NCBI GenBank assembly: GCA_019677205.1
Contig: JAAMXY010000040.1
Span: 186,001-250,000 of the forward strand
Reading direction: 5' to 3'
DNA length: 64,000 bases
DNA from: Pinguiococcus pyrenoidosus
Lineage: Eukaryota > Sar > Pinguiophyceae > Pinguiochrysidales > Pinguiochrysidaceae
Shown: positions 1 to 64,000 of the stretch, piece after piece
How the letters are laid out: every line of letters starts with the position of its first letter
Position numbering within the stretch: position 1 is the first letter of the stretch
Notes under the pieces: generated by a model
Seen by the model: the letters and a program-made list of their open reading frames with translations, nothing else
Told to the model about the DNA's origin: nothing
Databases searched by the model: none
Translations under genes and position numbers: made by a program

Positions 1-1537
1 GGAGGAGAGGCGCAGCACTGGCGTCAGAATGCCTTCCGCGGCAGATCAATTCTGGCACGGGGAGGCCAGCAATTCCGTGCGCTCACCTGGAACTCGGGTT
101 TCATGCGAATCCCGCACTTGGTCCGCCCTGGCAATGGACAAGGGCCAGCTGTTGGACTTGTGGAAGGGGCTCGCATCGCGCTCGTCGCGCCCGGTCGCCT
201 CGACTCCGATCGCTCGACGACTGCATCTCTCTAGGCGATCGTCAAAACCACTGCCCCCGAAGTAGTCCCCCTCGTATCTACATACATACAGACATTCATA
301 CGCGCATCGCTGTTAGCACTTCGCCACAGCTCCGTCTGCGCGCATCCTGCTGCACGGTCGCGCGCGCAGCGTGTCCCCGCGCGCCTGCGGCCTCTCCCGG
401 AACTTGGTGCGCGCGAAATCCTCACCTTCTGTCTCGCGTGCGGCGGTGGGGCGCACGCCGCCAGTTTTGCCGGTGGCTGAGCATCAGTTCCTTTCGGACC
501 ACGTGTCGCGCTCGCTCTGTCTTCGGCGTTAGCTCGTCTCCGTTCGTGTCGGTACCGGCGCAGTAGCTCTCGTGTGAATTCCTTTCGCTGGGGTGCGTTG
601 CTGAGGCCTTTGGTGTCGTGCCTGTCTTGGGTCTGAGGCTTTGACGCGCCGCGCACTGTGCGGACACTAAATCGCGCCGGCTTTGTCGTCGGATTCGAGC
701 CAATCATGACGCGGACAAACTTGACTTCCAGTTCAGAATGCCGGACGGGCCAAGCAATTGGCCCAATGACGTAGCAAGGCAGGTTGACTTTTTGGGCGAT
801 CGTCGCAAAGAGGGTGAAAGACGTGCGCTCGCCAGTGCCCGGTTGAACACATCTAGTGGATAAAAGTTTCACAGTGGGGTATTCAGACATTGTACTGGAG
901 GGTCCTACATTCTGAAATTTCACAACATAAGAGAGGTCTTTATGCTGGACATCTGGGCATGGATGGGCTGCCGAGGTCGCGGCGCCGCGGATTGGCTTCT
1001 ACCGCCGAGACGGCAGCTGTCGGACCGCGGGAGCCAATGGATGTGGTGAAGAAACCGTCAAGACCAGCCGCCGATCTCCGCATAGAAACTCCGCTCTCCA
1101 CAAGTACCTCGTGCCGAGTACCTGAATCTCGAAACGTCGCTTGTGCAGTCGAGGGGCGTTCGCGTGAAAACCCCGGTGGCCCACTCTGATTCGACGAGCG
1201 CCGTAACGCTCCGCTGCCTCCATTGGTCCATTTTGCTCTTTCCACATTGACGCAGCAGTTTCAGTGGCCAGCTGCTGCAAGCTTTTGCCGCCACGGTGTG
1301 GCTATGTCTCAGAAGAGCAAATATTATTCCCGTGTACAAAACCTTTTTTTCCCGGTGCGTTTTCTTTCAAAATCTCCATTAGTTTTCCACTGGTTCCCAC
1401 GAGTCCGTTTCAGGCAACCTTCTCGTTGCTTCTCGATTTTTCTCGATCTGGAGTTGCGGCAGTACATGCGGGCGTGACTACGCACGCGATCTTCGTAGTC
1501 TTTCTGGGATCCTTCTGCGCTTTGAAACGCCCGCCCT
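1..1537. other. No gene recognised
   Basis: Open frames here (for example one on the minus strand between 231 and 923) have Arg/Ser/Ala-rich translations typical of GC-rich non-coding DNA, with no motif I know. CCAAT-type boxes are visible (reverse form at 1221-1226; another near 764-768), and the last few hundred bases are probably the promoter and 5' leader of the glutathione S-transferase that follows. The first ~200 bases could be the edge of a gene outside the window; I cannot tell. Confidence 0.5.
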
Positions 1538-2272
1538 ATGCCGCACTTCCAACCCCTGCTCGCGACTTTCCTCCTGGCTCACACTCTCGTGATCGCGGAC
1601 AAGATGTCTACCATGAAGCTGACGTACTTCGACTTCGGCGGCCGCGCCGAGTACACGCGCCTGGCCTGCGTCATCGGCGGGATCGACTTCGAGAACCACC
1701 TGATCTCCTTCGAGCAGTTCGGGCAGATGAAGGCGTCCGGAGAGCTGCCGCACGGACAAGTGCCGATCCTGGAGATCGACGGCGTGAAGTACCCGCAGTC
1801 CAACAGCCAGCTGCGCTACGTGGGAAAGCTCGCCGGCCTGTACCCGGAAGACCCCCTCGAGGCGCTTCGAGTCGACGCGTACGTCGACTTTGCCGAGGAT
1901 ATGGCCGTGCCGGTCGGCGCGACCATATCACGCAAGCGCTTTGGCCTCCCGGACTTTGCGGACGAGGACGAGAAGAAAGCGGCGCGCGAGCAGCTCGCGT
2001 TCGAGCTGCTTCCCCCCCTGCTGCAGCAGCTGGAGAAGAAGCTCGCCGACAATGGCACCGGATGGTGCGTCGGGGACTCCTGCACCATCGCCGACCTGCG
2101 GTGGTACCAGCCGCTCAATACCGTTCTCAGCGGGACGCTCGACTACGTGCCGCCCAGCATCCTGGACGCCTATCCCCTGGCCAAAGGCTTGGTGGACAAG
2201 GTGAAGAGCATCCCCGCGGTGCATGCTTGGTACGAGGCCGAGGCCGCCCGCAAGGCTTCTTCGTCTTCTTAA
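1538..2272 (+). CDS. Glutathione S-transferase, sigma/alpha-like
   Basis: Single-exon 244-residue protein that should conjugate glutathione to electrophiles or act as a glutathione-dependent isomerase. The N-terminal thioredoxin fold starts KLTYFDFGGRAEYTR, with the Tyr in the catalytic position used by alpha/mu/pi/sigma-class GSTs; QVPILEIDG carries the cis-Pro that binds glutathione and QSNSQLRYVG is the usual Gln-Ser gamma-glutamyl contact. The C-terminal all-helical half (about residues 105-235) has the expected length, with WCVGDSCTIADL matching the N-capping box region of GST helix 6. Family members are about 200-220 residues, so the internal ATG at 1604 (MSTMKLTYFDF) gives a standard cytosolic enzyme. 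The first ATG at 1538 adds a hydrophobic leader (PLLATFLLAHTLVIA) that could be a signal peptide or read-through of the 5' leader. Class assignment is less sure than the family. Confidence 0.9.
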   Translation: MPHFQPLLATFLLAHTLVIADKMSTMKLTYFDFGGRAEYTRLACVIGGIDFENHLISFEQFGQMKASGELPHGQVPILEIDGVKYPQSNSQLRYVGKLAGLYPEDPLEALRVDAYVDFAEDMAVPVGATISRKRFGLPDFADEDEKKAAREQLAFELLPPLLQQLEKKLADNGTGWCVGDSCTIADLRWYQPLNTVLSGTLDYVPPSILDAYPLAKGLVDKVKSIPAVHAWYEAEAARKASSSS

Positions 2273-2594
2273 GCTGCGTGCTCGAATGGTAGCGCAGAGC
2301 CTCGCCATGGCATTGAAGTAGCGTGTGCCATGGGGATGCCTGACGGCGCTGCCGCACTGCTGCTCGGCTCCCCCGCTTCGGCTCTACCCTGGAGTAGTCA
2401 TAGCTCGTCTTGAATGTGGTGGCAGCCTGGTGGACTCTCTGCAATATGCTTATTTAGACTAGACAGCTCTTGGCATCCTCTCTCTCCACCCGTACGGCAC
2501 GCAAGCAGGAATACATCTGGGCAAAACACAAGAAACATGGGTGGCTTTCACGACGGGGACATACAAGCTATACAATCGCCGACACGAAGGGCTA

Positions 2595-5433
2595 CTACGA
2601 GATCCACTTGAACACTTCCTCATGCCACTTGGCACTGTTCGCCGGCGAGAGGATCCAGTGAGTCTCGTCGGGGAAATACAGGAGTCTGCGGAGAACCACG
2701 ACGCGGTCAGTACCCGAGTTGCCCCACAACCCCCACAACCCCCACGACCCCCCAAACCCCCAAAACCCGGTTGCGATCCAGTACCTTGACGTGACTCCCA
2801 GCCGCTGCAGCGCGGTAAAGGTGGCGAAGCCGTTGCCGTCGTCCACGCGGAAGTCGTGGCCGCTGTGGACCACCAGCGTCGGTGTCCTCCAGTTGCGAAT
2901 GTTGGCGACGGGATTCCACTTCTCGTAGAGCGACGCCGGACTCGCCGGATCGTCGGGGGAGCCTTCGAAGGGGAGGCCCCCGAACTCATGCTCGATGAAC
3001 CACAACTCATCTGTGGTGAAGAAGAAGTTGCGCGTGTCGAAGATGCCACCATGCACCACCAGGCGCGTGAAGCGATCCGTCTGGCCGTTGATCCAGTTCA
3101 CCATGTAGCCGCCGTAGGACGCACCGAGGCCTGCAGGGATTCCGACCACGAGGCCAAGGCGTGAGGGTTCTCCAAGGCCACGACGATCGCCCACTGAGCT
3201 GGTCGCTAGGAAGATGAGAAAACGCTCACCGTAGACTCGCTCGGCGTTGATGTAGCTGTACTCCGTGATCGCGTAGTCCACGCCTTTCATGATCGACGAG
3301 TACGGCGCGCCGCCCCAGTCCTCGGTGACGGCGTTCGTGAAAGATTGCCCGTACCCGGTAGAGCCCTTCGCCAAGGCCAAGGAAAGGTGATGTTCGCGTT
3401 CACGTCAGCACTGCACGGCGTGCGGAGCGTGCAGACAAGCTTCCCGGGGCACGCTTTGGACTCACCTGGGGATTCATCACCACGGTTGCGTAGCCCATGC
3501 CAGCGAAAACGCTTGGGTTCCACCGCGTGTTCCACTCGTCATTCCAGGCGCCCTGAAGTCGCGGTGCTTTCAGTCGGTGGGAAGGCGCCAGACTACCTGG
3601 CTTCGGTCGCAAACCTACCTCGGGGCCTCCGTGAATGAGCACCGCCAGGGGATACTTCTTCGCGGGGTCGAAGTTGTACGGCTTGATGATGAAGCCGTGG
3701 ACGGACGTCGCGTCGCCGCCGGTGAACCAGAACTCCTCGGCGTGGTACATGTACACGTTGTCCAGCACGCTCGAGCTGAATCTCGTCAGCTGCGACACCT
3801 GCTGGTCAGTGCGCTCCGTGGGCAGCTCGAGCTTGTAGATCTCCGGCGGGCTGTAGAAGCTGCTGATCAGGAAGATGAGGACGCCGCTCGGCAGCGCGGT
3901 GATGTCGCTGCTCGAGTGCTGGCCGAAGATCTCGACGGGAATCTCGCCCGTGTACTTGTTCATCTCAAAGATTCGAACGTGGCCCCGATCCTGTGCGGTC
4001 AGAAAGACCGTCTCGCCGTCCGGCGCCCAGGCGATGGACTCCACGCTCCGGTCCCAAGCGTCCGTGAGCGTCGTGATCGTCTTCTTGGACAAGTCGTAGA
4101 CGGCCAAACGCACGCTATTGTTGGAGAGAAGGCCTTCAGTTGAGCGGTTTGCAAGTGACGCTGGCTCCATGCGTGACACATGCGCCATACCGGTCGGACT
4201 CGAAGCCCGGCACGTCCATTCGTCCGAAGGCGAGGAAGTCGCCCATGGGACTGAAGCGCGGCAGGATGTCGGCCGCCTTGTTTTCATACGTGACGCACTC
4301 AGGATCCTTGAAAGGCAGCAGGTCGCTGGTGAGGTGCACGATGTAGATGTTCACGTCGGTGCTCCATGCCGTGTCGCTCCTGGCGGAGGTCACGTGTTAG
4401 CGAGCTTCGCAGACCCCGACAGACGTCTGAGCGCGCAGAAGCCAAGGGCATGCCTACCCCGTCTTGGTCGCGAAGGCCACCATCTTCCCGTCCGGGTGAA
4501 TGTCGTAGTCTGAGGTGTCGCCGAAAGGCTTTAGCGGCGAGTCCGCCGCGCTAAGCTCGCTGGACAGACCCTATCGTGGACATCCAGCGTGAGGCGCGCG
4601 CCGACCAGAAGAAGACCAATGGGGCGCGACGGGATGAGCAAACGCACCTGGATGTTCCTGGCTTCATTGGCGGCTACCAGGAGTAGCTCCGTCGTGTACG
4701 GGAGCAGCATCAACTGATTGTGCTTCCCATTCGTCCAGGCGTCCCAGTGCCGGAGCATGAGAGCGTCGAAGACCAAGCCAGTCGACTTGTTCTCGGCTTT
4801 TGCCACGTCGATCAGCGAAGTGGCTGCCATGGATGCCCCCGGATAAAGCTCCGCACTGTGCAGCGAAGACGAAGGTGTTGAGACATGCGAACTACTCCCG
4901 GTGACAAACGCAACCAAGACAGTCCGCGGTCCACGGTCCACGTCGCTTCGCGCGCTTTTGTGCACGACGAGAAACACATGCTTTGCCGCGCCTCACCTGA
5001 AGACGAAGAAGCCTTTCCTCAAGTTGTACTGGAGATTGCTAACCGGCACCGGGAAGTCGGTGATGGGCGTGACTATCCGCGTGGGCAGATCCATGTGCTT
5101 CAGCTGCCCGTTCCGAATGAAGACAATCTGCTCGTCATTGATCCACACGGCGTCGTGGTCCGGCGCCTGGCCGCAGCACATGGAAGTGAGCTGCTGCGTC
5201 GCGGTCTTGTTGCTCAGGTCCACGAGGAAGAGCCCCGTCGCGTCAGCTAACTCCCAATCGTCTGTGTACTGAACATTCGCCACGACCGCTCGAAGCCCGT
5301 TGGGCGAAACCACGGGCTTCCCCGGCCGCGGCAGGGTCAGCATGATCTCAGGCGTCATGGGCCCCAGCGCAGCCACCCTGTGCAGGACAAGCGCCGCGGC
5401 TGTGCAGAGGCTCATTAGCCTTGCCATCGTCAT
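2595..5433 (-). CDS. Secreted S9 family serine peptidase (DPP5/acylaminoacyl-peptidase-like)
   Basis: Predicted extracytoplasmic prolyl-oligopeptidase-family enzyme releasing dipeptides or acyl-amino acids. Nine exons fit: 5433-4997, 4855-4648, 4555-4458, 4379-4191, 4114-3619, 3552-3466, 3365-3230, 3130-2785, 2685-2595, giving about 695 residues, close to fungal DPP5 (~720). An N-terminal signal peptide (MTMARLMSLCTAAALVLHRV) is followed by a beta-propeller with WD-like repeats such as YDIHPDGKMVAFATKTG and SVESIAWAPDGETVF. The C-terminal alpha/beta hydrolase has the nucleophile Ser555 in GASYGGYMVNW, Asp643 in HSGHDFRVDDG and His675 in DETHWI, a complete triad. Start chosen at the ATG that opens the signal peptide; the frame is open further upstream without family sequence. 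The last intron holds a C-rich minisatellite. The family is certain; whether it is DPP5 or another S9C enzyme is inferred. Confidence 0.9.
2717..2770. repeat. C-rich minisatellite inside intron 8 of the S9 peptidase
   Basis: Tandem units close to CCCCCACAA, degenerating to CCCCCAAAA, fill most of a ~99-nt intron. On the coding strand it is a G-rich run (TGTGGGGGT-like), which could affect splicing or form a quadruplex. Confidence 0.7.
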
Positions 5434-5962
5434 CTTCGCTGCAACGCCGCGACCGGCACGTTCGACCCGGTGAAGCGTCCGCGGGCCGCAGGGACGTTGC
5501 CGTCCGACGGGCCAGTGGGGAACGCCTGAGCACTCGCACCGCCTCCAAAGCACCAGCAATTGCGTCGCGACGGCTCGGCAGGACGGGAGGCTTCCCCCGG
5601 GGCACGTTGCGCTCGACGAGTCCCAAGGGTTTCGCCTTCGGCCCTGCAGAGCCCATTCCGAACCGCCAGCCAAAATGGGAAGGTCCGGAGCGGGTCCGGA
5701 TCGATCCCAGGCCCGCTTCTCTTAAGATGATTGTTCACGGATGTCGGAAATTCTAGATGTGAGAGTCTTACACAGTCTCTGTAACGTCCAGAATGCAGGG
5801 GATCGACGTGACAGGTGGACAGACGCGGCGCAGATTGGTTTTATGTCTTCTGTCTTCCGTCTTCTGTCTTGGGTCTTTGTCGCTCGTCGGTTATATGCAG
5901 CGCCGCCGGTGAAAGTGCGACGCGTGGTGATGCGCATCTGGCGATTTCCCGCCAGAACCGCC

Positions 5963-7336
5963 ATGAGTAGACCTGCGTCCAGCCGGCCAGGGGGTATCGA
6001 CACGGAATGGTCCGAGCAAGGGGGCCTCAGCCGGCTCCGAAGCGCGATTGTCAAGTCCACTTCCAGTAACTTCAGCAATGCGTTGAGTCAGAGTCTGCTG
6101 GACAAGAAGACGTTCTCGCCGCTCAACGGCTGCGTTCAGTTCCTCTTGGTGGTCAACAACACCATCTTAGCTTTCGCCGGCCTGTGCGTCATCGCGTTCT
6201 TCTCGTTCCTCTTCGCAACGGACGCGTTGGATCTCTTCCCCTCGCGCTACGTGGACGTCGTCATTGTGCTCACCGGCGCGGCGATCGCGAGCGTCTTCGT
6301 GGCCTTCGCAGGCTGCGTGGGAACGGTGCGCCAGACGCAGAAGTTTGGAATCCTGCAAGGTATCGTCACGCGTCACGAGGTCGCCAGACAGGAAAGGCCG
6401 ACGCGGATGGGATGGAATCAATGGGGGCTGACTCTCGGTTTTCTTTTCTTCGTCTTGCGCTGGTGGAAGGTCGCCGAGTGCTGATGGTGACGTGGATCTT
6501 CGTGGCGCTCTTCCTGTATGCGGCCTTAAGCAGCCTGCTGCGACTGTACACCCTGCGAGAATCCCTCCAGTTCACGATGGACAACACGGAGACCTCGGAG
6601 CTGGATACGTTCGAGCGGGCTGTGGCGCGCGAGTTCAACGATGAGTACTTTGATGCCGTGTGTGGACTGGGCTCCCCCTCGCGGCTTTGGGTAGGTGTCC
6701 AGCCCCTGCGGCGAATTATGCAGCCCTTTCGCTCAAGAGTCGTCTCTCCTACCACGACGATCAGGCACTTGTGAACAACAACTGCCCCGATTTCATGTCC
6801 GAGGAAAGTTGCTCGAGCGAGAGCTCCGAGTGCACAACATGCACGTCCACGTGCGGCGTGTATACGGACGATTTCCTCCCGCTGGACATCGAAGGAGAAG
6901 TCTGCCCCAGCTTGGCGCGATGTCCCAGCGACACGGACTCGACGCTCAGCGGATGCCCCTACGTCAGCTGCCGCGAGGGCCTGCTTGAGGTAGGAAACCC
7001 GTTGCAGCAATCCTCACGTACTCCCTGTGAAAGCGTGACGCTGATCCAAAAATGCGGGATGACATACGACCTAGTTCTTCGTGGACAACTTGAATCCGGT
7101 CATCGCGTTCCTCTTTGCGTTCCTCGTGCTGGCGATGCTCAACATCATCCTCACCACGCTGGCCATCTGCTACAACCCACGGTAAGCCATTGTCCCAGAG
7201 TCTCCTGACGCGGGCTTCCGCGCGAGTTCTCCTGACGCGCTGCTTGTGGTTTCGTAGACTGAGCCTGGAGCAAAAGTTCCTCAAGACCGGCATTGCGCGC
7301 GTTGCACAGCCGCAAGTGCGATCTCCAAGATTCTAG
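5963..7336 (+). CDS. Tetraspanin-like membrane protein
   Basis: Four-TM protein with tetraspanin layout, about 348 residues. Exons that keep phase: 5963-6359, 6479-6690, 6738-6989, 7075-7181, 7258-7336. TM1 is VQFLLVVNNTILAFAGLCVI; TM2 ends AFAGCVGTVRQTQKFG, close to the tetraspanin TM2 signature (GC-G-E/R-N); TM3 is LMVTWIFVALFLYAALSSLL; TM4 is VIAFLFAFLVLAMLNIILTT. The large extracellular loop between TM3 and TM4 is Cys-rich (CSSESSECTTCTSTCG and more), but I do not see the classic CCG motif, so disulfide layout differs from animal tetraspanins. The cytosolic N-terminus is about 50 residues. The 47-nt intron 2 (6691-6737) is the least certain junction. ATG chosen for its context (accgccATGa). 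Probably organises plasma or endosomal membrane microdomains; partners unknown. Confidence 0.75.
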
Positions 7337-8520
7337 CAGGCAGAGATGCGCGACGAGAGATGACGACCTGCCTTGCGGGAGGAGACCCTTGGGGAAAGAA
7401 GACCATCTAGGTCTTGGGCGCCAGTGTGTACCGGAACGTGAAAGTGCGATAGAGCAAGACAAGTTGGCAAAGAACTGTCCTTCGTTGCCTGGGTTTTGGG
7501 TAGCTTTGTCCGGCCCGAGTGGACGTAACCCCCCACGGACGCCGTCCTACCTGGGAAGACGTTTCTCCAGGCGCCATGAGCTGGCCATGTCCTTGGCCTA
7601 CAGCCCTAGCACGACTCGTCTGGTCACTCGCCTCTCGATGGACGCCGCGGGATCATCGCCCAGCTTGGCCTCTGTGTTCGCCGCTTGCGTGTTTCCTTAC
7701 CTACAAAGAAGTAGTACGCCGACAGCGCCGTGCTCTCGCTTTCGTGGACTCCTCCGTTGTTTCCAGCAGCCGCATGTCTCGAAGAGAAGCACGGCGTTCA
7801 CATCACGCGAGGGATTGTACGCATTCCACGCGCCTCAAGGTAATTCCAACCTCCCGCCCAGCCGCGAGAACGAGGAGAGCGGCTCCGAAGGCAGTCGACG
7901 CAGCTGCTGGATCTCTGGCGTCCAAGGAGGTGAGGAGGTGAGTCTTCTTGCTTCGGACCAACCTGAGCGTGCGACAGGCCAAAAACCTACCAGCTATAGA
8001 ATCCTTTGAGCCCCGTGACTGCATTTGTCAGGCGCAGATGGTCCGGATGCGCCAAGGGACACGCGAAACCAGAGAGACACAGGAGACCCACTCGTTCCCA
8101 CCAGCACCCCAACCGGCTGCAGCGCCGAATCCGATCTCCAAGACGTCCGTTGCCCGGCAAAAGCCCTTGCGACTTGCCGAGCAGCCCGAGGATGTCCGTG
8201 GAGGGAAGATCGCGGAGGCGCGGCCAGTGGCGCCTTGGCACGCGTGCGTGGCAGGGTCCGGACCAGAGTCCGGACCAGTCCTTCGGCGTCCAACCCGCGC
8301 CGGGGTCAGCTGACGACCACGCGATCTTCCCTCCAACACTCGATCAGCTGACGGTTTGTGGCGAGCGCCCAGAGCGGCAAAGCGCTCGAGCGCCACAGTG
8401 ACAGCCTGCGTGGCACTCTCTTGTCTTCATCGTGCTCAGAGGGCTCAGCAGCGAGCCTCGCTTTCGCGCACCGGGCGCGTGCCGAGTACCCGAGCTCAGA
8501 GAGCGGTGCTGATAGCTCGC
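7337..8520. other. Intergenic, nothing recognised
   Basis: About 1.2 kb between a tetraspanin-like gene and a HAD gene on the same strand. All frames give low-complexity Arg/Pro/Ser-rich translations with no family motif and no pair of splice sites joining plausible exons. The distal part presumably holds the promoter of the HAD gene. Confidence 0.5.
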
Positions 8521-10011
8521 ATGCCTGTCCCGAGCCGTGTCTTGGCCGCGACGGCGCTTTTTGGCGCCGTTTGCGTCAGTTCTGGCCTGAGCCTCGGCCT
8601 GAATCGGCAAGTCAGCAGCTCGGAGATCGTGAAGGCGCGAAACGTGGCGCCCAGGCTCATCACCTTCGACGCGACTGGCACGCTCCTGCGCCTGAAAGCG
8701 TCGGAGGGCCTTCTGTATCGCGACGCTCTCCTCCAAGAGTTCCCCGACGTGCGCCTGCCTCGACCGGACGCCTTCCAGCAGGCTTTTGACAAGGCGTACC
8801 AGGTGGACCATCCGTTTCAGCCAAGGCCAGAGTCGCCCGTGAGGGTAGCCGCACTGCCTCAGGTGACGCCAACGTTGCTTCTGCCGTCAGGAACAATGCA
8901 TTCGCCAGCCCTGCTTCGGATGTGGAAGCAGCATCAGCTCCGAGGAGTGGTGGCTGCCCGTGATGGAGCAGACCTTCTCCGCGGTACTGAGCTCGAGCAT
9001 CTACGCGGAGGATGGAAAGTGAGTGCCCCCGGTGCCGACGGCGTAGCAGCGGGGAAAAAAAAGTAGGAGCTCATCACCTGGGCTCGTTCAGGGCATGGAA
9101 CGATGAGTTTGTCATGAGTGAGCACGTGGAAGAGATGGACAACGTGTATGCCAATCTCTACTATAACGTGTTCGGTGCAAGCGCTGGCGAAGAGGTACGT
9201 TAGCATGGCGCCGCCAGCTGAAGCTTCTCGGTTCGATCCTCAATGGTGCTCTCGTCGCATCAAGGGAGGAGCATGGGAGCTTCGCCAGGACGTGGATATC
9301 ATCCTGCAGGCGCTGAAAACCGAGCCTGCCTGCGCGGATGTCTGCGTCGGCATAGTGAGCAACTTTGATGACCGCCTTCCGGAGATTCTCGAGTGTCTCG
9401 GGATCGACAAGTACATCGACTTCGTCGTCACGTCAAGACAGGTGCGAAACGTGCCCAATGGCTTTTGTCGCCTTACCGTTCCGGCCTGACATCCAGCGCC
9501 GGCTTGCTCAGGTCGGTCAGGAGAAGCCAAACAGGGTCGTCTTCGATATTGCCATGCAGCGGGCGCGGGCGATCACGGGCGAAGCGGACTTGGAAGGCCC
9601 GCAGTATTGCATGCATGTGGGAGACACTTTCACAACCGATGTAGAAGGTGAGGCCAGCTTCAACTTCAGCTTCCGCTGTTTTGTGTGTTTGGTGTTTGGT
9701 GTTATCTTCTTTCCATAGCTTCGTTGACGCAACCTCGACTATGGTCTACAGGCGCTCACAATGCGGGTTGGCAGTCCATGCTCCTCATGGATGAGGACCC
9801 TGATGCAGACGAGCTCGTCGAAAGCGTTGGGATCGGCACCCGAAACAACATCGAGTTCACGACCATCCTGGACCTTTGGCCAGTGCTTGAGGTAGCTGGT
9901 GTTCTGCGCACAAGCTCTGTTCTTCAACTGCAGACCTCGTTGACCTTGGCTTCTTCTCTGCAGCGATTCGGGGTTGCCGTGCCTGAGCGAGCAATGCGGA
10001 CGACAAGGTAG
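8521..10011 (+). CDS. HAD-superfamily hydrolase (HDHD3-like) with signal peptide
   Basis: Haloacid-dehalogenase-like phosphatase of about 343 residues in seven exons: 8521-8838, 8909-9018, 9092-9194, 9265-9441, 9512-9647, 9752-9891, 9964-10011. Motif I is LITFDATGTLLRLK (nucleophile Asp), motif II the Ser of GIVSNFDDRLPE, motif III the Lys of VGQEKPNRVVFDIA and motif IV MHVGDTFTTDVEGAHNAGW. The block FGCGSSISSEEWWLPVMEQ corresponds to the cap-region signature of HDHD3-type proteins. Unlike those it begins with a hydrophobic leader (VLAATALFGAVCVSSGLSLG), so it is probably exported to the ER/secretory route or, in a secondary-plastid organism, to the plastid. The motif I second Asp is replaced by Thr (DAT rather than DxD), as in dehalogenase and phosphonatase-type members. 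Substrate unknown. Confidence 0.85.
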
Positions 10012-10282
10012 GCCAGCATCCAGGGTGCGCGGCAAAATCCTGGAGGTCACTGACGGGACAAGCTTTTCTCCAGCATCCGAGCAGAGCACTACCACAGCGA
10101 AGTGGGCTGGCCGTAGAGTGGCGCTGCAGAACGTGGCAAGTGTGTTGGCCGTCTGTCAACTGTCTTGAAATCTGGAGGGGTGGCACCGGTTGGAATGACC
10201 GGAAGAATCAAGTAGCTCGTTCTCACGCAGACACGGCGTCGTTGTCTCACGCGCTTCTCAAGGTACGCCGCGCAGGGAAGGC

Positions 10283-11038
10283 CTAGCCTCTCCCCCGAAA
10301 GCCGCCCCGGCCTCGGCCACGGAAGCCCCCGCCGCCACGGCCTCCACCAAATCCCCCGCCGCCACGGCCTCCACCAAATCCCCTGCCGCGACCTCTGCCC
10401 CTGCCTCTCCCGCCGCCCCCTCGGAAGCCTCCTCTGCCACCTCGCCCGCCTCCTCTTCCCCCACGCCCGCCGCCGCCGCCGCCACCGGCTGAGGGGTTCG
10501 TGAAGCGGGTGAGCAACAGCAGCTTCATTGGGCTGATGTAGATCTTGTCGTCCTTCTGGAACGAATCCGCGCTGATGCCTTCGTCTGGCTTGACGGTGAA
10601 ATACACCTCGTTGATGGGCCCCATGATCTCATCCAGCTTGCCGATCTTCGAGATATTCTCCAGATACACAGGCGCGTTGAAGTACGGAATGTCCTTGTTG
10701 GTCAAGCGGAAGAACATCTCCCCCTCAACGCTGTGCACGAAAGATCCCAACTCCACCACACGGTCCGGAGGCCCTTCCTCGAAGCGTCCACGGCCGCCGC
10801 CACGCCCTCCCCGACCCCCTCTTCCTCGAAAGCCTCCACCACCGCGAGGACTGCGGCCTGCAACAGAGCGAAGCATTTGTTTGTTTGCTTAGTTCAGAGC
10901 AGTAGAGAGAGAGAGAGAAAAAGAGAGAGAGAAAGCCAAAGGTGAAGTCTGGATCATCCTCGGAGATAAGGCTGATCTCACACGCAAGGAGAGAGTAAGA
11001 GAACGTGGGGCCTCACCTCCTCTCCCACGGAACGACAT
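10283..11038 (-). CDS. GAR1: H/ACA snoRNP protein GAR1
   Basis: Core subunit of H/ACA small nucleolar RNPs, which pseudouridylate rRNA and snRNA. Two exons: a 22-nt first exon (11038-11017) encoding MSFRGRG and part of a Gly, and 10857-10283; 198 residues. The conserved core runs from [20 protein letters not shown] through [20 protein letters not shown] to [16 protein letters not shown] and is flanked by RGG-rich arms at both ends, the classic GAR1 architecture. The C-terminal GAR domain is unusually long (over 70 residues, runs of GGRGG and GRGRGRG) and its codons are almost all G/C. The tiny first exon is needed to start the protein with MSFRG as in yeast. Divergently paired with the homeodomain gene. 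Confidence 0.96.
10904..10936. repeat. GA-rich simple repeat in the GAR1 intron
   Basis: An imperfect (GA)n tract, polypyrimidine on the coding strand, lies in the only intron of GAR1 close to its acceptor and may act as a long polypyrimidine tract. Confidence 0.7.
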
Positions 11039-11528
11039 GGTTTCTCTTCAAGCCTCCGTGAAGCTTATAGACGCGATCTTTACGCCGCGCAAGGCGCGCG
11101 TTTTCGCCGCACAGGACAGAGACGATGATCGCCGGATTGCGCTGACTTCATTTCGATCTTGATATAGCCCAAGATCGATAGTGAGATCGGAATTGGAAAC
11201 TTGATCGAAGTCGCTATAGTATTGGTCTAGAGTGATGAGGCTTCTTCACGACGCGGATTGGCTGAAAACCCACGAATGCCGAGGCAGCGAAACTAGACGG
11301 GGAGAAGGCCCCATCGACAAGAGGGGCGCATCGCACGCAGACCATCTCGAGGCTCTGTCTCGCGCACGAAGTTCTGTCTCGCTCACGAAGCTCTGGAAAA
11401 TCGCGTGGAGGTAGAACAAGACAAGGCAAAGCGCAGCGAAGTGCCCTGTGCAGCGAAGGAGAACTGCATCTCTTTCTTCTGCGGGAGGTGGCCTCTGCAG
11501 AGTCCTTTGCAGGAGCGCGACGTTCCAA
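11039..11528. promoter_or_regulatory. Divergent promoter region GAR1 / homeodomain gene
   Basis: About 490 bp separate the two divergent start codons. The centre (about 11140-11220) is AT-richer than its surroundings and contains the short inverted words AGATCGATAGTGAGATCG and CTTGATC/GATCAAG-like pairs. No TATA box is obvious. The region must contain both promoters unless the genes share one. Confidence 0.5.
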
Positions 11529-13268
11529 ATGGCGGATTCCAGGCGGGAAAGCCCGTCCTTGTCCCGCTCAAAGCGCCATAGGCGGAGCCTGAGCGACTCG
11601 GACCTGAACTTTGCGGGTGTGACGTTCCGTGTATCTCTGCTGCAGTCCCCCTCTGAGCTCGGTTGTGCCGTTGCTAGAGCTGCGGACGAGGGACTCCATT
11701 GACGACTTTCTGGGCGAGCTGCGGCTGGAGGACAGCTGTTCAGAGATCGAGCTTCCAGATGAGCTGGGAGACGTGTTCAACGAAGTTTTCAGTGGTACAT
11801 CTCTCTCGACTCACTTTCGGAGGCAGCTTCCTACTTACGCGGCACGCGATAGGCGACCTGGAGCTGGACAGTCTTGATCTAGACACACACGAGGACGATG
11901 AGATGGCTGGCGTTGACGACTTGCCGCTGAAAGAGGTGGAGTATGGCTCCAAGATGAGCCTGGATCCATCGCATGCACCAGCCGTGGAGAGCGACAGCTC
12001 CCCAGAACCGGCAATGGGCGACACCCAGGGAATTCAGGGCGAGAGGCACTCCTTCAATCAGGACAGCAGCATCGTCAGACCAAGCGAGGTCATACCTTGG
12101 GAGCCAAGCCTGGTAGCGTGCGTCTCGCTGGCGCTGGTTCCCAGCAGATACCAAAAACGAAGAGTCATCCTCGCCGACTTGCTTCTCTACTACAGGCCGC
12201 TGATCCGTACGATCTCTACAAGGGGACCGCCCTGATGGATAAAGAGATGAACGACATCATGAGCTTCGCGCAGGATCAGCTTACGCGGTGAGAGCCTCTC
12301 CGCTTCTCCGCTTGCCACCAACGCTGTCCGCTAAGCTTGCGCGCAGCCTCGAGTGGCAGGGCGACCGAGAGAAGGTGAACAAAGTGCTTGGGCTGTGGAG
12401 GAAAGAAAGGTGCGACGACGTTGGCAGGCACGCTCGAAGGACGCCCCCCGCACCACTCACGCTCAGTGTGGATGCGCCTGCCCCGTAGGGACCTTCTCAA
12501 CACCCGCTTTCGTGAGTACCAAACGAGACGCAACATGATTGCAGGTCGGCTCCGACCCGAGGTAGGCCAACGGGCGGAAAGCGTGTGCGACCTAGGTCTT
12601 ACAAAGCGCCGTTCCATTCCTTCGCCATTGTAATGAGATAGGGCCGGGTGGTCGGCACCGCCTTGCATGATATCATCTTCGCGCAGCCTTTGCATCCGCA
12701 ACAGTTGCGTGACTTCGCCCGGCTGCACCGCATGCTGAACGCGAAGGTCCGGAGCGCGCTTGAGAAGATCTCGAAAGGGCGGACCCAGAACTCGAGGGAG
12801 GCTCGTCGTCGAGCGCGAGATGGTGAGGATAGACGCCAGCAAAACAGCAGAATCCCACTGACGCCGGCGCGGCAGGCTTGAACGCGTGGCTCGAGGCCAA
12901 CCGAGAGTGGCCGTACCCAGAGCTTCAGGTGCGAGCGAGTCCGACGGTGCCAAGCCTTCGCAAGGAGACTCATGCGAGCACATCAACCTCGCCGATCAGG
13001 AGAAGCGGCGCCTGGCAGAGACCTACAACATCACAGTGGATCAGGTGGAGAACTTCTTCTCCAATGTGAGTTGAACCGATTATCGTAGCAACCAAATCGA
13101 AAGCATCTCTGAGCGACACATCGACAGGCTCGAAGACGTAAGCTGCAGCGGCACAAGACCAAGAAGGACGGGATGCGGATAACGTCCAAGGCAGATCGCG
13201 TCGCGTACGAGTGGCTGCGCGAGAAGGACTCGGTGCGGGGCGGAGAGCAGGAGGAAAAGAGCGACTGA
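11529..13268 (+). CDS. Homeodomain transcription factor, TALE/KN-like
   Basis: Predicted nuclear DNA-binding protein of about 361 residues in ten exons: 11529-11616, 11678-11794, 11853-12088, 12196-12287, 12347-12409, 12489-12561, 12687-12822, 12876-12928, 12979-13065, 13128-13268. All junctions keep phase. The N-terminus is Ser/Arg-rich then acidic (SIDDFLGELRLEDSCSEIEL). The homeodomain is near the C-terminus: LNAWLEANREWPYPELQ (helix 1 and the PYP loop typical of TALE proteins), EKRRLAETYNITVDQVENFF (helix 2-3) and SNARRRKLQRHK (recognition helix, with the invariant Asn and Arg). The residue before FxN is Phe rather than the near-invariant Trp, and the helix 1-2 loop is about eight residues longer than in TALE factors. 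Two introns cut the homeodomain, one directly after the invariant Asn. Convergent with the CD36-like gene, 31 bp between stops. Confidence 0.82.
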
Positions 13269-13299
13269 AGCACACGCTTGGTTACATCGAACAGCTCTC

Positions 13300-16200
13300 T
13301 CAACTCCCAGTAGATGCCAACGGCACGACCGTTCGGACTCCAAGTGACGTCTGCAGAACGGCGAAGGCTGTTAGGTCCGAGTCTCCAGTATCTAGAGGGC
13401 TTTGCGAGCCAAATTGGTACTCACCTTGTACGCGGACACAAAACATGCGATAGCCAACACAAGCAATATGGGACCGAACACAAGGAACACCACTTTCAAT
13501 CGAAAGGCAAGCTCGGGGTATCCATAGACGGCATTCTGGGAGATTCGATGCGGATGAGTCTCTCGTCTCTGTGGATTGCGTCGACCATCGACGAAGCCTA
13601 GGTGTCGGCGTACCTGGAGCTCGTCTGCGTCCTCTTGCGAGATACTTGCGGAGTCCTCCGACCAGAAGTAAGGGAAGAGGAGGCTCGTCCTCACGTCGCT
13701 GGCATTCCCGTTGATAAAGATCTGAGGTGGACGATTCGGCTTAGCACGATGCTCTTCTTGGCATCCAAAGCCAAGACAGAGAACTAGAAACGTCGTGCGG
13801 CTGGCATACGCATACCTGGGAGAACAATCCCGAGTTGATGATAGACGCATCCACACGCAGATTGCTCTGGAAGCGCCGCGTTCCCGCCACCAATGCCCCC
13901 GTCAGCGGCTCGACCAAGGAGAGGCTGCCGTGGAGGGCGTCGTCATACACGCCGTCCGTGCCGACGTATTCCATCTGGTCCTTCGGGTCCGAGGCCACGA
14001 GCCCTAATCGCGGCAACGAGATCACGAGCGGCTGGTTGTTCACGCATGGCTGGAGGCTCAAGAGCCAGTCCTGATCCATGAAGTAGTTGTAGCGATTCCA
14101 TTCGGTAGCCAAGAAGGTGGTGGAGTTGAAGCGGTAGGTCTGGACGAACAGCCCCCGATGGCGATCGTCCCCCTTGTAATTCATCCCCACGGAGCGGAAG
14201 GAGTTCGGCGACCATAAAATGTAGTCATGCTCGATGTCCCGGTCGCAGTTGCCGTCACGGATGCCCGAGCAGATGTCGATCTGGAACGAGCGCGTCTTGC
14301 GATTGCTAGGTCGGCCCGTGATGACCTCGGTGCTGTTCCAGGCCTTCTCGGCCACCGGGATGCTTCGCACGTCTTCGCGCAGCGTAAACTCCGAGATGTT
14401 GCGCCAGAGGCGCCACTGCCACCAGTCGTCCACGTCGGTCTTGCCGCTGAGGACCGTGTAGAATCGCGGTCGATGAGTCGGCCAAGTGGACGGCTCTCCA
14501 GCGTACCGAGCGCGCTGCTCCGCCACGCTCTTCGGCGCGTACTCCTCTCCGAAGAAGCCATAGTACTCCGGCGGCAGCACCGCGAGGATGGCCGGCGAGC
14601 CGCTGGTGGTCAGCATGGTGTGCAAGGCGTCGTCGTGTCCGAACAGCATCTCCTCCACCGTGCGGCGGCAGAACAAGCCCGAGTTCTTCGTGCCGGTGCC
14701 GTCGGCCTGGAGATCGTAGACCAGCGGCGCCGATGGATCGACAATGTTGCCGATGACGGTTCCGCGGAACAAGAAGTCCTCCGGCAGGTGCACGCCGAGG
14801 AACTCGGCGTACGAGCCCAGCGTCGCCACGTCCAGGCCGGTACCGGCGAAGGGCGCCGTGGCCGCCATGGTCCCCAGGCAGGTGCCCACACAGCCCAGGG
14901 CACCGGCATCGCTGGCGTAGGTCCTTGCGAATTGACCCAGCAGGATGGCCTCCATGGCGGGTTCCAGCGTGGCGAAGGTCACGGCCAAGCCCCCGGCGTA
15001 GCCCTGGCACAGCGGCGTGCCGGACGCCATGAAGGTGGTGTACATGACGCTGGTCGTGGTGGCCACGGTGTATACCGCGGACTGGCCAAAGCCATCCACG
15101 AACGCCTGCCCTTCCGCATAGGTCATGGTCGACGTGCCGGGGCTGCTGGCGTGGAGGCTGCGGTACCGCGCGTACTCCGGCCCGGTGACGATCTCCTCGC
15201 TGAGCTGCAGCGCCAGAATGCTGTCGCCCAGGCCGAGCAGAGTGGTCAGGGAGCCGCGCGCGAACTGCAAGCTGCCCATCTTGACCCAGGACGGCGCGCC
15301 CACGAAGTCGGCCACGTCCGCGGCGTCCACGGCACCGGGGACGTTGTTGGCCACCACGGACGCCATGCTGCTGAGGTAGGCCGTGTTGCTCAACGAGGAC
15401 ACCTGGCCAAGGAAGAACGCCAAACCGGACAGGTACCAATCCACCGTCGCTGCCGACGTGAGGCCCGTGAAGGTGGCGTAGAACCCCGGGAGCGAAGCGG
15501 AGGCCACTGCGGGGCTCTGCCCCCCCACGACGCCCTGCACGAAGATTAGCCAAGCCGAGATGCCGGTGCTCGCGAAGAAGCTGAATGGGTTGGCGCTGTC
15601 CCAGAGGTACGTGCTCACGACGTCCGGCAGGGAGGGAGGCAGGGCCGCCGACACGTTGTAGTACTCAAAGGGCGCCGCCATCAGCGCGGCGGCGCTCGCC
15701 TGACCGATGCCCAGGAGATATGCCTCCGTGCCCGAGGCGAAGCTGGCCTTTCGCCCCCACTGCAGCGGGACGTCGCTGGGCGTGAGCGCGGACGCGCTCA
15801 GGATGGTGGTGTTGGCGGCGCGCAGATACACCGGGTACATGAGGAAGGACATGGCCGGCAGCAGGATGCCGGAGGTGTTGGTGTACAAGTCGCGCACCGA
15901 CTCCGTCGTGGAGCCCGCGAAGGAGGCGAAGGCGGACACCTCGTCCGTGCCCAGCTGCCACAGCGCGCCGAGGTAGAAGGCGTTGATCTGGATCAGCGTG
16001 GCGTTGCGGTAGTTGTAGTCGTCGGTGGGCGTCTTCGGGTAATACGACCAGTACTCCCAAAACTCCACAACGTTGCCGTCCTCCAGCAGGCGCGCGTCGT
16101 AGCGATACTTCCTCTCCTTGAGGCCCACGTAGAACTCCTGCAGAATGGGCTTGGCGCCGGACATCTGCACGTCGTACGCGTTGGTGATGTTCCAGAAGTA

Positions 16201-16632
16201 CACGTCGTACGTCTTGTCGTCCGGCTCCAGGAAGGCCTCGTCCTCGACGTCGTCCACCACGAAGCCGTCGACGATGCGGCTCTCCAGCTGCCGCGAGATG
16301 ATGCCTTGGATCATCAGGCCCACCACGAGGAGTGTCATGCCGAAGACGAAGGCCACGCAGCCGCCGGCCAAGTACCAGCGGACGCCCGTCCCCTTCTCGC
16401 CTCTGCTCGTGCTCTTCGCGCCGGTGGTATTATTCACGACGACGTGCTTGTTGGCGCTGATGATGGGGACGTTCGAGCCGCCGCCCAAGTGACCAGGCAT
16501 GCTGCGCGACCATCGGTGGCGCGATGCCTGCGGCGGGTTGACCGGGCCCGTGCGGCCCGCGTCCGATCCGATGGGCAGGTCCCTGCCGCGCGAGGCCGTG
16601 GGCGCCACCTTGAGCACCTGGACGCCTTTCAT
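13300..16632 (-). CDS. CD36/LIMP-2 family scavenger receptor-like protein, very large ectodomain
   Basis: Two-TM membrane glycoprotein of the CD36/SCARB/LIMP-2 family, which bind lipids and lipoproteins or carry lysosomal enzymes. Exons: 16632-13816, 13721-13614, 13535-13425, 13350-13300; 1028 residues. TM1 (about 86-112) is WYLAGGCVAFVFGMTLLVVG, followed by the family hallmark KTYDVYFWNITNAYDVQ and EFWEYWSYY. C-terminal ectodomain blocks SVGMNYKGDD, QIDICSGIRDGNC, LVISLPRL and VYGYPELAF match the family; TM2 is VVFLVFGPILLVLAIACFVS with a short tail. Typical members have 470-520 residues; here a central insert of roughly 450 residues (about 290-740) rich in Ala/Gly/Ser/Tyr with four-Cys spacing (CQGY, CVGTC, FCRR) doubles the ectodomain. 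Many N-glycosylation sites. The short last exon is fixed only by phase and stop. Confidence 0.85.
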
Positions 16633-17453
16633 CTTTCCGCGCTCCTCCTGCGGGGCTCCGGCGCCCTGGGGAAACGTGCGGTGCCTTGCCCCGCGTGCTG
16701 TTAGTTTTCGGCGGATCCGAGAATCGATGTGGAATGGCGAAACGCAGAAAAAGCGTTAAGATGTCCTCGCGCCGGGAGTTGCGGGGGAGCCTTCCTCGTG
16801 CTGTTCCACGGCCGAGGAAGGCAAAATGGGGGTGTTTTGCGCGCGAGTCCACGTCTCTCTGGAGGAGAACGCATTCCATTGGTGAATCTGGATTCAAACT
16901 CAACTGGATCGAGAATTTCATTGGATGAATTTGGAGACATGCATGATGTATCCAATCAACAAGGACGTGATGTCAGCGAAAGAGTAACCGACGCCTCCTT
17001 ATTCCAGCCATACACGCAGACGCGGGTCAGTTTCGATGGGGCAACATTCGTTGCTGGGAAAAAATTGGGGCTCTCCCGCGATCCTTCCTGTGAATCTGCG
17101 GAATCGCCAGCACCCCACGAACCCTCGGCCCTTGGCAGCGATGCGCGTATCCGCTTGCAAGCTGGGGCTCGGAGCGACCGCCCTCGCATTGCGACCAGCC
17201 TCCCAATGCTGCAGAGTAGCAGGTGGGTTTGGGGAGGCGGAGCCTCCCACGACAGGCCCGCGGACCTCCTGCAAAGCCACTTCATCGGCTACCATGGTCC
17301 TACAGCGACGTAGAGCATTGGCGACGGACGGAAGGCACTCACGCTCCTATGTCACAGGCAAAGGGGGAGGAGCTGGATGCGGTGGCGAGGGAAAGCGAGA
17401 TCGAGATGAAGGAACGGAGACAGAAAAGCAAAAGAGGCGCAGAGCGTGTGCAT

Positions 17454-17512
<59 letters not shown>

Positions 17513-17680
17513 AGAGAAGGAGAGAGAGAGAAGGAGAGACACAGAGCATGTGCATGAGACAGGAAGAGATCGAGCGACGTGCAGAGAAGCAAAGAGAGAC
17601 GAAGAGGCGCAGCAGAGCATGCGATGCCGTTCCCTCACTTCAGGTGGATAGATCGTGGCACCAAAATTGTTAAATTGCGA
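16633..17680. other. Intergenic, upstream of the CD36-like gene and downstream of the P5 ATPase
   Basis: About 1 kb. A CCATTGG box at 16876-16882 sits about 245 bp upstream of the CD36-like start. The interval from 16900 to 17000 is AT-richer and carries the related words ATTGGATGAAT and ATGTATCCAATCA about 35 bp apart in inverse orientation. The rest has Ser/Arg-rich non-coding frames and the GT microsatellite listed separately. No gene seen. Confidence 0.5.
17456..17508. repeat. (GT)n microsatellite
   Basis: An almost perfect GT dinucleotide run of about 26 units followed by GA-rich sequence (GAGAAGGAGAGAGAGAG). Frames through it translate as Cys-Val or Thr-His repeats and are not genes. 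Confidence 0.95.
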
Positions 17681-20600
17681 CTACACACGAAGAACAAGTC
17701 TTCTCGCTGGAAAGCGCCTCCGCAGGTACTTCCGCACGGGCCCCGCAACCGCCACCTTCTCCCATAGGACCGTCACGACGCAGCTGGCGATGATCAAGAT
17801 CCACAACCGGGCGCGCAGACTCTGAGACATGCCGTAGTCATCGGTCGCCGGGCCTCCCTCGCAGTCGGGGAAGTCAGCAAGGGTGTCGGGATCTCCGAGA
17901 TGTGCGTTCTGGTAGTTCTGCCAGACCACCGAGGACGTGTCGTTCGCATTGAAGTTCCGCGACGCGATGTGCCAGATATCCGTCAAGTCGTTCGGCCCAG
18001 ACAGCAGCACGACGGCGAAGAGAAGCATCAGCGACACATAGCACGCGACGATGGTGACGTTCGAGTAGATCGGCTTACGGTACTCCCCTCCAAAGGTGTA
18101 TAAGAACGCCGTGTGAGTAAGCATGATGGTGAACGACATGAAGATCGTCGTCGACTCCCAGTTGTCCCCCAGCGTCCACCAGTCGTTTCCATCGCCGCAC
18201 TTGTACGGCCAACGGATGTAGCCGTCCTCGGCCTGGAAGGTGCGGATCAGCGCCACGTAGAAGAGCACGTAGATGAGGAAGACGCCAATGCTGCTGGCCA
18301 ACGATTCGGGCCCGAGCAGCGAGCTCGTCGGGCGACGAGGACTGAGCGCGTCCAGAGGCTCCGACAGCGTCATCGCGTAAGACATGGTAATGAGCACCAG
18401 CACGTCGACGCTCAGGTAGCTCATTGCCGGAGGAATGATGGAAAAGATGAGGATGAGAAGCTTTGCCACGCTGAAGAGCTGCCCGTACAGGATGACGAAC
18501 TTGAAGCACGCGAAGGAGGTCGTCAGCGCGCACCGACCCTCCCGCAGCAGATCGACAACGCTCCGGATCGTCTTCGCCCGGCTGGTGAACGGGCTCACAA
18601 CGGAGGCTTCTGCTTCGCTGAGCGCCACGCCAGCGTGGGCGGTGCGAAGTGCTCCGCAGTCATTCCCACCATCTCCGCACATCGTCACCACCAGGCCCAT
18701 GTTGATGTAGCGCTGGATGATCCGCTGCTTGGTGATCGGGGACGTCCGAGCGAAGATCCGAAGCCCCGTGAACATCTTCATCAGCGCCTCTTCGTGGTGC
18801 TCCTCCATGTAAGCAAAGGCGTCCCCCGTCAGGGCAAGCTCCAGATTCGGCCCGACGCGGTACATTGCAGCGGCTGCCGAGAACTGCGCTTGATCGTCTG
18901 CGGCGCTCGACGATCCACGCGGAAGAACTTCGAGCGCAGTGCTATCCACGGAGCCAAACTGAGACATGGACGCTTGGGCAAGGCCTTCGAGAAGCTCTTT
19001 GGTGTCGCACGGTAGCTTCATGGCCTTCGGCAGGTTCGGATGGCTCCGCATGCCGCTCTGCAGAAGCTCTTCCGGGCTGTCGCCGGACTTGCCGCCCGTG
19101 TGGAAGGGAGACTCCGTGTCGTCAGCATCTTGGACCACGTCATCCGTGGGGTTCATGACGCGCCAAAGCACTCCCCCAACTGGACTTCGTTCACCGATCA
19201 CCACGGCCGCGTTGGGCAAGATCATCCCGCTTCTCTTGGCGACATATAGACCGTTCTCTGCATTGTCGCCCGTGATCATCACCGGGCGGACGTCCCCACG
19301 CTTGAGGTCCTGCATCGCTGCGTGGGAATCCCCCTTCAACTCGTTGCGGAAAAGAATGAGACCCAGAACCTCGAGCCCCGTCTCCGCCTCGTCGCGGCTT
19401 TGGGAGAGAATGGATGCATCGGATTCGTCGCCCATCAACTTGTATGCCATCGCGAGGACGTAGCATCCATCCTGAGCCGCTTCCCTTGCCCGCGCCAGCA
19501 GACGCTCGAGCTTGTTGCCTTCGCTCTGAGTGCACATTCGAGCGATGGTCTCGGGGGCACCCTTGACGAAGGTGAACGTCGGGGCCTGGCCAAGACCGTC
19601 GGAGGTGTCGCGGACCACCACACTCATGGACATGCGGGCATGGTCGAATTCGTTTCTTTTCACCACCTCCACTGCATGCACTCCGCTGGAGGCGTCGCTC
19701 GTATCCTGGGTCGCAGCGGAAAGCCGTATACGGCGACCGCTGGTCTCTTCCATCGTCCACCCTGTGGCTTCGAACATGCGCACCTCAACTTCGTTGCCGA
19801 CCAGCTTGTCTCCAAGCTTGGTCAGCGCGTGGCAGGCAACCATTCCCAGGAGAAACGCCTCGGGCAGATCCTTCTCGCGCGGGTCGAAGGGGGAGAGCAG
19901 CTGCTCGCCCCGGTCTTGCACCACTTGCACGCCGACCAGGTCTAGCCCCTCCTTCGTTATCGTACCCGTCTTGTCGAAGCACGCGACTCTCACCTTCCCA
20001 CAGATGGCAATTCGCTTCGGGTTGACGCAGAAGATGCCCATCTTGCGGAGGCGCCGGGCGCTCATCGTCTGCCCCACCTGCAGGGACACGGGAAGCAGGG
20101 GCGAAAGGACCTGAGACACGGTGAACATGCCGTACGCCGTCCGCACGACCCAGTACGTGGTCGTCCCTTGGGAGACTTGGATCGCCACGGAAGCAATGAA
20201 GAGGAAGACGGCATAGACGCAGAGGATCACAAAGATGACCAGAAACTCCTCGTCGTACTTGAACCGCATCTTCGGCGGGTTCAGAATCATGCTAACCAAC
20301 TGTCCCTTGCTCGTGGATATGTTGGTCTTGGTGCAGACGGCGACCGCATCCTCACTCGCCTGCAGGACGGTCGTTCCTGCAAACAGCGTCTGCTTGGAGT
20401 GCACGTCGGGGTCGTAGACCGTGGTGTCGTTCCAGTCGAGCGCTCGAGCCGCCTTCGCCACCGGCATGGATTCCCCCGTGAGGCCCGCCTCGTTGGTGAC
20501 CGCCGTGCCTCTGACGAGCACCATGTCGCACGGTGCCGTCCAGGCGCTTTCCACCTTGATCACGTCGCCGGGGACGATGGCCTCCGCCGGGAGCCTGTTG

Positions 20601-21958
20601 TACGTGCCATCCCGCCCAATGCAGGCCTCGCCGTCGAGCTGGGCGAGCGACTTGATCGTGCGCTGGTTGCTTGCCTTGATGTACATCGACACAGAGGCGG
20701 AGAAGAGGACGATGGCGAACTCCAGCGCACCGGTGAACAAGTAGGCATCCCAGAACCACCAGGCGTAGAACATCACCTGATAGAAGAACAGCGCCGACAC
20801 GAACTCGTCGTAAACCAGCTTCCCGAAGCTGTCCACCTCGAAGGCGATGCGGTTCTCCCCGACCTGCTGCATCCGGAGCTCCGCCTCGTCCGTCGACAAG
20901 CCCCTCACAGCAATCTTCGGCGAGGCCTGCCCCTGAGGACCCGCGGCTGTGATGGGATCAAAGGCGGACGCCAGCTTCCCGAACGTGATCTCCGTGTCGA
21001 TCTCGGGAAAGCTTAAGCTGTCGGCCGTGAGGAGGTACCGATTGCAGTTCAGCTCGATGTACCGCAGCGGCTCGGGCCGGAGCTTGATGGGGGGTTCCGT
21101 CAAGACCTTGACGGTCTGGCTGAATCCCTTCGAGTCCGACTGGAAGTACTCCGCAAGGCGACGCGCGACCACGACGCACACCGTCGGGGTGGTCGTCAGG
21201 TTCTCTGGGTCCGGGTCCGTCTGCCACACTCGGATGTACTGCGCCTCCCGCATGCTGCAAGGCTGGCGGAACCAGTTGCCGAGCTCGTCAGAGTAGATGA
21301 AAAGCCCCGCAAACCAGACGACTCCGAAGATCCACACCGTGAAGAAGATGTCCGCGTTGGTCTCGAACTCGCCGGTGATCGGATAGTTTCCGTAGAAGCA
21401 CTGCTTATCGACTCCTCCCACTTGGCAGTCATTGTACGTGTCGACCAGAATCGCCAGGAAGACCACGAAAATCCCCACGGAGGTCAGCTGCACGTACAGC
21501 AGAGCCAGCGTGCCCGGCAAGTGGCTTCGGTACGCGCGATAGCTCATGTTCTGTTCCCCCCCCGGCCCCTGCGCACCTTTCTTGGCCTCTTCCCCCAGCT
21601 CAGGGATCTCATCGGCCACGGCGGCGCCGCTGAGCTCCAGACTCTCGTACTTCATCGCCCGCGGACAGGAGATGCATTGCACCGGCAGAACGTCGTCATC
21701 CTTCAGGCGGAAATGGCCATATGCCCCGAGCACAACGACGCCAAGACTCAGCCACACGAACACGAACACGACTCCAGCGTCGGCAAAGCCATCCAGCGAC
21801 GCTCGGCACGAGCAGGGCCCGCCCTCACTGGGGGAGCAGCACGGATCTGGTCCGTCGGGGTAGTCATAGGCCGCCAAAGCTTGGCCAAGACTGCCCAACG
21901 CTGCACAGCCTGCGACCACCGAGGACGCACACCCGATCCGGGGCAGTCGCCATACCAT
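17681..21958 (-). CDS. P5-type (ATP13A-like) P-type ATPase
   Basis: Single-exon 1425-residue P-type ATPase; P5B members export polyamines from endo-lysosomes and P5A members dislocate TM helices in the ER. Catalytic Asp662 lies in CFDKTGTITKEG; the actuator TGES (about residue 491), the nucleotide-domain KGAPE and the hinge MITGDNAENGLYVAK and GDGGNDCGALRTAHAGVALS are all present. The block GDGGNDCGALRTAHAG...LSEAEASVVSPFTS is the P5-specific signature, and KMGIFCVNPKRIAICGKV after TM4 is also P5-typical. The TM4 substrate motif reads SPLLPVSL, not the PPALP (P5B) or PPELP (P5A) consensus, so specificity is uncertain. The chosen ATG opens a signal-peptide-like segment (VVAGCAALGSLGQALA) followed by a Cys-rich stretch; eleven more codons upstream start only at a GTG. 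Ten or more TM helices can be counted. No interruption of the frame. Confidence 0.93.
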   Translation of the reverse strand: MVWRLPRIGCASSVVAGCAALGSLGQALAAYDYPDGPDPCCSPSEGGPCSCRASLDGFADAGVVFVFVWLSLGVVVLGAYGHFRLKDDDVLPVQCISCPRAMKYESLELSGAAVADEIPELGEEAKKGAQGPGGEQNMSYRAYRSHLPGTLALLYVQLTSVGIFVVFLAILVDTYNDCQVGGVDKQCFYGNYPITGEFETNADIFFTVWIFGVVWFAGLFIYSDELGNWFRQPCSMREAQYIRVWQTDPDPENLTTTPTVCVVVARRLAEYFQSDSKGFSQTVKVLTEPPIKLRPEPLRYIELNCNRYLLTADSLSFPEIDTEITFGKLASAFDPITAAGPQGQASPKIAVRGLSTDEAELRMQQVGENRIAFEVDSFGKLVYDEFVSALFFYQVMFYAWWFWDAYLFTGALEFAIVLFSASVSMYIKASNQRTIKSLAQLDGEACIGRDGTYNRLPAEAIVPGDVIKVESAWTAPCDMVLVRGTAVTNEAGLTGESMPVAKAARALDWNDTTVYDPDVHSKQTLFAGTTVLQASEDAVAVCTKTNISTSKGQLVSMILNPPKMRFKYDEEFLVIFVILCVYAVFLFIASVAIQVSQGTTTYWVVRTAYGMFTVSQVLSPLLPVSLQVGQTMSARRLRKMGIFCVNPKRIAICGKVRVACFDKTGTITKEGLDLVGVQVVQDRGEQLLSPFDPREKDLPEAFLLGMVACHALTKLGDKLVGNEVEVRMFEATGWTMEETSGRRIRLSAATQDTSDASSGVHAVEVVKRNEFDHARMSMSVVVRDTSDGLGQAPTFTFVKGAPETIARMCTQSEGNKLERLLARAREAAQDGCYVLAMAYKLMGDESDASILSQSRDEAETGLEVLGLILFRNELKGDSHAAMQDLKRGDVRPVMITGDNAENGLYVAKRSGMILPNAAVVIGERSPVGGVLWRVMNPTDDVVQDADDTESPFHTGGKSGDSPEELLQSGMRSHPNLPKAMKLPCDTKELLEGLAQASMSQFGSVDSTALEVLPRGSSSAADDQAQFSAAAAMYRVGPNLELALTGDAFAYMEEHHEEALMKMFTGLRIFARTSPITKQRIIQRYINMGLVVTMCGDGGNDCGALRTAHAGVALSEAEASVVSPFTSRAKTIRSVVDLLREGRCALTTSFACFKFVILYGQLFSVAKLLILIFSIIPPAMSYLSVDVLVLITMSYAMTLSEPLDALSPRRPTSSLLGPESLASSIGVFLIYVLFYVALIRTFQAEDGYIRWPYKCGDGNDWWTLGDNWESTTIFMSFTIMLTHTAFLYTFGGEYRKPIYSNVTIVACYVSLMLLFAVVLLSGPNDLTDIWHIASRNFNANDTSSVVWQNYQNAHLGDPDTLADFPDCEGGPATDDYGMSQSLRARLWILIIASCVVTVLWEKVAVAGPVRKYLRRRFPARRLVLRV

Positions 21959-22929
21959 GGCTGCTGAGCTCGGCGGCGCCCAGACAGCCACAGCGCCGTG
22001 TCAGCGGCGTTGTGGAGACAGAGACGAATGGGGGAAAGATGTCATGCGTTCTTATGGGATGCTATGCGGTGATAGTGATGGAGAACAGAATGGATGTGGA
22101 CAGAGAAACCGGATGGATGGCGATCGGCCTTTGTGCCTCGTCTTTTTGTACTATCCGAGAGGTGGAAATAAGAGGCACATGCTCGAGGTGGTCAAGGTGG
22201 GCGATAATTTGAAGCAGAAATGCCGACTCGTCTGCTTGCTGTGTGCGATGACCCCCAAATATATGCAGCAGCGAAGAGAATGCATGTTCGCCGCGGCTGT
22301 CGTGGCCTCAACCATGGCCACAACGCGCACGTTCTGGACGCCATGGAGGTTTTGAAGGAGATATGGAGCAACAAGAATGACAACAAGGAGGCAGGAGGAT
22401 GGCGTGTCGAGCCAAGCAAGCTGGCGACCGAGAATGCGGGCGGGGGCGAGGAAGATGAAGGCAGCAAGAGGAGCTGCTCCACACACCCGCCCTGGCTGCC
22501 TGGCTGCATGATTGCTTCAAGCCTGGCTGCCTCACTCCTCGGAAGGTGGAAGCAAGCTTGCACTGCCTTGGTCGCTACGCAACGCGGGAAGAGTGGTGGC
22601 GAGGGGCGGGCTGGCGTTCGGCATGTTGGAGCATGGGCCCTTCGGAAAACCTGCATGTCGTTGGCGCGCGTGAAGCATTCCGTTGTCAAGCCCCATGAGA
22701 AACACGCTTTCACACTTGAGCGTTTCGGTAACTTTTATTTTATCAGTATCAGAATGAATATTTCTTGAATGATCTCAATTTTCGCCCACCCCGGGAACAC
22801 GCACGTCGCGGTGATCCAAAATATTTTAAAACTCATTTTTAGAATGCTGATCATATAATTTGATTATGATAGAGGTTCTTAATAAAATAAGAATATATCA
22901 ATGAAACTCCAAAGAATATCCGCGGCGAC
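21959..22929. promoter_or_regulatory. Divergent intergenic region P5 ATPase / sterol desaturase
   Basis: About 970 bp between two divergent start codons. The half near the ATPase (to about 22700) is of average composition with no recognisable ORF. The 200 bp next to the desaturase (about 22725-22920) are strongly AT-rich (TTTTATTTTATCAGTATC, ATATTTTAAAACTC, TTAATAAAATAAGAATATA), in sharp contrast to the GC-rich genome, and are the best candidate for core promoter or nucleosome-free DNA. Confidence 0.55.
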
Positions 22930-24124
22930 ATGTCGTCCTATAGTCGCACCGAAGAAGGTCACAAAGGGAGAAACTCGTTGGGGAGAACTAGGCCAGCTGG
23001 CGACGTGAGAGCGTCTTCTGCTCGCGATTCCGGCGCTTCGTCCTCAGGCAGTAGGAGACGTAGTGAGAAGAAGGAGAGCATGCGTACTGTAACGGCGGTG
23101 TTCCTCGGCTTGGGCATCTTGGCGCTGGCGGCTGCCGTGTCCGTCGAGGTCCAAAGCCACTCGTGGATGGTGGATATCTTCGGGAAGCAGAATCCCTACC
23201 GCGCCCTCAACGACTTGATCAACGGCATCTTCTTCAGCGAGGCGACGCGCCGGGGCTTTGAGGAGCGCTTCGGAGAGGAGGTGAGGCTGCGTCGCACGAC
23301 CCGTCGGTCCGCTGCTTGCTTTGGAGTGTTCGGTCTCGGGCGTTCGACTCTAACGATACGTCGCTTTCGCCGGGAACCAGCTTGGCTACTACATGGTGAC
23401 CTACCTGCGCGACCTGATTGCGGGAATTCTGGTGTACTACATCGCAGCGGGCGTTTGGCACATCATGATCTACCATGTCCTCCGTGAGCGGATTTTCAAG
23501 GGCCAGGAGGACCAGATCCCGACGGCTGCCACCATCTGGGACCAGATCTGCCTCGCGCAGGCCTCCGTGTTCTGCTACGCGGCCCTCCCTGTCTTCTCCT
23601 CCTGGTTGGTCGAGAACGGCTACACGCGGGCCTATTTCTACGTGGACGAGATCGGCGGATGGTCCAACTACCTCGCGTGGACGGTGGCCTACTTCGTGCT
23701 GGTGGAGATCGGCATCTACTGGGTGCACAGGACCCTTCACACCAACAAGTTCCTGTACAAGTACGTGCACGCGCTGCATCACAAGTACAACTCGGCGGCG
23801 ACGCTTTCGCCCTGGGCCAGCATTGCGTTCAACCCGCTGGACGGGATCGCGCAAGCCTCGCCGTACGTCGTTGCGATGTTTCTGGTGCCGTGCCACTACA
23901 TCACGCACCTGCTGATGCTCTTCTTCACGGGCATCTGGTCCACAAACATCCACGACGCCGTGCCGGGAAACATCGAGCCGATCATGGGCGCCAAGTACCA
24001 CACGGTCCACCACACGCACTACCACTACAACTTCGGGCAGATCTTCATCTATTGCGACAAGTTCTGGGGCACGCTGAAGACGCCCGAGGAAATTCGCCAG
24101 CTTCGGATGGCGAAGAAGAAGTAG
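22930..24124 (+). CDS. Sterol desaturase / fatty-acid hydroxylase family (C5-sterol desaturase-like)
   Basis: ER membrane di-iron enzyme, most likely the C-5(6) (lathosterol) desaturase of sterol synthesis (ERG3/SC5D type). Exons 22930-23280 and 23381-24124 join in phase 0 to give 364 residues. The three histidine boxes are HRTLH, HALHH and HTVHHTHYHYN, in the expected order and spacing, with several TM segments (LIAGILVYYIAAGVW, YLAWTVAYFVLVEIGIYWV). The intervening DKFWGTLKTPEE is also a family feature. The N-terminal 50 residues are Ser/Arg-rich and precede TM1 (VFLGLGILALAAAVSVE). Fatty-acid hydroxylase or C4-methyl oxidase activity is less likely because the region around HALHH reads KYNSAATLSPWASIAFNPLD, as in C5 desaturases. 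Expression depends on the AT-rich region upstream. Confidence 0.9.
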
Positions 24125-24239
24125 ATGAAGCCAAAGTAAGGAGAAGTTAGGAAATGAAATAGAGGTGGGCCTAGCGGCCGGATGGCAACGGCAAGAAGGA
24201 GTTAGCGTTCTAGAACGAATGTTGCAGTCGTCGGTACAA

Positions 24240-24312
24240 CAAGCCTTGAGCTGATAATTGATCATTGATGATGGACCATGGATGATGGAGAATGGATCAT
24301 GGAGAATCCATC
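24240..24312. repeat. Degenerate ATGGA-type repeats between convergent genes
   Basis: Imperfect copies of GATGATGGACCATGGATGAT and GGAGAATGGATCATGGAGAAT follow one another in the 292-bp interval between the desaturase and ClpP stop codons. Confidence 0.5.
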
Positions 24313-24416
24313 CACCAACTGCGTGACCTTGCCTGTGCGCGGATTCGTGCAAATCTGGATGCACGGGCGAGAGACTGGCGACCCCGAGATCGTCGGCAGT
24401 CTGATCACGGGCTTTT

Positions 24417-25103
24417 CTACGTTTGCGCATCAGCGGAGATGGGCAAGCGCTTCTCGAGCACTGCGTCCACTACGCCAAAGGCCTTGGCCTCCTCGACATC
24501 CATGTACGTGTCCCGATCCATCACGCGCTCGATCTCCTCCAGGGACTGGCCCGTGTGGTTGTGGTACAGCTGATTGAGTCGAGCCCGGGTGCGGATGATC
24601 TCTTTGGCCTGGATCGCGATGTCCGAGGCCATGCCCTGAGCGCCCCCGCTGGGCTGGTGCAGCATGACCTTGGCATTGGGCAGGGCGAAGCGCTTCTCCG
24701 GAGCACCCGCCGCGAGCAAGAGAGAGCCCATGGACGCCGCCTGCCCCATGCAGATGGTGCTGACCTCGGGACGGATGTACTGCATCGTGTCGTAGATGGC
24801 CAGGCCAGCCGTGACCAAGCCTCCGGGAGAGTTGACATACATGAAGACGTCCTTCTCGGGCGCCTCAGCTTCCAAGAAGAGCAGCTGCGCCGTCACGACG
24901 GACGCCATGTCGTCGGTGACGGGGCCGTGAACTACTATGATGCGCTCCTTCAGAAGCCGACTGTAGATATCAAAGACCCGCTCCCCGCGGGTCGTGCTCT
25001 CCAAGACCATGGGCACGAGCATCTGCGCCACAGAGCCGCTGCGGAAGCCTCGCGCAGGAAGAAAGCGCCGGTGTTGGTGGAGAAAGGGCCGAAGACTCCT
25101 CAT
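24417..25103 (-). CDS. clpP: ATP-dependent Clp protease proteolytic subunit, probably mitochondrial
   Basis: Serine peptidase that forms the tetradecameric ClpP barrel and degrades proteins delivered by ClpX-type unfoldases. Complete triad: Ser124 in GQAASMGS, His149 in VMLHQP and Asp198 in MDRDTYMD; the 25- and 49-residue spacings equal those of E. coli ClpP. Other blocks are [20 protein letters not shown] and [11 protein letters not shown]. The start at 25103 gives 228 residues with an Arg/Phe-rich, acid-free leader ([20 protein letters not shown]) of mitochondrial-presequence form before the mature [12 protein letters not shown]. The frame remains open to 25265 but only from a GTG, so I reject that extension. 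No intron. A plastid ClpP would normally be plastome-encoded or carry a signal peptide, which this lacks. Confidence 0.95.
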
Positions 25104-25707
25104 GCTTCCACTGCAATTTTCAACGGTCGCAAGGACTCTCTGCACAAGCTCCAAGGTCCAAGGAGAAGCAATCTCGCGTGGGAAAGCCAGGAAACTCGAC
25201 GCTCGGGACGGCACCAGCAACTCGCTGCGGAAGAGTTCGGTGGTGCGCACAGCTGAAAACTTCACCTTTTTCCCTTTTCATGCTGCACGCTTTCCTCGAC
25301 ACGCCAGATCGATAGTGGTGCAATCCTTCCGACTGTCACAGCTGCGCAGGCGATTGGAGATTGGCAGACGCGGACCACGTTGCTCCCTTGCAGCGGCTGT
25401 GCTAAGTACTCCAACGGCGTCTGCGATTTCGTGTTACAAGCGCCGCGGTGACGTCCAGACTTGGAGGCGCCGGCGACATCGCGACAGCACCGAGACGCGA
25501 CGCCGGACACCGCAGCTGCCCAACGTGTCTGCCGCGTCGAGAAGCGGAGCAGAGCTCCGCGGCACGTGGCGCGCGTGGTGCTGGTCGTCCGCGTGCGTTC
25601 GGAAGTCCGTCTGTCTCTTTGGAAGCGAGCGCGCGCCATGCTGTGAGCCATCACATGCCGCACCGCTTGCACCGCGCACCTAGAGGAGAAGAGATAGCGG
25701 TTGCGTG
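25104..25707. promoter_or_regulatory. Divergent intergenic region ClpP / ApaH-like phosphatase
   Basis: About 600 bp between divergent start codons, of average GC content. Several long overlapping frames exist on both strands but all are Arg/Ala/Ser-rich and without motifs. It must hold the promoters of both neighbours. Confidence 0.5.
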
Positions 25708-28700
25708 ATGTGTGTCGGAGGCGCGAAGGCGCTGCTTTGCCTTTGCGCCTTCGCTTCGCTTGTTTCCGAATCCCAGCCGCTTTTCCTGCCGAGGGGCCTC
25801 CGGACGCCTCTCGCGTTGGCACCGCCTGGCAGACGACTCGTGCTCTTGACGCGTGAGACGGCAGACCCGAACAATGCACCGGTGGCGGTGGAGTTCCAGT
25901 CCACGGCGGAGCTCCTGCGCCTCGTGTCCGCACCCGGCGCTGACAGGGACGTCGCGCTGCGTGCCAAGAGCACGCTTTTGGCCAGATACGCATACATCAT
26001 CTTTGAAGAGCTCGCGCAGCGTCGGGAGCAGGCGGACAATCTGGAGCTGCGCAGCAGACTCGTCGACTCCGCGCGCGCGGGACTGACCAAGGCGGTGGAC
26101 TCCTTTCGGAGCGGATACCTCACGTACAGCAGCAATCGGCAGGACGTGGACAGCCTCATTGGGTCGCAGATCGAGGCGGAGTTCAAGGCGCACGCGACCG
26201 CGATCGTCCATCATGAAGTGCGGATGACGCTGCATGCGGAGGCGCCAAGCGAGCTCGAGCCCCATCGTGAGCCTCGCGGCTATGTTTTCGGCCAGCAGGT
26301 CGAGGATGACGAGCAGTCTGCGGCCTTTCAGGAGCTGCAGGACCTTGCCGACGGGCCCCAGAGCGCGAAGCGCAATATTTCTGAAGTGGCGCGGGAAGGG
26401 CTGCGCCGAAGGCGAAAGAGACGACGGCAGCGGCTACGCCAGCGACAGCGCCTGAAGAAACTGGGCGCGCTCGTTGCGGACGAGCTCGTGGGAGAGGTCG
26501 GCGACGATCTCAGCGACGATCTCAGCGCAAAGGAATTGCAAGACCTCGACGGCGGCAGTGCAACAGACAGCAGCGATGACTTAGCCACGTATGACTGGAG
26601 AATCGGCAGCGACCATCAGCCGCCCTTCTCCGTTGAGGTGATGTATGGCATCGACGACGAACGCCAGGAACTTTCGGTAGAAAGCATGGCAGAGAACGGG
26701 AAACACGCGCCGGGCTACATCTTTGAGAGCACATCGCTTCAGGATGCCGACGCAGAAGTCGACGACGACGACGACAACGACGACCTCGTCGACGACGACG
26801 TCGTCGACGAGCAGGCTGCGATGCAGAGCTCCCCGGCAAGACGGAAATCGCGCGACGATGACTTGTTCTCGACGGCGAATCCGCTGAGTGTCATCGACTT
26901 CGCACCGCCAAAGCCAGAGCCGTCCGCGCTTGATCGAATGCTAGATCCCGAACTCAACAGTGCCGATTACTCGCTCAGCGCGGGCTTCTCCCGCAAGCGC
27001 GCTCCCGGCCTAGACCGAGCCGCACGGAATGGCACTGCCAAGGGGTACGCCTCGAACGAGAAAGCGGAAGAAAAGAACGCAGTCGATGCATCTCAAGGCG
27101 GAAGCAGGAGGAGGCCAATCAGGGACAGCCGAAGATCTGCACAAGCCGGAGCTCCCGCGAAAACGAATCTGCAGCTGGAGGAAGACCAGGCCCTCGAGGA
27201 GGAGAACGCGCTGAATGACCTCAAATTATCCTCGCCGAGGGATGCGGGCGTGGATCTGGAGAAGCACCGGGCGTACCGTGACCTTGTGCGGAGGACGCAG
27301 AATAACTACGTTCCGATCCAAGCAAAGTCCCTGCTGCGAACCGATGCGGACGCTGCTCCCCCGGCGAGGTGGCTGCAGATCCAGCTGAACGACCGGGGTT
27401 CGGACCCGTTCCACTACTTCAAGGTGAACGCGAACCACGTCGAGCCCATCTTCAGCATCGCGAAGAACCGGAAGTTCCGGAATGATCAGGCCATGAGGCG
27501 ACAGTGGCTACTCAACTGGCTCCGCGTGAGCATGCGCAACGACTTCGTCCCCTCGCACCTGGCCTCGATCGCGCTGAAGTACCGAAGCATTCGAAGGGCC
27601 CGAAAGGGAACGGGCCAGGGAAGGGATTCGGAAGACCTTGCCGACGCACTTTTGCAGGATGACGTCGAGGACGAGGCGATGGTGTCCGCCGCCGCAGCAA
27701 CGGCGGCGGAGGACTCGGGGAGAGCGGCGGCGGTGGGCCAAGCTGAGCAGTCGTTGCATGACGTGGACAAGGTGGAGGATCTCGGCGCGTTTGTCGAGGA
27801 GGCCGTGCTTCAGCGCTTCAAAGCCCAGCAGCCCAGGATCCTGGTCATAGGGGACGTGCACGGATGCGTCGATGAACTTTGCATGCTGCTCAAGGGAGTC
27901 GACTTCAGTCCAGGCGACCTGGTGCTGTTCCTTGGCGACCTCACCGCCAAAGGCCCCGACTCCGTTGCGGTCGTTCGCCTTGCGAGGCAGATTGGGGCCC
28001 TGGGGGTCCGCGGGAATCACGACTTTGAGGTCATCAAGTGGATCGAGGCGCTGCGGAAGTGCCCTTCGAAGCCCACGAAGCTAGATGCCAGTGAGCATAC
28101 GCGCATCGCGGCGAAGCTCGTGAGCCAGGACGCAGCGTGGCTGAAGAGTTGCCCCTGGTACATCCACAGCCCCGACCTCGAGATGTATTTCGTTCACGCT
28201 GGTGAGTTTCTGAGGGATGGAAACGGCACTTGAGGGGTCCGCCTTCTGGATTCGGTCTTGGGCGTTCGGTGCTGACGAGTTGCTTTGTCACCAGGTTTTG
28301 TGCCGTGGGTGCCCCCGCGACAGCAGAACCCTCGACTCATGATGAACATGAGATCAATTTTGACGGACAAGACGGTCCTTACGACGTACCCGAGCCCCGC
28401 CGGGGATATTGGAGGTGAGGCCAGTTCGGCGACGGGACGGAGGCTTGCATACGCAATTTCCACGGCAGAGCGGCTCCCTGATGTTCCGCGCTTCCTCGTC
28501 AAGGGAACTTGCTGGCGGAGTACGATCGTGAGGCGAGCTGGGCTCGGCTCTGGAAAGGCCCAGAGATCGTGGTGTACGGGCACGATGCGCAGCGAGGGCT
28601 GCAGCTCTTCGAGAAGGCCGTGGGCATCGACACTGCGTGCGTGTACGGAGGCCGCCTCACCTGCATGGTGCTTCCCGAGAAGAAACTCGTGAGCGTGCCG

Positions 28701-28829
28701 GCGAAGCGTGCGTACACGGGCTGGGAGCGCCGCGGACGGCGACGGAAGACAAAGCTCTTTCGCGCTCCCGGTGACCAGAGATGGAGAACCATTGGCGAAA
28801 TGCTGGAAGACGAGTGGAAGGGGCCGTGA
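25708..28829 (+). CDS. ApaH-like metallophosphatase with long acidic N-terminal extension
   Basis: PPP-superfamily metallophosphatase. Exons 25708-28201, 28295-28414, 28504-28829; 979 residues. The phosphatase domain occupies the last ~270 residues and has every family motif: GDVHGCVDEL, GDLTAKGPDS, VRGNHDFEV, FVHAGFVPWVPPRQQ and VVYGHDAQRGLQ. KGP after GDxx and the HAG-VP and YGHDA-RGL forms place it with ApaH-like phosphatases rather than PP1/PP2A; trypanosome ALPH1 of this family is an mRNA decapping enzyme and bacterial ApaH hydrolyses Ap4A. Ahead of it lie about 700 residues: a probable signal peptide (ALLCLCAFASLVSES), a conserved-looking helical part (AELLRLVSAPGADRDVALRA), a highly basic patch (RRRKRRRQRLRQRQRLKK) and acidic runs (VDDDDDNDDLVDDDVVDE). 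A second folded block (ARWLQIQLNDRGSDPFHYF to ALKYRSIRRARKG) precedes the catalytic domain. The first in-frame ATG is used. Confidence 0.88.
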
Positions 28830-29483
28830 ACGCTTCCTGAATAGACTGCGAGTGCCACAGAGTGACACTGCTTCAATGCTGCCCGAAAAGGCGATGGTAG
28901 CGCTTTACAATGGGCGGAGAGTCACGAGAAAGAGAACGTAAGCTTGCTCTTTTTTGGGGGGGCTGAAGGCTTGTCATTCTTGCAGCGCCGTTGTCATTCT
29001 TGCAGCGCCGTTGTCATTCTTGCAGCGCCGTTGTCATTCTTGCAGCGCCGTTGTCATTCCATTGCTTCACGATACGTCTGATCCCCGGAAGATCCCGAAG
29101 ACGTCGCTGCCGCCTCTGGCCTTTCAACCAAGGGATGCTTGAGACCCGCGTGCTGAGACCTTTCGATCCCTCTTTCGACGCTTTGCCTTACATCTGACAT
29201 GCGTTGACGCAACGGACATCCTTTCCTCGAGCTCTAGTTTTCAAAAAAAAACTTTCAAATAATAATTTTTATTATCATATTGACGGGAGATACGGGAAGA
29301 AGACACTAATGAGAATTTGTCAAAAGTTTTTTGTTCAGAATCGTCTCTGTCCGGGTGAGCGGGTTTCGTGCCTCGTGCCGAATTCACAGTCACGAGGCGC
29401 GCGAGTCGCTGTGGGAATGGCTTGTGGGCTGCGACTCGCACGAAGCGTTGGGGCGGTGCAGAAAGCTTCAGCACGAGCGAGCG
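28830..29483. other. Intergenic with 20-bp tandem repeat and AT-rich block
   Basis: Between two genes on the same strand. It contains the 20-bp tandem repeat (listed separately) and an AT-rich block (about 29238-29340, TTTTATTATCATATTGACGG) shortly upstream of the next gene, likely its promoter. No coding region recognised. Confidence 0.55.
28971..29059. repeat. 20-bp tandem repeat, 4.5 copies
   Basis: Four perfect head-to-tail copies of a 20-bp unit (TTGTCATTCTTGCAGCGCCG) plus a partial fifth (TTGTCATTC). There is no spacer, so it is a minisatellite rather than a CRISPR. Identity of the copies implies recent expansion or homogenisation. Confidence 0.95.
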
Positions 29484-30617
29484 ATGAGTGCTTCGGAGAA
29501 AGTGATCTTCCAAGTGCCCTCTCCAAGCCGCGGCGAGAACTGCGCGAAAGCGGTGTCGGATGTGCTGGATCGTATGGCCCAAACGCGAGACTGGACTGCG
29601 TCCCACGCGCCAGATACCATTGCAGCGGCTGCCTTGCCTTTCACCACCACTCTCTTTGGCGGTCTTCAGAAGTTCTGCTCCGATTCCGCGTCGCAGAGCG
29701 CTGCACAAGTCACCTGCATTCGCGTATCTTTCTTTGCGCGGGAAAACGCAGTGGAGGTCTGCTTGTCTGACGCGTCTGTCCTGCGCTTGACGCGCCCTGA
29801 TTGGCAGCTTCTGTCGCGAGTGAAGGCCAAGTACGGAGACCTGAGGCGAGTGCGACCGGTTCACGAGGACGGCGCGGCGCTGTTCGCGACTCTGCCGGTG
29901 GCCGACGCCACGGACTGTGCGGCATTGAGCCTGTTTCTCGTGGAGTCGCCTCTGGAGACAGGCCTCCGCGCGCAGGAGAGGGTACTGCAGATCGTGGACT
30001 TCGACGCAGGGATCCTGGAAGACGAGCGCGTCGAGAGATCGAACCTGTTTCAGCACTCCGCGCTGGAGAGAGAGAACGAACGCCGAGGATTCGGAGCGAC
30101 GCCGAGCAGCGTTGACGAGCTCGCACGGCAGTACAGCTTCCCAGTCAACGTCCAAGGGGGCTGCGTCCGACTCGCGTGGCACTACCCGACCAGCAACGAC
30201 TACGAAGAGATGGAGAGGGCGGGAGTCACGGCGCCGGAGAGCATCGCGGCTGCAGCCTGCGTCGTGAAGAGCTGCAGCGTGCTGAGGCATCAGAGCAAAC
30301 AGAGATCGTCTGAAATCTCGAGAGAAGTTCGGCAGCTTATCGAAGAGCTTCTCGGCTTAGAACCGATGGAAGGCATGGTGTCTCCATCTGGGGAGGCTGT
30401 CGAGAACGGAAAGCGAGAAGCAACGAAAGCGAAAGGCAAGTCCACGATCGCGCCCGAGCACGCCGCGAACGCGGACGAAGCCCGGCAGAAGAGCGCTGCC
30501 GATCGGTCTACGACCGGAAGCGGCGCAGCGAAAGAGGCAGCTGCGCCGCGGGCGAGGAGGACGAGGGTGCCAACCAAGAAGTCCCGCAGTGCATCGAGGA
30601 AGAAAAGACGTCGCTGA
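29484..30617 (+). CDS. Unrecognised protein with basic C-terminal tail
   Basis: Single-exon 377-residue protein (from ATG at 29484) that I do not recognise. The first ~280 residues have normal globular composition (EKVIFQVPSPSRGENCAKAV, FFARENAVEVCLSDASVLRL, LQIVDFDAGILEDERVERSN) with alternating beta/helix character and no TM. A helical stretch follows (SSEISREVRQLIEELLGLE), then a low-complexity Ala/Lys/Glu region and a tail ending ARRTRVPTKKSRSASRKKRR, which looks like a bipartite nuclear localisation signal. Upstream codons in frame lack an ATG; the frame extends to 29331 only from TTG. Composition and third-base GC preference agree with real coding sequence, and no other frame in the interval does. 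Likely nuclear or nucleolar by its tail (inference). Confidence 0.7.
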   Translation: MSASEKVIFQVPSPSRGENCAKAVSDVLDRMAQTRDWTASHAPDTIAAAALPFTTTLFGGLQKFCSDSASQSAAQVTCIRVSFFARENAVEVCLSDASVLRLTRPDWQLLSRVKAKYGDLRRVRPVHEDGAALFATLPVADATDCAALSLFLVESPLETGLRAQERVLQIVDFDAGILEDERVERSNLFQHSALERENERRGFGATPSSVDELARQYSFPVNVQGGCVRLAWHYPTSNDYEEMERAGVTAPESIAAAACVVKSCSVLRHQSKQRSSEISREVRQLIEELLGLEPMEGMVSPSGEAVENGKREATKAKGKSTIAPEHAANADEARQKSAADRSTTGSGAAKEAAAPRARRTRVPTKKSRSASRKKRRR

Positions 30618-31574
30618 TCGCTCAGCGTTGAGCGAGGAGCGAGGAGCTTCGTGCAGCAGCAGGACCGCTTGCGTATGCGCCCCTGTGAGATGCGAGACGC
30701 GACATTCGATGAGAGATCGAACGCGCTCTGGCAATGCATGTGGTGAAAAGAAAGGGAAAGGGAAAGAAGGAAAAGAAAGAAGGAACCCAGGAGAAAAACT
30801 CGGTAGAACCTAGTGCTCCGCCAACCTTAGCAACTGAGCAAGCGAACAAGTTCCAGCTTGTGCTGTGTCCAGTTTGACAAGGGTTCCTTCATGGAAGCAG
30901 CGAAGCAGCACGCGCAGCTCCAGATCCATTTGATTCACCCACGAGGCATCGAAGGCATCTCGACAAACCGATCATCCAGAAGCGATGATGAACGCATCAC
31001 GGCTTTTCTGCTGATGCGTCGCAAAGGGAGTACCGACCACTCGGGAGTACCTTCGCCCAGCCGTTCCATGGGAAGCGGAAGCGCCGCAGAGTTCGGCGGT
31101 TGGAGGAAGAAAGGCGAGATGACCTGGTTCTGACTTGGCCCACCGCTCTGTAAGCCGTTCTTGCGATCAACACACGCAAGTACGGGCGCATCGCTTGGCA
31201 CGCTGCTGCGATGCTTGTGGCGTAGTCTCCGCTGAACTACGCGTGATGGCCGATGAACAGCCGAATTCAAAAGAAGCGATTGTTCCTCACGATTATAGAC
31301 TTTTATGGTGTGCTTTCGAATTCAGAATCATACATCTCACCAATGAGGGGATCGTCAATTGTACCGTAGCTCGACCTCATTGGCCGTCTATAGCCAGAGG
31401 AGATTCGACGCCCGTAAACCCTCTGTTCTGCACTACGGTCGGCGCTTGAGCCTGCAAAGGGCCTTTGAGGCGCGGCTCTAGGCGTAGGGGCTATCTGCCT
31501 CTTGTGGCCTGCCCGGGCAGACCGCAGAAGCCCGACCCACCCAGCGTTCTGAAGCCCCAGTCCTCCAAGAGAAC
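30618..31574. other. Intergenic, nothing recognised
   Basis: About 960 bp. Contains a GAAAGGGAAAGGGAAAG purine run at about 30750-30800 and a CATTGG box near 31379. Short Ser/Arg-rich frames only. The last ~150 bp must include the promoter of the small secreted-protein gene. Confidence 0.5.
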
Positions 31575-32044
31575 ATGAAGCTCATCCCCGCCAAGCTGCT
31601 CCTCGTGGGCGCCCTCTTCGCGTCAACGACCCAGAAGGCATCGGCTGGTCCCAAGGTGGCGATGACGATCACGACAGGTAGAGCCTTCGCTCCGTATTCG
31701 CCCGCCGGCTTGGCTCACGTGCTCTCTTGCTCGAAGGCATTGATATCGACACCTACCTGCCGAACATCATCCCGGACTTGAAAGGCAACCTCTCCGCCTA
31801 TCTCCCTAACACGAGCGAGGACGAGATTGCGGTGATGATGAAGGCGAAGGAGCCGCTGACCTTCGACGGTATCACCTTCAACGATACGGTCTTCATCGAG
31901 TACTATGCGAACAGCGTCTACGGCAAGACGTTCGCCGGCCTCGCGGGAATCGAGGTCTTCACCCAGTTCTACCCGCATGTGAGCATAGAGAAGTTCCTCA
32001 TGAAGATATCCGAGCCGGATCACCATGTGCAGGTCGTGGTCTAA
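31575..32044 (+). CDS. Small exported protein of unknown function
   Basis: Two exons, 31575-31677 and 31737-32044, join in phase to 136 residues. The N-terminus is a clear signal peptide (MKLIPAKLLLVGALFASTTQ with a predicted cut after ASA). The mature part, about 110 residues, has DTYLPNIIPDLKGNLSAYLP, EEPLTFDGITFNDTVF-like alternation and VFTQFYPHVSIEKFLMKISE; it has no Cys, no TM and is mildly acidic. I do not recognise the family. Exon 2 encodes nearly the whole mature chain while exon 1 encodes the leader, an arrangement often seen for acquired targeting exons. In a secondary-plastid organism the leader could route it to the secretory path or, with the following ASAGPKV, to the plastid. 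Confidence 0.68.
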
Positions 32045-32374
32045 GCCTTCAGATAGCTGGCTGGCGGCGGGAGCGCCGCCCTTCCGCGCGCTCCGCCGCG
32101 ATCGTCAATGCTCTAAAACGACTTAAGAAGTGTGGTGGTTGCATGTGAACATGTTTCAGACAAATACGTAGACTGCTGATAGAGCAAGTCGGCGCGCTGC
32201 TCGACCAGGTGACCTCGGAGTCGTCCTGCTCATCGTGCCATCGCGGCACCGGCCACCGGCTCGAGCAGGCCCGGATGCTCCGTTTGGGGCACAGGAACCG
32301 AGTGCTGATTGCAGCGAAATTCATTGTTTGTTCTCAATGACAGAAGGCCCTGGTGTCTCACTCGGCCACTTCCC

Positions 32375-32442
32375 AATGCATCATCCTCTGCGCCAATGCA
32401 CCATCCTCTACGCCATGATGCACCATCCTCTACCCCATGGTG
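32375..32442. repeat. Minisatellite, ~22-bp unit, three copies
   Basis: Three near-copies of TGCACCATCCTCTACGCCA separated by ATGA or similar. Imperfect, intergenic. Confidence 0.8.
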
Positions 32443-32523
32443 CAGAGAGCGCAATGCCATCACCACAAGGCACTTCAGCTTGCTCTTCTACGCATCTGCT
32501 CATAGGAGTCACCGGCACCACGA

Positions 32524-32632
32524 CGCCTCCGGCAACCACAGACCGCAAACAAAGTCGCCTCCGGCAAACAGAAACTGCAAACAAAGACGCTTCCGGCAAC
32601 CACAGACCGCAAACAAAGACGCAGATGGGAAA
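32524..32632. repeat. Minisatellite, ~32-bp unit, three copies
   Basis: Three tandem near-copies containing CTCCGGCAACCACAGACCGC then AAACAAAGAC; the middle copy differs at several bases. Confidence 0.8.
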
Positions 32633-32640
32633 CGCCGATG

Positions 32641-32682
32641 CAGACGCCGACGCCGACGGCGATGGCGATGGCGATGGCGACG
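32641..32682. repeat. GACGCC / GATGGC hexanucleotide repeat
   Basis: Short runs of GACGCC followed by GATGGC units, translating as Asp-Ala or Asp-Gly repeats in one frame; no gene around it. Confidence 0.8.
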
Positions 32683-33079
32683 TAAACCTTTCGCGACTCG
32701 CTACCTCGGCGAGGCCGGTGGCGGTGTGTCTTCTAAGCTTCTGGCTGCCAAAAGCTGAACCACCACGTTGCATGAAAGCAAGCTTGCGGTGGAAGGCAGA
32801 CTCTATCGTCATCCTGTTTCCACCGTGCCTTGGCAGGCACCACCTCAATCCGCGGCCTCGGGCAACGAAACCCCCGATGCACTTCCCCCGCACCCTCCCT
32901 CCCCCGCCTCTCTTGTGTCGTCCGACAGGGCTCTTCGCCTATCAGCGAACTTGCAAGAAGCGCTGAGTGGAGAACCTGCTGCATGCCTTAAAAGGCCGAG
33001 GCAAGTCTCTCGCCAAGGGTGGACACAAGCCCAATCAAGAAGAGCTATTTGCGGGAGGAATGGAAAGACGGAGCGTCTG

Positions 33080-33625
33080 TCAGCGCGTGAAACTGAAGAA
33101 GACGCCACCTGACACCAAATGGATTGGAAAGCCATGCGCCTGTGTACTCACCACTGCAGTGGCCGCAATGACCGGATTATCCCCGGAATTGAACTTCGTC
33201 TTTGGCAGGAAGGGCACGGCCGCTTCCTTCTCCTTCGGCTCCAGCCAGTCGTTCAGAAGCCACTGCTCGACTTTGCGGTCGTCATCGCCGCGAATTTCTT
33301 CCAGATACTCTTTGATCTCTCCCTTGCGCTTGGACTTGGACACCTCCAGGCGCTTCATGGGCACGATGGCCTTGTCCCAGTAAACATATGCTCCGGCAGA
33401 CAGCACCATCGTGCCCAGCAGCCCGCCGAGAACTGTCGCATCGGGGGCCTGCGGTCCGTAGACGGTCCCACTGCTCGCCACCTCGCTAAGCAGCATGTCC
33501 ACCATCTCCGCCGGACGCAGCCGAGAGCATCCAGGCACTGGCCGGCGTGCCGGGGCCTTCGCCACGAAGCCTTGGGCAGCAGCGCAGATCCACGAGAAGA
33601 CGACTGCCACGCAGGTCGAACGCAT
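33080..33625 (-). CDS. Putative plastid-targeted single-TM protein
   Basis: From ATG 33625 the frame gives 181 residues. The N-terminus MRSTCVAVVFSWICAAAQGF VAKAPARRP has a signal peptide with predicted cut at AAQ|GF and a Phe near +2 followed by Ala/Pro/Arg: the form of bipartite presequences for red-derived secondary plastids. The mature part has one TM (VLGGLLGTMVLSAGAYVYW) then a charged segment (SKSKRKGEIKEYLEEIRGDD, KVEQWLLNDWLEPKEKEAAV) and PFLPKTKFNSGDNPVI. I do not know a function. A GTGAGT right after the codons for ATAV (33151 downwards) is a strong donor, so the true C-terminus may come from a further exon I could not fix; read-through ends at 33080. Targeting call is moderately sure, 3' end is not. 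Confidence 0.65.
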   Translation of the reverse strand: MRSTCVAVVFSWICAAAQGFVAKAPARRPVPGCSRLRPAEMVDMLLSEVASSGTVYGPQAPDATVLGGLLGTMVLSAGAYVYWDKAIVPMKRLEVSKSKRKGEIKEYLEEIRGDDDRKVEQWLLNDWLEPKEKEAAVPFLPKTKFNSGDNPVIAATAVVSTQAHGFPIHLVSGGVFFSFTR

Positions 33626-34177
33626 CGTCGGTCCACGGTCTCTGGTTGCCCGGCGATCCAACGCTTCAATGCGGGACGTGCTGTAGGATGCTCGGCGGAA
33701 CTTGTGGAGGAGGCCAGCGTCCTGCGGCTGTTCTGACCACGTCACCGTCCGGCGGAACCTTCCGCCGTAAGTGACAGATTGACACATTGAATCTTGGAAA
33801 CAAGAAGCGGCTTGGCTGGACCTTGAAAACAAGAAGCTTTCCGGGATGTCACGACGCGCCACCACCAATCAACCCGCGAATCCACTGCCTCTGCAACCAG
33901 ATGGCCAATCCCGAAGCTTCAAAACTTCGTAAGTTACGTCTGTCGCATTCATTCGACCATGTTTCAGGGTCTATAGAGCTTCCACTTTGCTCCAATGAGC
34001 GCCCCTTGCTACGCCTGTACTTCAGCCGCACTTTCTGGTTCAATTCAGCTTCACGTTGGATACTGTACATCTTCGGAGACTCGGCGCGGGCGCGCACAAC
34101 GGCTCACGCCGCTCCCCACGAACGTCTGCGCGAGGCGATCCGCTTGCGGCCGCGAAGCGGTCGCTGCGTTGGGAGAG
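33626..34177. promoter_or_regulatory. Divergent intergenic region plastid protein / four-TM protein
   Basis: About 550 bp between divergent starts, moderately AT-rich from 33900 to 34080. No recognisable ORF or obvious TATA box. Confidence 0.45.
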
Positions 34178-35590
34178 ATGGCGTCCGAGACTGCGCCACT
34201 GCTTCCGCGCGGCTCCGGCGGTACGAACGGATTCCCCAGGGCTTTTGCTCGCCCCTCCGCGCCGAATTTTCGCATCCGCACGCGCGGTTTCTTACTCCCC
34301 TGTGGCGCTGCACAGGGAAGGAGAGAGTGGGGCTGGTTGAGAGCTCGGTGCAGGACGTCCACTGGGCTGGCAACACTGCCTACGTTGTTTTGCTCTCTTT
34401 AATCGCGATCTTCAGTTTGGTACGCTCCGCTTCGCTCGGGCTTCCCCTCTGCTCAGCCTGCTCATGCAAGATGGAACCGCTTCTACCAAGACCACCCTGG
34501 CCTCGACGGCGTGGGGAGAGTTCGAGGCCACGACCTACGCGTGCGACCTCCATGTGCACCTCGGTCTCTTCGCGTACCTTCTGCAATGCGGCACTTTTTT
34601 CGAAAAGAGCGTCACGCTCAACTGCCGAAGTTTGCCCTTTGAGGACATCGCGTGCAGGAACTTTGACCTCATCCGGGCGCTCATGATATCCTCGGCAGCC
34701 TTCAGCGTGCTGGCGCTCGGGCTCAAGGTGCGACCGTCACCCGGACTTGACGACGGGAGCAAGCGAAGCTCGGTCACGTGCGTAGCTCACCCGCTCCCAC
34801 TTAGGTCGGGGAGGCGCTTTCGTGCTTCCTGTATCCCACCATCCGACTGCACAAGGTGACCGGGCGGCGACTGGCAAGGATCGAGTGAAGTCCAATGGGA
34901 GAAAATGCTCACTGGAGCCGCTTCAATGTGCGCAGATCAGGATATACCGCCTCGGCGCCTCCGTCTGCTTGATCTTCAGCGGCGCTCTGGGCTGTGTAGG
35001 TGTCATCATCTGGTAAGGGCCCCCTTCGTGCCTGGCGCGGGTCCTCGCACTTACCTCGAAATGCGCGAAACGCAGGTGTGTCCTTCTGGAACGAACCTAC
35101 GAGAAGACGCAGTCCCCGCCGTTCATGCCACCGGTAGGCAGGCAGTCGGACCGTTTGCAAATCTAGCTCTTCCGACGTCTCATGAAATGTATACGCACTC
35201 ACACGCGTACCCGCGGCTTTTCGCTGCACGCTTGACCGAGAAGGTCACGCCGGAGACGATGAAGTCCGCGACTCTAGGCTGGGCGGCGGTGCTGTCTGCA
35301 ATTGTCACGATTTGCGCGCTTGCCATAGGTAGGAACCCCCGAGGCCAGCGGTGGATGTGTGGACGTTTTCATGGTTGTCTTCTTTGGGAGCCTCGCGAAG
35401 CCTTGCGAGTGCTGCCGACTCCTCGCGAATCGGGACTCATGTCCTTTTCGCCCCAACAGGCATCAACTTGTTCAGGGCCGCGTGCAGGACCGTGCCGTTC
35501 AGACAGGTGGTTCGGATAAAGTCCGGGGGAAACGGCTTGGCCTCGGTGCCCGAAGACGAGGAAGAGGACGATCCGAACCTGCCTGTGTAG
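34178..35590 (+). CDS. Four-TM membrane protein with N-terminal dileucine motif
   Basis: Eight exons fit with phase throughout: 34178-34220, 34316-34419, 34491-34727, 34805-34855, 34936-35012, 35076-35133, 35241-35328, 35460-35590; 262 residues. Four TM segments: AYVVLLSLIAIFSL, LIRALMISSAAFSVLALGLK, YRLGASVCLIFSGALGCVGV and TLGWAAVLSAIVTICALAIG. The first loop is the longest and holds several Cys (TTYACDL, YLLQCG, TLNC, DIAC). The layout resembles claudin/PMP22- or amastin-type tetra-TM proteins, but I see no diagnostic motif, so the family is open. The N-terminus MASETAPLLPRG contains an ExxPLL acidic dileucine motif that in other eukaryotes sorts proteins to endo-lysosomes or vacuoles. The C-terminus is a soluble tail ending in acidic VPEDEEEDDPNLPV. 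Several exons are under 60 nt, which is why no single long frame marks the gene. Confidence 0.72.
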
Positions 35591-36027
35591 GCAGCACATG
35601 TGAAGGGCGAGGAACGATCGCAGCGCGCTTGGAATGCTCGGTTGTGCTCGGGCCGAAAAGACTGCTTCATGAAACACCGCGACGAGTTGGTTCCGCCGAG
35701 TTGGTGGCGTGCGAGGGTGGGCAGGCCTGAGTGCAGAGGTGCTGGGATGCACGGAGTCCTCGAGAGCGGCACATGCCGCGTTTGTGTTTGTTTCACAGTT
35801 GCAGATGTCACACGGGGAGTCGCGATGTGTCAGATCTCCTCCAGGAGCTGAGGAGAGGCCGGGCCTCTATGACTGAACCTTTTTCTTTGACACGCACAAA
35901 CCAGGATCACGCCATCATTGCTTCTAGATATCGTAATTTATCGGGTGTGGCTTTCGTCCGCACCAATCGTGCGATTTTCATCGCCGGATGGCACGTCGGG
36001 AGAAGAAGAACAAGATGTCAGCGGCAT
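35591..36027. other. Intergenic between convergent genes
   Basis: About 440 bp of 3' flanking sequence for the four-TM gene (plus) and Rac (minus). An AT-rich patch (CTAGATATCGTAATTTATCG, about 35923-35942) may contain polyadenylation signals. No gene seen. Confidence 0.45.
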
Positions 36028-36789
36028 CTAGGAGATCGTACAGCATCCGCCTTTGCGCGCTTGCTGTCTGGACTGGACCCACTGCGCTTTCAAAACCACA
36101 CGGATCGCGTCGTCGAAGACCTGCGCGGCGTAAAGGGAACGGAAGCGTGCTCAGCTTCGTGGCCGGCCGGCCTGGCAGGATGTCAGCAAGCTCCACCCAC
36201 CTGCTTGAGTCCGTCCTGTGTGAGGGCCGAGCATTCGAGATACTTGGCCGCGCCCAGTTGCAGTGCTGCGTTCTCTCCCTGCTGAGGGAAGATGGGGCTC
36301 TGGCCGCGGGACGCCAGCTGTGTCTTCGTGGAGAGGTCTTCCCGGAGGTCCACCTGGCGGAGACGAACGATCAGCGTCGGGCCATCTTTCCCCCCCCCGC
36401 CCTCCGACTCCTCCGCTGCCCGCCTCTCAGCACCGGCGTACCTTGGTCCCCACGAGCAAGAACGGCACCCCCGGGGCGTGGTGCATAATCTCGGGCAGCC
36501 ACTTGGCGCGCACGTTCTCAAACGACGAGGGCGAGACGATGGAGAAGCAGACGAGGAACACGTCCGTCTGGGGATAGGAGAGCGGCCTGAGGCGATCGTA
36601 GTCCTCCTGCCCCGCTGTGTCCCACAGGCCCAGGTTGATGGGCTTGCCGTCCACCATGACGTTGGCGCTGTAGTTGTCGAACACCGTGGGAATGTATTCT
36701 CCGGGGAAGGCGTTGGTGGTGTACGAGATGAGCAGGCAGGTCTTTCCGACCGCGCCGTCGCCCACGACGACGCACTTGATGTTCTGCAT
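36028..36789 (-). CDS. Rho/Rac family small GTPase
   Basis: Molecular switch controlling actin and membrane dynamics. Exons 36789-36442, 36353-36201 and 36120-36028 give 197 residues. All G motifs are present: G1 [11 protein letters not shown], switch [13 protein letters not shown]3 [21 protein letters not shown]4 GTKVDLRED and G5 [18 protein letters not shown]. The Rho-specific insert ([20 protein letters not shown]) lies between G4 and G5, longer than in human Rac1 by several residues. The C-terminus is [10 protein letters not shown], a CAAX box (CTIS, farnesyl-type by its Ser) preceded by another Cys that could be palmitoylated; the upstream polybasic stretch is weak. [20 protein letters not shown] is Rac-like rather than Rho- or Cdc42-like. 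The third exon, encoding the hypervariable tail, was found by continuing in phase after the donor at 36200. Confidence 0.96.
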
Positions 36790-37636
36790 GGCTCCGAGGC
36801 GAGTGGCGCTGCGTCCGTAGGCGAGAGAAGCGAATGTGCCGCGAGACAGCAGAAGACACGGGGTTGCGACGAAGTGGAGTAATCAGTTAGCCGAACAGGC
36901 CGAGTCCTGGACCCTTCCATCCTCCAACTTCTGTTGGGTTTCGAACGTCTTCGATCGTCGACATCTCGCACGTAGCTGTGGCGTCCAACAGCTTTCCTAA
37001 ATTTGCCACAATGTATGGCGAAGCCCATTGGGCAACTGCTGGGAGCAATCCGCCGCGGGAATTCCTTCTATCCGCGTGAAATTAAGGGGCATAGGCAGAT
37101 TCTGATCGCTCCGAAGGATCATTTGTCACGTCGTTCCAACGGCTCGTGGCAAGTGCGCGGCGTTGGACGAATGAATGCACCGGAACCTGTGGCGTCTCTT
37201 CTGGGTGCACGTTATTCGAACGTGGGAGAGATTGGATAGCGTTTCTCGCGATGCCAGCCAATCTCCACATTCTTGCCTGGTGCCTAAAAATTCCTCTCGC
37301 GCTGTGATATGGCCTCCGCAAGCCGATCTTTTTGAGCGTCGCGCGGAATCCACAGAAACTCTTTTGTCTTTCCCTGACGCGCGTCAGAGGTTCATTGACT
37401 CTTGAATCTTGTTTGGAGTTATCATATCATATCCGCTGAACCTTTCGTTTTTTCTTCTTCCTTTCACGTTTCACCCCTTTCTGGACTTCCGTCTTCTCCA
37501 CTCTGTCGAAATCGTCCCGATGCTTGCCAAGGCCACCCTGAGTTGCGCAACAACAGCAGCGACAGGAGACGGCGTGGGTGGTGGGGTGTTCAGCCCAAGG
37601 CCCGTTGCAAGTTCGTCCGCAGACGCGTGGCGATGC
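36790..37636. other. Intergenic, upstream of Rac and downstream of HIT-like gene
   Basis: About 850 bp. A CCCATTGGG word lies at 37024-37032 about 240 bp upstream of the Rac start. 37400-37500 is pyrimidine-rich and AT-richer. No coding region recognised. Confidence 0.5.
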
Positions 37637-38817
37637 TCAGCTGCTCGTTCCCTTTATGTGCGCATGCTCGCGCCATCTCCTCTCGAAGGCCTCCGCGTTC
37701 ACCCAGATCTTCAGGTGGAGATGACTCAGATTCTGAAAGCTCCCGGCATTGATGCGAATGTCTTGCAGATCCGCGTCCTCAAGCCCGTTCTCTCCGAGGC
37801 ATCGCGCCACACTCTGCCAGAGCTCGGAGAAGTGATCGGCTGGCAACTCCGTCATGTATCGCACCAGATACTTGGGACAGATGACGAGCACGGGCCGTCC
37901 CTGCAGGGGCCGCACGAGAGCGAAGTGAGCACCGGCTGCATCCGTCCTCGCTCCAGGGCTCCCCCAGCTTGGCTCTACGAGCGTAGTCTGGCGAAGGCGC
38001 AGGGCCGATGTACCTGCGCGTCGAGGAAGGTCCGAAAGTTCTCCGACTCGTACACGAGCAGGTCCTTTGGTGTCAGCGACGACGTGACCTGGCGTTTCGA
38101 CACATCGGGGAAGTCATGACACGTGGGACGGGAGCCGAGACACCAGTCGACTTCGATGCGACTTCGCACCTCTTTCCCCGCGCCGTCGGTGTACTTGATC
38201 GGCAGATCCATCGCGAACGCCGGGTTCTCCGCCTCCGGAAGATCCGCCGGCCGCTTGGTCCGTGCGGAATCGGTCACCGCGAGCACCATCCATCCAGCTT
38301 GCTCCATGAGCCTTTCAACCTCGCCTCCGGGCAGCGGCCGCCGGGCCTTCCCTGGAAACCTCGGGTGCGTCACCGGCAGAACCCGCAGGTGGTAGTCCTT
38401 CACCCCGTTCTCCTCTTCCAAAAACGCCAAGAAGCTCTTCATCGACTGCAGCATCTCCTCGCTGGAGAGCTTCCCAACAAGGCTGCGGCCCGAACTGCGC
38501 AACGCGGGCGCCATCAGCGTCTCCTGCCGGCTGCCATCGCTCAGCGTCTCCATTGCGAAGAGCTGCCGGCGCTCTTCCGCGAGCCTCCCGGTGCTGCTGT
38601 CGCTCTCGCAAGTCGCCTCTCTGCAGTGCAGCAAAGCGCCTGAGCATCCTGGGCGGAGCCAAAGGCTCTCGACGAGTGGAGGAGCGCACCGTTGTGGATC
38701 CCTTGCAGCGCAAAAGAGGAGCGAAGCGGTCGCCACGAAACTGGGAGGTCGCCACGCGCGGCCGCTCCGCAGCACTGCAGCCAGCACGCACATCCTCAGG
38801 CCGCCCCAGCCAAGCAT
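37637..38817 (-). CDS. HIT-like (histidine triad superfamily) protein
   Basis: Exon 1 38817-38014 and exon 2 from 37972 (or 37987) to 37637 give 379-384 residues. The C-terminal ~150 residues resemble a HIT domain: LLVYESENFRTFLDAQ, then GRPVLVICPKYLVRYMTELP, DLQDIRINAGSFQNLSHLHL and KIWV. The triad reads HLHLK, with Lys in place of the third His, so hydrolase activity towards nucleotides may be altered or lost. The N-terminal half (about 1-200) is unrecognised; it starts with a hydrophobic, Arg-containing leader (MCVLAAVLRSGRAWRPPSFV) that may be a targeting peptide and contains LRVLPVTHPRFPGKARRPLP. The intron is 41 nt with acceptor GTAGAG, or 26 nt with acceptor CGCCAG; the former is more plausible. 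Start uses the ATG at 38817; the frame is open further upstream but without an ATG I trust. Confidence 0.68.
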
Positions 38818-39120
38818 CGAGCTCAGCCGAGGGAGAAGGGCGCTGCCGGACCGATCGCCAGGCCCCAGCGCCTCACCTTTGCAGGGAAGGCGTTGGTCTT
38901 CCCGAGTGTGACAGACGGAGCTTTGGAGGTTGCGACGCACGACGGCGGCGACGCACGATTTGGTGACGTGGTGCGGCGCAAGCAGAAGACAGAAACCATG
39001 GCTGTTCTTTCTCATGAGACATAGCCTACATGCTTTTCATGGGACATGACGCTGTCTCGCTTGGCGGTCGAGAGCGAGAGAGAGACGAACTACATCGAGA
39101 CCCTGCTCTTGGGCGACCCC
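38818..39120. other. Intergenic
   Basis: About 300 bp between two minus-strand genes: 3' flank of the TRP-like gene and promoter of the HIT-like gene. Nothing else seen. Confidence 0.4.
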
Positions 39121-42100
39121 TTACGGGCGGATTCGGGGATCCGCGCGAGGGTAGTACGTGTCGGGACTCCGTTGGCGGCCGCCGCAGCGGCCCTCTCCCT
39201 CACTGTGAGCTGCGAAGAAAGCGCTGTGACGCGAGAAGATAGTCGTCAGGCCCCCGTTGCCGCAACTGCCCCACCGAGATCGACAGCACGAGGCACTGAA
39301 CTTCGCACCTTTCTTCTTCATCATGGCTCCGGCGACTCCGAGCTCAAGGTGTCGCATGCTCTCCATGAAGTGGTCGCGAAGCAGCTGCATCGCCTGCGTC
39401 TCCTCTTCGTCGGATTCGTCCACCGCGTTCGTCCACACCCACGTGCAGTCATGAGAGAACTCGAACCCGCGGGCGAGCGCATCCGTGTCGATGGCCGTGT
39501 TGTTCTCCACGGGAATCGCGTGGAAGGACCGGATGGACGCGTCGCGGAGCAGCTCGTTGCGCTGGTCTAGGGGCACCGACGCCTGAACCTCCAGGATGTA
39601 CCGCGCCCAGATCAGCAGATACTCTTCGGTGGCTTGATACTGCACCGAGTCGTACGTGTTGACCTGGAGGAGCGTGGACGATGAGCAAGGGCTCACGGTT
39701 TGCGCCATCCGCCTTCCGTTGTCTTCCCTCCCCCGGGGACGCACGTACCAGCATCGCAATCACAAGATTGATCAAAAGCAAGGGCATGAACAGAAGCATC
39801 AGCACGTAGACAAACTGGGGAACGGCGCCGGCGTCGTCGATGGCGTCTCGGATCCTATCGCCGTCACCAAGGATGAACTGCTCGAGCACGTTCCGGAGAA
39901 TGCTCCAGAAGCTGCCAAGCTGCGCCTCGGAGAAGCGAATGTAGAAGGCGAGGCTGAAGGCGAGCCAGAACACGAGGAAGAAGGAGAAGAAGATGCCCAT
40001 CGCCGAAGTCATGCGGAAGATCGTCTGGATATACGGACCTGCCAGACCGCCAGATGGGGCAACACATCAGGAACTCGAACCGAAAGGGCCGGAAACCAAG
40101 GAGCCCGGGCGTGCCGCATGGAGCGTGCTTGCTACGGTGACCTACCGATGAACTTGAACAAGGACAAGAACTTGAGCGTACGGAAGAAGAAGACGAGCGT
40201 GGTGAGCATGATAACCTCGGAGACGCCATCGGAGTTCGAGAAGCGGGAACTGCCCGGCCCGTCCACCGCAAATGCACCGATCACAATGAGCGCCACGACA
40301 GACGTGGTGACGTAGAGGATGATCTCCAGGTAGTTCCAAGGGTCGGTCCAGTAGTCCGACAGGAGTACCGTCCTTCCCAAGGCGGTCCTGTAGATCGATG
40401 TGGCGTCTTTCCACTGGCCAAACTCGCTGCGGAGGTTCTTGCAGGCAACGCCGACAACGCCGACGCCCAGTAGGATGGTGAAGATCTCGAAGATCACGCC
40501 TCGGCCCTGGTAGTGCAGCATCATCACGAACGCGACGTAGATGCCGAGGTCCAGGAAGTGGAAGGCCGTGTCGACGAGCGAGCTGCTTCGCGCGAAGGCA
40601 TCCCATCGAAGGGCGAAGTACTCGTGAACCAGGGGATGCCTGAGCAGGTCGGTGGCCTGCCTCTTCACAATCTTGCTCACGACGCTCTCGATCCCGTCGT
40701 CGTCTTCTCCGTAGTCCAAGAAGGCCAGGTCGTAGCGCCGCAGCCTCCAACGCACGAAGCGACGAACCTAGGCAGACGCGAAACCCGCTGTCAGCAGCCC
40801 CTCGCACCCACAACAAATTCCCAGGCCCTCCACACCTCGGTCACTTTGGAATCGAAGATCCAGGTCACCCAGTTGTGGATCTTTCCGATTGCCACCGACA
40901 CGGGGGTGTTTCCCTTGTTGCTCGGGAGGAAGGGGTCGCAGATACCCTTCTCGACGAGGTAGAACGAGAAATCCTCGTCACCGGTATCGCAGGTGTTGTG
41001 CAGAGGACTGGAACCATGCGAGTTGATGTGCCTCAGGTCGGTTCCCTTCTTCATGAGGTACTCGCGCACTTCCACTCGGCCGAAGCCAATCGCACTGCGC
41101 AATCGACAACGGGAGGTGTGAGACGCCGCGCCTCTCGGCGGGTTGCGGCCTGCCGCGAGCGGAGAACCGGGCACTCGGCACCAGGAACTTACCGATACGA
41201 AGGATAGCTTCCATTGCCATCCTCGACGTCGACCGGCAGTCCCTTCTTCTCGATGAGCCACCTGACCATGTCAAGCTTGCCGTCCTTCGCGGCATGGTGC
41301 AGCACCGTGAACTGTGCCCAGTCGCGCAAGGCGAGGATCTCGTCCACCGTCTTCTGCTTCAGCACCTGCTTGATGGTGTCGTACTTCTCCAGGTGGATGA
41401 GCTCGAAGAGTGTCTCGCGGTGGGCGATGACCTTGAGGCCGAACTTTCGGCCAGCGCCGGCGTACCCCATGACACGGGTCGTCCACGCATCCGCCTCGCC
41501 CAGCACGCGCTTCTGCACAAATGCCGTCGCCTTGAAGTGGTCCGCCGCGAGGGCGGTGAGGTCGCTCTGGTGGTCCACGACGAAGCCGACGTCCGCGATG
41601 TCCGACAGCAGGTCCTGCGCCGACACAGTCGCGGTCGGGGACCCGCCGATCTTCTTGTAGCGGTCGTACTCGTCCATCTCGTCCTTGGACCAGCCGCTTG
41701 GAATCCACGACTGGTGCATGTAGAGCTTGCCCCCCAGCTTGAGCACTCGGAAGACCTCCTCGAAGGCCACGATCCGGTCCTTGTGGCAGAAGCCGTCGGG
41801 GTCCTGGCCCAGCACGATGTCGAACGTCTCGTCCTCGAACGGCAGGTCGTAGATGGTCCCCTGCACGTAGGACACATTGCCCATGGCCTGCACGCCGGAC
41901 ATCGCCGTGGTGATGGCCTTCTGGACGATGTCGATGCCCACAAACTGGCTGTTGGGGAAGCTCTCCGCCAGATACGCCAGCGTGTTGCCCTCGCCGCAGC
42001 AGACGTCCAGCACTTTGCAGCCGCTGCGGAGACTCTCCTCGTTGTCGGCGACAAACTCCTCCGTGACCTCCTGCCCGCCGGCGTGCAGCTGGCCGCGCGG

Positions 42101-42412
42101 CTGAGGGTAGGTCTTCGACATGAGATCTGGAAGCGCAAGGAGCCAAAAAAACCGCGTCAGAGGTACGGCAGGCCCCTCTTCCTCCTTGGCGTCGAGAGAG
42201 GGAAAGCAAAAAGACCAAGCAAAAAGACAAAGCCAAAAAAAACAGAAAAAACGCTGGTCCGACGTACCATGGTAGTCCTCGCCGTAGAGGATGAAGCATT
42301 CGTAGCCCGGAGACTTCTTGGTCATGGCCTGCTCACTCATGCGGCGTAGGAAGTGCGTCTTGTGGTCCTCCGACGCACTGGAGTTGTTGCTCGCGCGATC
42401 CGGCCGCTCCAT
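39121..42412 (-). CDS. Methyltransferase-ankyrin-TRP-like channel fusion (paralogue A)
   Basis: Six exons: 42412-42268, 42126-41193, 41094-40836, 40767-40146, 40038-39749, 39663-39121; 930 residues, in phase throughout. Domain 1 (about 55-330) is a class I SAM-dependent methyltransferase: QLHAGGQEVTEEFV, motif I VLDVCCGEGNTLAY, motif post-I VGIDIVQKAIT, motif II FDIVLGQDPDGFCHKDR and motif III VFRVLKLGGKLYMHQSW. The GG-ExT entry and QD-x4-HKDR resemble sarcosine/dimethylglycine and phosphoethanolamine N-methyltransferases. Domain 2 has ankyrin repeats (FTVLHHAAKDGKLDMVRWLI, FGRVEVREYLMKKGTDLRHI). Domain 3 is a six-TM channel: S4-S5 region VFFFRTLKFLSLFKFIGPYI, S5 MGIFFSFFLVFWLAFSLAFY, pore region ILRNVLEQFILGDGD and S6 LMLLFMPLLLINLVIAMLV followed by NTYDSVQYQ as in TRPM/TRPC. 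The Ser/Cys-rich last ~50 residues may hide an unrecognised final intron (GTGCGA after MMKKK). Confidence 0.88.
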
Positions 42413-43075
42413 CGCCAACTAGCCTGCTGTACAGCGGCGCAAGCCCGTCTCCGCAAGGCCGCGCGCGTCCCTCTGCAGACGACCGACGCTCCTCCCTGTG
42501 GACTGATAGCTGGGCAGAAGGCCGCGAGAGCGGATTCGTCACCGTGAAGAGGCAACACGCGGGAGAGAGGGCACTGCGGCGCTGTCGTTCCGTGAAGATG
42601 CTTAAAGACGCGACCGAAGTACGGCGGAATAAGAGGCCTCCAATTCTTCAGGTATATAAGGGTGCAGCTAGACTTCGCTCGGACGGGCGGTGCACCAGTC
42701 GCGATCGGGGAAAGAAGTTCTTTTTCATACTTCTCCATGCCATAAAAGGAATAAGATGAAACTATTCCGAGGAAGACGGGACCTTGATTGGGCACTGGAT
42801 CCGTGCATGGATCCAATGGCGGCCAGAATGGCACCGCGATACGCCATATCGAATCGAATAACCGCGAAGATCCGTTCTTGGCCCAATCCCTCCGCAGCCT
42901 CCGTCCCGAAACTGGCACCGCACACATCCTCCGCATCCTATGCGGCGACACCGCCTGAAGCGTTCAGTTTCCACGGTCTTCCCACCGCCATATCACAGCG
43001 CCGCAAGCGGAAGTTCGTCGCTGGCGTCGCGGACGAGCCAGCGCCGCGCGCTCTCCAGATCGCCGCGCCGCCGCC
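42413..43075. promoter_or_regulatory. Shared bidirectional promoter of the two methyltransferase-TRP genes
   Basis: 663 bp between two divergent paralogues. A CCAATGG box lies at 42813-42819 and a CCCAATCCC at about 42888, with GATTGGG at 42786-42792. The centre (42640-42780) is AT-richer, including CAGGTATATAAGGGTGCAG at about 42651-42669, a good TATA-like element oriented to the right. No ORF of interest. Confidence 0.55.
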
Positions 43076-46000
43076 ATGTCTAGCAACCGGGTGGAGCCCG
43101 AGGAGAGCAAGACCGTGGCCGCGGAGGCCAAGCTGGCGGACGAGGACAGCAAGGCGGAGGCGGCGGGGCCGCTCCCGGAGGCCCTCCCCATGGCCACGAG
43201 CATCCAGGAGGCCTCTCCCGCGGCGCCGGCGGACAAGCCGGGCTGGGAGTGCTACGACGAGTTTCAGGACGGCTTCCACGACCGCCTGAGCAAGCACTGG
43301 CCCCAGCCGCGCAAGCAGCTGCACGCTGGCGGCGAGGAGATGACCGAAGTCTTCGTGGCCAAGGTGTTTGACCGCCTCCAGGCCGGCGCCACCGTGCTGG
43401 ACCTGTGCTGCGGAGAGGGCGCCACCATGGTGGCGCTCGCGCGGCGCTTCCCGCAGAGCCGCTTCACGGGCATCGACATCGTGCCCAAGGCCATCGCGGC
43501 CGCCACCCAGGACGCGGAGAACGCCAAGCTGGACAACGTGAACTTCGTGTGCGGCACCATCTTCGACCTGCCGTTTCCGGACGAGGAGTTCGACGTGATC
43601 CTGGCGCAGGACCCGGACGGCTTCTCCAACAAGGACCGCCTCGTGGCCTTCAAGGAGATGTTCCGCACGCTCAAGCAGTCCGGCTGCTTCTTCCTCCACC
43701 ACCACTGGATCCCCGGCGCGGACTGGACGGAGAAGCAGCTGGCCGAGTACGAGCAGTTCCACAAGAACAAGGGCTGGATGGCCTCCGCCTTCTCGGCCAA
43801 GAACTACATCGACGACGCCAAGAACGCCGGCCTGTGTCTGGACGAGGTGTCCGACCTCACCGAGCTGGCCCGCCGGCACATCGAGGCCACCGCCGAGATC
43901 ATGAAGAAGGCCGAGGGCCGCATATCCGACGACTGGGTGGCCATGAACGTCGAGTTCTTCCGGGAAGGCCGCAGCTTCGGCGTCCAGCTCTTCGGCCACC
44001 GCGAGTCCATGATTGAGCTGGTCAACCTCGGCCGCTACGACATCATCAAGGAATACATCAGCAAGCGGTCGAACGAGGAGATCCTTGCCATTCGCGACAT
44101 CTACGACTGGACCGTCTTTCACCACGCCGCCAAGGATGGAGAGGTACGTACCGCCTGCCCTCGTTGGGCCGGCAGAGCAGAGGGCGTCGAAGCCGGCTCA
44201 CAGCGCGCCTCCGCAGCTGGACTTCATCCGGTACCTGGTCGAGGAGCGCAAGATCCCGGTGGACATCAAGGATGGCAACGGCAGCTTTCCCGTGTATCGC
44301 GCCATCGGCTTTGGGCGCAAGGAGGTGCGCGAGTACCTCATGGAGAAGGGCACCGACCTCACGCACATCAACGAGCATGGCGATCACGCGCTGCACAACT
44401 CGACGGACACCGGCGACGAGGCCTTCTCCTTCTACCTGCTGGAGAAGGGCCTGTGCGATCCTTTCCTTCCGGACTCGTTCCACATGTCGTCGGTGGCGTA
44501 TGCCCTGCCCAACATGCCCAACTGGGTGATGAAGGTCTTCGACACGAAAATCACCGAGGTCAAGCGCTTCGTGCGCTGGAGGCTGCGTCGCTACGACTTC
44601 GCCTTCCTAGGTATGTTGGGCGCCCGCCTCTGTGCGAGCCTGGTCGGGGACTTATCGCGGCTGCGTAGATTACGGAGACCACATCAACGGCGTGGATAGC
44701 ATCATCCAGCAGATCGTCAACCGCGAGGTGCACGAGCTCCTGCAGCACAAGCTCATCCTCAACTACTTCCAGCTTCGCTGGGATGCGTTCGCCAGGCGTC
44801 GCTCGCTCCTCGACCTCTTCGAGCACCTCGTGGACCTGGGCATCCTCATCGCCTTCGCCGTCACCCTCCAGTTCCAGAGCGCCGGGATCGACGCGCAGAT
44901 TCGCGTGATCATCTTCTCGATCCTTCTCATCTGCGTTTCCATCAAGAACCTCCGCAAGGAGCTCCTGCAGTACCTCGACGCGAAGCTCGTGCGCCGCAAG
45001 TACTTCGGCTACGACGTCCAGATCAAGCAGTACTGGACCGACTTCTGGAATGGCATCGAGCTCACGATCTACACCATGTCCATCACGGTTGCCGCGCTTG
45101 TCCTCGTGGCCATCGGGGTGAACGGCATAGACAGCTCGACGTTTTCGAACGAGGGCGGCGTGACGGACACGCTCATGATCATCATCCTCCTGTTCTTCGC
45201 CAGGACGCTCAAGTTCCTGTCCCTCTTCAAGATGGCAGGCCCGTACATTCGCACCATCCTCCGAATGGTCAGCGACCTTGCGATCTTCTTCTCGTTCTTC
45301 CTGGTCTTCTGGGTCGGCTTCAGCCTCGCCTGGTTCATCCGCTTCCGGGAAGATGTCGTCGGCTCCCTGTGGAACGTGCACAGGACCGTGCTCGAGGCTC
45401 TTGTCGTTGGTACGTCACTGAATCGTATGCTCCCAGTGTGCTTCCGGGCCTTGGGCTCTCGCCGCACCGCGCCGCGCCTAACCCCGAATCGTGCATAGGT
45501 GACGCGGGAGACGTTCGTGAAGCCATTGACAGCGCCGGCTTCATCCCGCAGCTTGTCTTCGTCCTTATGCTCCTCTTGCTGCCCCTCATGCTGGTGAGAT
45601 CAGACTTGGCACTGGCGCTGCCTCTTGAACGAAGCGTGCTAACCGAGGTCGGCCCTCTCGTCCCTTACCTTCTTTTGCATGCCCTGTCCTGCTTCCTAGG
45701 TGAACCTGCTGATTGCGATGATGAACAACACGTAAGTTCCCGTCAAACGAGGTGAGGGGAGGGGGTGCCTGACCGCTTCGAATCCACGTGCTTTGCTAGG
45801 TACGCGATTGTCCAGTACAAGGCGAAGGCCGAGTACTACCTGCTGTATGCGCGCTACATCCTCGAGGTCCAAGCGGAGATCCCCGAGGACAAGCTCCGCC
45901 AGCTTCTTCTGGGTAAGTTGCACGCGAAGCTGGTGCATCAAAGCGCTTCCTTTTGGCTCACACAAAGTCCATGTGAATGGCGGCCGTGATGATCAGCGGC

Positions 46001-46555
46001 GTCCATTCGTTCCTTCCATAATGTCGCTGGCGAGAACAACACCAGGTACATGATCTTGGCAACAGAGAGTAGTGCACTAAAAGTCTAGTGAAATGAAGGG
46101 AAAATGAAGTGATATGAAATGAAATGAAATGAAATGATATGAACTGAAACGATATGAAATGATATGAAATAAATGATATGAAATGATATGAAATGATATG
46201 AAATGATATGAAATGAAACGATATGAAGTAGCATGGAAAGCGACCCGGGCTAACGTGCATTGAACCGATCAACAGCATTGACACCGTAGCCATGGCCCGT
46301 GGGTTTGAATTCTCGCCCGATTGCACGTGGGTCTGGAGCGACCGCAACCATCTTGACGAGGCGGAGGATACGCAGTCCCTGCTCTTCCTCCGTGAAGAAC
46401 TGCAGCAGACGCTGAACCGCATGGAGAAGCGACTTACGAAGATGATCGCGGAGGGTCCCGAAGATGACGACGCGCAAGAAGTGACCCACCGGGCCACCGA
46501 ACTCCCGTCCCCTGGCCTTCGCCGCTTTCGGGAGCGCCTCTCCGGTCACCTGTAG
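43076..46555 (+). CDS. Methyltransferase-ankyrin-TRP-like channel fusion (paralogue B)
   Basis: Eight exons: 43076-44143, 44217-44610, 44669-45409, 45499-45593, 45700-45731, 45800-45912, 45997-46045, 46276-46555; 923 residues, in phase throughout. After a ~55-residue acidic/Ala-rich tail, the methyltransferase (about 58-330) shows QLHAGGEEMTEVFV, motif I VLDLCCGEGATMVA, FTGIDIVPKAIAAA, FDVILAQDPDGFSNKDR and a His-rich core strand GCFFLHHHWIPG. Ankyrin repeats follow (DWTVFHHAAKDGELDFIRYL, FGRKEVREYLMEKGTDLTHI, HALHNSTDTGDEAFSFYLLE). The channel part (about 500-790) has S1-S5 such as LGILIAFAVTLQFQ and LAIFFSFFLVFWVGFSLAWF, pore segment VHRTVLEALVVGDAGD and S6 LVFVLMLLLLPLMLVNLLIA then MMNNTYAIVQYKAKAEYYLL, very close to the TRPM/TRPC S6 and TRP-box entry. 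The C-terminus has a coiled coil (LREELQQTLNRMEKRLTKMI). ATG in strong context (gccgccATGt). Confidence 0.9.
46111..46227. repeat. ATGAAATGAT-type tandem repeat in the last intron of paralogue B
   Basis: Imperfect array of GATATGAAAT and GAAAT units, AT-rich, filling about half of the 230-nt last intron (46046-46275), the longest intron of the gene. Confidence 0.9.
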
Positions 46556-46677
46556 CTGTGTTCAGACTGGTCTAGCTAGCATTGGTATTAGTGTCGTGCG
46601 CGCCAGGATGGTCGTGGAAGCGAGCAATAGTGTCAGCAAATAGGAGTCTCGACGTACGTAGGGACAAAACTGTGGAG

Positions 46678-49600
46678 CTAGCTTCTTACTACTGGTCGCC
46701 CCGCCTCGAGCGCACGCACCGCCAGCATGCCTTCGAAGAAGCGATCACGCACTGCTTCGTCGCGGAACTCGAAATGCAGGTGTCGCACTTGCTCGCTGCC
46801 GTACTCGGGGATGCGCATGTAGATGCTTCTGTCTTCTTCCGGGGTCGACCGGCCGAGCTGCGACTGGATGAGCCCTCTCAGGCTGGTCGACCGGGCCACG
46901 CCGCCCATCGAGGTCTCGCGGCTCAGCGTCCCCCGCAGACTGGTCGAGCGGCTGATTCTTGCCGTCGGCCCCAGGCCCCGCTGCGTGAAGGCGCCTCCGC
47001 AGCCCTTCCGCATGCACTGGATCTCGTTCACCGGCCACTTGGAGGATCGGCCTTTCCTCTCGCTGCCAAGCTCCTTGAGCAGCATGTGCGAAAAGCCCTT
47101 GGTGAGCAGCAAGTGCCGAGCGGTAGGCTTGCTCCCGTCCTGGAAGAATTTCACTATCATGCCCGTGAGCAAGACGTGCTTGTTCAGCTCCGGAGCCGCT
47201 TCCGCCTTCTTTCTCTCGGACGCCAGCTTGATCTTCTCCGCTCGCAACCGTTCGGCCCTCTCCTCCCGCGCGGCGATGGTTGCACCCCTCACCGGGCCGA
47301 TGCGGCTCTGCAAGGCGGCGATCGTCGTCTTGTTCCCCTGGCCGAGCTGGACCAGCCCCTTCGTGTCGAGCGAGTCGAGGGCCCGATCGATGGACCGCAC
47401 CTCGGAGTCCGGCAGGCCGCTTTGCCATCGCTGCAGCGCCGCAACCAGCGACGTCGTCTCGTTCGCGTCGAGGGCGTCTCCTCGGTACGGCGTGGCCTGC
47501 GCTATGAGCTCACAAGCAGCAGTCAAGACGAAAGCATTGTCTTCCTCGCCGTAGGACTCGATCGTCAGAGACGCCAGCTGCAGCCCCCCGGCGTCCCCGA
47601 CTGCCTCGGCGGCGTACTCATTGCAGCAGAGCGCCGACAGCACTGCGACCAGGTCGTGCATGGCGGAGCGATGCCTTGAAAAGTCCAGCTCTCGTGCAGC
47701 CGCCAGGAGCTCCCGAAGGAAGCTGGACGTGTCTCGTCGCTTCACGGTTGACGCCCTCCAGCTGCTCGCGCTGGCCTGCGTGCACAGCGAGAACGCCAAC
47801 CGCTGCAGCCAGTGGTCTTCGCCACCTCCGGGGCCGTTGCCGCCAGCCCCGACCTCGTCCTCCGAACAGTTCGCGACTGTGCATGTCTTCATGAGGTCCA
47901 CGGTCATGACGAAGAGCCTCCGCAGCTTCGAGGGCGCCTGCCGTGCGGACGTGCGGATGGGCACCAGCACTTCCTCCTCGATGATGTCCGCGAGAGCCTC
48001 CGAGGACCATTGCATGCGGCCGACCTCCTGCACGGACGAGCGGACCCAGTTGTGCTCGTCGATGACGCCGAAGAGAAGCTGGATGGCCTCGACGGAGTCC
48101 ACGGCCAGGAGCCGGAACGATGCCAAGGCGTCGGTGAGAAGCTTTGGTCTATCGATGATGGCAGAACTTCCCCCACTCTTGGCGCCTCGCACTGGCTCGC
48201 TGTGGGCGCGCACGATCGGTGCCGGTGTTGCTGGATTCAAGGTAAGTACTGCTGTCAGCGACGCCATCATCATTTGGATGCGCTGAACGTCCGTCGTGCC
48301 CCTCGCCGCGTCCTTCACTCCGCGGAGTCCAAGTTGGGTTTGTCGCTCGAGGACCTGCGCAACCACCGAAATGCACGCTGCCACGCTTTGGGAGCTCGTG
48401 GTCGACTTGGGCATTGGCTGCGCGCCCATCACGGCGAACGCCGTGTTGAGAAGCTGGTTCAGGAAGGGTGGCTCCAGGGCGTGACCGCCGCGGAGGACGA
48501 TGTCGATGCACTGCAGCGCGCGCAGGAGGACCCCAGTGATTCTCAGATGCTGCGCTTCGTCCAGTGCCGGTCCCAGGTAGCTGCTCAAGAAGCGAAGCAG
48601 TTCGACGAGCTCGGACACAAGGCCGACGTTGATCAGCGTCGCTTCCACCGCAGGTAGGTCCGCGGCGCTGCTGTTCAGCAAAATGTTGGCCACGACGTCG
48701 CAGCAGATCTCACAGACGTCCTCGCTGCTTTCTCGGTGGGTAGCCAAGGTCTGCGACACCTTCTGCAGCAGATGCGGCTGCACGAGAAGCCTACAAGTCG
48801 TCGGCATGGAACTGTAGGCGCCGAGCACGCGCAGCGCCGCTGCTGCCACGGGTGCGTTGGGATCGCTGGGCGGCAGCGCGTAGCAGCCGATGGCGTTGGT
48901 GATCTCCTGCAACGAGGCCCGGCAGGTCGTCTCCACAGCGTCCTTCGCCCGGAAGGAGCTGAGGAGCATGACGAAGGCCCCGATTGCTTGCAAGCAGGCC
49001 TTGGTCGTTTCGCAGCAGCCACTGTGCCGATGCAACACCGTCCGGAAGGTCTCCAGCACCTCCGGGTCCCGCAGGCTTTCGTCGTGCGCTTCGTAGAAGC
49101 ACCGCGCCCGGGCGACCTTGATGAAGAGGCTCTTCACGCACCGCAAAGCATACGTGATGAGATCCCGGTCCTCGTGGTGGGTGCGCACGACCACCATTGC
49201 CATTCGCAAGATGTTCATCATCTCTCGCACGGAGAAGTCGAACTCCCGCTGTCTGCGTAGAACTGCCTGGAAGACTTCCTTGTCGATCACCGTCTCGAAC
49301 ACCAGCTTGAGCGCGTCCTTCACAGTCGACTTCACGCTGTGGGTGGTGTGGATCTTGAGAATGGCTTCGGGCACCATGCGAAGGAGTCCTTGCTGCACAA
49401 AGACGGTCGCGATCGCTGGATGGCTCGCGAGGAGGAACAGGTGGCGCAGGTGGGGAGTCGATAGCTGAACGTCGGCCACCGTCGCGATGAAGACGACCAA
49501 CAAGGCGTCCGCGTCGACGCTCTCGAGCGTGAAGCTCGCGAGGAGATTGGTCACCTTGGCGACCGCGCGGATGGCCCCATACAGCCGCTGCAGCTTGGTG

Positions 49601-49971
49601 CAGAGCAGGCGGTACTCTCTCGGAGCGCTGTCGCGCCTTTCGCCGGTGGTCGCGCTGATGAAGTAGAAGCTCCCACTTGATAAGCCCGGCACTTTGCGCC
49701 AGCCCAGGGCCTCCTGCTCGCACGCCACGTGGACGAGGTCGTCCATGGCCTTCCGGAGGCTTTGGAGCTCCTTCGTGTGCACCTGCCGATGGGACACGCC
49801 GTTCATCAGCTTGACGTCCGGCGAGAACGCCGACGACATCAGCGCCAAGGCCCCCGCCGGCGCTCTGGATTGATAGCTGGCCTTGGAATGCGGCCGCCGC
49901 CGCCCACTGGCTTCTCGCCGAGCACTGAGCGGGGGCGGCCCCATCGGCGGCGCTGGAAGCCGGCTCTTCAT
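46678..49971 (-). CDS. WW / armadillo-repeat / PH-like protein
   Basis: Single-exon 1097-residue protein, probably a cytoplasmic scaffold. The N-terminal ~50 residues are Pro/Arg-rich. Residues 88-120 (ALGWRKVPGLSSGSFYFISA then TTGERRDSAPREY) form a WW-like domain with the first Trp and the aromatic pair but without the second Trp. Residues ~125-800 are all-helical with HEAT/armadillo-type repeats (ALRVLGAYSSMPTTCRLLVQ, CCDVVANILLNSSAADLPAV, AVLSALCCNEYAAEAVGDAG). A coiled coil (TIAAREERAERLRAEKIKLA) leads to a PH-like C-terminus beginning HVLLTGMIVKFFQDGSKPTA, ending EYGSEQVRHLHFEFRDEAVR. Between them lie three Ser/Thr-Leu-Arg-Gly repeats (RSTSLRGTL, RSTSLRGLI, ISRSTSLRG) with the basophilic kinase pattern RxxS. 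Function unknown; the layout suggests membrane-phosphoinositide binding at one end and proline-motif binding at the other. Convergent with paralogue B. Confidence 0.82.
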   Translation of the reverse strand: MKSRLPAPPMGPPPLSARREASGRRRPHSKASYQSRAPAGALALMSSAFSPDVKLMNGVSHRQVHTKELQSLRKAMDDLVHVACEQEALGWRKVPGLSSGSFYFISATTGERRDSAPREYRLLCTKLQRLYGAIRAVAKVTNLLASFTLESVDADALLVVFIATVADVQLSTPHLRHLFLLASHPAIATVFVQQGLLRMVPEAILKIHTTHSVKSTVKDALKLVFETVIDKEVFQAVLRRQREFDFSVREMMNILRMAMVVVRTHHEDRDLITYALRCVKSLFIKVARARCFYEAHDESLRDPEVLETFRTVLHRHSGCCETTKACLQAIGAFVMLLSSFRAKDAVETTCRASLQEITNAIGCYALPPSDPNAPVAAAALRVLGAYSSMPTTCRLLVQPHLLQKVSQTLATHRESSEDVCEICCDVVANILLNSSAADLPAVEATLINVGLVSELVELLRFLSSYLGPALDEAQHLRITGVLLRALQCIDIVLRGGHALEPPFLNQLLNTAFAVMGAQPMPKSTTSSQSVAACISVVAQVLERQTQLGLRGVKDAARGTTDVQRIQMMMASLTAVLTLNPATPAPIVRAHSEPVRGAKSGGSSAIIDRPKLLTDALASFRLLAVDSVEAIQLLFGVIDEHNWVRSSVQEVGRMQWSSEALADIIEEEVLVPIRTSARQAPSKLRRLFVMTVDLMKTCTVANCSEDEVGAGGNGPGGGEDHWLQRLAFSLCTQASASSWRASTVKRRDTSSFLRELLAAARELDFSRHRSAMHDLVAVLSALCCNEYAAEAVGDAGGLQLASLTIESYGEEDNAFVLTAACELIAQATPYRGDALDANETTSLVAALQRWQSGLPDSEVRSIDRALDSLDTKGLVQLGQGNKTTIAALQSRIGPVRGATIAAREERAERLRAEKIKLASERKKAEAAPELNKHVLLTGMIVKFFQDGSKPTARHLLLTKGFSHMLLKELGSERKGRSSKWPVNEIQCMRKGCGGAFTQRGLGPTARISRSTSLRGTLSRETSMGGVARSTSLRGLIQSQLGRSTPEEDRSIYMRIPEYGSEQVRHLHFEFRDEAVRDRFFEGMLAVRALEAGRPVVRS

Positions 49972-50522
49972 GGCTGTGGAAGCGCCAAGGTGCCGAGCAT
50001 GAAAGACGAAGAGAGACCGAGACAGAGAGGGGGGGGGCGCGCAGAAAGAGAGAAAAGGGGAGAGAGGAAGAACAAAGCAGCGAGCGTGACAGGGGTGGAC
50101 TCGTGGAAACGATCCAGCAAGGGTTTAGAAGAGATTGGACAAGTCCACGTCTTTTCGTCCATTATTGGTCCCCCTTGCCGCTGAAACCTTCGCACGTCAG
50201 AGTCGGGGCACTCCATTGGCCGCAGCGCATCGGTGATCCTTCCAACGAGCTGCCCCAATTGGCCATTGCGCAGCTTCTTCTTTCCATCAATCCGCTGCCA
50301 ATCCCATCTTTGAGGCTCCTCTGCAACGCTATCCTCCCGAATTACAGCTACATCAGGCCGACTTCGACGAGCCTGCCGTTGCGAGTTTGGTACTGCTCGT
50401 ACTCCTTAGCCAACCGTCAGTACTGAGCTGAGCGCTTCGATAGCGCCGAGGGCGACGTGAGAGGCTCTCTTCTGCGAAGTTGCCGCGGGCTCCTCCGCAG
50501 CCAGAGCCTGCTGTCGGAGATC
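49972..50522. promoter_or_regulatory. Divergent intergenic region armadillo protein / CAX exchanger
   Basis: About 550 bp between divergent starts. It has CCATTGG at 50213-50219 and the palindrome CCAATTGG at 50255-50262, spaced about 42 bp, the clearest paired CCAAT arrangement in the window. A GA-rich purine stretch (50010-50080) lies in the probable 5' leader of the armadillo gene. Confidence 0.55.
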
Positions 50523-52073
50523 ATGGATGTCGAGGATGGCGGTGGCATTCCCCGGTCGGACAGTGGGATCCCGCTGGTCAAGCGATCGCACTCCCTGCAG
50601 ATGGCCACTTACGGGGCGCACTCCCGCCGGCGCATGCTCAAGGACCTCGGGTTGAAGGTGTCGCGCCGCGCGCGCTCCACCGACTACAGCATGCAGAGCA
50701 AGGAGGACGCGGAGGCTCAGGTCGGCCTGCTGGAGGCGCTCCCGGAGCTGGACTCGAGTGGGTACGAGAGCTTCGAGGGCAGCCACAGCGTCGCGCGCGA
50801 CTTCGGGGAGAAGTACGGGCGGCAGCTGTCCTACAAGGCGTCCACCGGCACCTCCATATCCACACTGGACGGAACTGTGGCCGGAGCCTCCTGCTGGGAG
50901 GACCTCCGATACGTGCTGTTCGTGATGATCCTAGGCAAGCATCTCAACATCCTGCTGGTTCTGCTGCCCATCGGCTACGTCGCCGCGGCCTTCGACTGGT
51001 CTCCGACGGCCATCTTTCTCATCAACTTTGCCGCGCTCGTGCCCGTCGCGTCTCTGCTTGGCGACTTCACTGAGGAACTCGCGGTGCACACGGGGGAAGT
51101 GATTGGCGGGCTGGTGAACGCCACCTTCGGGAATGCCGTGGAGATGGTCATCTCCATCCAGGCGCTGCGGCAGAACCAGCTTGTCGTGGTGAAGAACTCG
51201 CTGCTCGGGAGCATCTTCAGCAATGCCTTGCTGGTTTTGGGGTGCTGCTTCTTCGCCGGCGGCTGCAAAAGGGGATTCAAAGCCGAGCCGACGTTCAACG
51301 GCGTGGCTGCAGTTGCTAATACGTCCGTGCTGATCCTGTCCGCTCTGGCCATGATACTGCCACCGGTGCTACCGACCAAGTTAGAAGAGGAATCGTCGGA
51401 TGGATACAGCCTTTTGATATCGCGGATCGCCGCGATCATGCTGCTGCTCTTGTACATCCAGCTCCTCATATTCCAGTTGTGGACTCACAAGGAGCGATTC
51501 GCGGGCGGCGGCGATGGCGCCGAGGAAACCGCCTCCATTGGGGCTACAGCAGCAGTGGTCGGGCTCACGGGCTGCACCGTCATCGTCAGCATCTGGAGCG
51601 ACTTCTTGGTCGCCTCCATTGACGGCTTCGCAGATCAAGGGAACTTTTCTCCGAGCTTTGTGGGAGTCGTCCTGCTGCCGATCGTGGGGAACGCGGTGGA
51701 GCACATTGCAGCCGTGACAGTCGCATACAAGGAGAAGATGGATCTGGCCATCGGCATCGCCCTCGGGTCCTCAACGCAGGTTGCCATTTTCGTGGTGCCG
51801 TTTACCATCGTCGTCGGGTGGATCATGAACAAGCCGATGACCTTCTGCCTGCCCACGCACGAGTTCGTCCTGTACATCACGATGCTCATCGTCGTCTGCC
51901 AGACCGTCAGCAATGGATCAACAAACTGGATCGAGGGCTCCATGCTGGTCATGACGTAAGTGAAATGCCGCAGAGAAGCCGACTCACGACAGCACACGGG
52001 CCCTCAACAGCAGCATCATCTCGTCTCTCCCCGCAGGTACTGCCTTATTTCAATTGCTTTCTTCTACAGCTAG
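50523..52073 (+). CDS. Cation/proton exchanger (CAX family, Ca2+/H+ antiporter)
   Basis: Vacuolar-type H+-coupled Ca2+ (or Mn2+) antiporter. Exons 50523-51955 and 52037-52073 give 489 residues; the last exon only encodes YCLISIAFFYS, the C-terminal part of TM11. The two alpha repeats are GNAVEMVISIQALRQNQLVV then KNSLLGSIFSNALLVLG, and GNAVEHIAAVTVAYKEKMDL then AIGIALGSSTQVAIFVVP, with the ion-binding Glu in GNAVE in each. The predicted acidic loop between halves is short (THKERFAGGGDGAEETASIG). The N-terminal ~135 residues are cytosolic and Ser/Arg-rich (SGIPLVKRSHSLQMATYGAH, MLKDLGLKVSRRARSTDYSM) and could be regulatory, as in plant CAX autoinhibition. Codons 5' of the ATG remain open only from a GTG at 50457. 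Convergent with BCCIP. Confidence 0.95.
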
Positions 52074-52111
52074 CCAGCTGGAAGCGTGGAGATGGAGGTT
52101 CCCTCCGCGGT

Positions 52112-52113
52112 CG

Positions 52114-52145
<32 letters not shown>
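52112..52145. repeat. (CGTG)n tetranucleotide repeat
   Basis: About eight units of GTGC in the 3' flank of the CAX gene, between convergent genes. Confidence 0.93.
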
Positions 52146-52226
52146 AGGCGGGGGTCTTTGGGCTGGAAGCTTAGAGGTGTGAAGTGCCAGGGTCGAAGGC
52201 AGGGGTCGCTCCGCCACGAAACTCGC

Positions 52227-53293
52227 TCATTCTACGCCTTGTCGCTTGCCGGACGGCACCCCTTCCACTCGGTCCACCCGATAGGCCATGTCTGCCCCCG
52301 CCGAAAATCTCTCAATCTCGGACACGGCGGAGCGGAAGTCATCCCAGTCGACGACAGCAGCGAAGAAGCTCCTCGCGGAGCGCGGGTCGAGGCTGGAGGC
52401 GGACGCGCCCATGGTCATGCGGAAGCCAAGCTTCCCTTCCTTTACAACAAACTCTTCGTCGTGGCGTGCAAAGTAGTGCGTCCCAGAGAGTTTCTCTGCT
52501 TCCTCCGTGGCGCGCTTTGACCTCTTCGCTGGCCGCTTCTCATCGTCCGCTCGGTCGTCCTCGCTCGCGGCGAGGTCGACCGGGCAGAGGCACACGAGCC
52601 GTGCGATGCGAAAGCTGTCGCGCTCTGCCTCCGACAGATCCTCCGTTGTTGTGGCCCATCTCACATCTTCCAGAAAGCACTTGTAGAGGGCCGGTATCAG
52701 CGGCATGGGCAGGTTGATCATCCGCGAGGAAACGAGGACGGCGGTGTCGTCCTGCTCCAGAGCTGCTTTCCAGGCGTCTTTCTCCGCCTTGGGGCACTTC
52801 TTCAGGATCAGGTCTCCGATGCGCTTAGCGGCATCGTGCTGCTTGTACTTGAGCGCGGAAAGAAGGGCATACACGTGCGCGTCTTCCTCTCCTTCCGGCG
52901 CGGTCACGAGCGAAGTAACCTCGCACTGGTTCAGCAGCGTCTCCGTGAGGCCCACCGCGCTGGGCACCGCGCCCAGGTGATCGCGCAGGAGGCTGCGCAT
53001 GCCGTCGAAGTACTTCTCGGACGGCGTGCAGAAGTCAAACTGCGCCTCAACAACGCTGTCGCGCGCTTGTCTCCCCTCCTTGCTCTCCGCCGCAGCCGCC
53101 GCGGCACTTCCCGCGCCTTCCGCGCTGCCCTCTTCCGCATCCTCATCGTCCTCGTCATCGTCCTCATCGTCGTCATCGTCATCGTCATCATCTTCGGCGT
53201 CTTCGGGCCGCCCGCGCAGGTCCAAGCCCTCGCTTTCGTCGTCGTCGTCGTCGTCGTCCGACTCGGTCTCCAGCTCGGGCTCCTCTGCCTCTG

Positions 53294-53338
<45 letters not shown>

Positions 53339-53429
53339 CCCGCGCTTGTCTCAGCAGATCTCCGCCGTCCTCCTGCGCCTCAGACTCCTGAGGCGCACTG
53401 GAGCGATTCTTGCGCTTTCGCTTCGTCAT
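52227..53429 (-). CDS. BCP1: BCCIP/BCP1 family protein
   Basis: Nuclear chaperone family: yeast Bcp1 escorts ribosomal protein uL14 (Rpl23) and functions in nuclear export; human BCCIP binds BRCA2 and p21. Single exon, 400 residues. Conserved blocks: FDFCTPSEKYFDGMRSLLRD, LNQCEVTSLVTAPEGEEDAH, VYALLSALKYK, INLPMPLIPALYKCFLEDVR and HYFARHDEEFVVKEGKLGF. The first ~150 residues are low complexity: basic start (MTKRKRKNRSS), a 14-residue Gln tract, then several Asp/Glu runs (DDDDDDDESEG, EDDDDDDDDDEDDDEDDEDA). The acidic region is a family trait; the Gln tract is not and is encoded by a pure CAG run, so it may be polymorphic. Start chosen at the MTKRKRKN ATG; the upstream continuation of the frame is read-through of the 242-bp divergent promoter. 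Confidence 0.9.
53295..53335. repeat. CAG/CTG trinucleotide repeat in BCCIP coding sequence
   Basis: About 13 pure CTG units on the plus strand (CAG in the gene) encode the poly-Gln tract. Confidence 0.95.
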
Positions 53430-53671
53430 GCTTGGCTGTGCTACACCCAGCGAGGCGGCGCGCCGCCTCGCTGGGATCAGCTGACGCCCGAAGCGCATCA
53501 GCTGACCGCTGGGGCTGTTCGAATTCCGCGCCGCTCTCCAGACCGCACAGCCTTTCGTGCCCTCGTACCGTTGTTCGCGCCGCCACCGGTCTCTGTCGTG
53601 GAGACCCTGCATCTCTGGACCGAGCTGACAAGCGGCAGAGCGCGAGGCGGCTGCCGAGCGGACGGAGCGAG
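53430..53671. promoter_or_regulatory. Divergent promoter BCCIP / coiled-coil protein
   Basis: Only 242 bp separate two divergent start codons. It contains an inverted repeat (GAGGCGGCG / CGCCGCCTC at about 53452-53470) that could form a hairpin or bind a dimer. Confidence 0.55.
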
Positions 53672-54379
53672 ATGCAGGAGATGGAGGAGGAGATCCACAA
53701 GGCCTGCAAGGAGATTTTCCTGCGCAACAAGGCCTTGTTCGCTCGCGTGGCGGAGCTTCAGGCGTCGGATGACGGCGACGAAGACGCGCGAAAGTGCCTG
53801 GAGCTGCTGCACACGAACCTGGTGACGCTGTGCAGCGTCATGGACCAGAACATGAACTTCGTGCCGCAGGAAGAGTACGACAACATACTGAAGGAGCGCC
53901 GGAACGGCTCGCAGATCCGCGCTGGGGACATCTTGTCCAAGGAAGGGGCGCAGCTCATGCTGGAAGCTGCCGCGGAGAGTCGCAATGCTGCACTGCTGCC
54001 GGTCAAGCCAGTCGCTCCCGCGCCCAGACCGCCGATTCTGCCCTACGGCGCCATGGGCATGGGCGGGATCAATCCGATGGCGATGGGCATGATGCTGGCC
54101 ATGAACCCCCTGTTCTCTATGGGCACCCTGGGCCTTGCGGGAGCGCCGCTCGTTGGAGCAGCCCAGCGCTCGCCGGTGGCCATGCAGGCGCCCGTCGCGC
54201 GTGCGCCTCCGGCGCCGGTAGTGGCGCCGGCCGCCAGCTCCGCTTCGGCCCCTTCGGCTCCCGATGTCACGGAGATGTTGGGCGAGCAGGAGAACTCCCT
54301 GATGGCAGCTCTGACAGGTTCTCCCGCATGGGATCCGACACACGAAGACTCGCTAGATAGACGAAAGCCAGGCACCTGA
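53672..54379 (+). CDS. Unrecognised coiled-coil protein with Met/Pro/Ala-rich tail
   Basis: Single-exon 235-residue protein. Residues 1-85 are helical and charged, with coiled-coil heptads (EMEEEIHKACKEIFLRNKAL, ARKCLELLHTNLVTLCSVMD). Residues ~90-120 contain EEYDNILKERRNGSQIRAGD. The remainder is low complexity: Pro/Ala-rich, then a Gly-Met-Ala stretch (GAMGMGGINPMAMGMMLAMN) and ApA repeats (APVARAPPAPVVAPAASSAS), ending with an acidic/Ser-rich tail. I know no family for it; SWI/SNF- or Mediator-type subunits have similar composition, but nothing specific matches. Its stop codon lies only 4 bp from that of the convergent RPF2 gene, so the two 3' UTRs must overlap in antisense. Confidence 0.72.
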   Translation: MQEMEEEIHKACKEIFLRNKALFARVAELQASDDGDEDARKCLELLHTNLVTLCSVMDQNMNFVPQEEYDNILKERRNGSQIRAGDILSKEGAQLMLEAAAESRNAALLPVKPVAPAPRPPILPYGAMGMGGINPMAMGMMLAMNPLFSMGTLGLAGAPLVGAAQRSPVAMQAPVARAPPAPVVAPAASSASAPSAPDVTEMLGEQENSLMAALTGSPAWDPTHEDSLDRRKPGT

Positions 54380-54383
54380 TTCT

Positions 54384-55500
54384 TCAATCCTCCGCCCGCT
54401 CGCCAGCCTCATTCTCATCTTCTCCGGGGCTGCTTCGGAGCGCCTTCATCTTCTTCACTTGTAGATTGTCCAGGTTCTGCTTCTGCAGGTAGACACGCCC
54501 GCGCTTGTCACCCCACTCATCCCGGCTGACGTTCTTTTGCTTCTTCGGTCGCGCCTGCCGGGGCACGCGCAGCGCGTCTTTCCACAGCGTGTCGGGCGCG
54601 ATCTGGCTCCGCCGGACACTCAAATCCATAGAGGCGCCTATCGCATGGAGCGTGACCTGCGGAGCTGCGGACGGAATCTTCGATCGCGACAGTTCTACGT
54701 GGTAGTGCCGAAGCTTGATCCGCGGTTGCTCAGCCCCCCCTCCCAACGCAGTGACGGTGATGACATGATCGACGCCGGACAGCGTGATGTGCTTCGGCTC
54801 GGCGCCATTGAAAAAGTCCAAGAGCAAGTTCCGAAGGCGTTCCATCACCTCGCCTCCATGCTCCCACTGGTCCCCCTGAAAGATGAGGAGCGGCTTGCTC
54901 CCCACTCGCATCGTCGCCGAGCCCTTCGGCAGGTGCAAGGCTGCTTCGTCCAGCGAAACAAAATCCTGGACGCCAAGCTACATTTCGGCGATCAGCGTGC
55001 GTTAGGCCATCGTCAATCACTTTTCCTTCAGCAAAGCAAACTCGCTTGCTCGGCTAGGAGATCGGCGAGCCGCACCTCTACGATGTCCAGCAGCTTCTCG
55101 TCAAAGATGCGCCCCAGCATGAGATTGTCCGGCCGCTTCTTCGTGTGCGTGCCCATGGCGAAGAGAGCCGCCTCGTTCTTGTTGCAGAGGAACTCCAGAG
55201 AGGCTTCGCCACCGGGCTCAAACGGCAGGATGGCGTTGTGCTTGGAGAGCATGCGACTGAAGGGCCTCTTGATCCGGCTCAAGTCTCGAAGGACAGACAC
55301 GATCGTCTGGGACGTTTTGTGCCCCCGAAGACACAGAGTCAACTTGGGGTCTTCAAAGACCTTCGCCTCTCGCCTAGAGGCATCCCCACGGGTCACTCAT
55401 GGTTGGAGACCGGCTATTGCAGCGGCGATCCGCACCTTTTCAGCATCTTGCGCCGGTAGCCCTTCGCCTTCTTCTGCATTTGGATGTTCTTGCGCCCCAT
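54384..55500 (-). CDS. RPF2: Ribosome production factor 2 (Brix-domain protein RPF2)
   Basis: Assembly factor that, with Rrs1, brings the 5S RNP (5S rRNA, uL5, uL18) to pre-60S particles in the nucleolus. Exons 55500-55436, 55373-55076, 54965-54384; 314 residues. The basic N-terminus (MGRKNIQMQKKAKGYRRKML) leads into the Brix domain: KVFEDPKLTLCLRGHKTSQT, PFEPGGEASLEFLCNKNEAA, LFAMGTHTKKRPDNLMLGRI, then GSKPLLIFQGDQWEHGGEVM and FFNGAEPKHITLSGVDHVIT; all are RPF2 landmarks. The C-terminal tail (RPKKQKNVSRDEWGDKRGRV, YLQKQNLDNLQVKKMKALRS) is the conserved Rrs1/5S contact region. All junctions keep phase. Divergent from the DUF547 gene and almost abutting the convergent coiled-coil gene. Confidence 0.96.
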
Positions 55501-55930
55501 GGTCTCCCACCTTTGCCTTGATCAGCACCCGAGAATGCCAATGGCCACGGAAGAGATGCCGCGGCGCGTTCGAGGCGCTCTGGGCAGCTGAGCAGCTGAT
55601 CGCAGAATTCAGCGACGAAGCGGGTCCTGTCGTATGGCCCACGAAAATCGCTGTGCAGAAACGAGTTCTTTTATTGGATGCCTATGAAGAAACATTCACT
55701 CTTGAAATTTTCTTAGGTATTTCCCAATAGGAATCCATATTAACAAACAAAGCAACCTTTGAAAATATCGTTTTGGAATATGGTTATCGATTCTGAGATC
55801 CAATCCTCCTTGGATACTGCATATTATCGATAGCTAGAACAGACGTATCGTTCTCGATTCTCGATCCTCCCAGAGCTGCGTCAGCAGAATCTGGCGAAAA
55901 TCGGAGATTTGCGCCACAGCCTCCGCCACC
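55501..55930. promoter_or_regulatory. Divergent promoter region RPF2 / DUF547 gene
   Basis: 430 bp. The part from about 55655 to 55860 is AT-rich (ATTTTCTTAGGTATTTCCCA, CATATTAACAAACAAAGC, TATTATCGATAGC) and contains two ATCGAT-like words (about 55787 and 55829) plus TCTCGATTCTCGATCC. This repeats the pattern of AT-rich DNA next to a start codon seen upstream of the sterol desaturase. Confidence 0.55.
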
Positions 55931-57342
55931 ATGACCTTTTCGGGCCTCTCCAAGCACGCCTTGCTCGTCTGTGTGGGAGGAGCTAGTCTTGTCAGCGTCC
56001 AAGCGTTGAATTGGGGCATCCTGGGCGGGCCAAGGTGGGACTATCCCAGTTTCCGAGCGGATCGGCGGGCGATCGACGCTCCTGCAGCCGCACTAAGGGC
56101 GATTTTCGTTTGCAGGGGACAAGTGTTGGGTCCATATTGGGCGAAGAAGGTGAAAGATGCCGAGCAATCCCGTGCTTTCGCCACTTTGAATGCCCTGAGA
56201 CTTGGCCAACTAGGTGGTATGGAATGGAGGCTCTGGAGAGACGGCCGCCGCCAGGGCTGAGGCGGGCTCGGAAGCCGAGGCGGACGTCTCGCAAAGCCTC
56301 TTGGCCAAGATCCGAGACGTCCAAGCCAAGTTCGTCACCCTGGAAGGTGTGGACTACAAGGCAATGAAAGATTCGCCGCTGTTTGAGGTAGGCCTCTCCG
56401 CGTATCCTAGCTGCCACCGCCAATAGCTGAAGCTCTTGGCGCTGCACGCCGTCAGGACTACGTCAAGAGTACCGAGGCCCTCCGGTCCATTGACGTGGCG
56501 AAGGAGCTGGCCGATGCTGCGAAGCGGAAGGCGTTTTTCATCAACGTCTACAATGCGCTGCTCATCCACGCGATGGTGGAGATCATGGCGAAGAACAAGG
56601 CCCCGAAAACGCTTCTGCAGCGCCTTCGCCTGTACGCCACGGCGAGCTATGACATTGGAGGCTTTGTGCTGTCCCTGAACGACATCGAGAATGGGATTCT
56701 GCGCGGGAATCGGAAGGGGGCGGCGCCGTGGGCGAAGCACCAGTTCGAAGCCGGTTCCAAGGTATCCCAGCGGAGCGGGTGAACCATGAAGCCCGCGGGC
56801 CGGGGAGTACTCGACTGAAGTCGCCAAATGACCCGCTCACAGGAGGAGGATGTGTTGGTCGTCTCCTGCGATCCACGGATTCACTTTGCATTGAATTGCG
56901 GGGCGCGCTCCTGTCCCCCGGTGCGGTTCTACAAGCCAGAAAGCGTGGACGACGACTTGGACAAGGCCACCAAGAGCTTCTTCATGCAGCCCGGAGGGAT
57001 GGAAGTGGCGGCCTCTGAGGAAGGCGAAGGGTACTCGGTCAAGAGCACGCAACTGCTCAAGTGGTACCAGAACGACTTTGTCATCGACCAAAGAGGAGGT
57101 AAGCGAAGCGATGGCTCCCGCTGGACTCCTTGTCGTCCACCCCAACGCCTCATCCTGCCTCGTCCCTTCCGTCCGCAGCCGCCGTTGAGGATGAGACGGA
57201 CGCCCACAAGGCCGTCCTGCAATGGGTCTCGCGCTTCTTCCGGGAGGAGTCGGAAGTGGCCGAGAGAGCCAAGGCCGCGCTGAAGGGAGCCGCTCTGACG
57301 TGGGACTACTTCGACTACGACTGGTCCACGAACGTGGCGTGA
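55931..57342 (+). CDS. DUF547 protein with signal peptide
   Basis: Six exons: 55931-56034, 56116-56149, 56214-56387, 56456-56761, 56843-57098, 57179-57342; 345 residues. A signal peptide (SKHALLVCVGGASLVSVQAL) is followed by a linker and helical segment (VSQSLLAKIRDVQAKFVTLE). The DUF547 domain is clear: KRKAFFINVYNALLIHAMVE, SYDIGGFVLSLNDIENGILR and DPRIHFALNCGARSCPPVRF, with the conserved N-Y-N-L, ENGILR and HFALNCGARSCPP blocks. The C-terminus has SEEGEGYSVKSTQLLKWYQN then DFVIDQ and WDYFDYDWSTNVA, usual for the family. DUF547 proteins are found in plants, algae and bacteria (the ternary-complex MIP1 leucine-zipper group in plants) and have no defined activity; a conserved Cys pair and His suggest a cysteine-peptidase-like fold, which is inference. 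The ATG has an ideal context (gccaccATG). The 34-nt exon 2 is the least secure. Confidence 0.85.
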
Positions 57343-57354
57343 TGCGTCGCCGTC

Positions 57355-57394
57355 GGAGGAGGAACTGCGGCGCAGGAGGAGGAACTGCGGCGCA
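57355..57394. repeat. 20-bp direct repeat, two copies
   Basis: Two perfect tandem copies of GGAGGAGGAACTGCGGCGCA plus a degenerate fragment, right after the DUF547 stop codon. Confidence 0.85.
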
Positions 57395-57622
57395 GGGGGA
57401 GGCACGTTGCTGCTCAACGGGACGAGAAGCGTATGTAAGAATAAGATGTTTCCTGATACTCTTCCGGGTGCAGAGCTCGTTGCAGCCGAGGGCGCCCGAC
57501 GGCGGGGTTTTCGGTGCTCCGCTGCAATGACCTTGTTCCCAACTCCGTCGTTCTCGACCAACGTGATGCTCACTGGCTGAGGCGCTGTTTCCCACGGGAC
57601 AGACCGCCACTCGTCCACGCCC

Positions 57623-58325
57623 TTAGCGCTTCTGGTAGGAACGGGGCACCATGGTTTGCGCGGTGGGCGGCGCAAGAGGCTGCCCCGTGGTCTCGTAGTG
57701 GTGCTTGAGCTCGACTTCCACCTGCGCGACCATGCATCCCAGCACAGAGTACGTGACGCAGTCGGCGATGCAGTCGATGATGTACGCAAGGCTCCGGAAC
57801 TCCTCGCAGAAAATGGCCAGGATCCAGCAGACGCACGACAGCAGTTGGAGGCAGTTGCTGCAGCGAATCAAGCTAGGGCACAAACAAAGAAAGGAGACTC
57901 AAGGCTGAGCTGAGGCGTTTTCCGCAAATCTCCTCGCTCGCGCAGTCGTACCGGCGGTCGCAGGGGTCGGAGGAGAGGCTCAGGGCGTCCTGGACGTACA
58001 TCCTCGACGAGGAAATGCTGAGCGACGGGCAGCAGATGGATTCGCAGCACAGGCAGAGCGTCGGACAGGTCTTCTCGCCGCACTTGCCGGGGCAGAAGCA
58101 GCAGCACGCCGGGATGTAGCCCTGGCAGCACTCGTAGCGCGTCATGTCGTACTCGATGACCTTGCGGCGCAGCGTGCACGCGGCGCACGGCGTGCAGGCA
58201 AAGCCGTACAGACAGCAGCACGGGTTCTCGCAGCACGCGTTACACATGGTGGTCTGGAACTCGTTGGGCTTGGCGCCGAACGGGTCGTCGACGCCATCCT
58301 TGCTGCCATCGCAGATGAGACACAT
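57623..58325 (-). CDS. PLAC8-like cysteine-rich protein
   Basis: Exons 58325-57952 and 57872-57623 give 207 residues. It is extremely Cys-rich (ACCENPCCCLYGFACTPCAA, CCQGYIPACCCFCPGKCGEK, LCCESICCPSLSISSSRMYV) and ends with two hydrophobic segments (SVCWILAIFC-like LLSCVCWILAIFCEEFRSLA and IIDCIADCVTYSVLGCMVAQ). The pattern, including TTMCNACCENPCCCL and RRYEC-type DMTRYECCQGY, matches a family conserved from plants and amoebae to algae that is annotated PLAC8-like; Cys clusters of this kind are often palmitoylated and place such proteins on membranes. PLAC8-related plant proteins control organ size or transport cadmium, but I would not transfer a function. The N-terminus MCLICDGSKDGVDDPFG is also conserved-looking. 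Upstream in-frame codons from 58541 read through the promoter. Confidence 0.8.
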
Positions 58326-58980
58326 GGTTCCTGCGCTCCAAGTCGCTCGGACGGCGGACGAGTTCCGGGGGCAAACGAGGCCGAATTGCCGTTGGCGCCA
58401 ACGCAAGATGGAGCGACGGGAGATGCAGCTGGAGCTGGGGTGGGGCGAACTGTTGATGGAGGGAAAATTTCCAATTGCTCCGTCAACGCCCCTGGTTGGC
58501 TGGAGGGAGACAACCTTGGGCGAATTCAACCAATGGGGCAAGCTCTACATCTCTTGGAATGCCGAAGAAGATTCGCTGCTGGAAAACGTCGCTAATTTCC
58601 GGTGGATAGTGCTGGCACTGATTGTGAGAAAGAGCGTCTTATCATGCCTGTACAATCCAAGGAGGGCCTCGGCAGAATCCTACTTTGGATTCGATGCTGA
58701 AGAAAGGCGATCTTGATTGGTGCCACATTGATACGACACGAGACTCGTCGATCCATTGGTCATTGCCAACATTCTCCGCTGAACTTGGCCCGACCTTTGG
58801 CCTTGCGCCGAGCTGAGAGCGCTGCACAGCCATCGTACGGCGTCGTCAATGCTTTTTTGGGCGGAACGATGGGGAACGCGGGCGCACCATCCCTCGGTCC
58901 GGGAACGCCAGGCGTACTGCATGCCGTGCGTGCATCTCTGCACCCAAGACGAAGGAATCCCCAGTCTGCGCCACAGCTCC
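58326..58980. other. Intergenic with CCAAT boxes, upstream of PLAC8-like gene
   Basis: About 655 bp between two minus-strand genes. CCAATGG at 58530-58536 and CCATTGG at 58753-58759 are about 220 bp apart. No ORF recognised. Confidence 0.5.
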
Positions 58981-61900
58981 TCATCGTCGACGATCCATGC
59001 GCTCCAGCACGTCCATCTCCGCCATCCTCTGCAGGCCTTTCTGCGCGAGGTGCGCCTGGACCTTGAGCCCTTTGGCCGTCCTTCGGACCTGCGGCGGAGA
59101 TCGGCGGATCTGCGTCAGCGAAACGCAATCTCCAAAGTCCAGCCTCCACCGACTGCGGACACTCCCTCACCTTTCTCAACGCCGTCTGCAGCGTCGCAAC
59201 CTGTGAGGACGTCTCCCTGTTCGCCAGCTGCTCTTCCTCGAGCGATCTCTCCAGCGACGCGGCGCGGGCCATCATCGCTTCAAGTTCGTTCGTCGCCTTC
59301 TTGGCAAGCTCTGCCGCTCGGTCCCTTTGGCTGACGGAAAGCGCTAAGTTTTTCTCCAAGAAGAAGGTCGAGGCTTTGAAGGCGGCAAGGAGTAGCCCTT
59401 GGGATTCAAGTACCTCTGCAGGCGTTGGACGTCCAGGTCCATTTGCGTTCCCTGCAAGGCCGCGGAAGAGCGCTTTTGCCGTAGCTTCTCCAGTTCCTCC
59501 TTGGCCTCTTCGGCGGCGCGCGCTCGCCGCTGCATCGTGCTGAAGACGGCCTTGAAGCGGTCGACAGTGCTCCTGAGAGCCACGTACTGCGCAGTTCGCA
59601 TCTTGAGATCCGCACTCAGCTTTTGGATCTGCTGCACGGCCTGCCGGTGCTTTTCTTCGAGCTTGTCGACAAGGCGATCCGCATCCGTTCTGGGGCATTC
59701 ACCGATGTCTTGGCGTCCGTTTGCAATTCCAATGGTATGCTCCGCTTTCTCCGAAGCATCCGCATCGTGTTGAGGCTCACGATCGCGAAGCAGCTTGCGC
59801 GCCTCTATGAGCTGACTTTCCAAGCGCTGTCGTTCGTCCTCCAGGGAGTCGAGGGAGGAGCGCAACGCAACGCTCTGCAGCGTCACGTCCCGCTTCTCTT
59901 GGCGCAATCCTCTGCAGCTAGCGTCCAGCTCCCGAAGCCGGCGGCCGAGGCTCTCACGCATCTCCCATGCAGAGAACGCCTTTGCAATCACATGGGAAAG
60001 CCTGCACAAAGCGGGAAGAAGCCGTACACCGGTGATGAACTGCTGGAACGTAGACGGGCAAATCATGTTTCTGCTCCTTACAAGTCCGCCAGCGCGATCT
60101 GCTGTGGCGTGAAGCTCTCGTTCTCGGCGGCTTGCCGCACTTGGTAGACACCCCAGCACCGCGCCTCTCCTTCCCCAGCGGCACCAATTATCGGGCAGAC
60201 AAGATGGTGGTCAGCAGCTTCCCGCGCTGCGAACATCATGTTGCCGGGCATCCCATCGAAGCCGTCGTCTCCAGGCCCCGCCACAGCCTCTTCCAAGAAT
60301 GCGCGCCCCTACAACAACGCATCGTCAGCCGAGAACCAAGGGCAACTCGACGAGTCAAAGTCCTCACACGAATGCCGAGCGACGCCGCGTACCTCTTCCG
60401 TGGCTCTCAGCAGGAGACTCGATGCTTTGCAAGGCCTCCAGACGATCTCGCGGTGCTCGCAGCAAGCGAAGGAGAGGCGGTCGTGCATACTTGGATCACA
60501 GGGGAAGGCGCATGCCAACCACGGCCCTTCCGTCCGGTCTTCCTCTCCTTGATCCACGCGAAGCAAAAAAAGCGTCCCGGAAGCTCCCATTCCGCCGATC
60601 GCTGTGCTGATTTCCTCCGCCAGGGACGAAACTAGCAGCTTGCGGGGCTCCATGCTCCCTAGAAGAATGCTGCCAACACGAGCGAGGGCTTCCAATCGTG
60701 CAGCACTTGCTGCGCTCCCGTTCACGTCCGCCTTGCCGGTCGGCCCTTCCGAATCGCTACTCCGGGGGCTGGCCGTCTCCACCGCCGCCGTACTCCTCTG
60801 CAAAGAGGCTTCGAGGCGAACGAGGCGCTCCACAAGCTCCAGCTCCATATCTGATTCCTGCGAAGTCCTGAAGGTCACTTGCCTCTCCTCCGTGCCAGCG
60901 AGAAGACCTGTGGTGTCCAGTCTGTCTGACGCCGGTGCTAGAGAAGTACGTTGAGCGTCCACTTGCGGCACCGTCGCTGGGTTCTCTTCTGTAAGCTTTG
61001 CGAAACGCTCCATCGCGAACCAAGGAGTCTCACGTTTCTCGAGCAGGTCTCTCTGGCCGAGCCTGTGCTCGTACGACGATGTGTCGATTGTACCAATTGG
61101 CAGGAGGGCTGGCAGCATTTGGCCGACATGCTCCGCAACCTGCTGCTGCCGACATAGCCTTGAAGCGAGATGCGGAGCTGCGCCGTGGTCGTCCCCGGCA
61201 CACGCAAAGGCCGCTGTCAAGGCATGACGAAGAACGGTAAACAGCTCCGCTGACAGCGCATCCTCGGGATGGACCTTGAGCGAGACGTTCACCAAGTGCA
61301 CCAGCCCAAGAATTTCGCCGCGCGAAGCGAAGAGAGGGACCACCAGAAGTGAGTTCACTGCGCTTGGCTGCTCAAAGAGTAGACGCCTGGAATGCGTAGG
61401 TTCCCATTGCGAGATGTGAGAGTCTCGCATCGCCTCCACAGATGGTGCTTCAGTCGTACTTCTCGTAGTATTCGAAGTGCTTCCGACGGACTCTTCCACA
61501 TTTACCACAGGACGTCTCGCCGCGACGGCAGCGGCAGGAGGTCCATCCTTCAGCTTGATCTTCATGACCGCGTCCGGACCAAATGATATCCAGTCCCCCT
61601 TGTCCCCGAGAGCCCAAAGGAGCGTTACTTCTTCGGCGTGAAATGCATCTTGCAGCTCTTTCTCGAGCCAGGGGCTCAGACTCGGCAGAGCTGGCATGGG
61701 ATCCTCTCCCATGACGCGGAGGGTGAGGTTCTTCACCTTCTGCATGGCAGAGATCTGCTCGACGGCCAGGGGAAGCAGCTCCTCGCAGCATCGTAGGAGC
61801 GTCTCGTACGCGTCTCGGCCACACTCGTTCAGCACTTTGCTGTCTTCGGTGATATCGGCCAGCTCCTGCTGGGCCTTGGCGAGAGCTGTGGCGTGTCCCT

Positions 61901-64000
61901 CAGCTGACCTCGCTGTGACGCCTTTCAAGTCCGCGAGGGTCCGCTGCGAGTCTTGCAGCTTTTCTTGCAGAGCGTCATTCTCCGCGTCCAACCTGTTCAC
62001 AGCGTCTTTCCATGCTTGACTGTGGCAATGCTGCCGGTAGGCGTGCGAGAGACACGACCGGAGCGACTCCAGCCATGCCTGAGCCTCGCCGCGGGGAACG
62101 CTGGAACCCGCGCCAGCCAGTGACCAGATCAGCTCGTTTGCGTCCGAGCGATCGGATGAAGCCGACCCCACAAGCTCTAGAAGTGCTACTGCTGAAGAAG
62201 CATCACGGATGCAAATCCTGCACGACGGTCGTCCTTGGGCCTCATCCTCTTCCAACACCACCGTCAGGTCCCCCTCCTGTACGGCTGATGAGAAGGGATT
62301 CGGCGCTTGACAAGGCTCCTTGCCTCGGCGGAACTCCCAGAAGAGGGCTGGGGACTCCTCCCTCGCGTCTTTTACGACCAGCCTGAGACGGCTCGGCGCC
62401 AGCAGTTCGTGCAGAACCTCCACTGCCACGACAACAAAAGACTGCCAACTGCCAGTCGACGACTTGCTCTTCAGAAGCCGCTGGATCATGTCAATGTGCA
62501 TTCGGGAGAAGCGTTGCAGCTTCTCTTGCTGGCCGGCCAGGGTCAACTTCTCCCCGTCCTGTTGCGCAAGGCATCGACGCAGGCTCAGTCTCTGCCCTGC
62601 CGCCTGAAGAAGCACGGAGCAGAGGCTGCAGAGAAGCTCAAGCTTCTGGATCTCGCCATCGACGATTGCACCGAATCTGGAACCCACCGCATCGCCCTCA
62701 ATAGCCAACGCGTGTCCTTCATCCGCTTCCGCTTTGCCACGCTCACCGGTTCCCGAAGTTGACTTCTGAGCGATGAGCACGGCTATCACGCGTCGACGCT
62801 TTTCCGTGACCCCGGACTCGCCACGAAGCCCTTCGAGCACATCCTCCGAGCCGAAGACCGGCATGCCCACGACAGACGAGTCTTGTGCCATGGGCTGCCC
62901 AGGCGCATCGGTGAAGTCGCCCCTCAGTCTCTCACTGAGCGCAGACATGGTCGCGCTCTGCGCACTGCCTGAAAGCAGCACCGTGGTCAGGATGCTGCCA
63001 GCAGCAAGGGGGATCTTCAGCGCCGAGAGATCGCGGCTTCCTCCGGGCCCACCGTCAACTACGCAGTCCCACCTCTTCGCTTGGATGAAGAAGTCTGTTT
63101 CGCTCGTCCTACCGAGCAGATCACCCACGAGTGGCCTAGCGTAGATGTACAAGGCAGACCTCTTTGTGCCTGGGAAGGAGGCGAGCAGCTCCTCAAGGGC
63201 ATCTGCAAGCGCTTCCGGGTTGTGTGCGTGGAGAAGCTGTGCACACTTGCTATTCCAAGCTGCGTGCTCCGCACCCTGCGCCGCCATCCGTTGCCCAAGA
63301 TCCTGCTCAAGATCCCGCTCAAGATCCAGAAGCCTCTTCTTCGCTTCGACGGCCGTCCGCACCTCCTTTTCTGCCGCAACCAAGGCAATTGTGCATCCCA
63401 GGGGCTTCGCCAGCGTCTCCGACGCTTTCTGAAGTCTTTCAAGCGCTGCTGCGTTGAGAGCCAGGGCATCTGGATGTTGCGGGGAGCTACTGTCCGCAAC
63501 CTTGGACGCGATCGTCGGTCCACAATGCGCTACACGAGGCACGAAGCTTCCGCAATCGGTGTCCACAGCGTCAATAGGCAAGCGACTTGCAATCTGCAGC
63601 ACGCCGCATCTTTCGTGCGTTGGCTTCAGAATTGGCACCATCATCATCCAAGCGACGTGGTCGTCATGCTCGGTGGCAAGCTTGTCTATCTCGGGATTGC
63701 AGTTGGTGCTGCTCGAGGGGCTTTGCCAAAGCACGGCGCGCCACGTCTCCAGGCATAGCTGCGTAAGAGACTTCTGCAAGGGCACTCTCTCTGCCTGTCC
63801 AGGCCGCCACACGTGGGAGGCACTTGCTGTGCACAGATAAATGCTCGCGGCAATGTTCCTCCCCAGATTGCCGAATGCCTCGCATACTGCGTCCAGGAGA
63901 AGGTTCTCCGATGGACACGAGGAGAGAATCTCCACCGCTCTGGCAACCACCGCAGATTCTGCAGCAACCACTACAGCCTCGAGGTCTTGCACAAAGAAAT
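58981..64000 (-). CDS. Multi-GAF-domain coiled-coil protein (5' end outside the window)
   Basis: Partial: the frame is open to the window edge with no start. Exons seen: ~64000-60393, 60308-60082, 60001-59414, 59330-59171, 59109-58981; at least 1569 residues. GAF-like modules recur: (1) SIYLCTASASHVW to MMMVPILKPTHERCGVLQIA; (2) FPGKRSAL-like TKRSALYIYARPLVGDLLGR; (3) VVVAVEVLHELLAPSRLRLV; (4) EVTLLWALGDKGDWISFGPD to NSLLVVPLFASRGEILGLVH; (5) GGMGASGTLFLLRVDQGEED to HLVCPIIGAAGEGEARCWGV. Coiled coils lie between (VNRLDAENDALQEKLQDSQR) and after them (LVDKLEEKHRQAVQQIQKLS, LEAMMARAASLERSLEEEQL). No kinase, cyclase or phosphodiesterase domain is visible in the part seen. GAF domains bind cyclic nucleotides or other small ligands. 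The stop of the main frame at 60309 is inside an intron, as phase-matched exons continue the fifth GAF module. Confidence 0.78.

Follow-up and report, generated by a model that had tools for sequence, protein, structure and literature searches.

At positions 39,121 to 46,555 of the window, by which we mean the whole 64,000-nucleotide stretch of Pinguiococcus pyrenoidosus contig JAAMXY010000040.1 that was analysed, lie two genes arranged head to head, and each is predicted to encode a methyltransferase (MT), ankyrin repeats and a TRP-like channel in one reading chain, as the first-pass annotation had described. Gene A occupies 42412-39121 on the minus strand, with its ATG start codon at 42412 and its stop codon at 39121-39123, and has six exons (42412-42268, 42126-41193, 41094-40836, 40767-40146, 40038-39749 and 39663-39121) that give 930 aa as modelled; its C-terminal ~60 residues are uncertain, with one more intron possible. 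Gene B runs along the plus strand from an ATG at 43076 to 46555, its stop codon being 46553-46555, and its eight exons (43076-44143, 44217-44610, 44669-45409, 45499-45593, 45700-45731, 45800-45912, 45997-46045 and 46276-46555) encode 923 aa, exon 7 having been located by homology to A and restoring the phase. All exons join in phase, and every one of the 12 modelled introns in the two genes is bounded by GT-AG sites. The start codons are separated by 663 bp (42413-43075), and an Rfam search of the window returned no match; a pattern for SSU rRNA likewise matched nowhere in the organism's own assembly.

The domains that had been read from the letters also appear in profile searches, since Methyltransf_25, Methyltransf_11, Methyltransf_31, Ank_2 and Ion_trans all score above the Pfam curated cut-offs in both proteins, and the motifs singled out earlier (VLDLCCGEG or VLDVCCGEG, QDPDGF and the two S6 strings) are present. 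On the minus strand, the MT domain of gene A spans 41414-42310 (residues 35-286, exons 1-2; Methyltransf_25 1e-18, Methyltransf_11 5.4e-17) and is followed by ankyrin repeats at 40836-41413 (residues 287-446, exons 2-3; Ank_2 1.3e-12), by a pre-S1 region and S1-S6 channel with six hydrophobic segments at 39749-40767 (residues 447-750, exons 4-5; Ion_trans 7.1e-11, with a PF00520 scan match at C20:225746-226036), and by a TRP-helix region in exon 6, from 39663. On the plus strand, the MT domain of gene B lies within exon 1 at 43238-44005 (residues 55-310; Methyltransf_25 8.2e-22, Methyltransf_31 8.4e-21), the ankyrin repeats at 44006-44558 (residues 311-470, exons 1-2; Ank_2 8.2e-12), the S1-S6 channel with its pore loop at 44815-45723 (residues 537-774, exons 3-5; Ion_trans 3.1e-10), and the TRP-helix region in exons 5-6. 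The Ion_trans scores are 42.2 bits for A and 40.1 bits for B against a cut-off of 25. By sequence, a polypeptide that carries an ion channel and an enzyme domain in this way is a chanzyme in the broad sense.

A search for the same architecture elsewhere recovered two further proteins. One is paralogue C, a third copy in the organism's own assembly (contig C324; 73% identical to A over 859 aa). The other is P0001, an outside protein of 944 aa that has the full MT-ankyrin-channel order in one uninterrupted frame, so that no splicing need be assumed for it; of the 7997 candidates scored, 3 rows reached E <= 0.001, P0001 among them, and its end-to-end identity is 44% to B (over 96% of B), 42% to C and 41% to A. 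The A and B proteins are 51% identical over 833 residues (E = 0), a divergence that rules out A and B being allelic or assembly duplicates, and the copy on C324 is likewise no duplicate of A, the DNA match being ~71-78% over the three longest blocks. The C-terminal boundary of the MT in A was placed by comparison with P0002, an outside protein of WD40-MT architecture that terminates, together with its MT, at the homologous position. Since the P0002 MT stops where the ankyrin helix of A and B starts, the MT abuts the ankyrin stack, and no linker separates the two in any of the four fusions (A, B, C and P0001). The ankyrin part is only ~160 residues long, and six hydrophobic regions follow it in each of the four.

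The channel of A and B is, as judged by its sequence, a relative of the TRP superfamily of TRPV/TRPA-like kind. When a four-row channel profile was compared with solved structures, Inactive (3.2e-15) and Nanchung, both insect TRPV channels, were the nearest relatives, and the alignment to Inactive spans S5-S6 plus the following (TRP) helix. The best 60 of 97 matched chains were examined, and these comprise Inactive, Nanchung, one 'MKIAA1616 protein' and a remainder labelled TRP or polycystin. The channel of the TRPM2 chanzyme is detectable (5e-8) and ranks below Inactive and Nanchung; a whole-protein search with gene A also reached TRPA1. The first-pass assignment of S6 to the TRPM/TRPC type is therefore replaced by a TRPV/TRPA-like one, though TRPM chains match too. 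With the channel region of P0001 as query, P0001 itself was the only match among 8000 scored candidates, and thus no closer channel relative lacking an MT was found. An AlphaFold2 model of P0001 (41 alignment rows; mean pLDDT 70.7, pTM 0.52) is confident for the MT (mostly 91-98) and for the first part of the ankyrin stack (86-96 at residues 321-410, <=75 in the remainder), whereas the proposed six-TM part, in which a pore helix and a post-S6 helix accompany S1-S6, appears at low-to-middling pLDDT of 37-89. A small structure prediction for exon 3 of gene B was too weak to establish a channel fold.

The MT of A and B is a class I SAM methyltransferase of a distinct family with the motif QDPDG, for which database labels disagree (UbiE, sterol 24-C-methyltransferase). 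The hallmark columns of the family are W-P, QLH-x-GG, D-x-CCGEG, GQDPD, W and a C-terminal G; the fusions belong to it by these, 34 of 44 family-conserved columns being kept in all four, and the MTs of the channel fusions form one clade. The description of the domain as a small-molecule methyltransferase is borne out by the P0001 model, which matches, mainly over residues 59-322, the folds of phosphoethanolamine N-methyltransferase (PMT) and sarcosine/dimethylglycine N-methyltransferase, at 17-19% identity in the matched rows. The fold is thus PMT-like and class I, but the PMT segment with the catalytic His appears to be replaced by QDPDG. In the HMMER alignment to AtPMT2, the family profile has Ser opposite the PMT catalytic His (that of the RDxILH segment, H132 of the Plasmodium enzyme), with a gap close upstream. 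The residue opposite this His is S, C, C, S and A in B, A, C, P0001 and P0002, respectively, and the next is N, H, H, H and K, so that no His is common to all five rows. The domain is not classed as PMT. Among viral contigs, no match encodes a relative of the MT or of the channel.

Taken as a whole, the fusions may be single membrane proteins of a new channel-enzyme kind whose parts are coupled through the ankyrin stack, a reading to which we give an even chance. At the level of sequence, and in part of the model, an N-terminal, cytosolic class I SAM-dependent MT joins the ankyrin stack without a linker, and a conserved pre-S1 segment connects the stack to a six-TM cation channel of TRPV/TRPA-like type. 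Four chains would most likely form a TRP-type tetramer with four MTs on its cytosolic face. The MT may act on a substrate of the small amine or phospho-base type at the membrane, occupancy by substrate, SAM/SAH or product could be relayed to the gate by way of the ankyrin stack, and cation (probably Ca2+) entry would report or respond to the methylation state. In this scheme, we infer catalysis, cation conduction and coupling of the domains. The four known fusions would have one origin, as a eukaryotic branch of an old and mostly stand-alone MT family, and the fusion gene appears to have been duplicated at least twice in its own genome.

A different arrangement, unlikely in our estimate but one of two serious alternatives, is that the MT is a sensor: on binding SAM/SAH or a small ligand it would gate the channel, with catalysis weak or lost. 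The MTs of A and C have lost family-conserved residues (7/44 and 6/44 columns differ, respectively), including Tyr for the first Trp in both, Arg for the His of QLH in C, and the loss in both of the His that precedes the invariant Trp; these two may thus be sensors or altered enzymes. Their MTs have also diverged more quickly than either the ankyrin repeats or the channel: A-C identity is 64% in the MT versus 72-88% in the ankyrin and channel parts, being lower only in the short N terminus (52%), and A-C dN/dS (NG86) is ~0.34 for the MT, 0.09 for the ankyrin part and 0.10 for the channel. The corresponding values between A and B are 0.81, 0.31 and 0.36; dS is unreliable in these comparisons because GC3 is 83-89%. 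A precedent is vertebrate TRPM2, in which NUDT9-H has turned into a ligand sensor (PMC11479946). On the other hand, the SAM-binding motif is intact in A, B, C and P0001, and B and P0001 each keep 41/44 columns, B having Ala for the G of GQDPD. In addition, conservation relative to P0001 is as high in the MT as in S1-S6, which together with the dN/dS values indicates an MT that is retained yet, among paralogues, evolves more rapidly than the ankyrin repeats and the channel. The fusion proteins show signs of purifying selection.

It is also conceivable, though improbable, that the main role of the channel is to anchor or position the MT at a membrane, or the reverse, with the two working side by side and no gating coupling between them. 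This possibility gains from the membrane ties of the MT family elsewhere. When 84,980 species genomes were scanned and the best 80 of 117 matching loci considered, six loci (L026-L031) matched convincingly over the MT domain. In three Lokiarchaeota (L027, L029 and L030) the MT shares its chain with a part of ~450 aa whose end forms two membrane helices, and in a Thorarchaeote this two-TM part is encoded by the gene adjoining the MT gene. Across 227 genomes from that phylum (Asgard), from which the MT and two-TM alignments were partly built, the two-TM part is strong in five, plus one weak match (44.6 bits), and the MT profile matches 34 at E <= 1e-25, exceeding 300 bits only in the same five, with the next best at 130 bits. 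The fifth of these genomes, G005 (titled Bathyarchaeota), lies outside the two-TM alignment, and its MT and two-TM genes both run into contig ends, so their adjacency is possible. The two-TM partner belongs to no recognised family: it gave no PDB row at E <= 10 and a sole, weak Pfam row (8xMP, E 0.12) in one of four members, and two Lokiarchaeota C-terminal parts scanned had no ankyrin or Ion_trans match. An impression that it is CorA-like came from its layout alone and was dropped. Outside the archaea, a Cyclobacteriaceae contig has a gene with a membrane segment upstream of the MT, and P0037 and P0050 have an N-terminal part that, judged by eye, resembles this membrane gene.

Counted over the family, C-terminal hydrophobic segments occur in 8/64 listed QDPDG members versus 0/55 lower-ranked MTs, which favours such tethering, as does the decoupling of the TRPM6/7 kinases from gating reported in PMC11479946. 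However, when any terminal hydrophobic segment is counted, the difference is not significant (10/64 versus 4/55, p = 0.25), and the linker-free MT-ankyrin join of all four proteins suits rigid coupling. A broader and tentative reading of these membrane ties, which we hold at less than even odds, is that the QDPDG family represents an ancient methylation sensor or enzyme coupled to membranes, that it became attached to membrane proteins on at least two independent occasions (to a TRP channel in the eukaryote and the source of P0001, and to the two-TM part in Asgard), and that its eukaryotic form is a channel gated by methylation state and a channel-enzyme class of its own. The Asgard link raises the wider question why an MT family that is rare in prokaryotes should be tied to membrane proteins in separate lineages.

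The remaining explanation, that the MT-ankyrin part and the channel are two genes wrongly joined, draws on the ankyrin-channel border falling exactly at an intron in A and C, but such a gene-model artefact is practically excluded, since a single exon (exon 2) spans this border in B, intron positions differ (A and B have none in common, whereas A and C have 5/5), the domain order is kept in three paralogues, and P0001 has the whole order in one open frame. In each of the three copies the border between MT and ankyrin repeats falls within an exon (exon 1 in B). Thus, the first-pass argument that independent copies with one order speak against an artefact holds, except that the assembly has three copies rather than two.

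How far the coupled channel-enzyme would differ from known proteins is best seen by comparison. TRPV and TRPA1 channels carry N-terminal ankyrin repeats, and those of TRPV (Inactive and Nanchung) and TRPA1 likewise precede a channel whose S5, S6 and post-S6 helix can be aligned with the fusions; to our knowledge, neither has an enzyme domain, whereas here an MT precedes the short ankyrin part. The Lokiarchaeota fusions likewise attach an MT of this family to a membrane protein, with the two-TM part in place of ankyrin repeats and a six-TM channel. In the channel-enzymes named in the introduction of PMC11479946, the enzyme part is a nucleotide hydrolase, a kinase or an ATPase. The TRPM2 chanzyme (with NUDT9-H, in choanoflagellates and cnidarians) also combines a TRP-type channel with a small-molecule enzyme in a single chain and illustrates how local agonist and gating can be governed by an enzyme (PMC11479946), but its ADP-ribose hydrolase is C-terminal (PMC11479946), in contrast to the N-terminal methyltransferase here, and it has a melastatin region where the fusions have ankyrin repeats. 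TRPM6 and TRPM7 are also TRP channels covalently joined to a transferase, in their case a C-terminal protein kinase (PMC11479946) and not an N-terminal PMT/SDMT-like methyltransferase. Nudix, alpha-kinase and melastatin domains are absent from the 21 Pfam rows of A and the best 25 of 28 rows of B (E <= 1). No methyltransferase-TRP fusion was found described in the open-licence literature searched, and in the text of PMC11085791, as searched, the words 'methyltransferase' and 'ankyrin' occur 0 times.

The fusions would bring a further type of enzyme into the small group of channel-enzymes. By joining a methyltransferase to a TRP channel, they would also tie SAM metabolism, perhaps that of osmolytes or phospho-bases, directly to cation signalling within a single protein, and they offer a defined test case for TRP gating in microbial eukaryotes.

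Members of the QDPDG methyltransferase family in Asgard archaea are joined in one protein to, or adjoin the gene of, a conserved partner of about 450 residues with two membrane helices at its C-terminus; such pairs, fused or adjacent, were found in the Lokiarchaeota fusions (L027:7944-10094, L029:7965-10094 and L030:7950-10181) and at a further locus, L026:3082-5198. In profile searches of 227 genomes, strong matches to the methyltransferase and to this partner fell in the same five genomes, and searches of Pfam and the PDB returned no recognised relative of the partner. On a Cyclobacteriaceae contig (L031:905-2112), the methyltransferase is preceded by a gene with a membrane segment, and a part resembling this gene, as judged by eye, lies N-terminal to the methyltransferase in the same chain in the proteins P0037 and P0050. 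Fusion of a WD40 protein to the family also occurs in P0002 and P0017.

The intron map and family alignment of paralogue C, the third fusion copy (L025:1431-4578), show that all five intron positions of gene A are retained, and that the histidine before the invariant tryptophan of the methyltransferase family is missing, as in A. In the window, intron 7 of gene B contains a TGAAA tandem repeat (46089-46227; 5-base unit, about 28 copies), and open frames elsewhere around the gene pair give matches to a P-type cation ATPase (17684-22000, minus strand), CD36 (13744-16755, minus), BCCIP (52230-53837, minus) and a calcineurin-like phosphoesterase (25684-28230, plus).

A scan of the organism's own assembly, G000, gave 81 Ion_trans matches, and on contigs C716, C411, C382 and C264 these occur in runs of about four in a single frame, which indicates that the assembly is rich in predicted voltage-gated-like channels.
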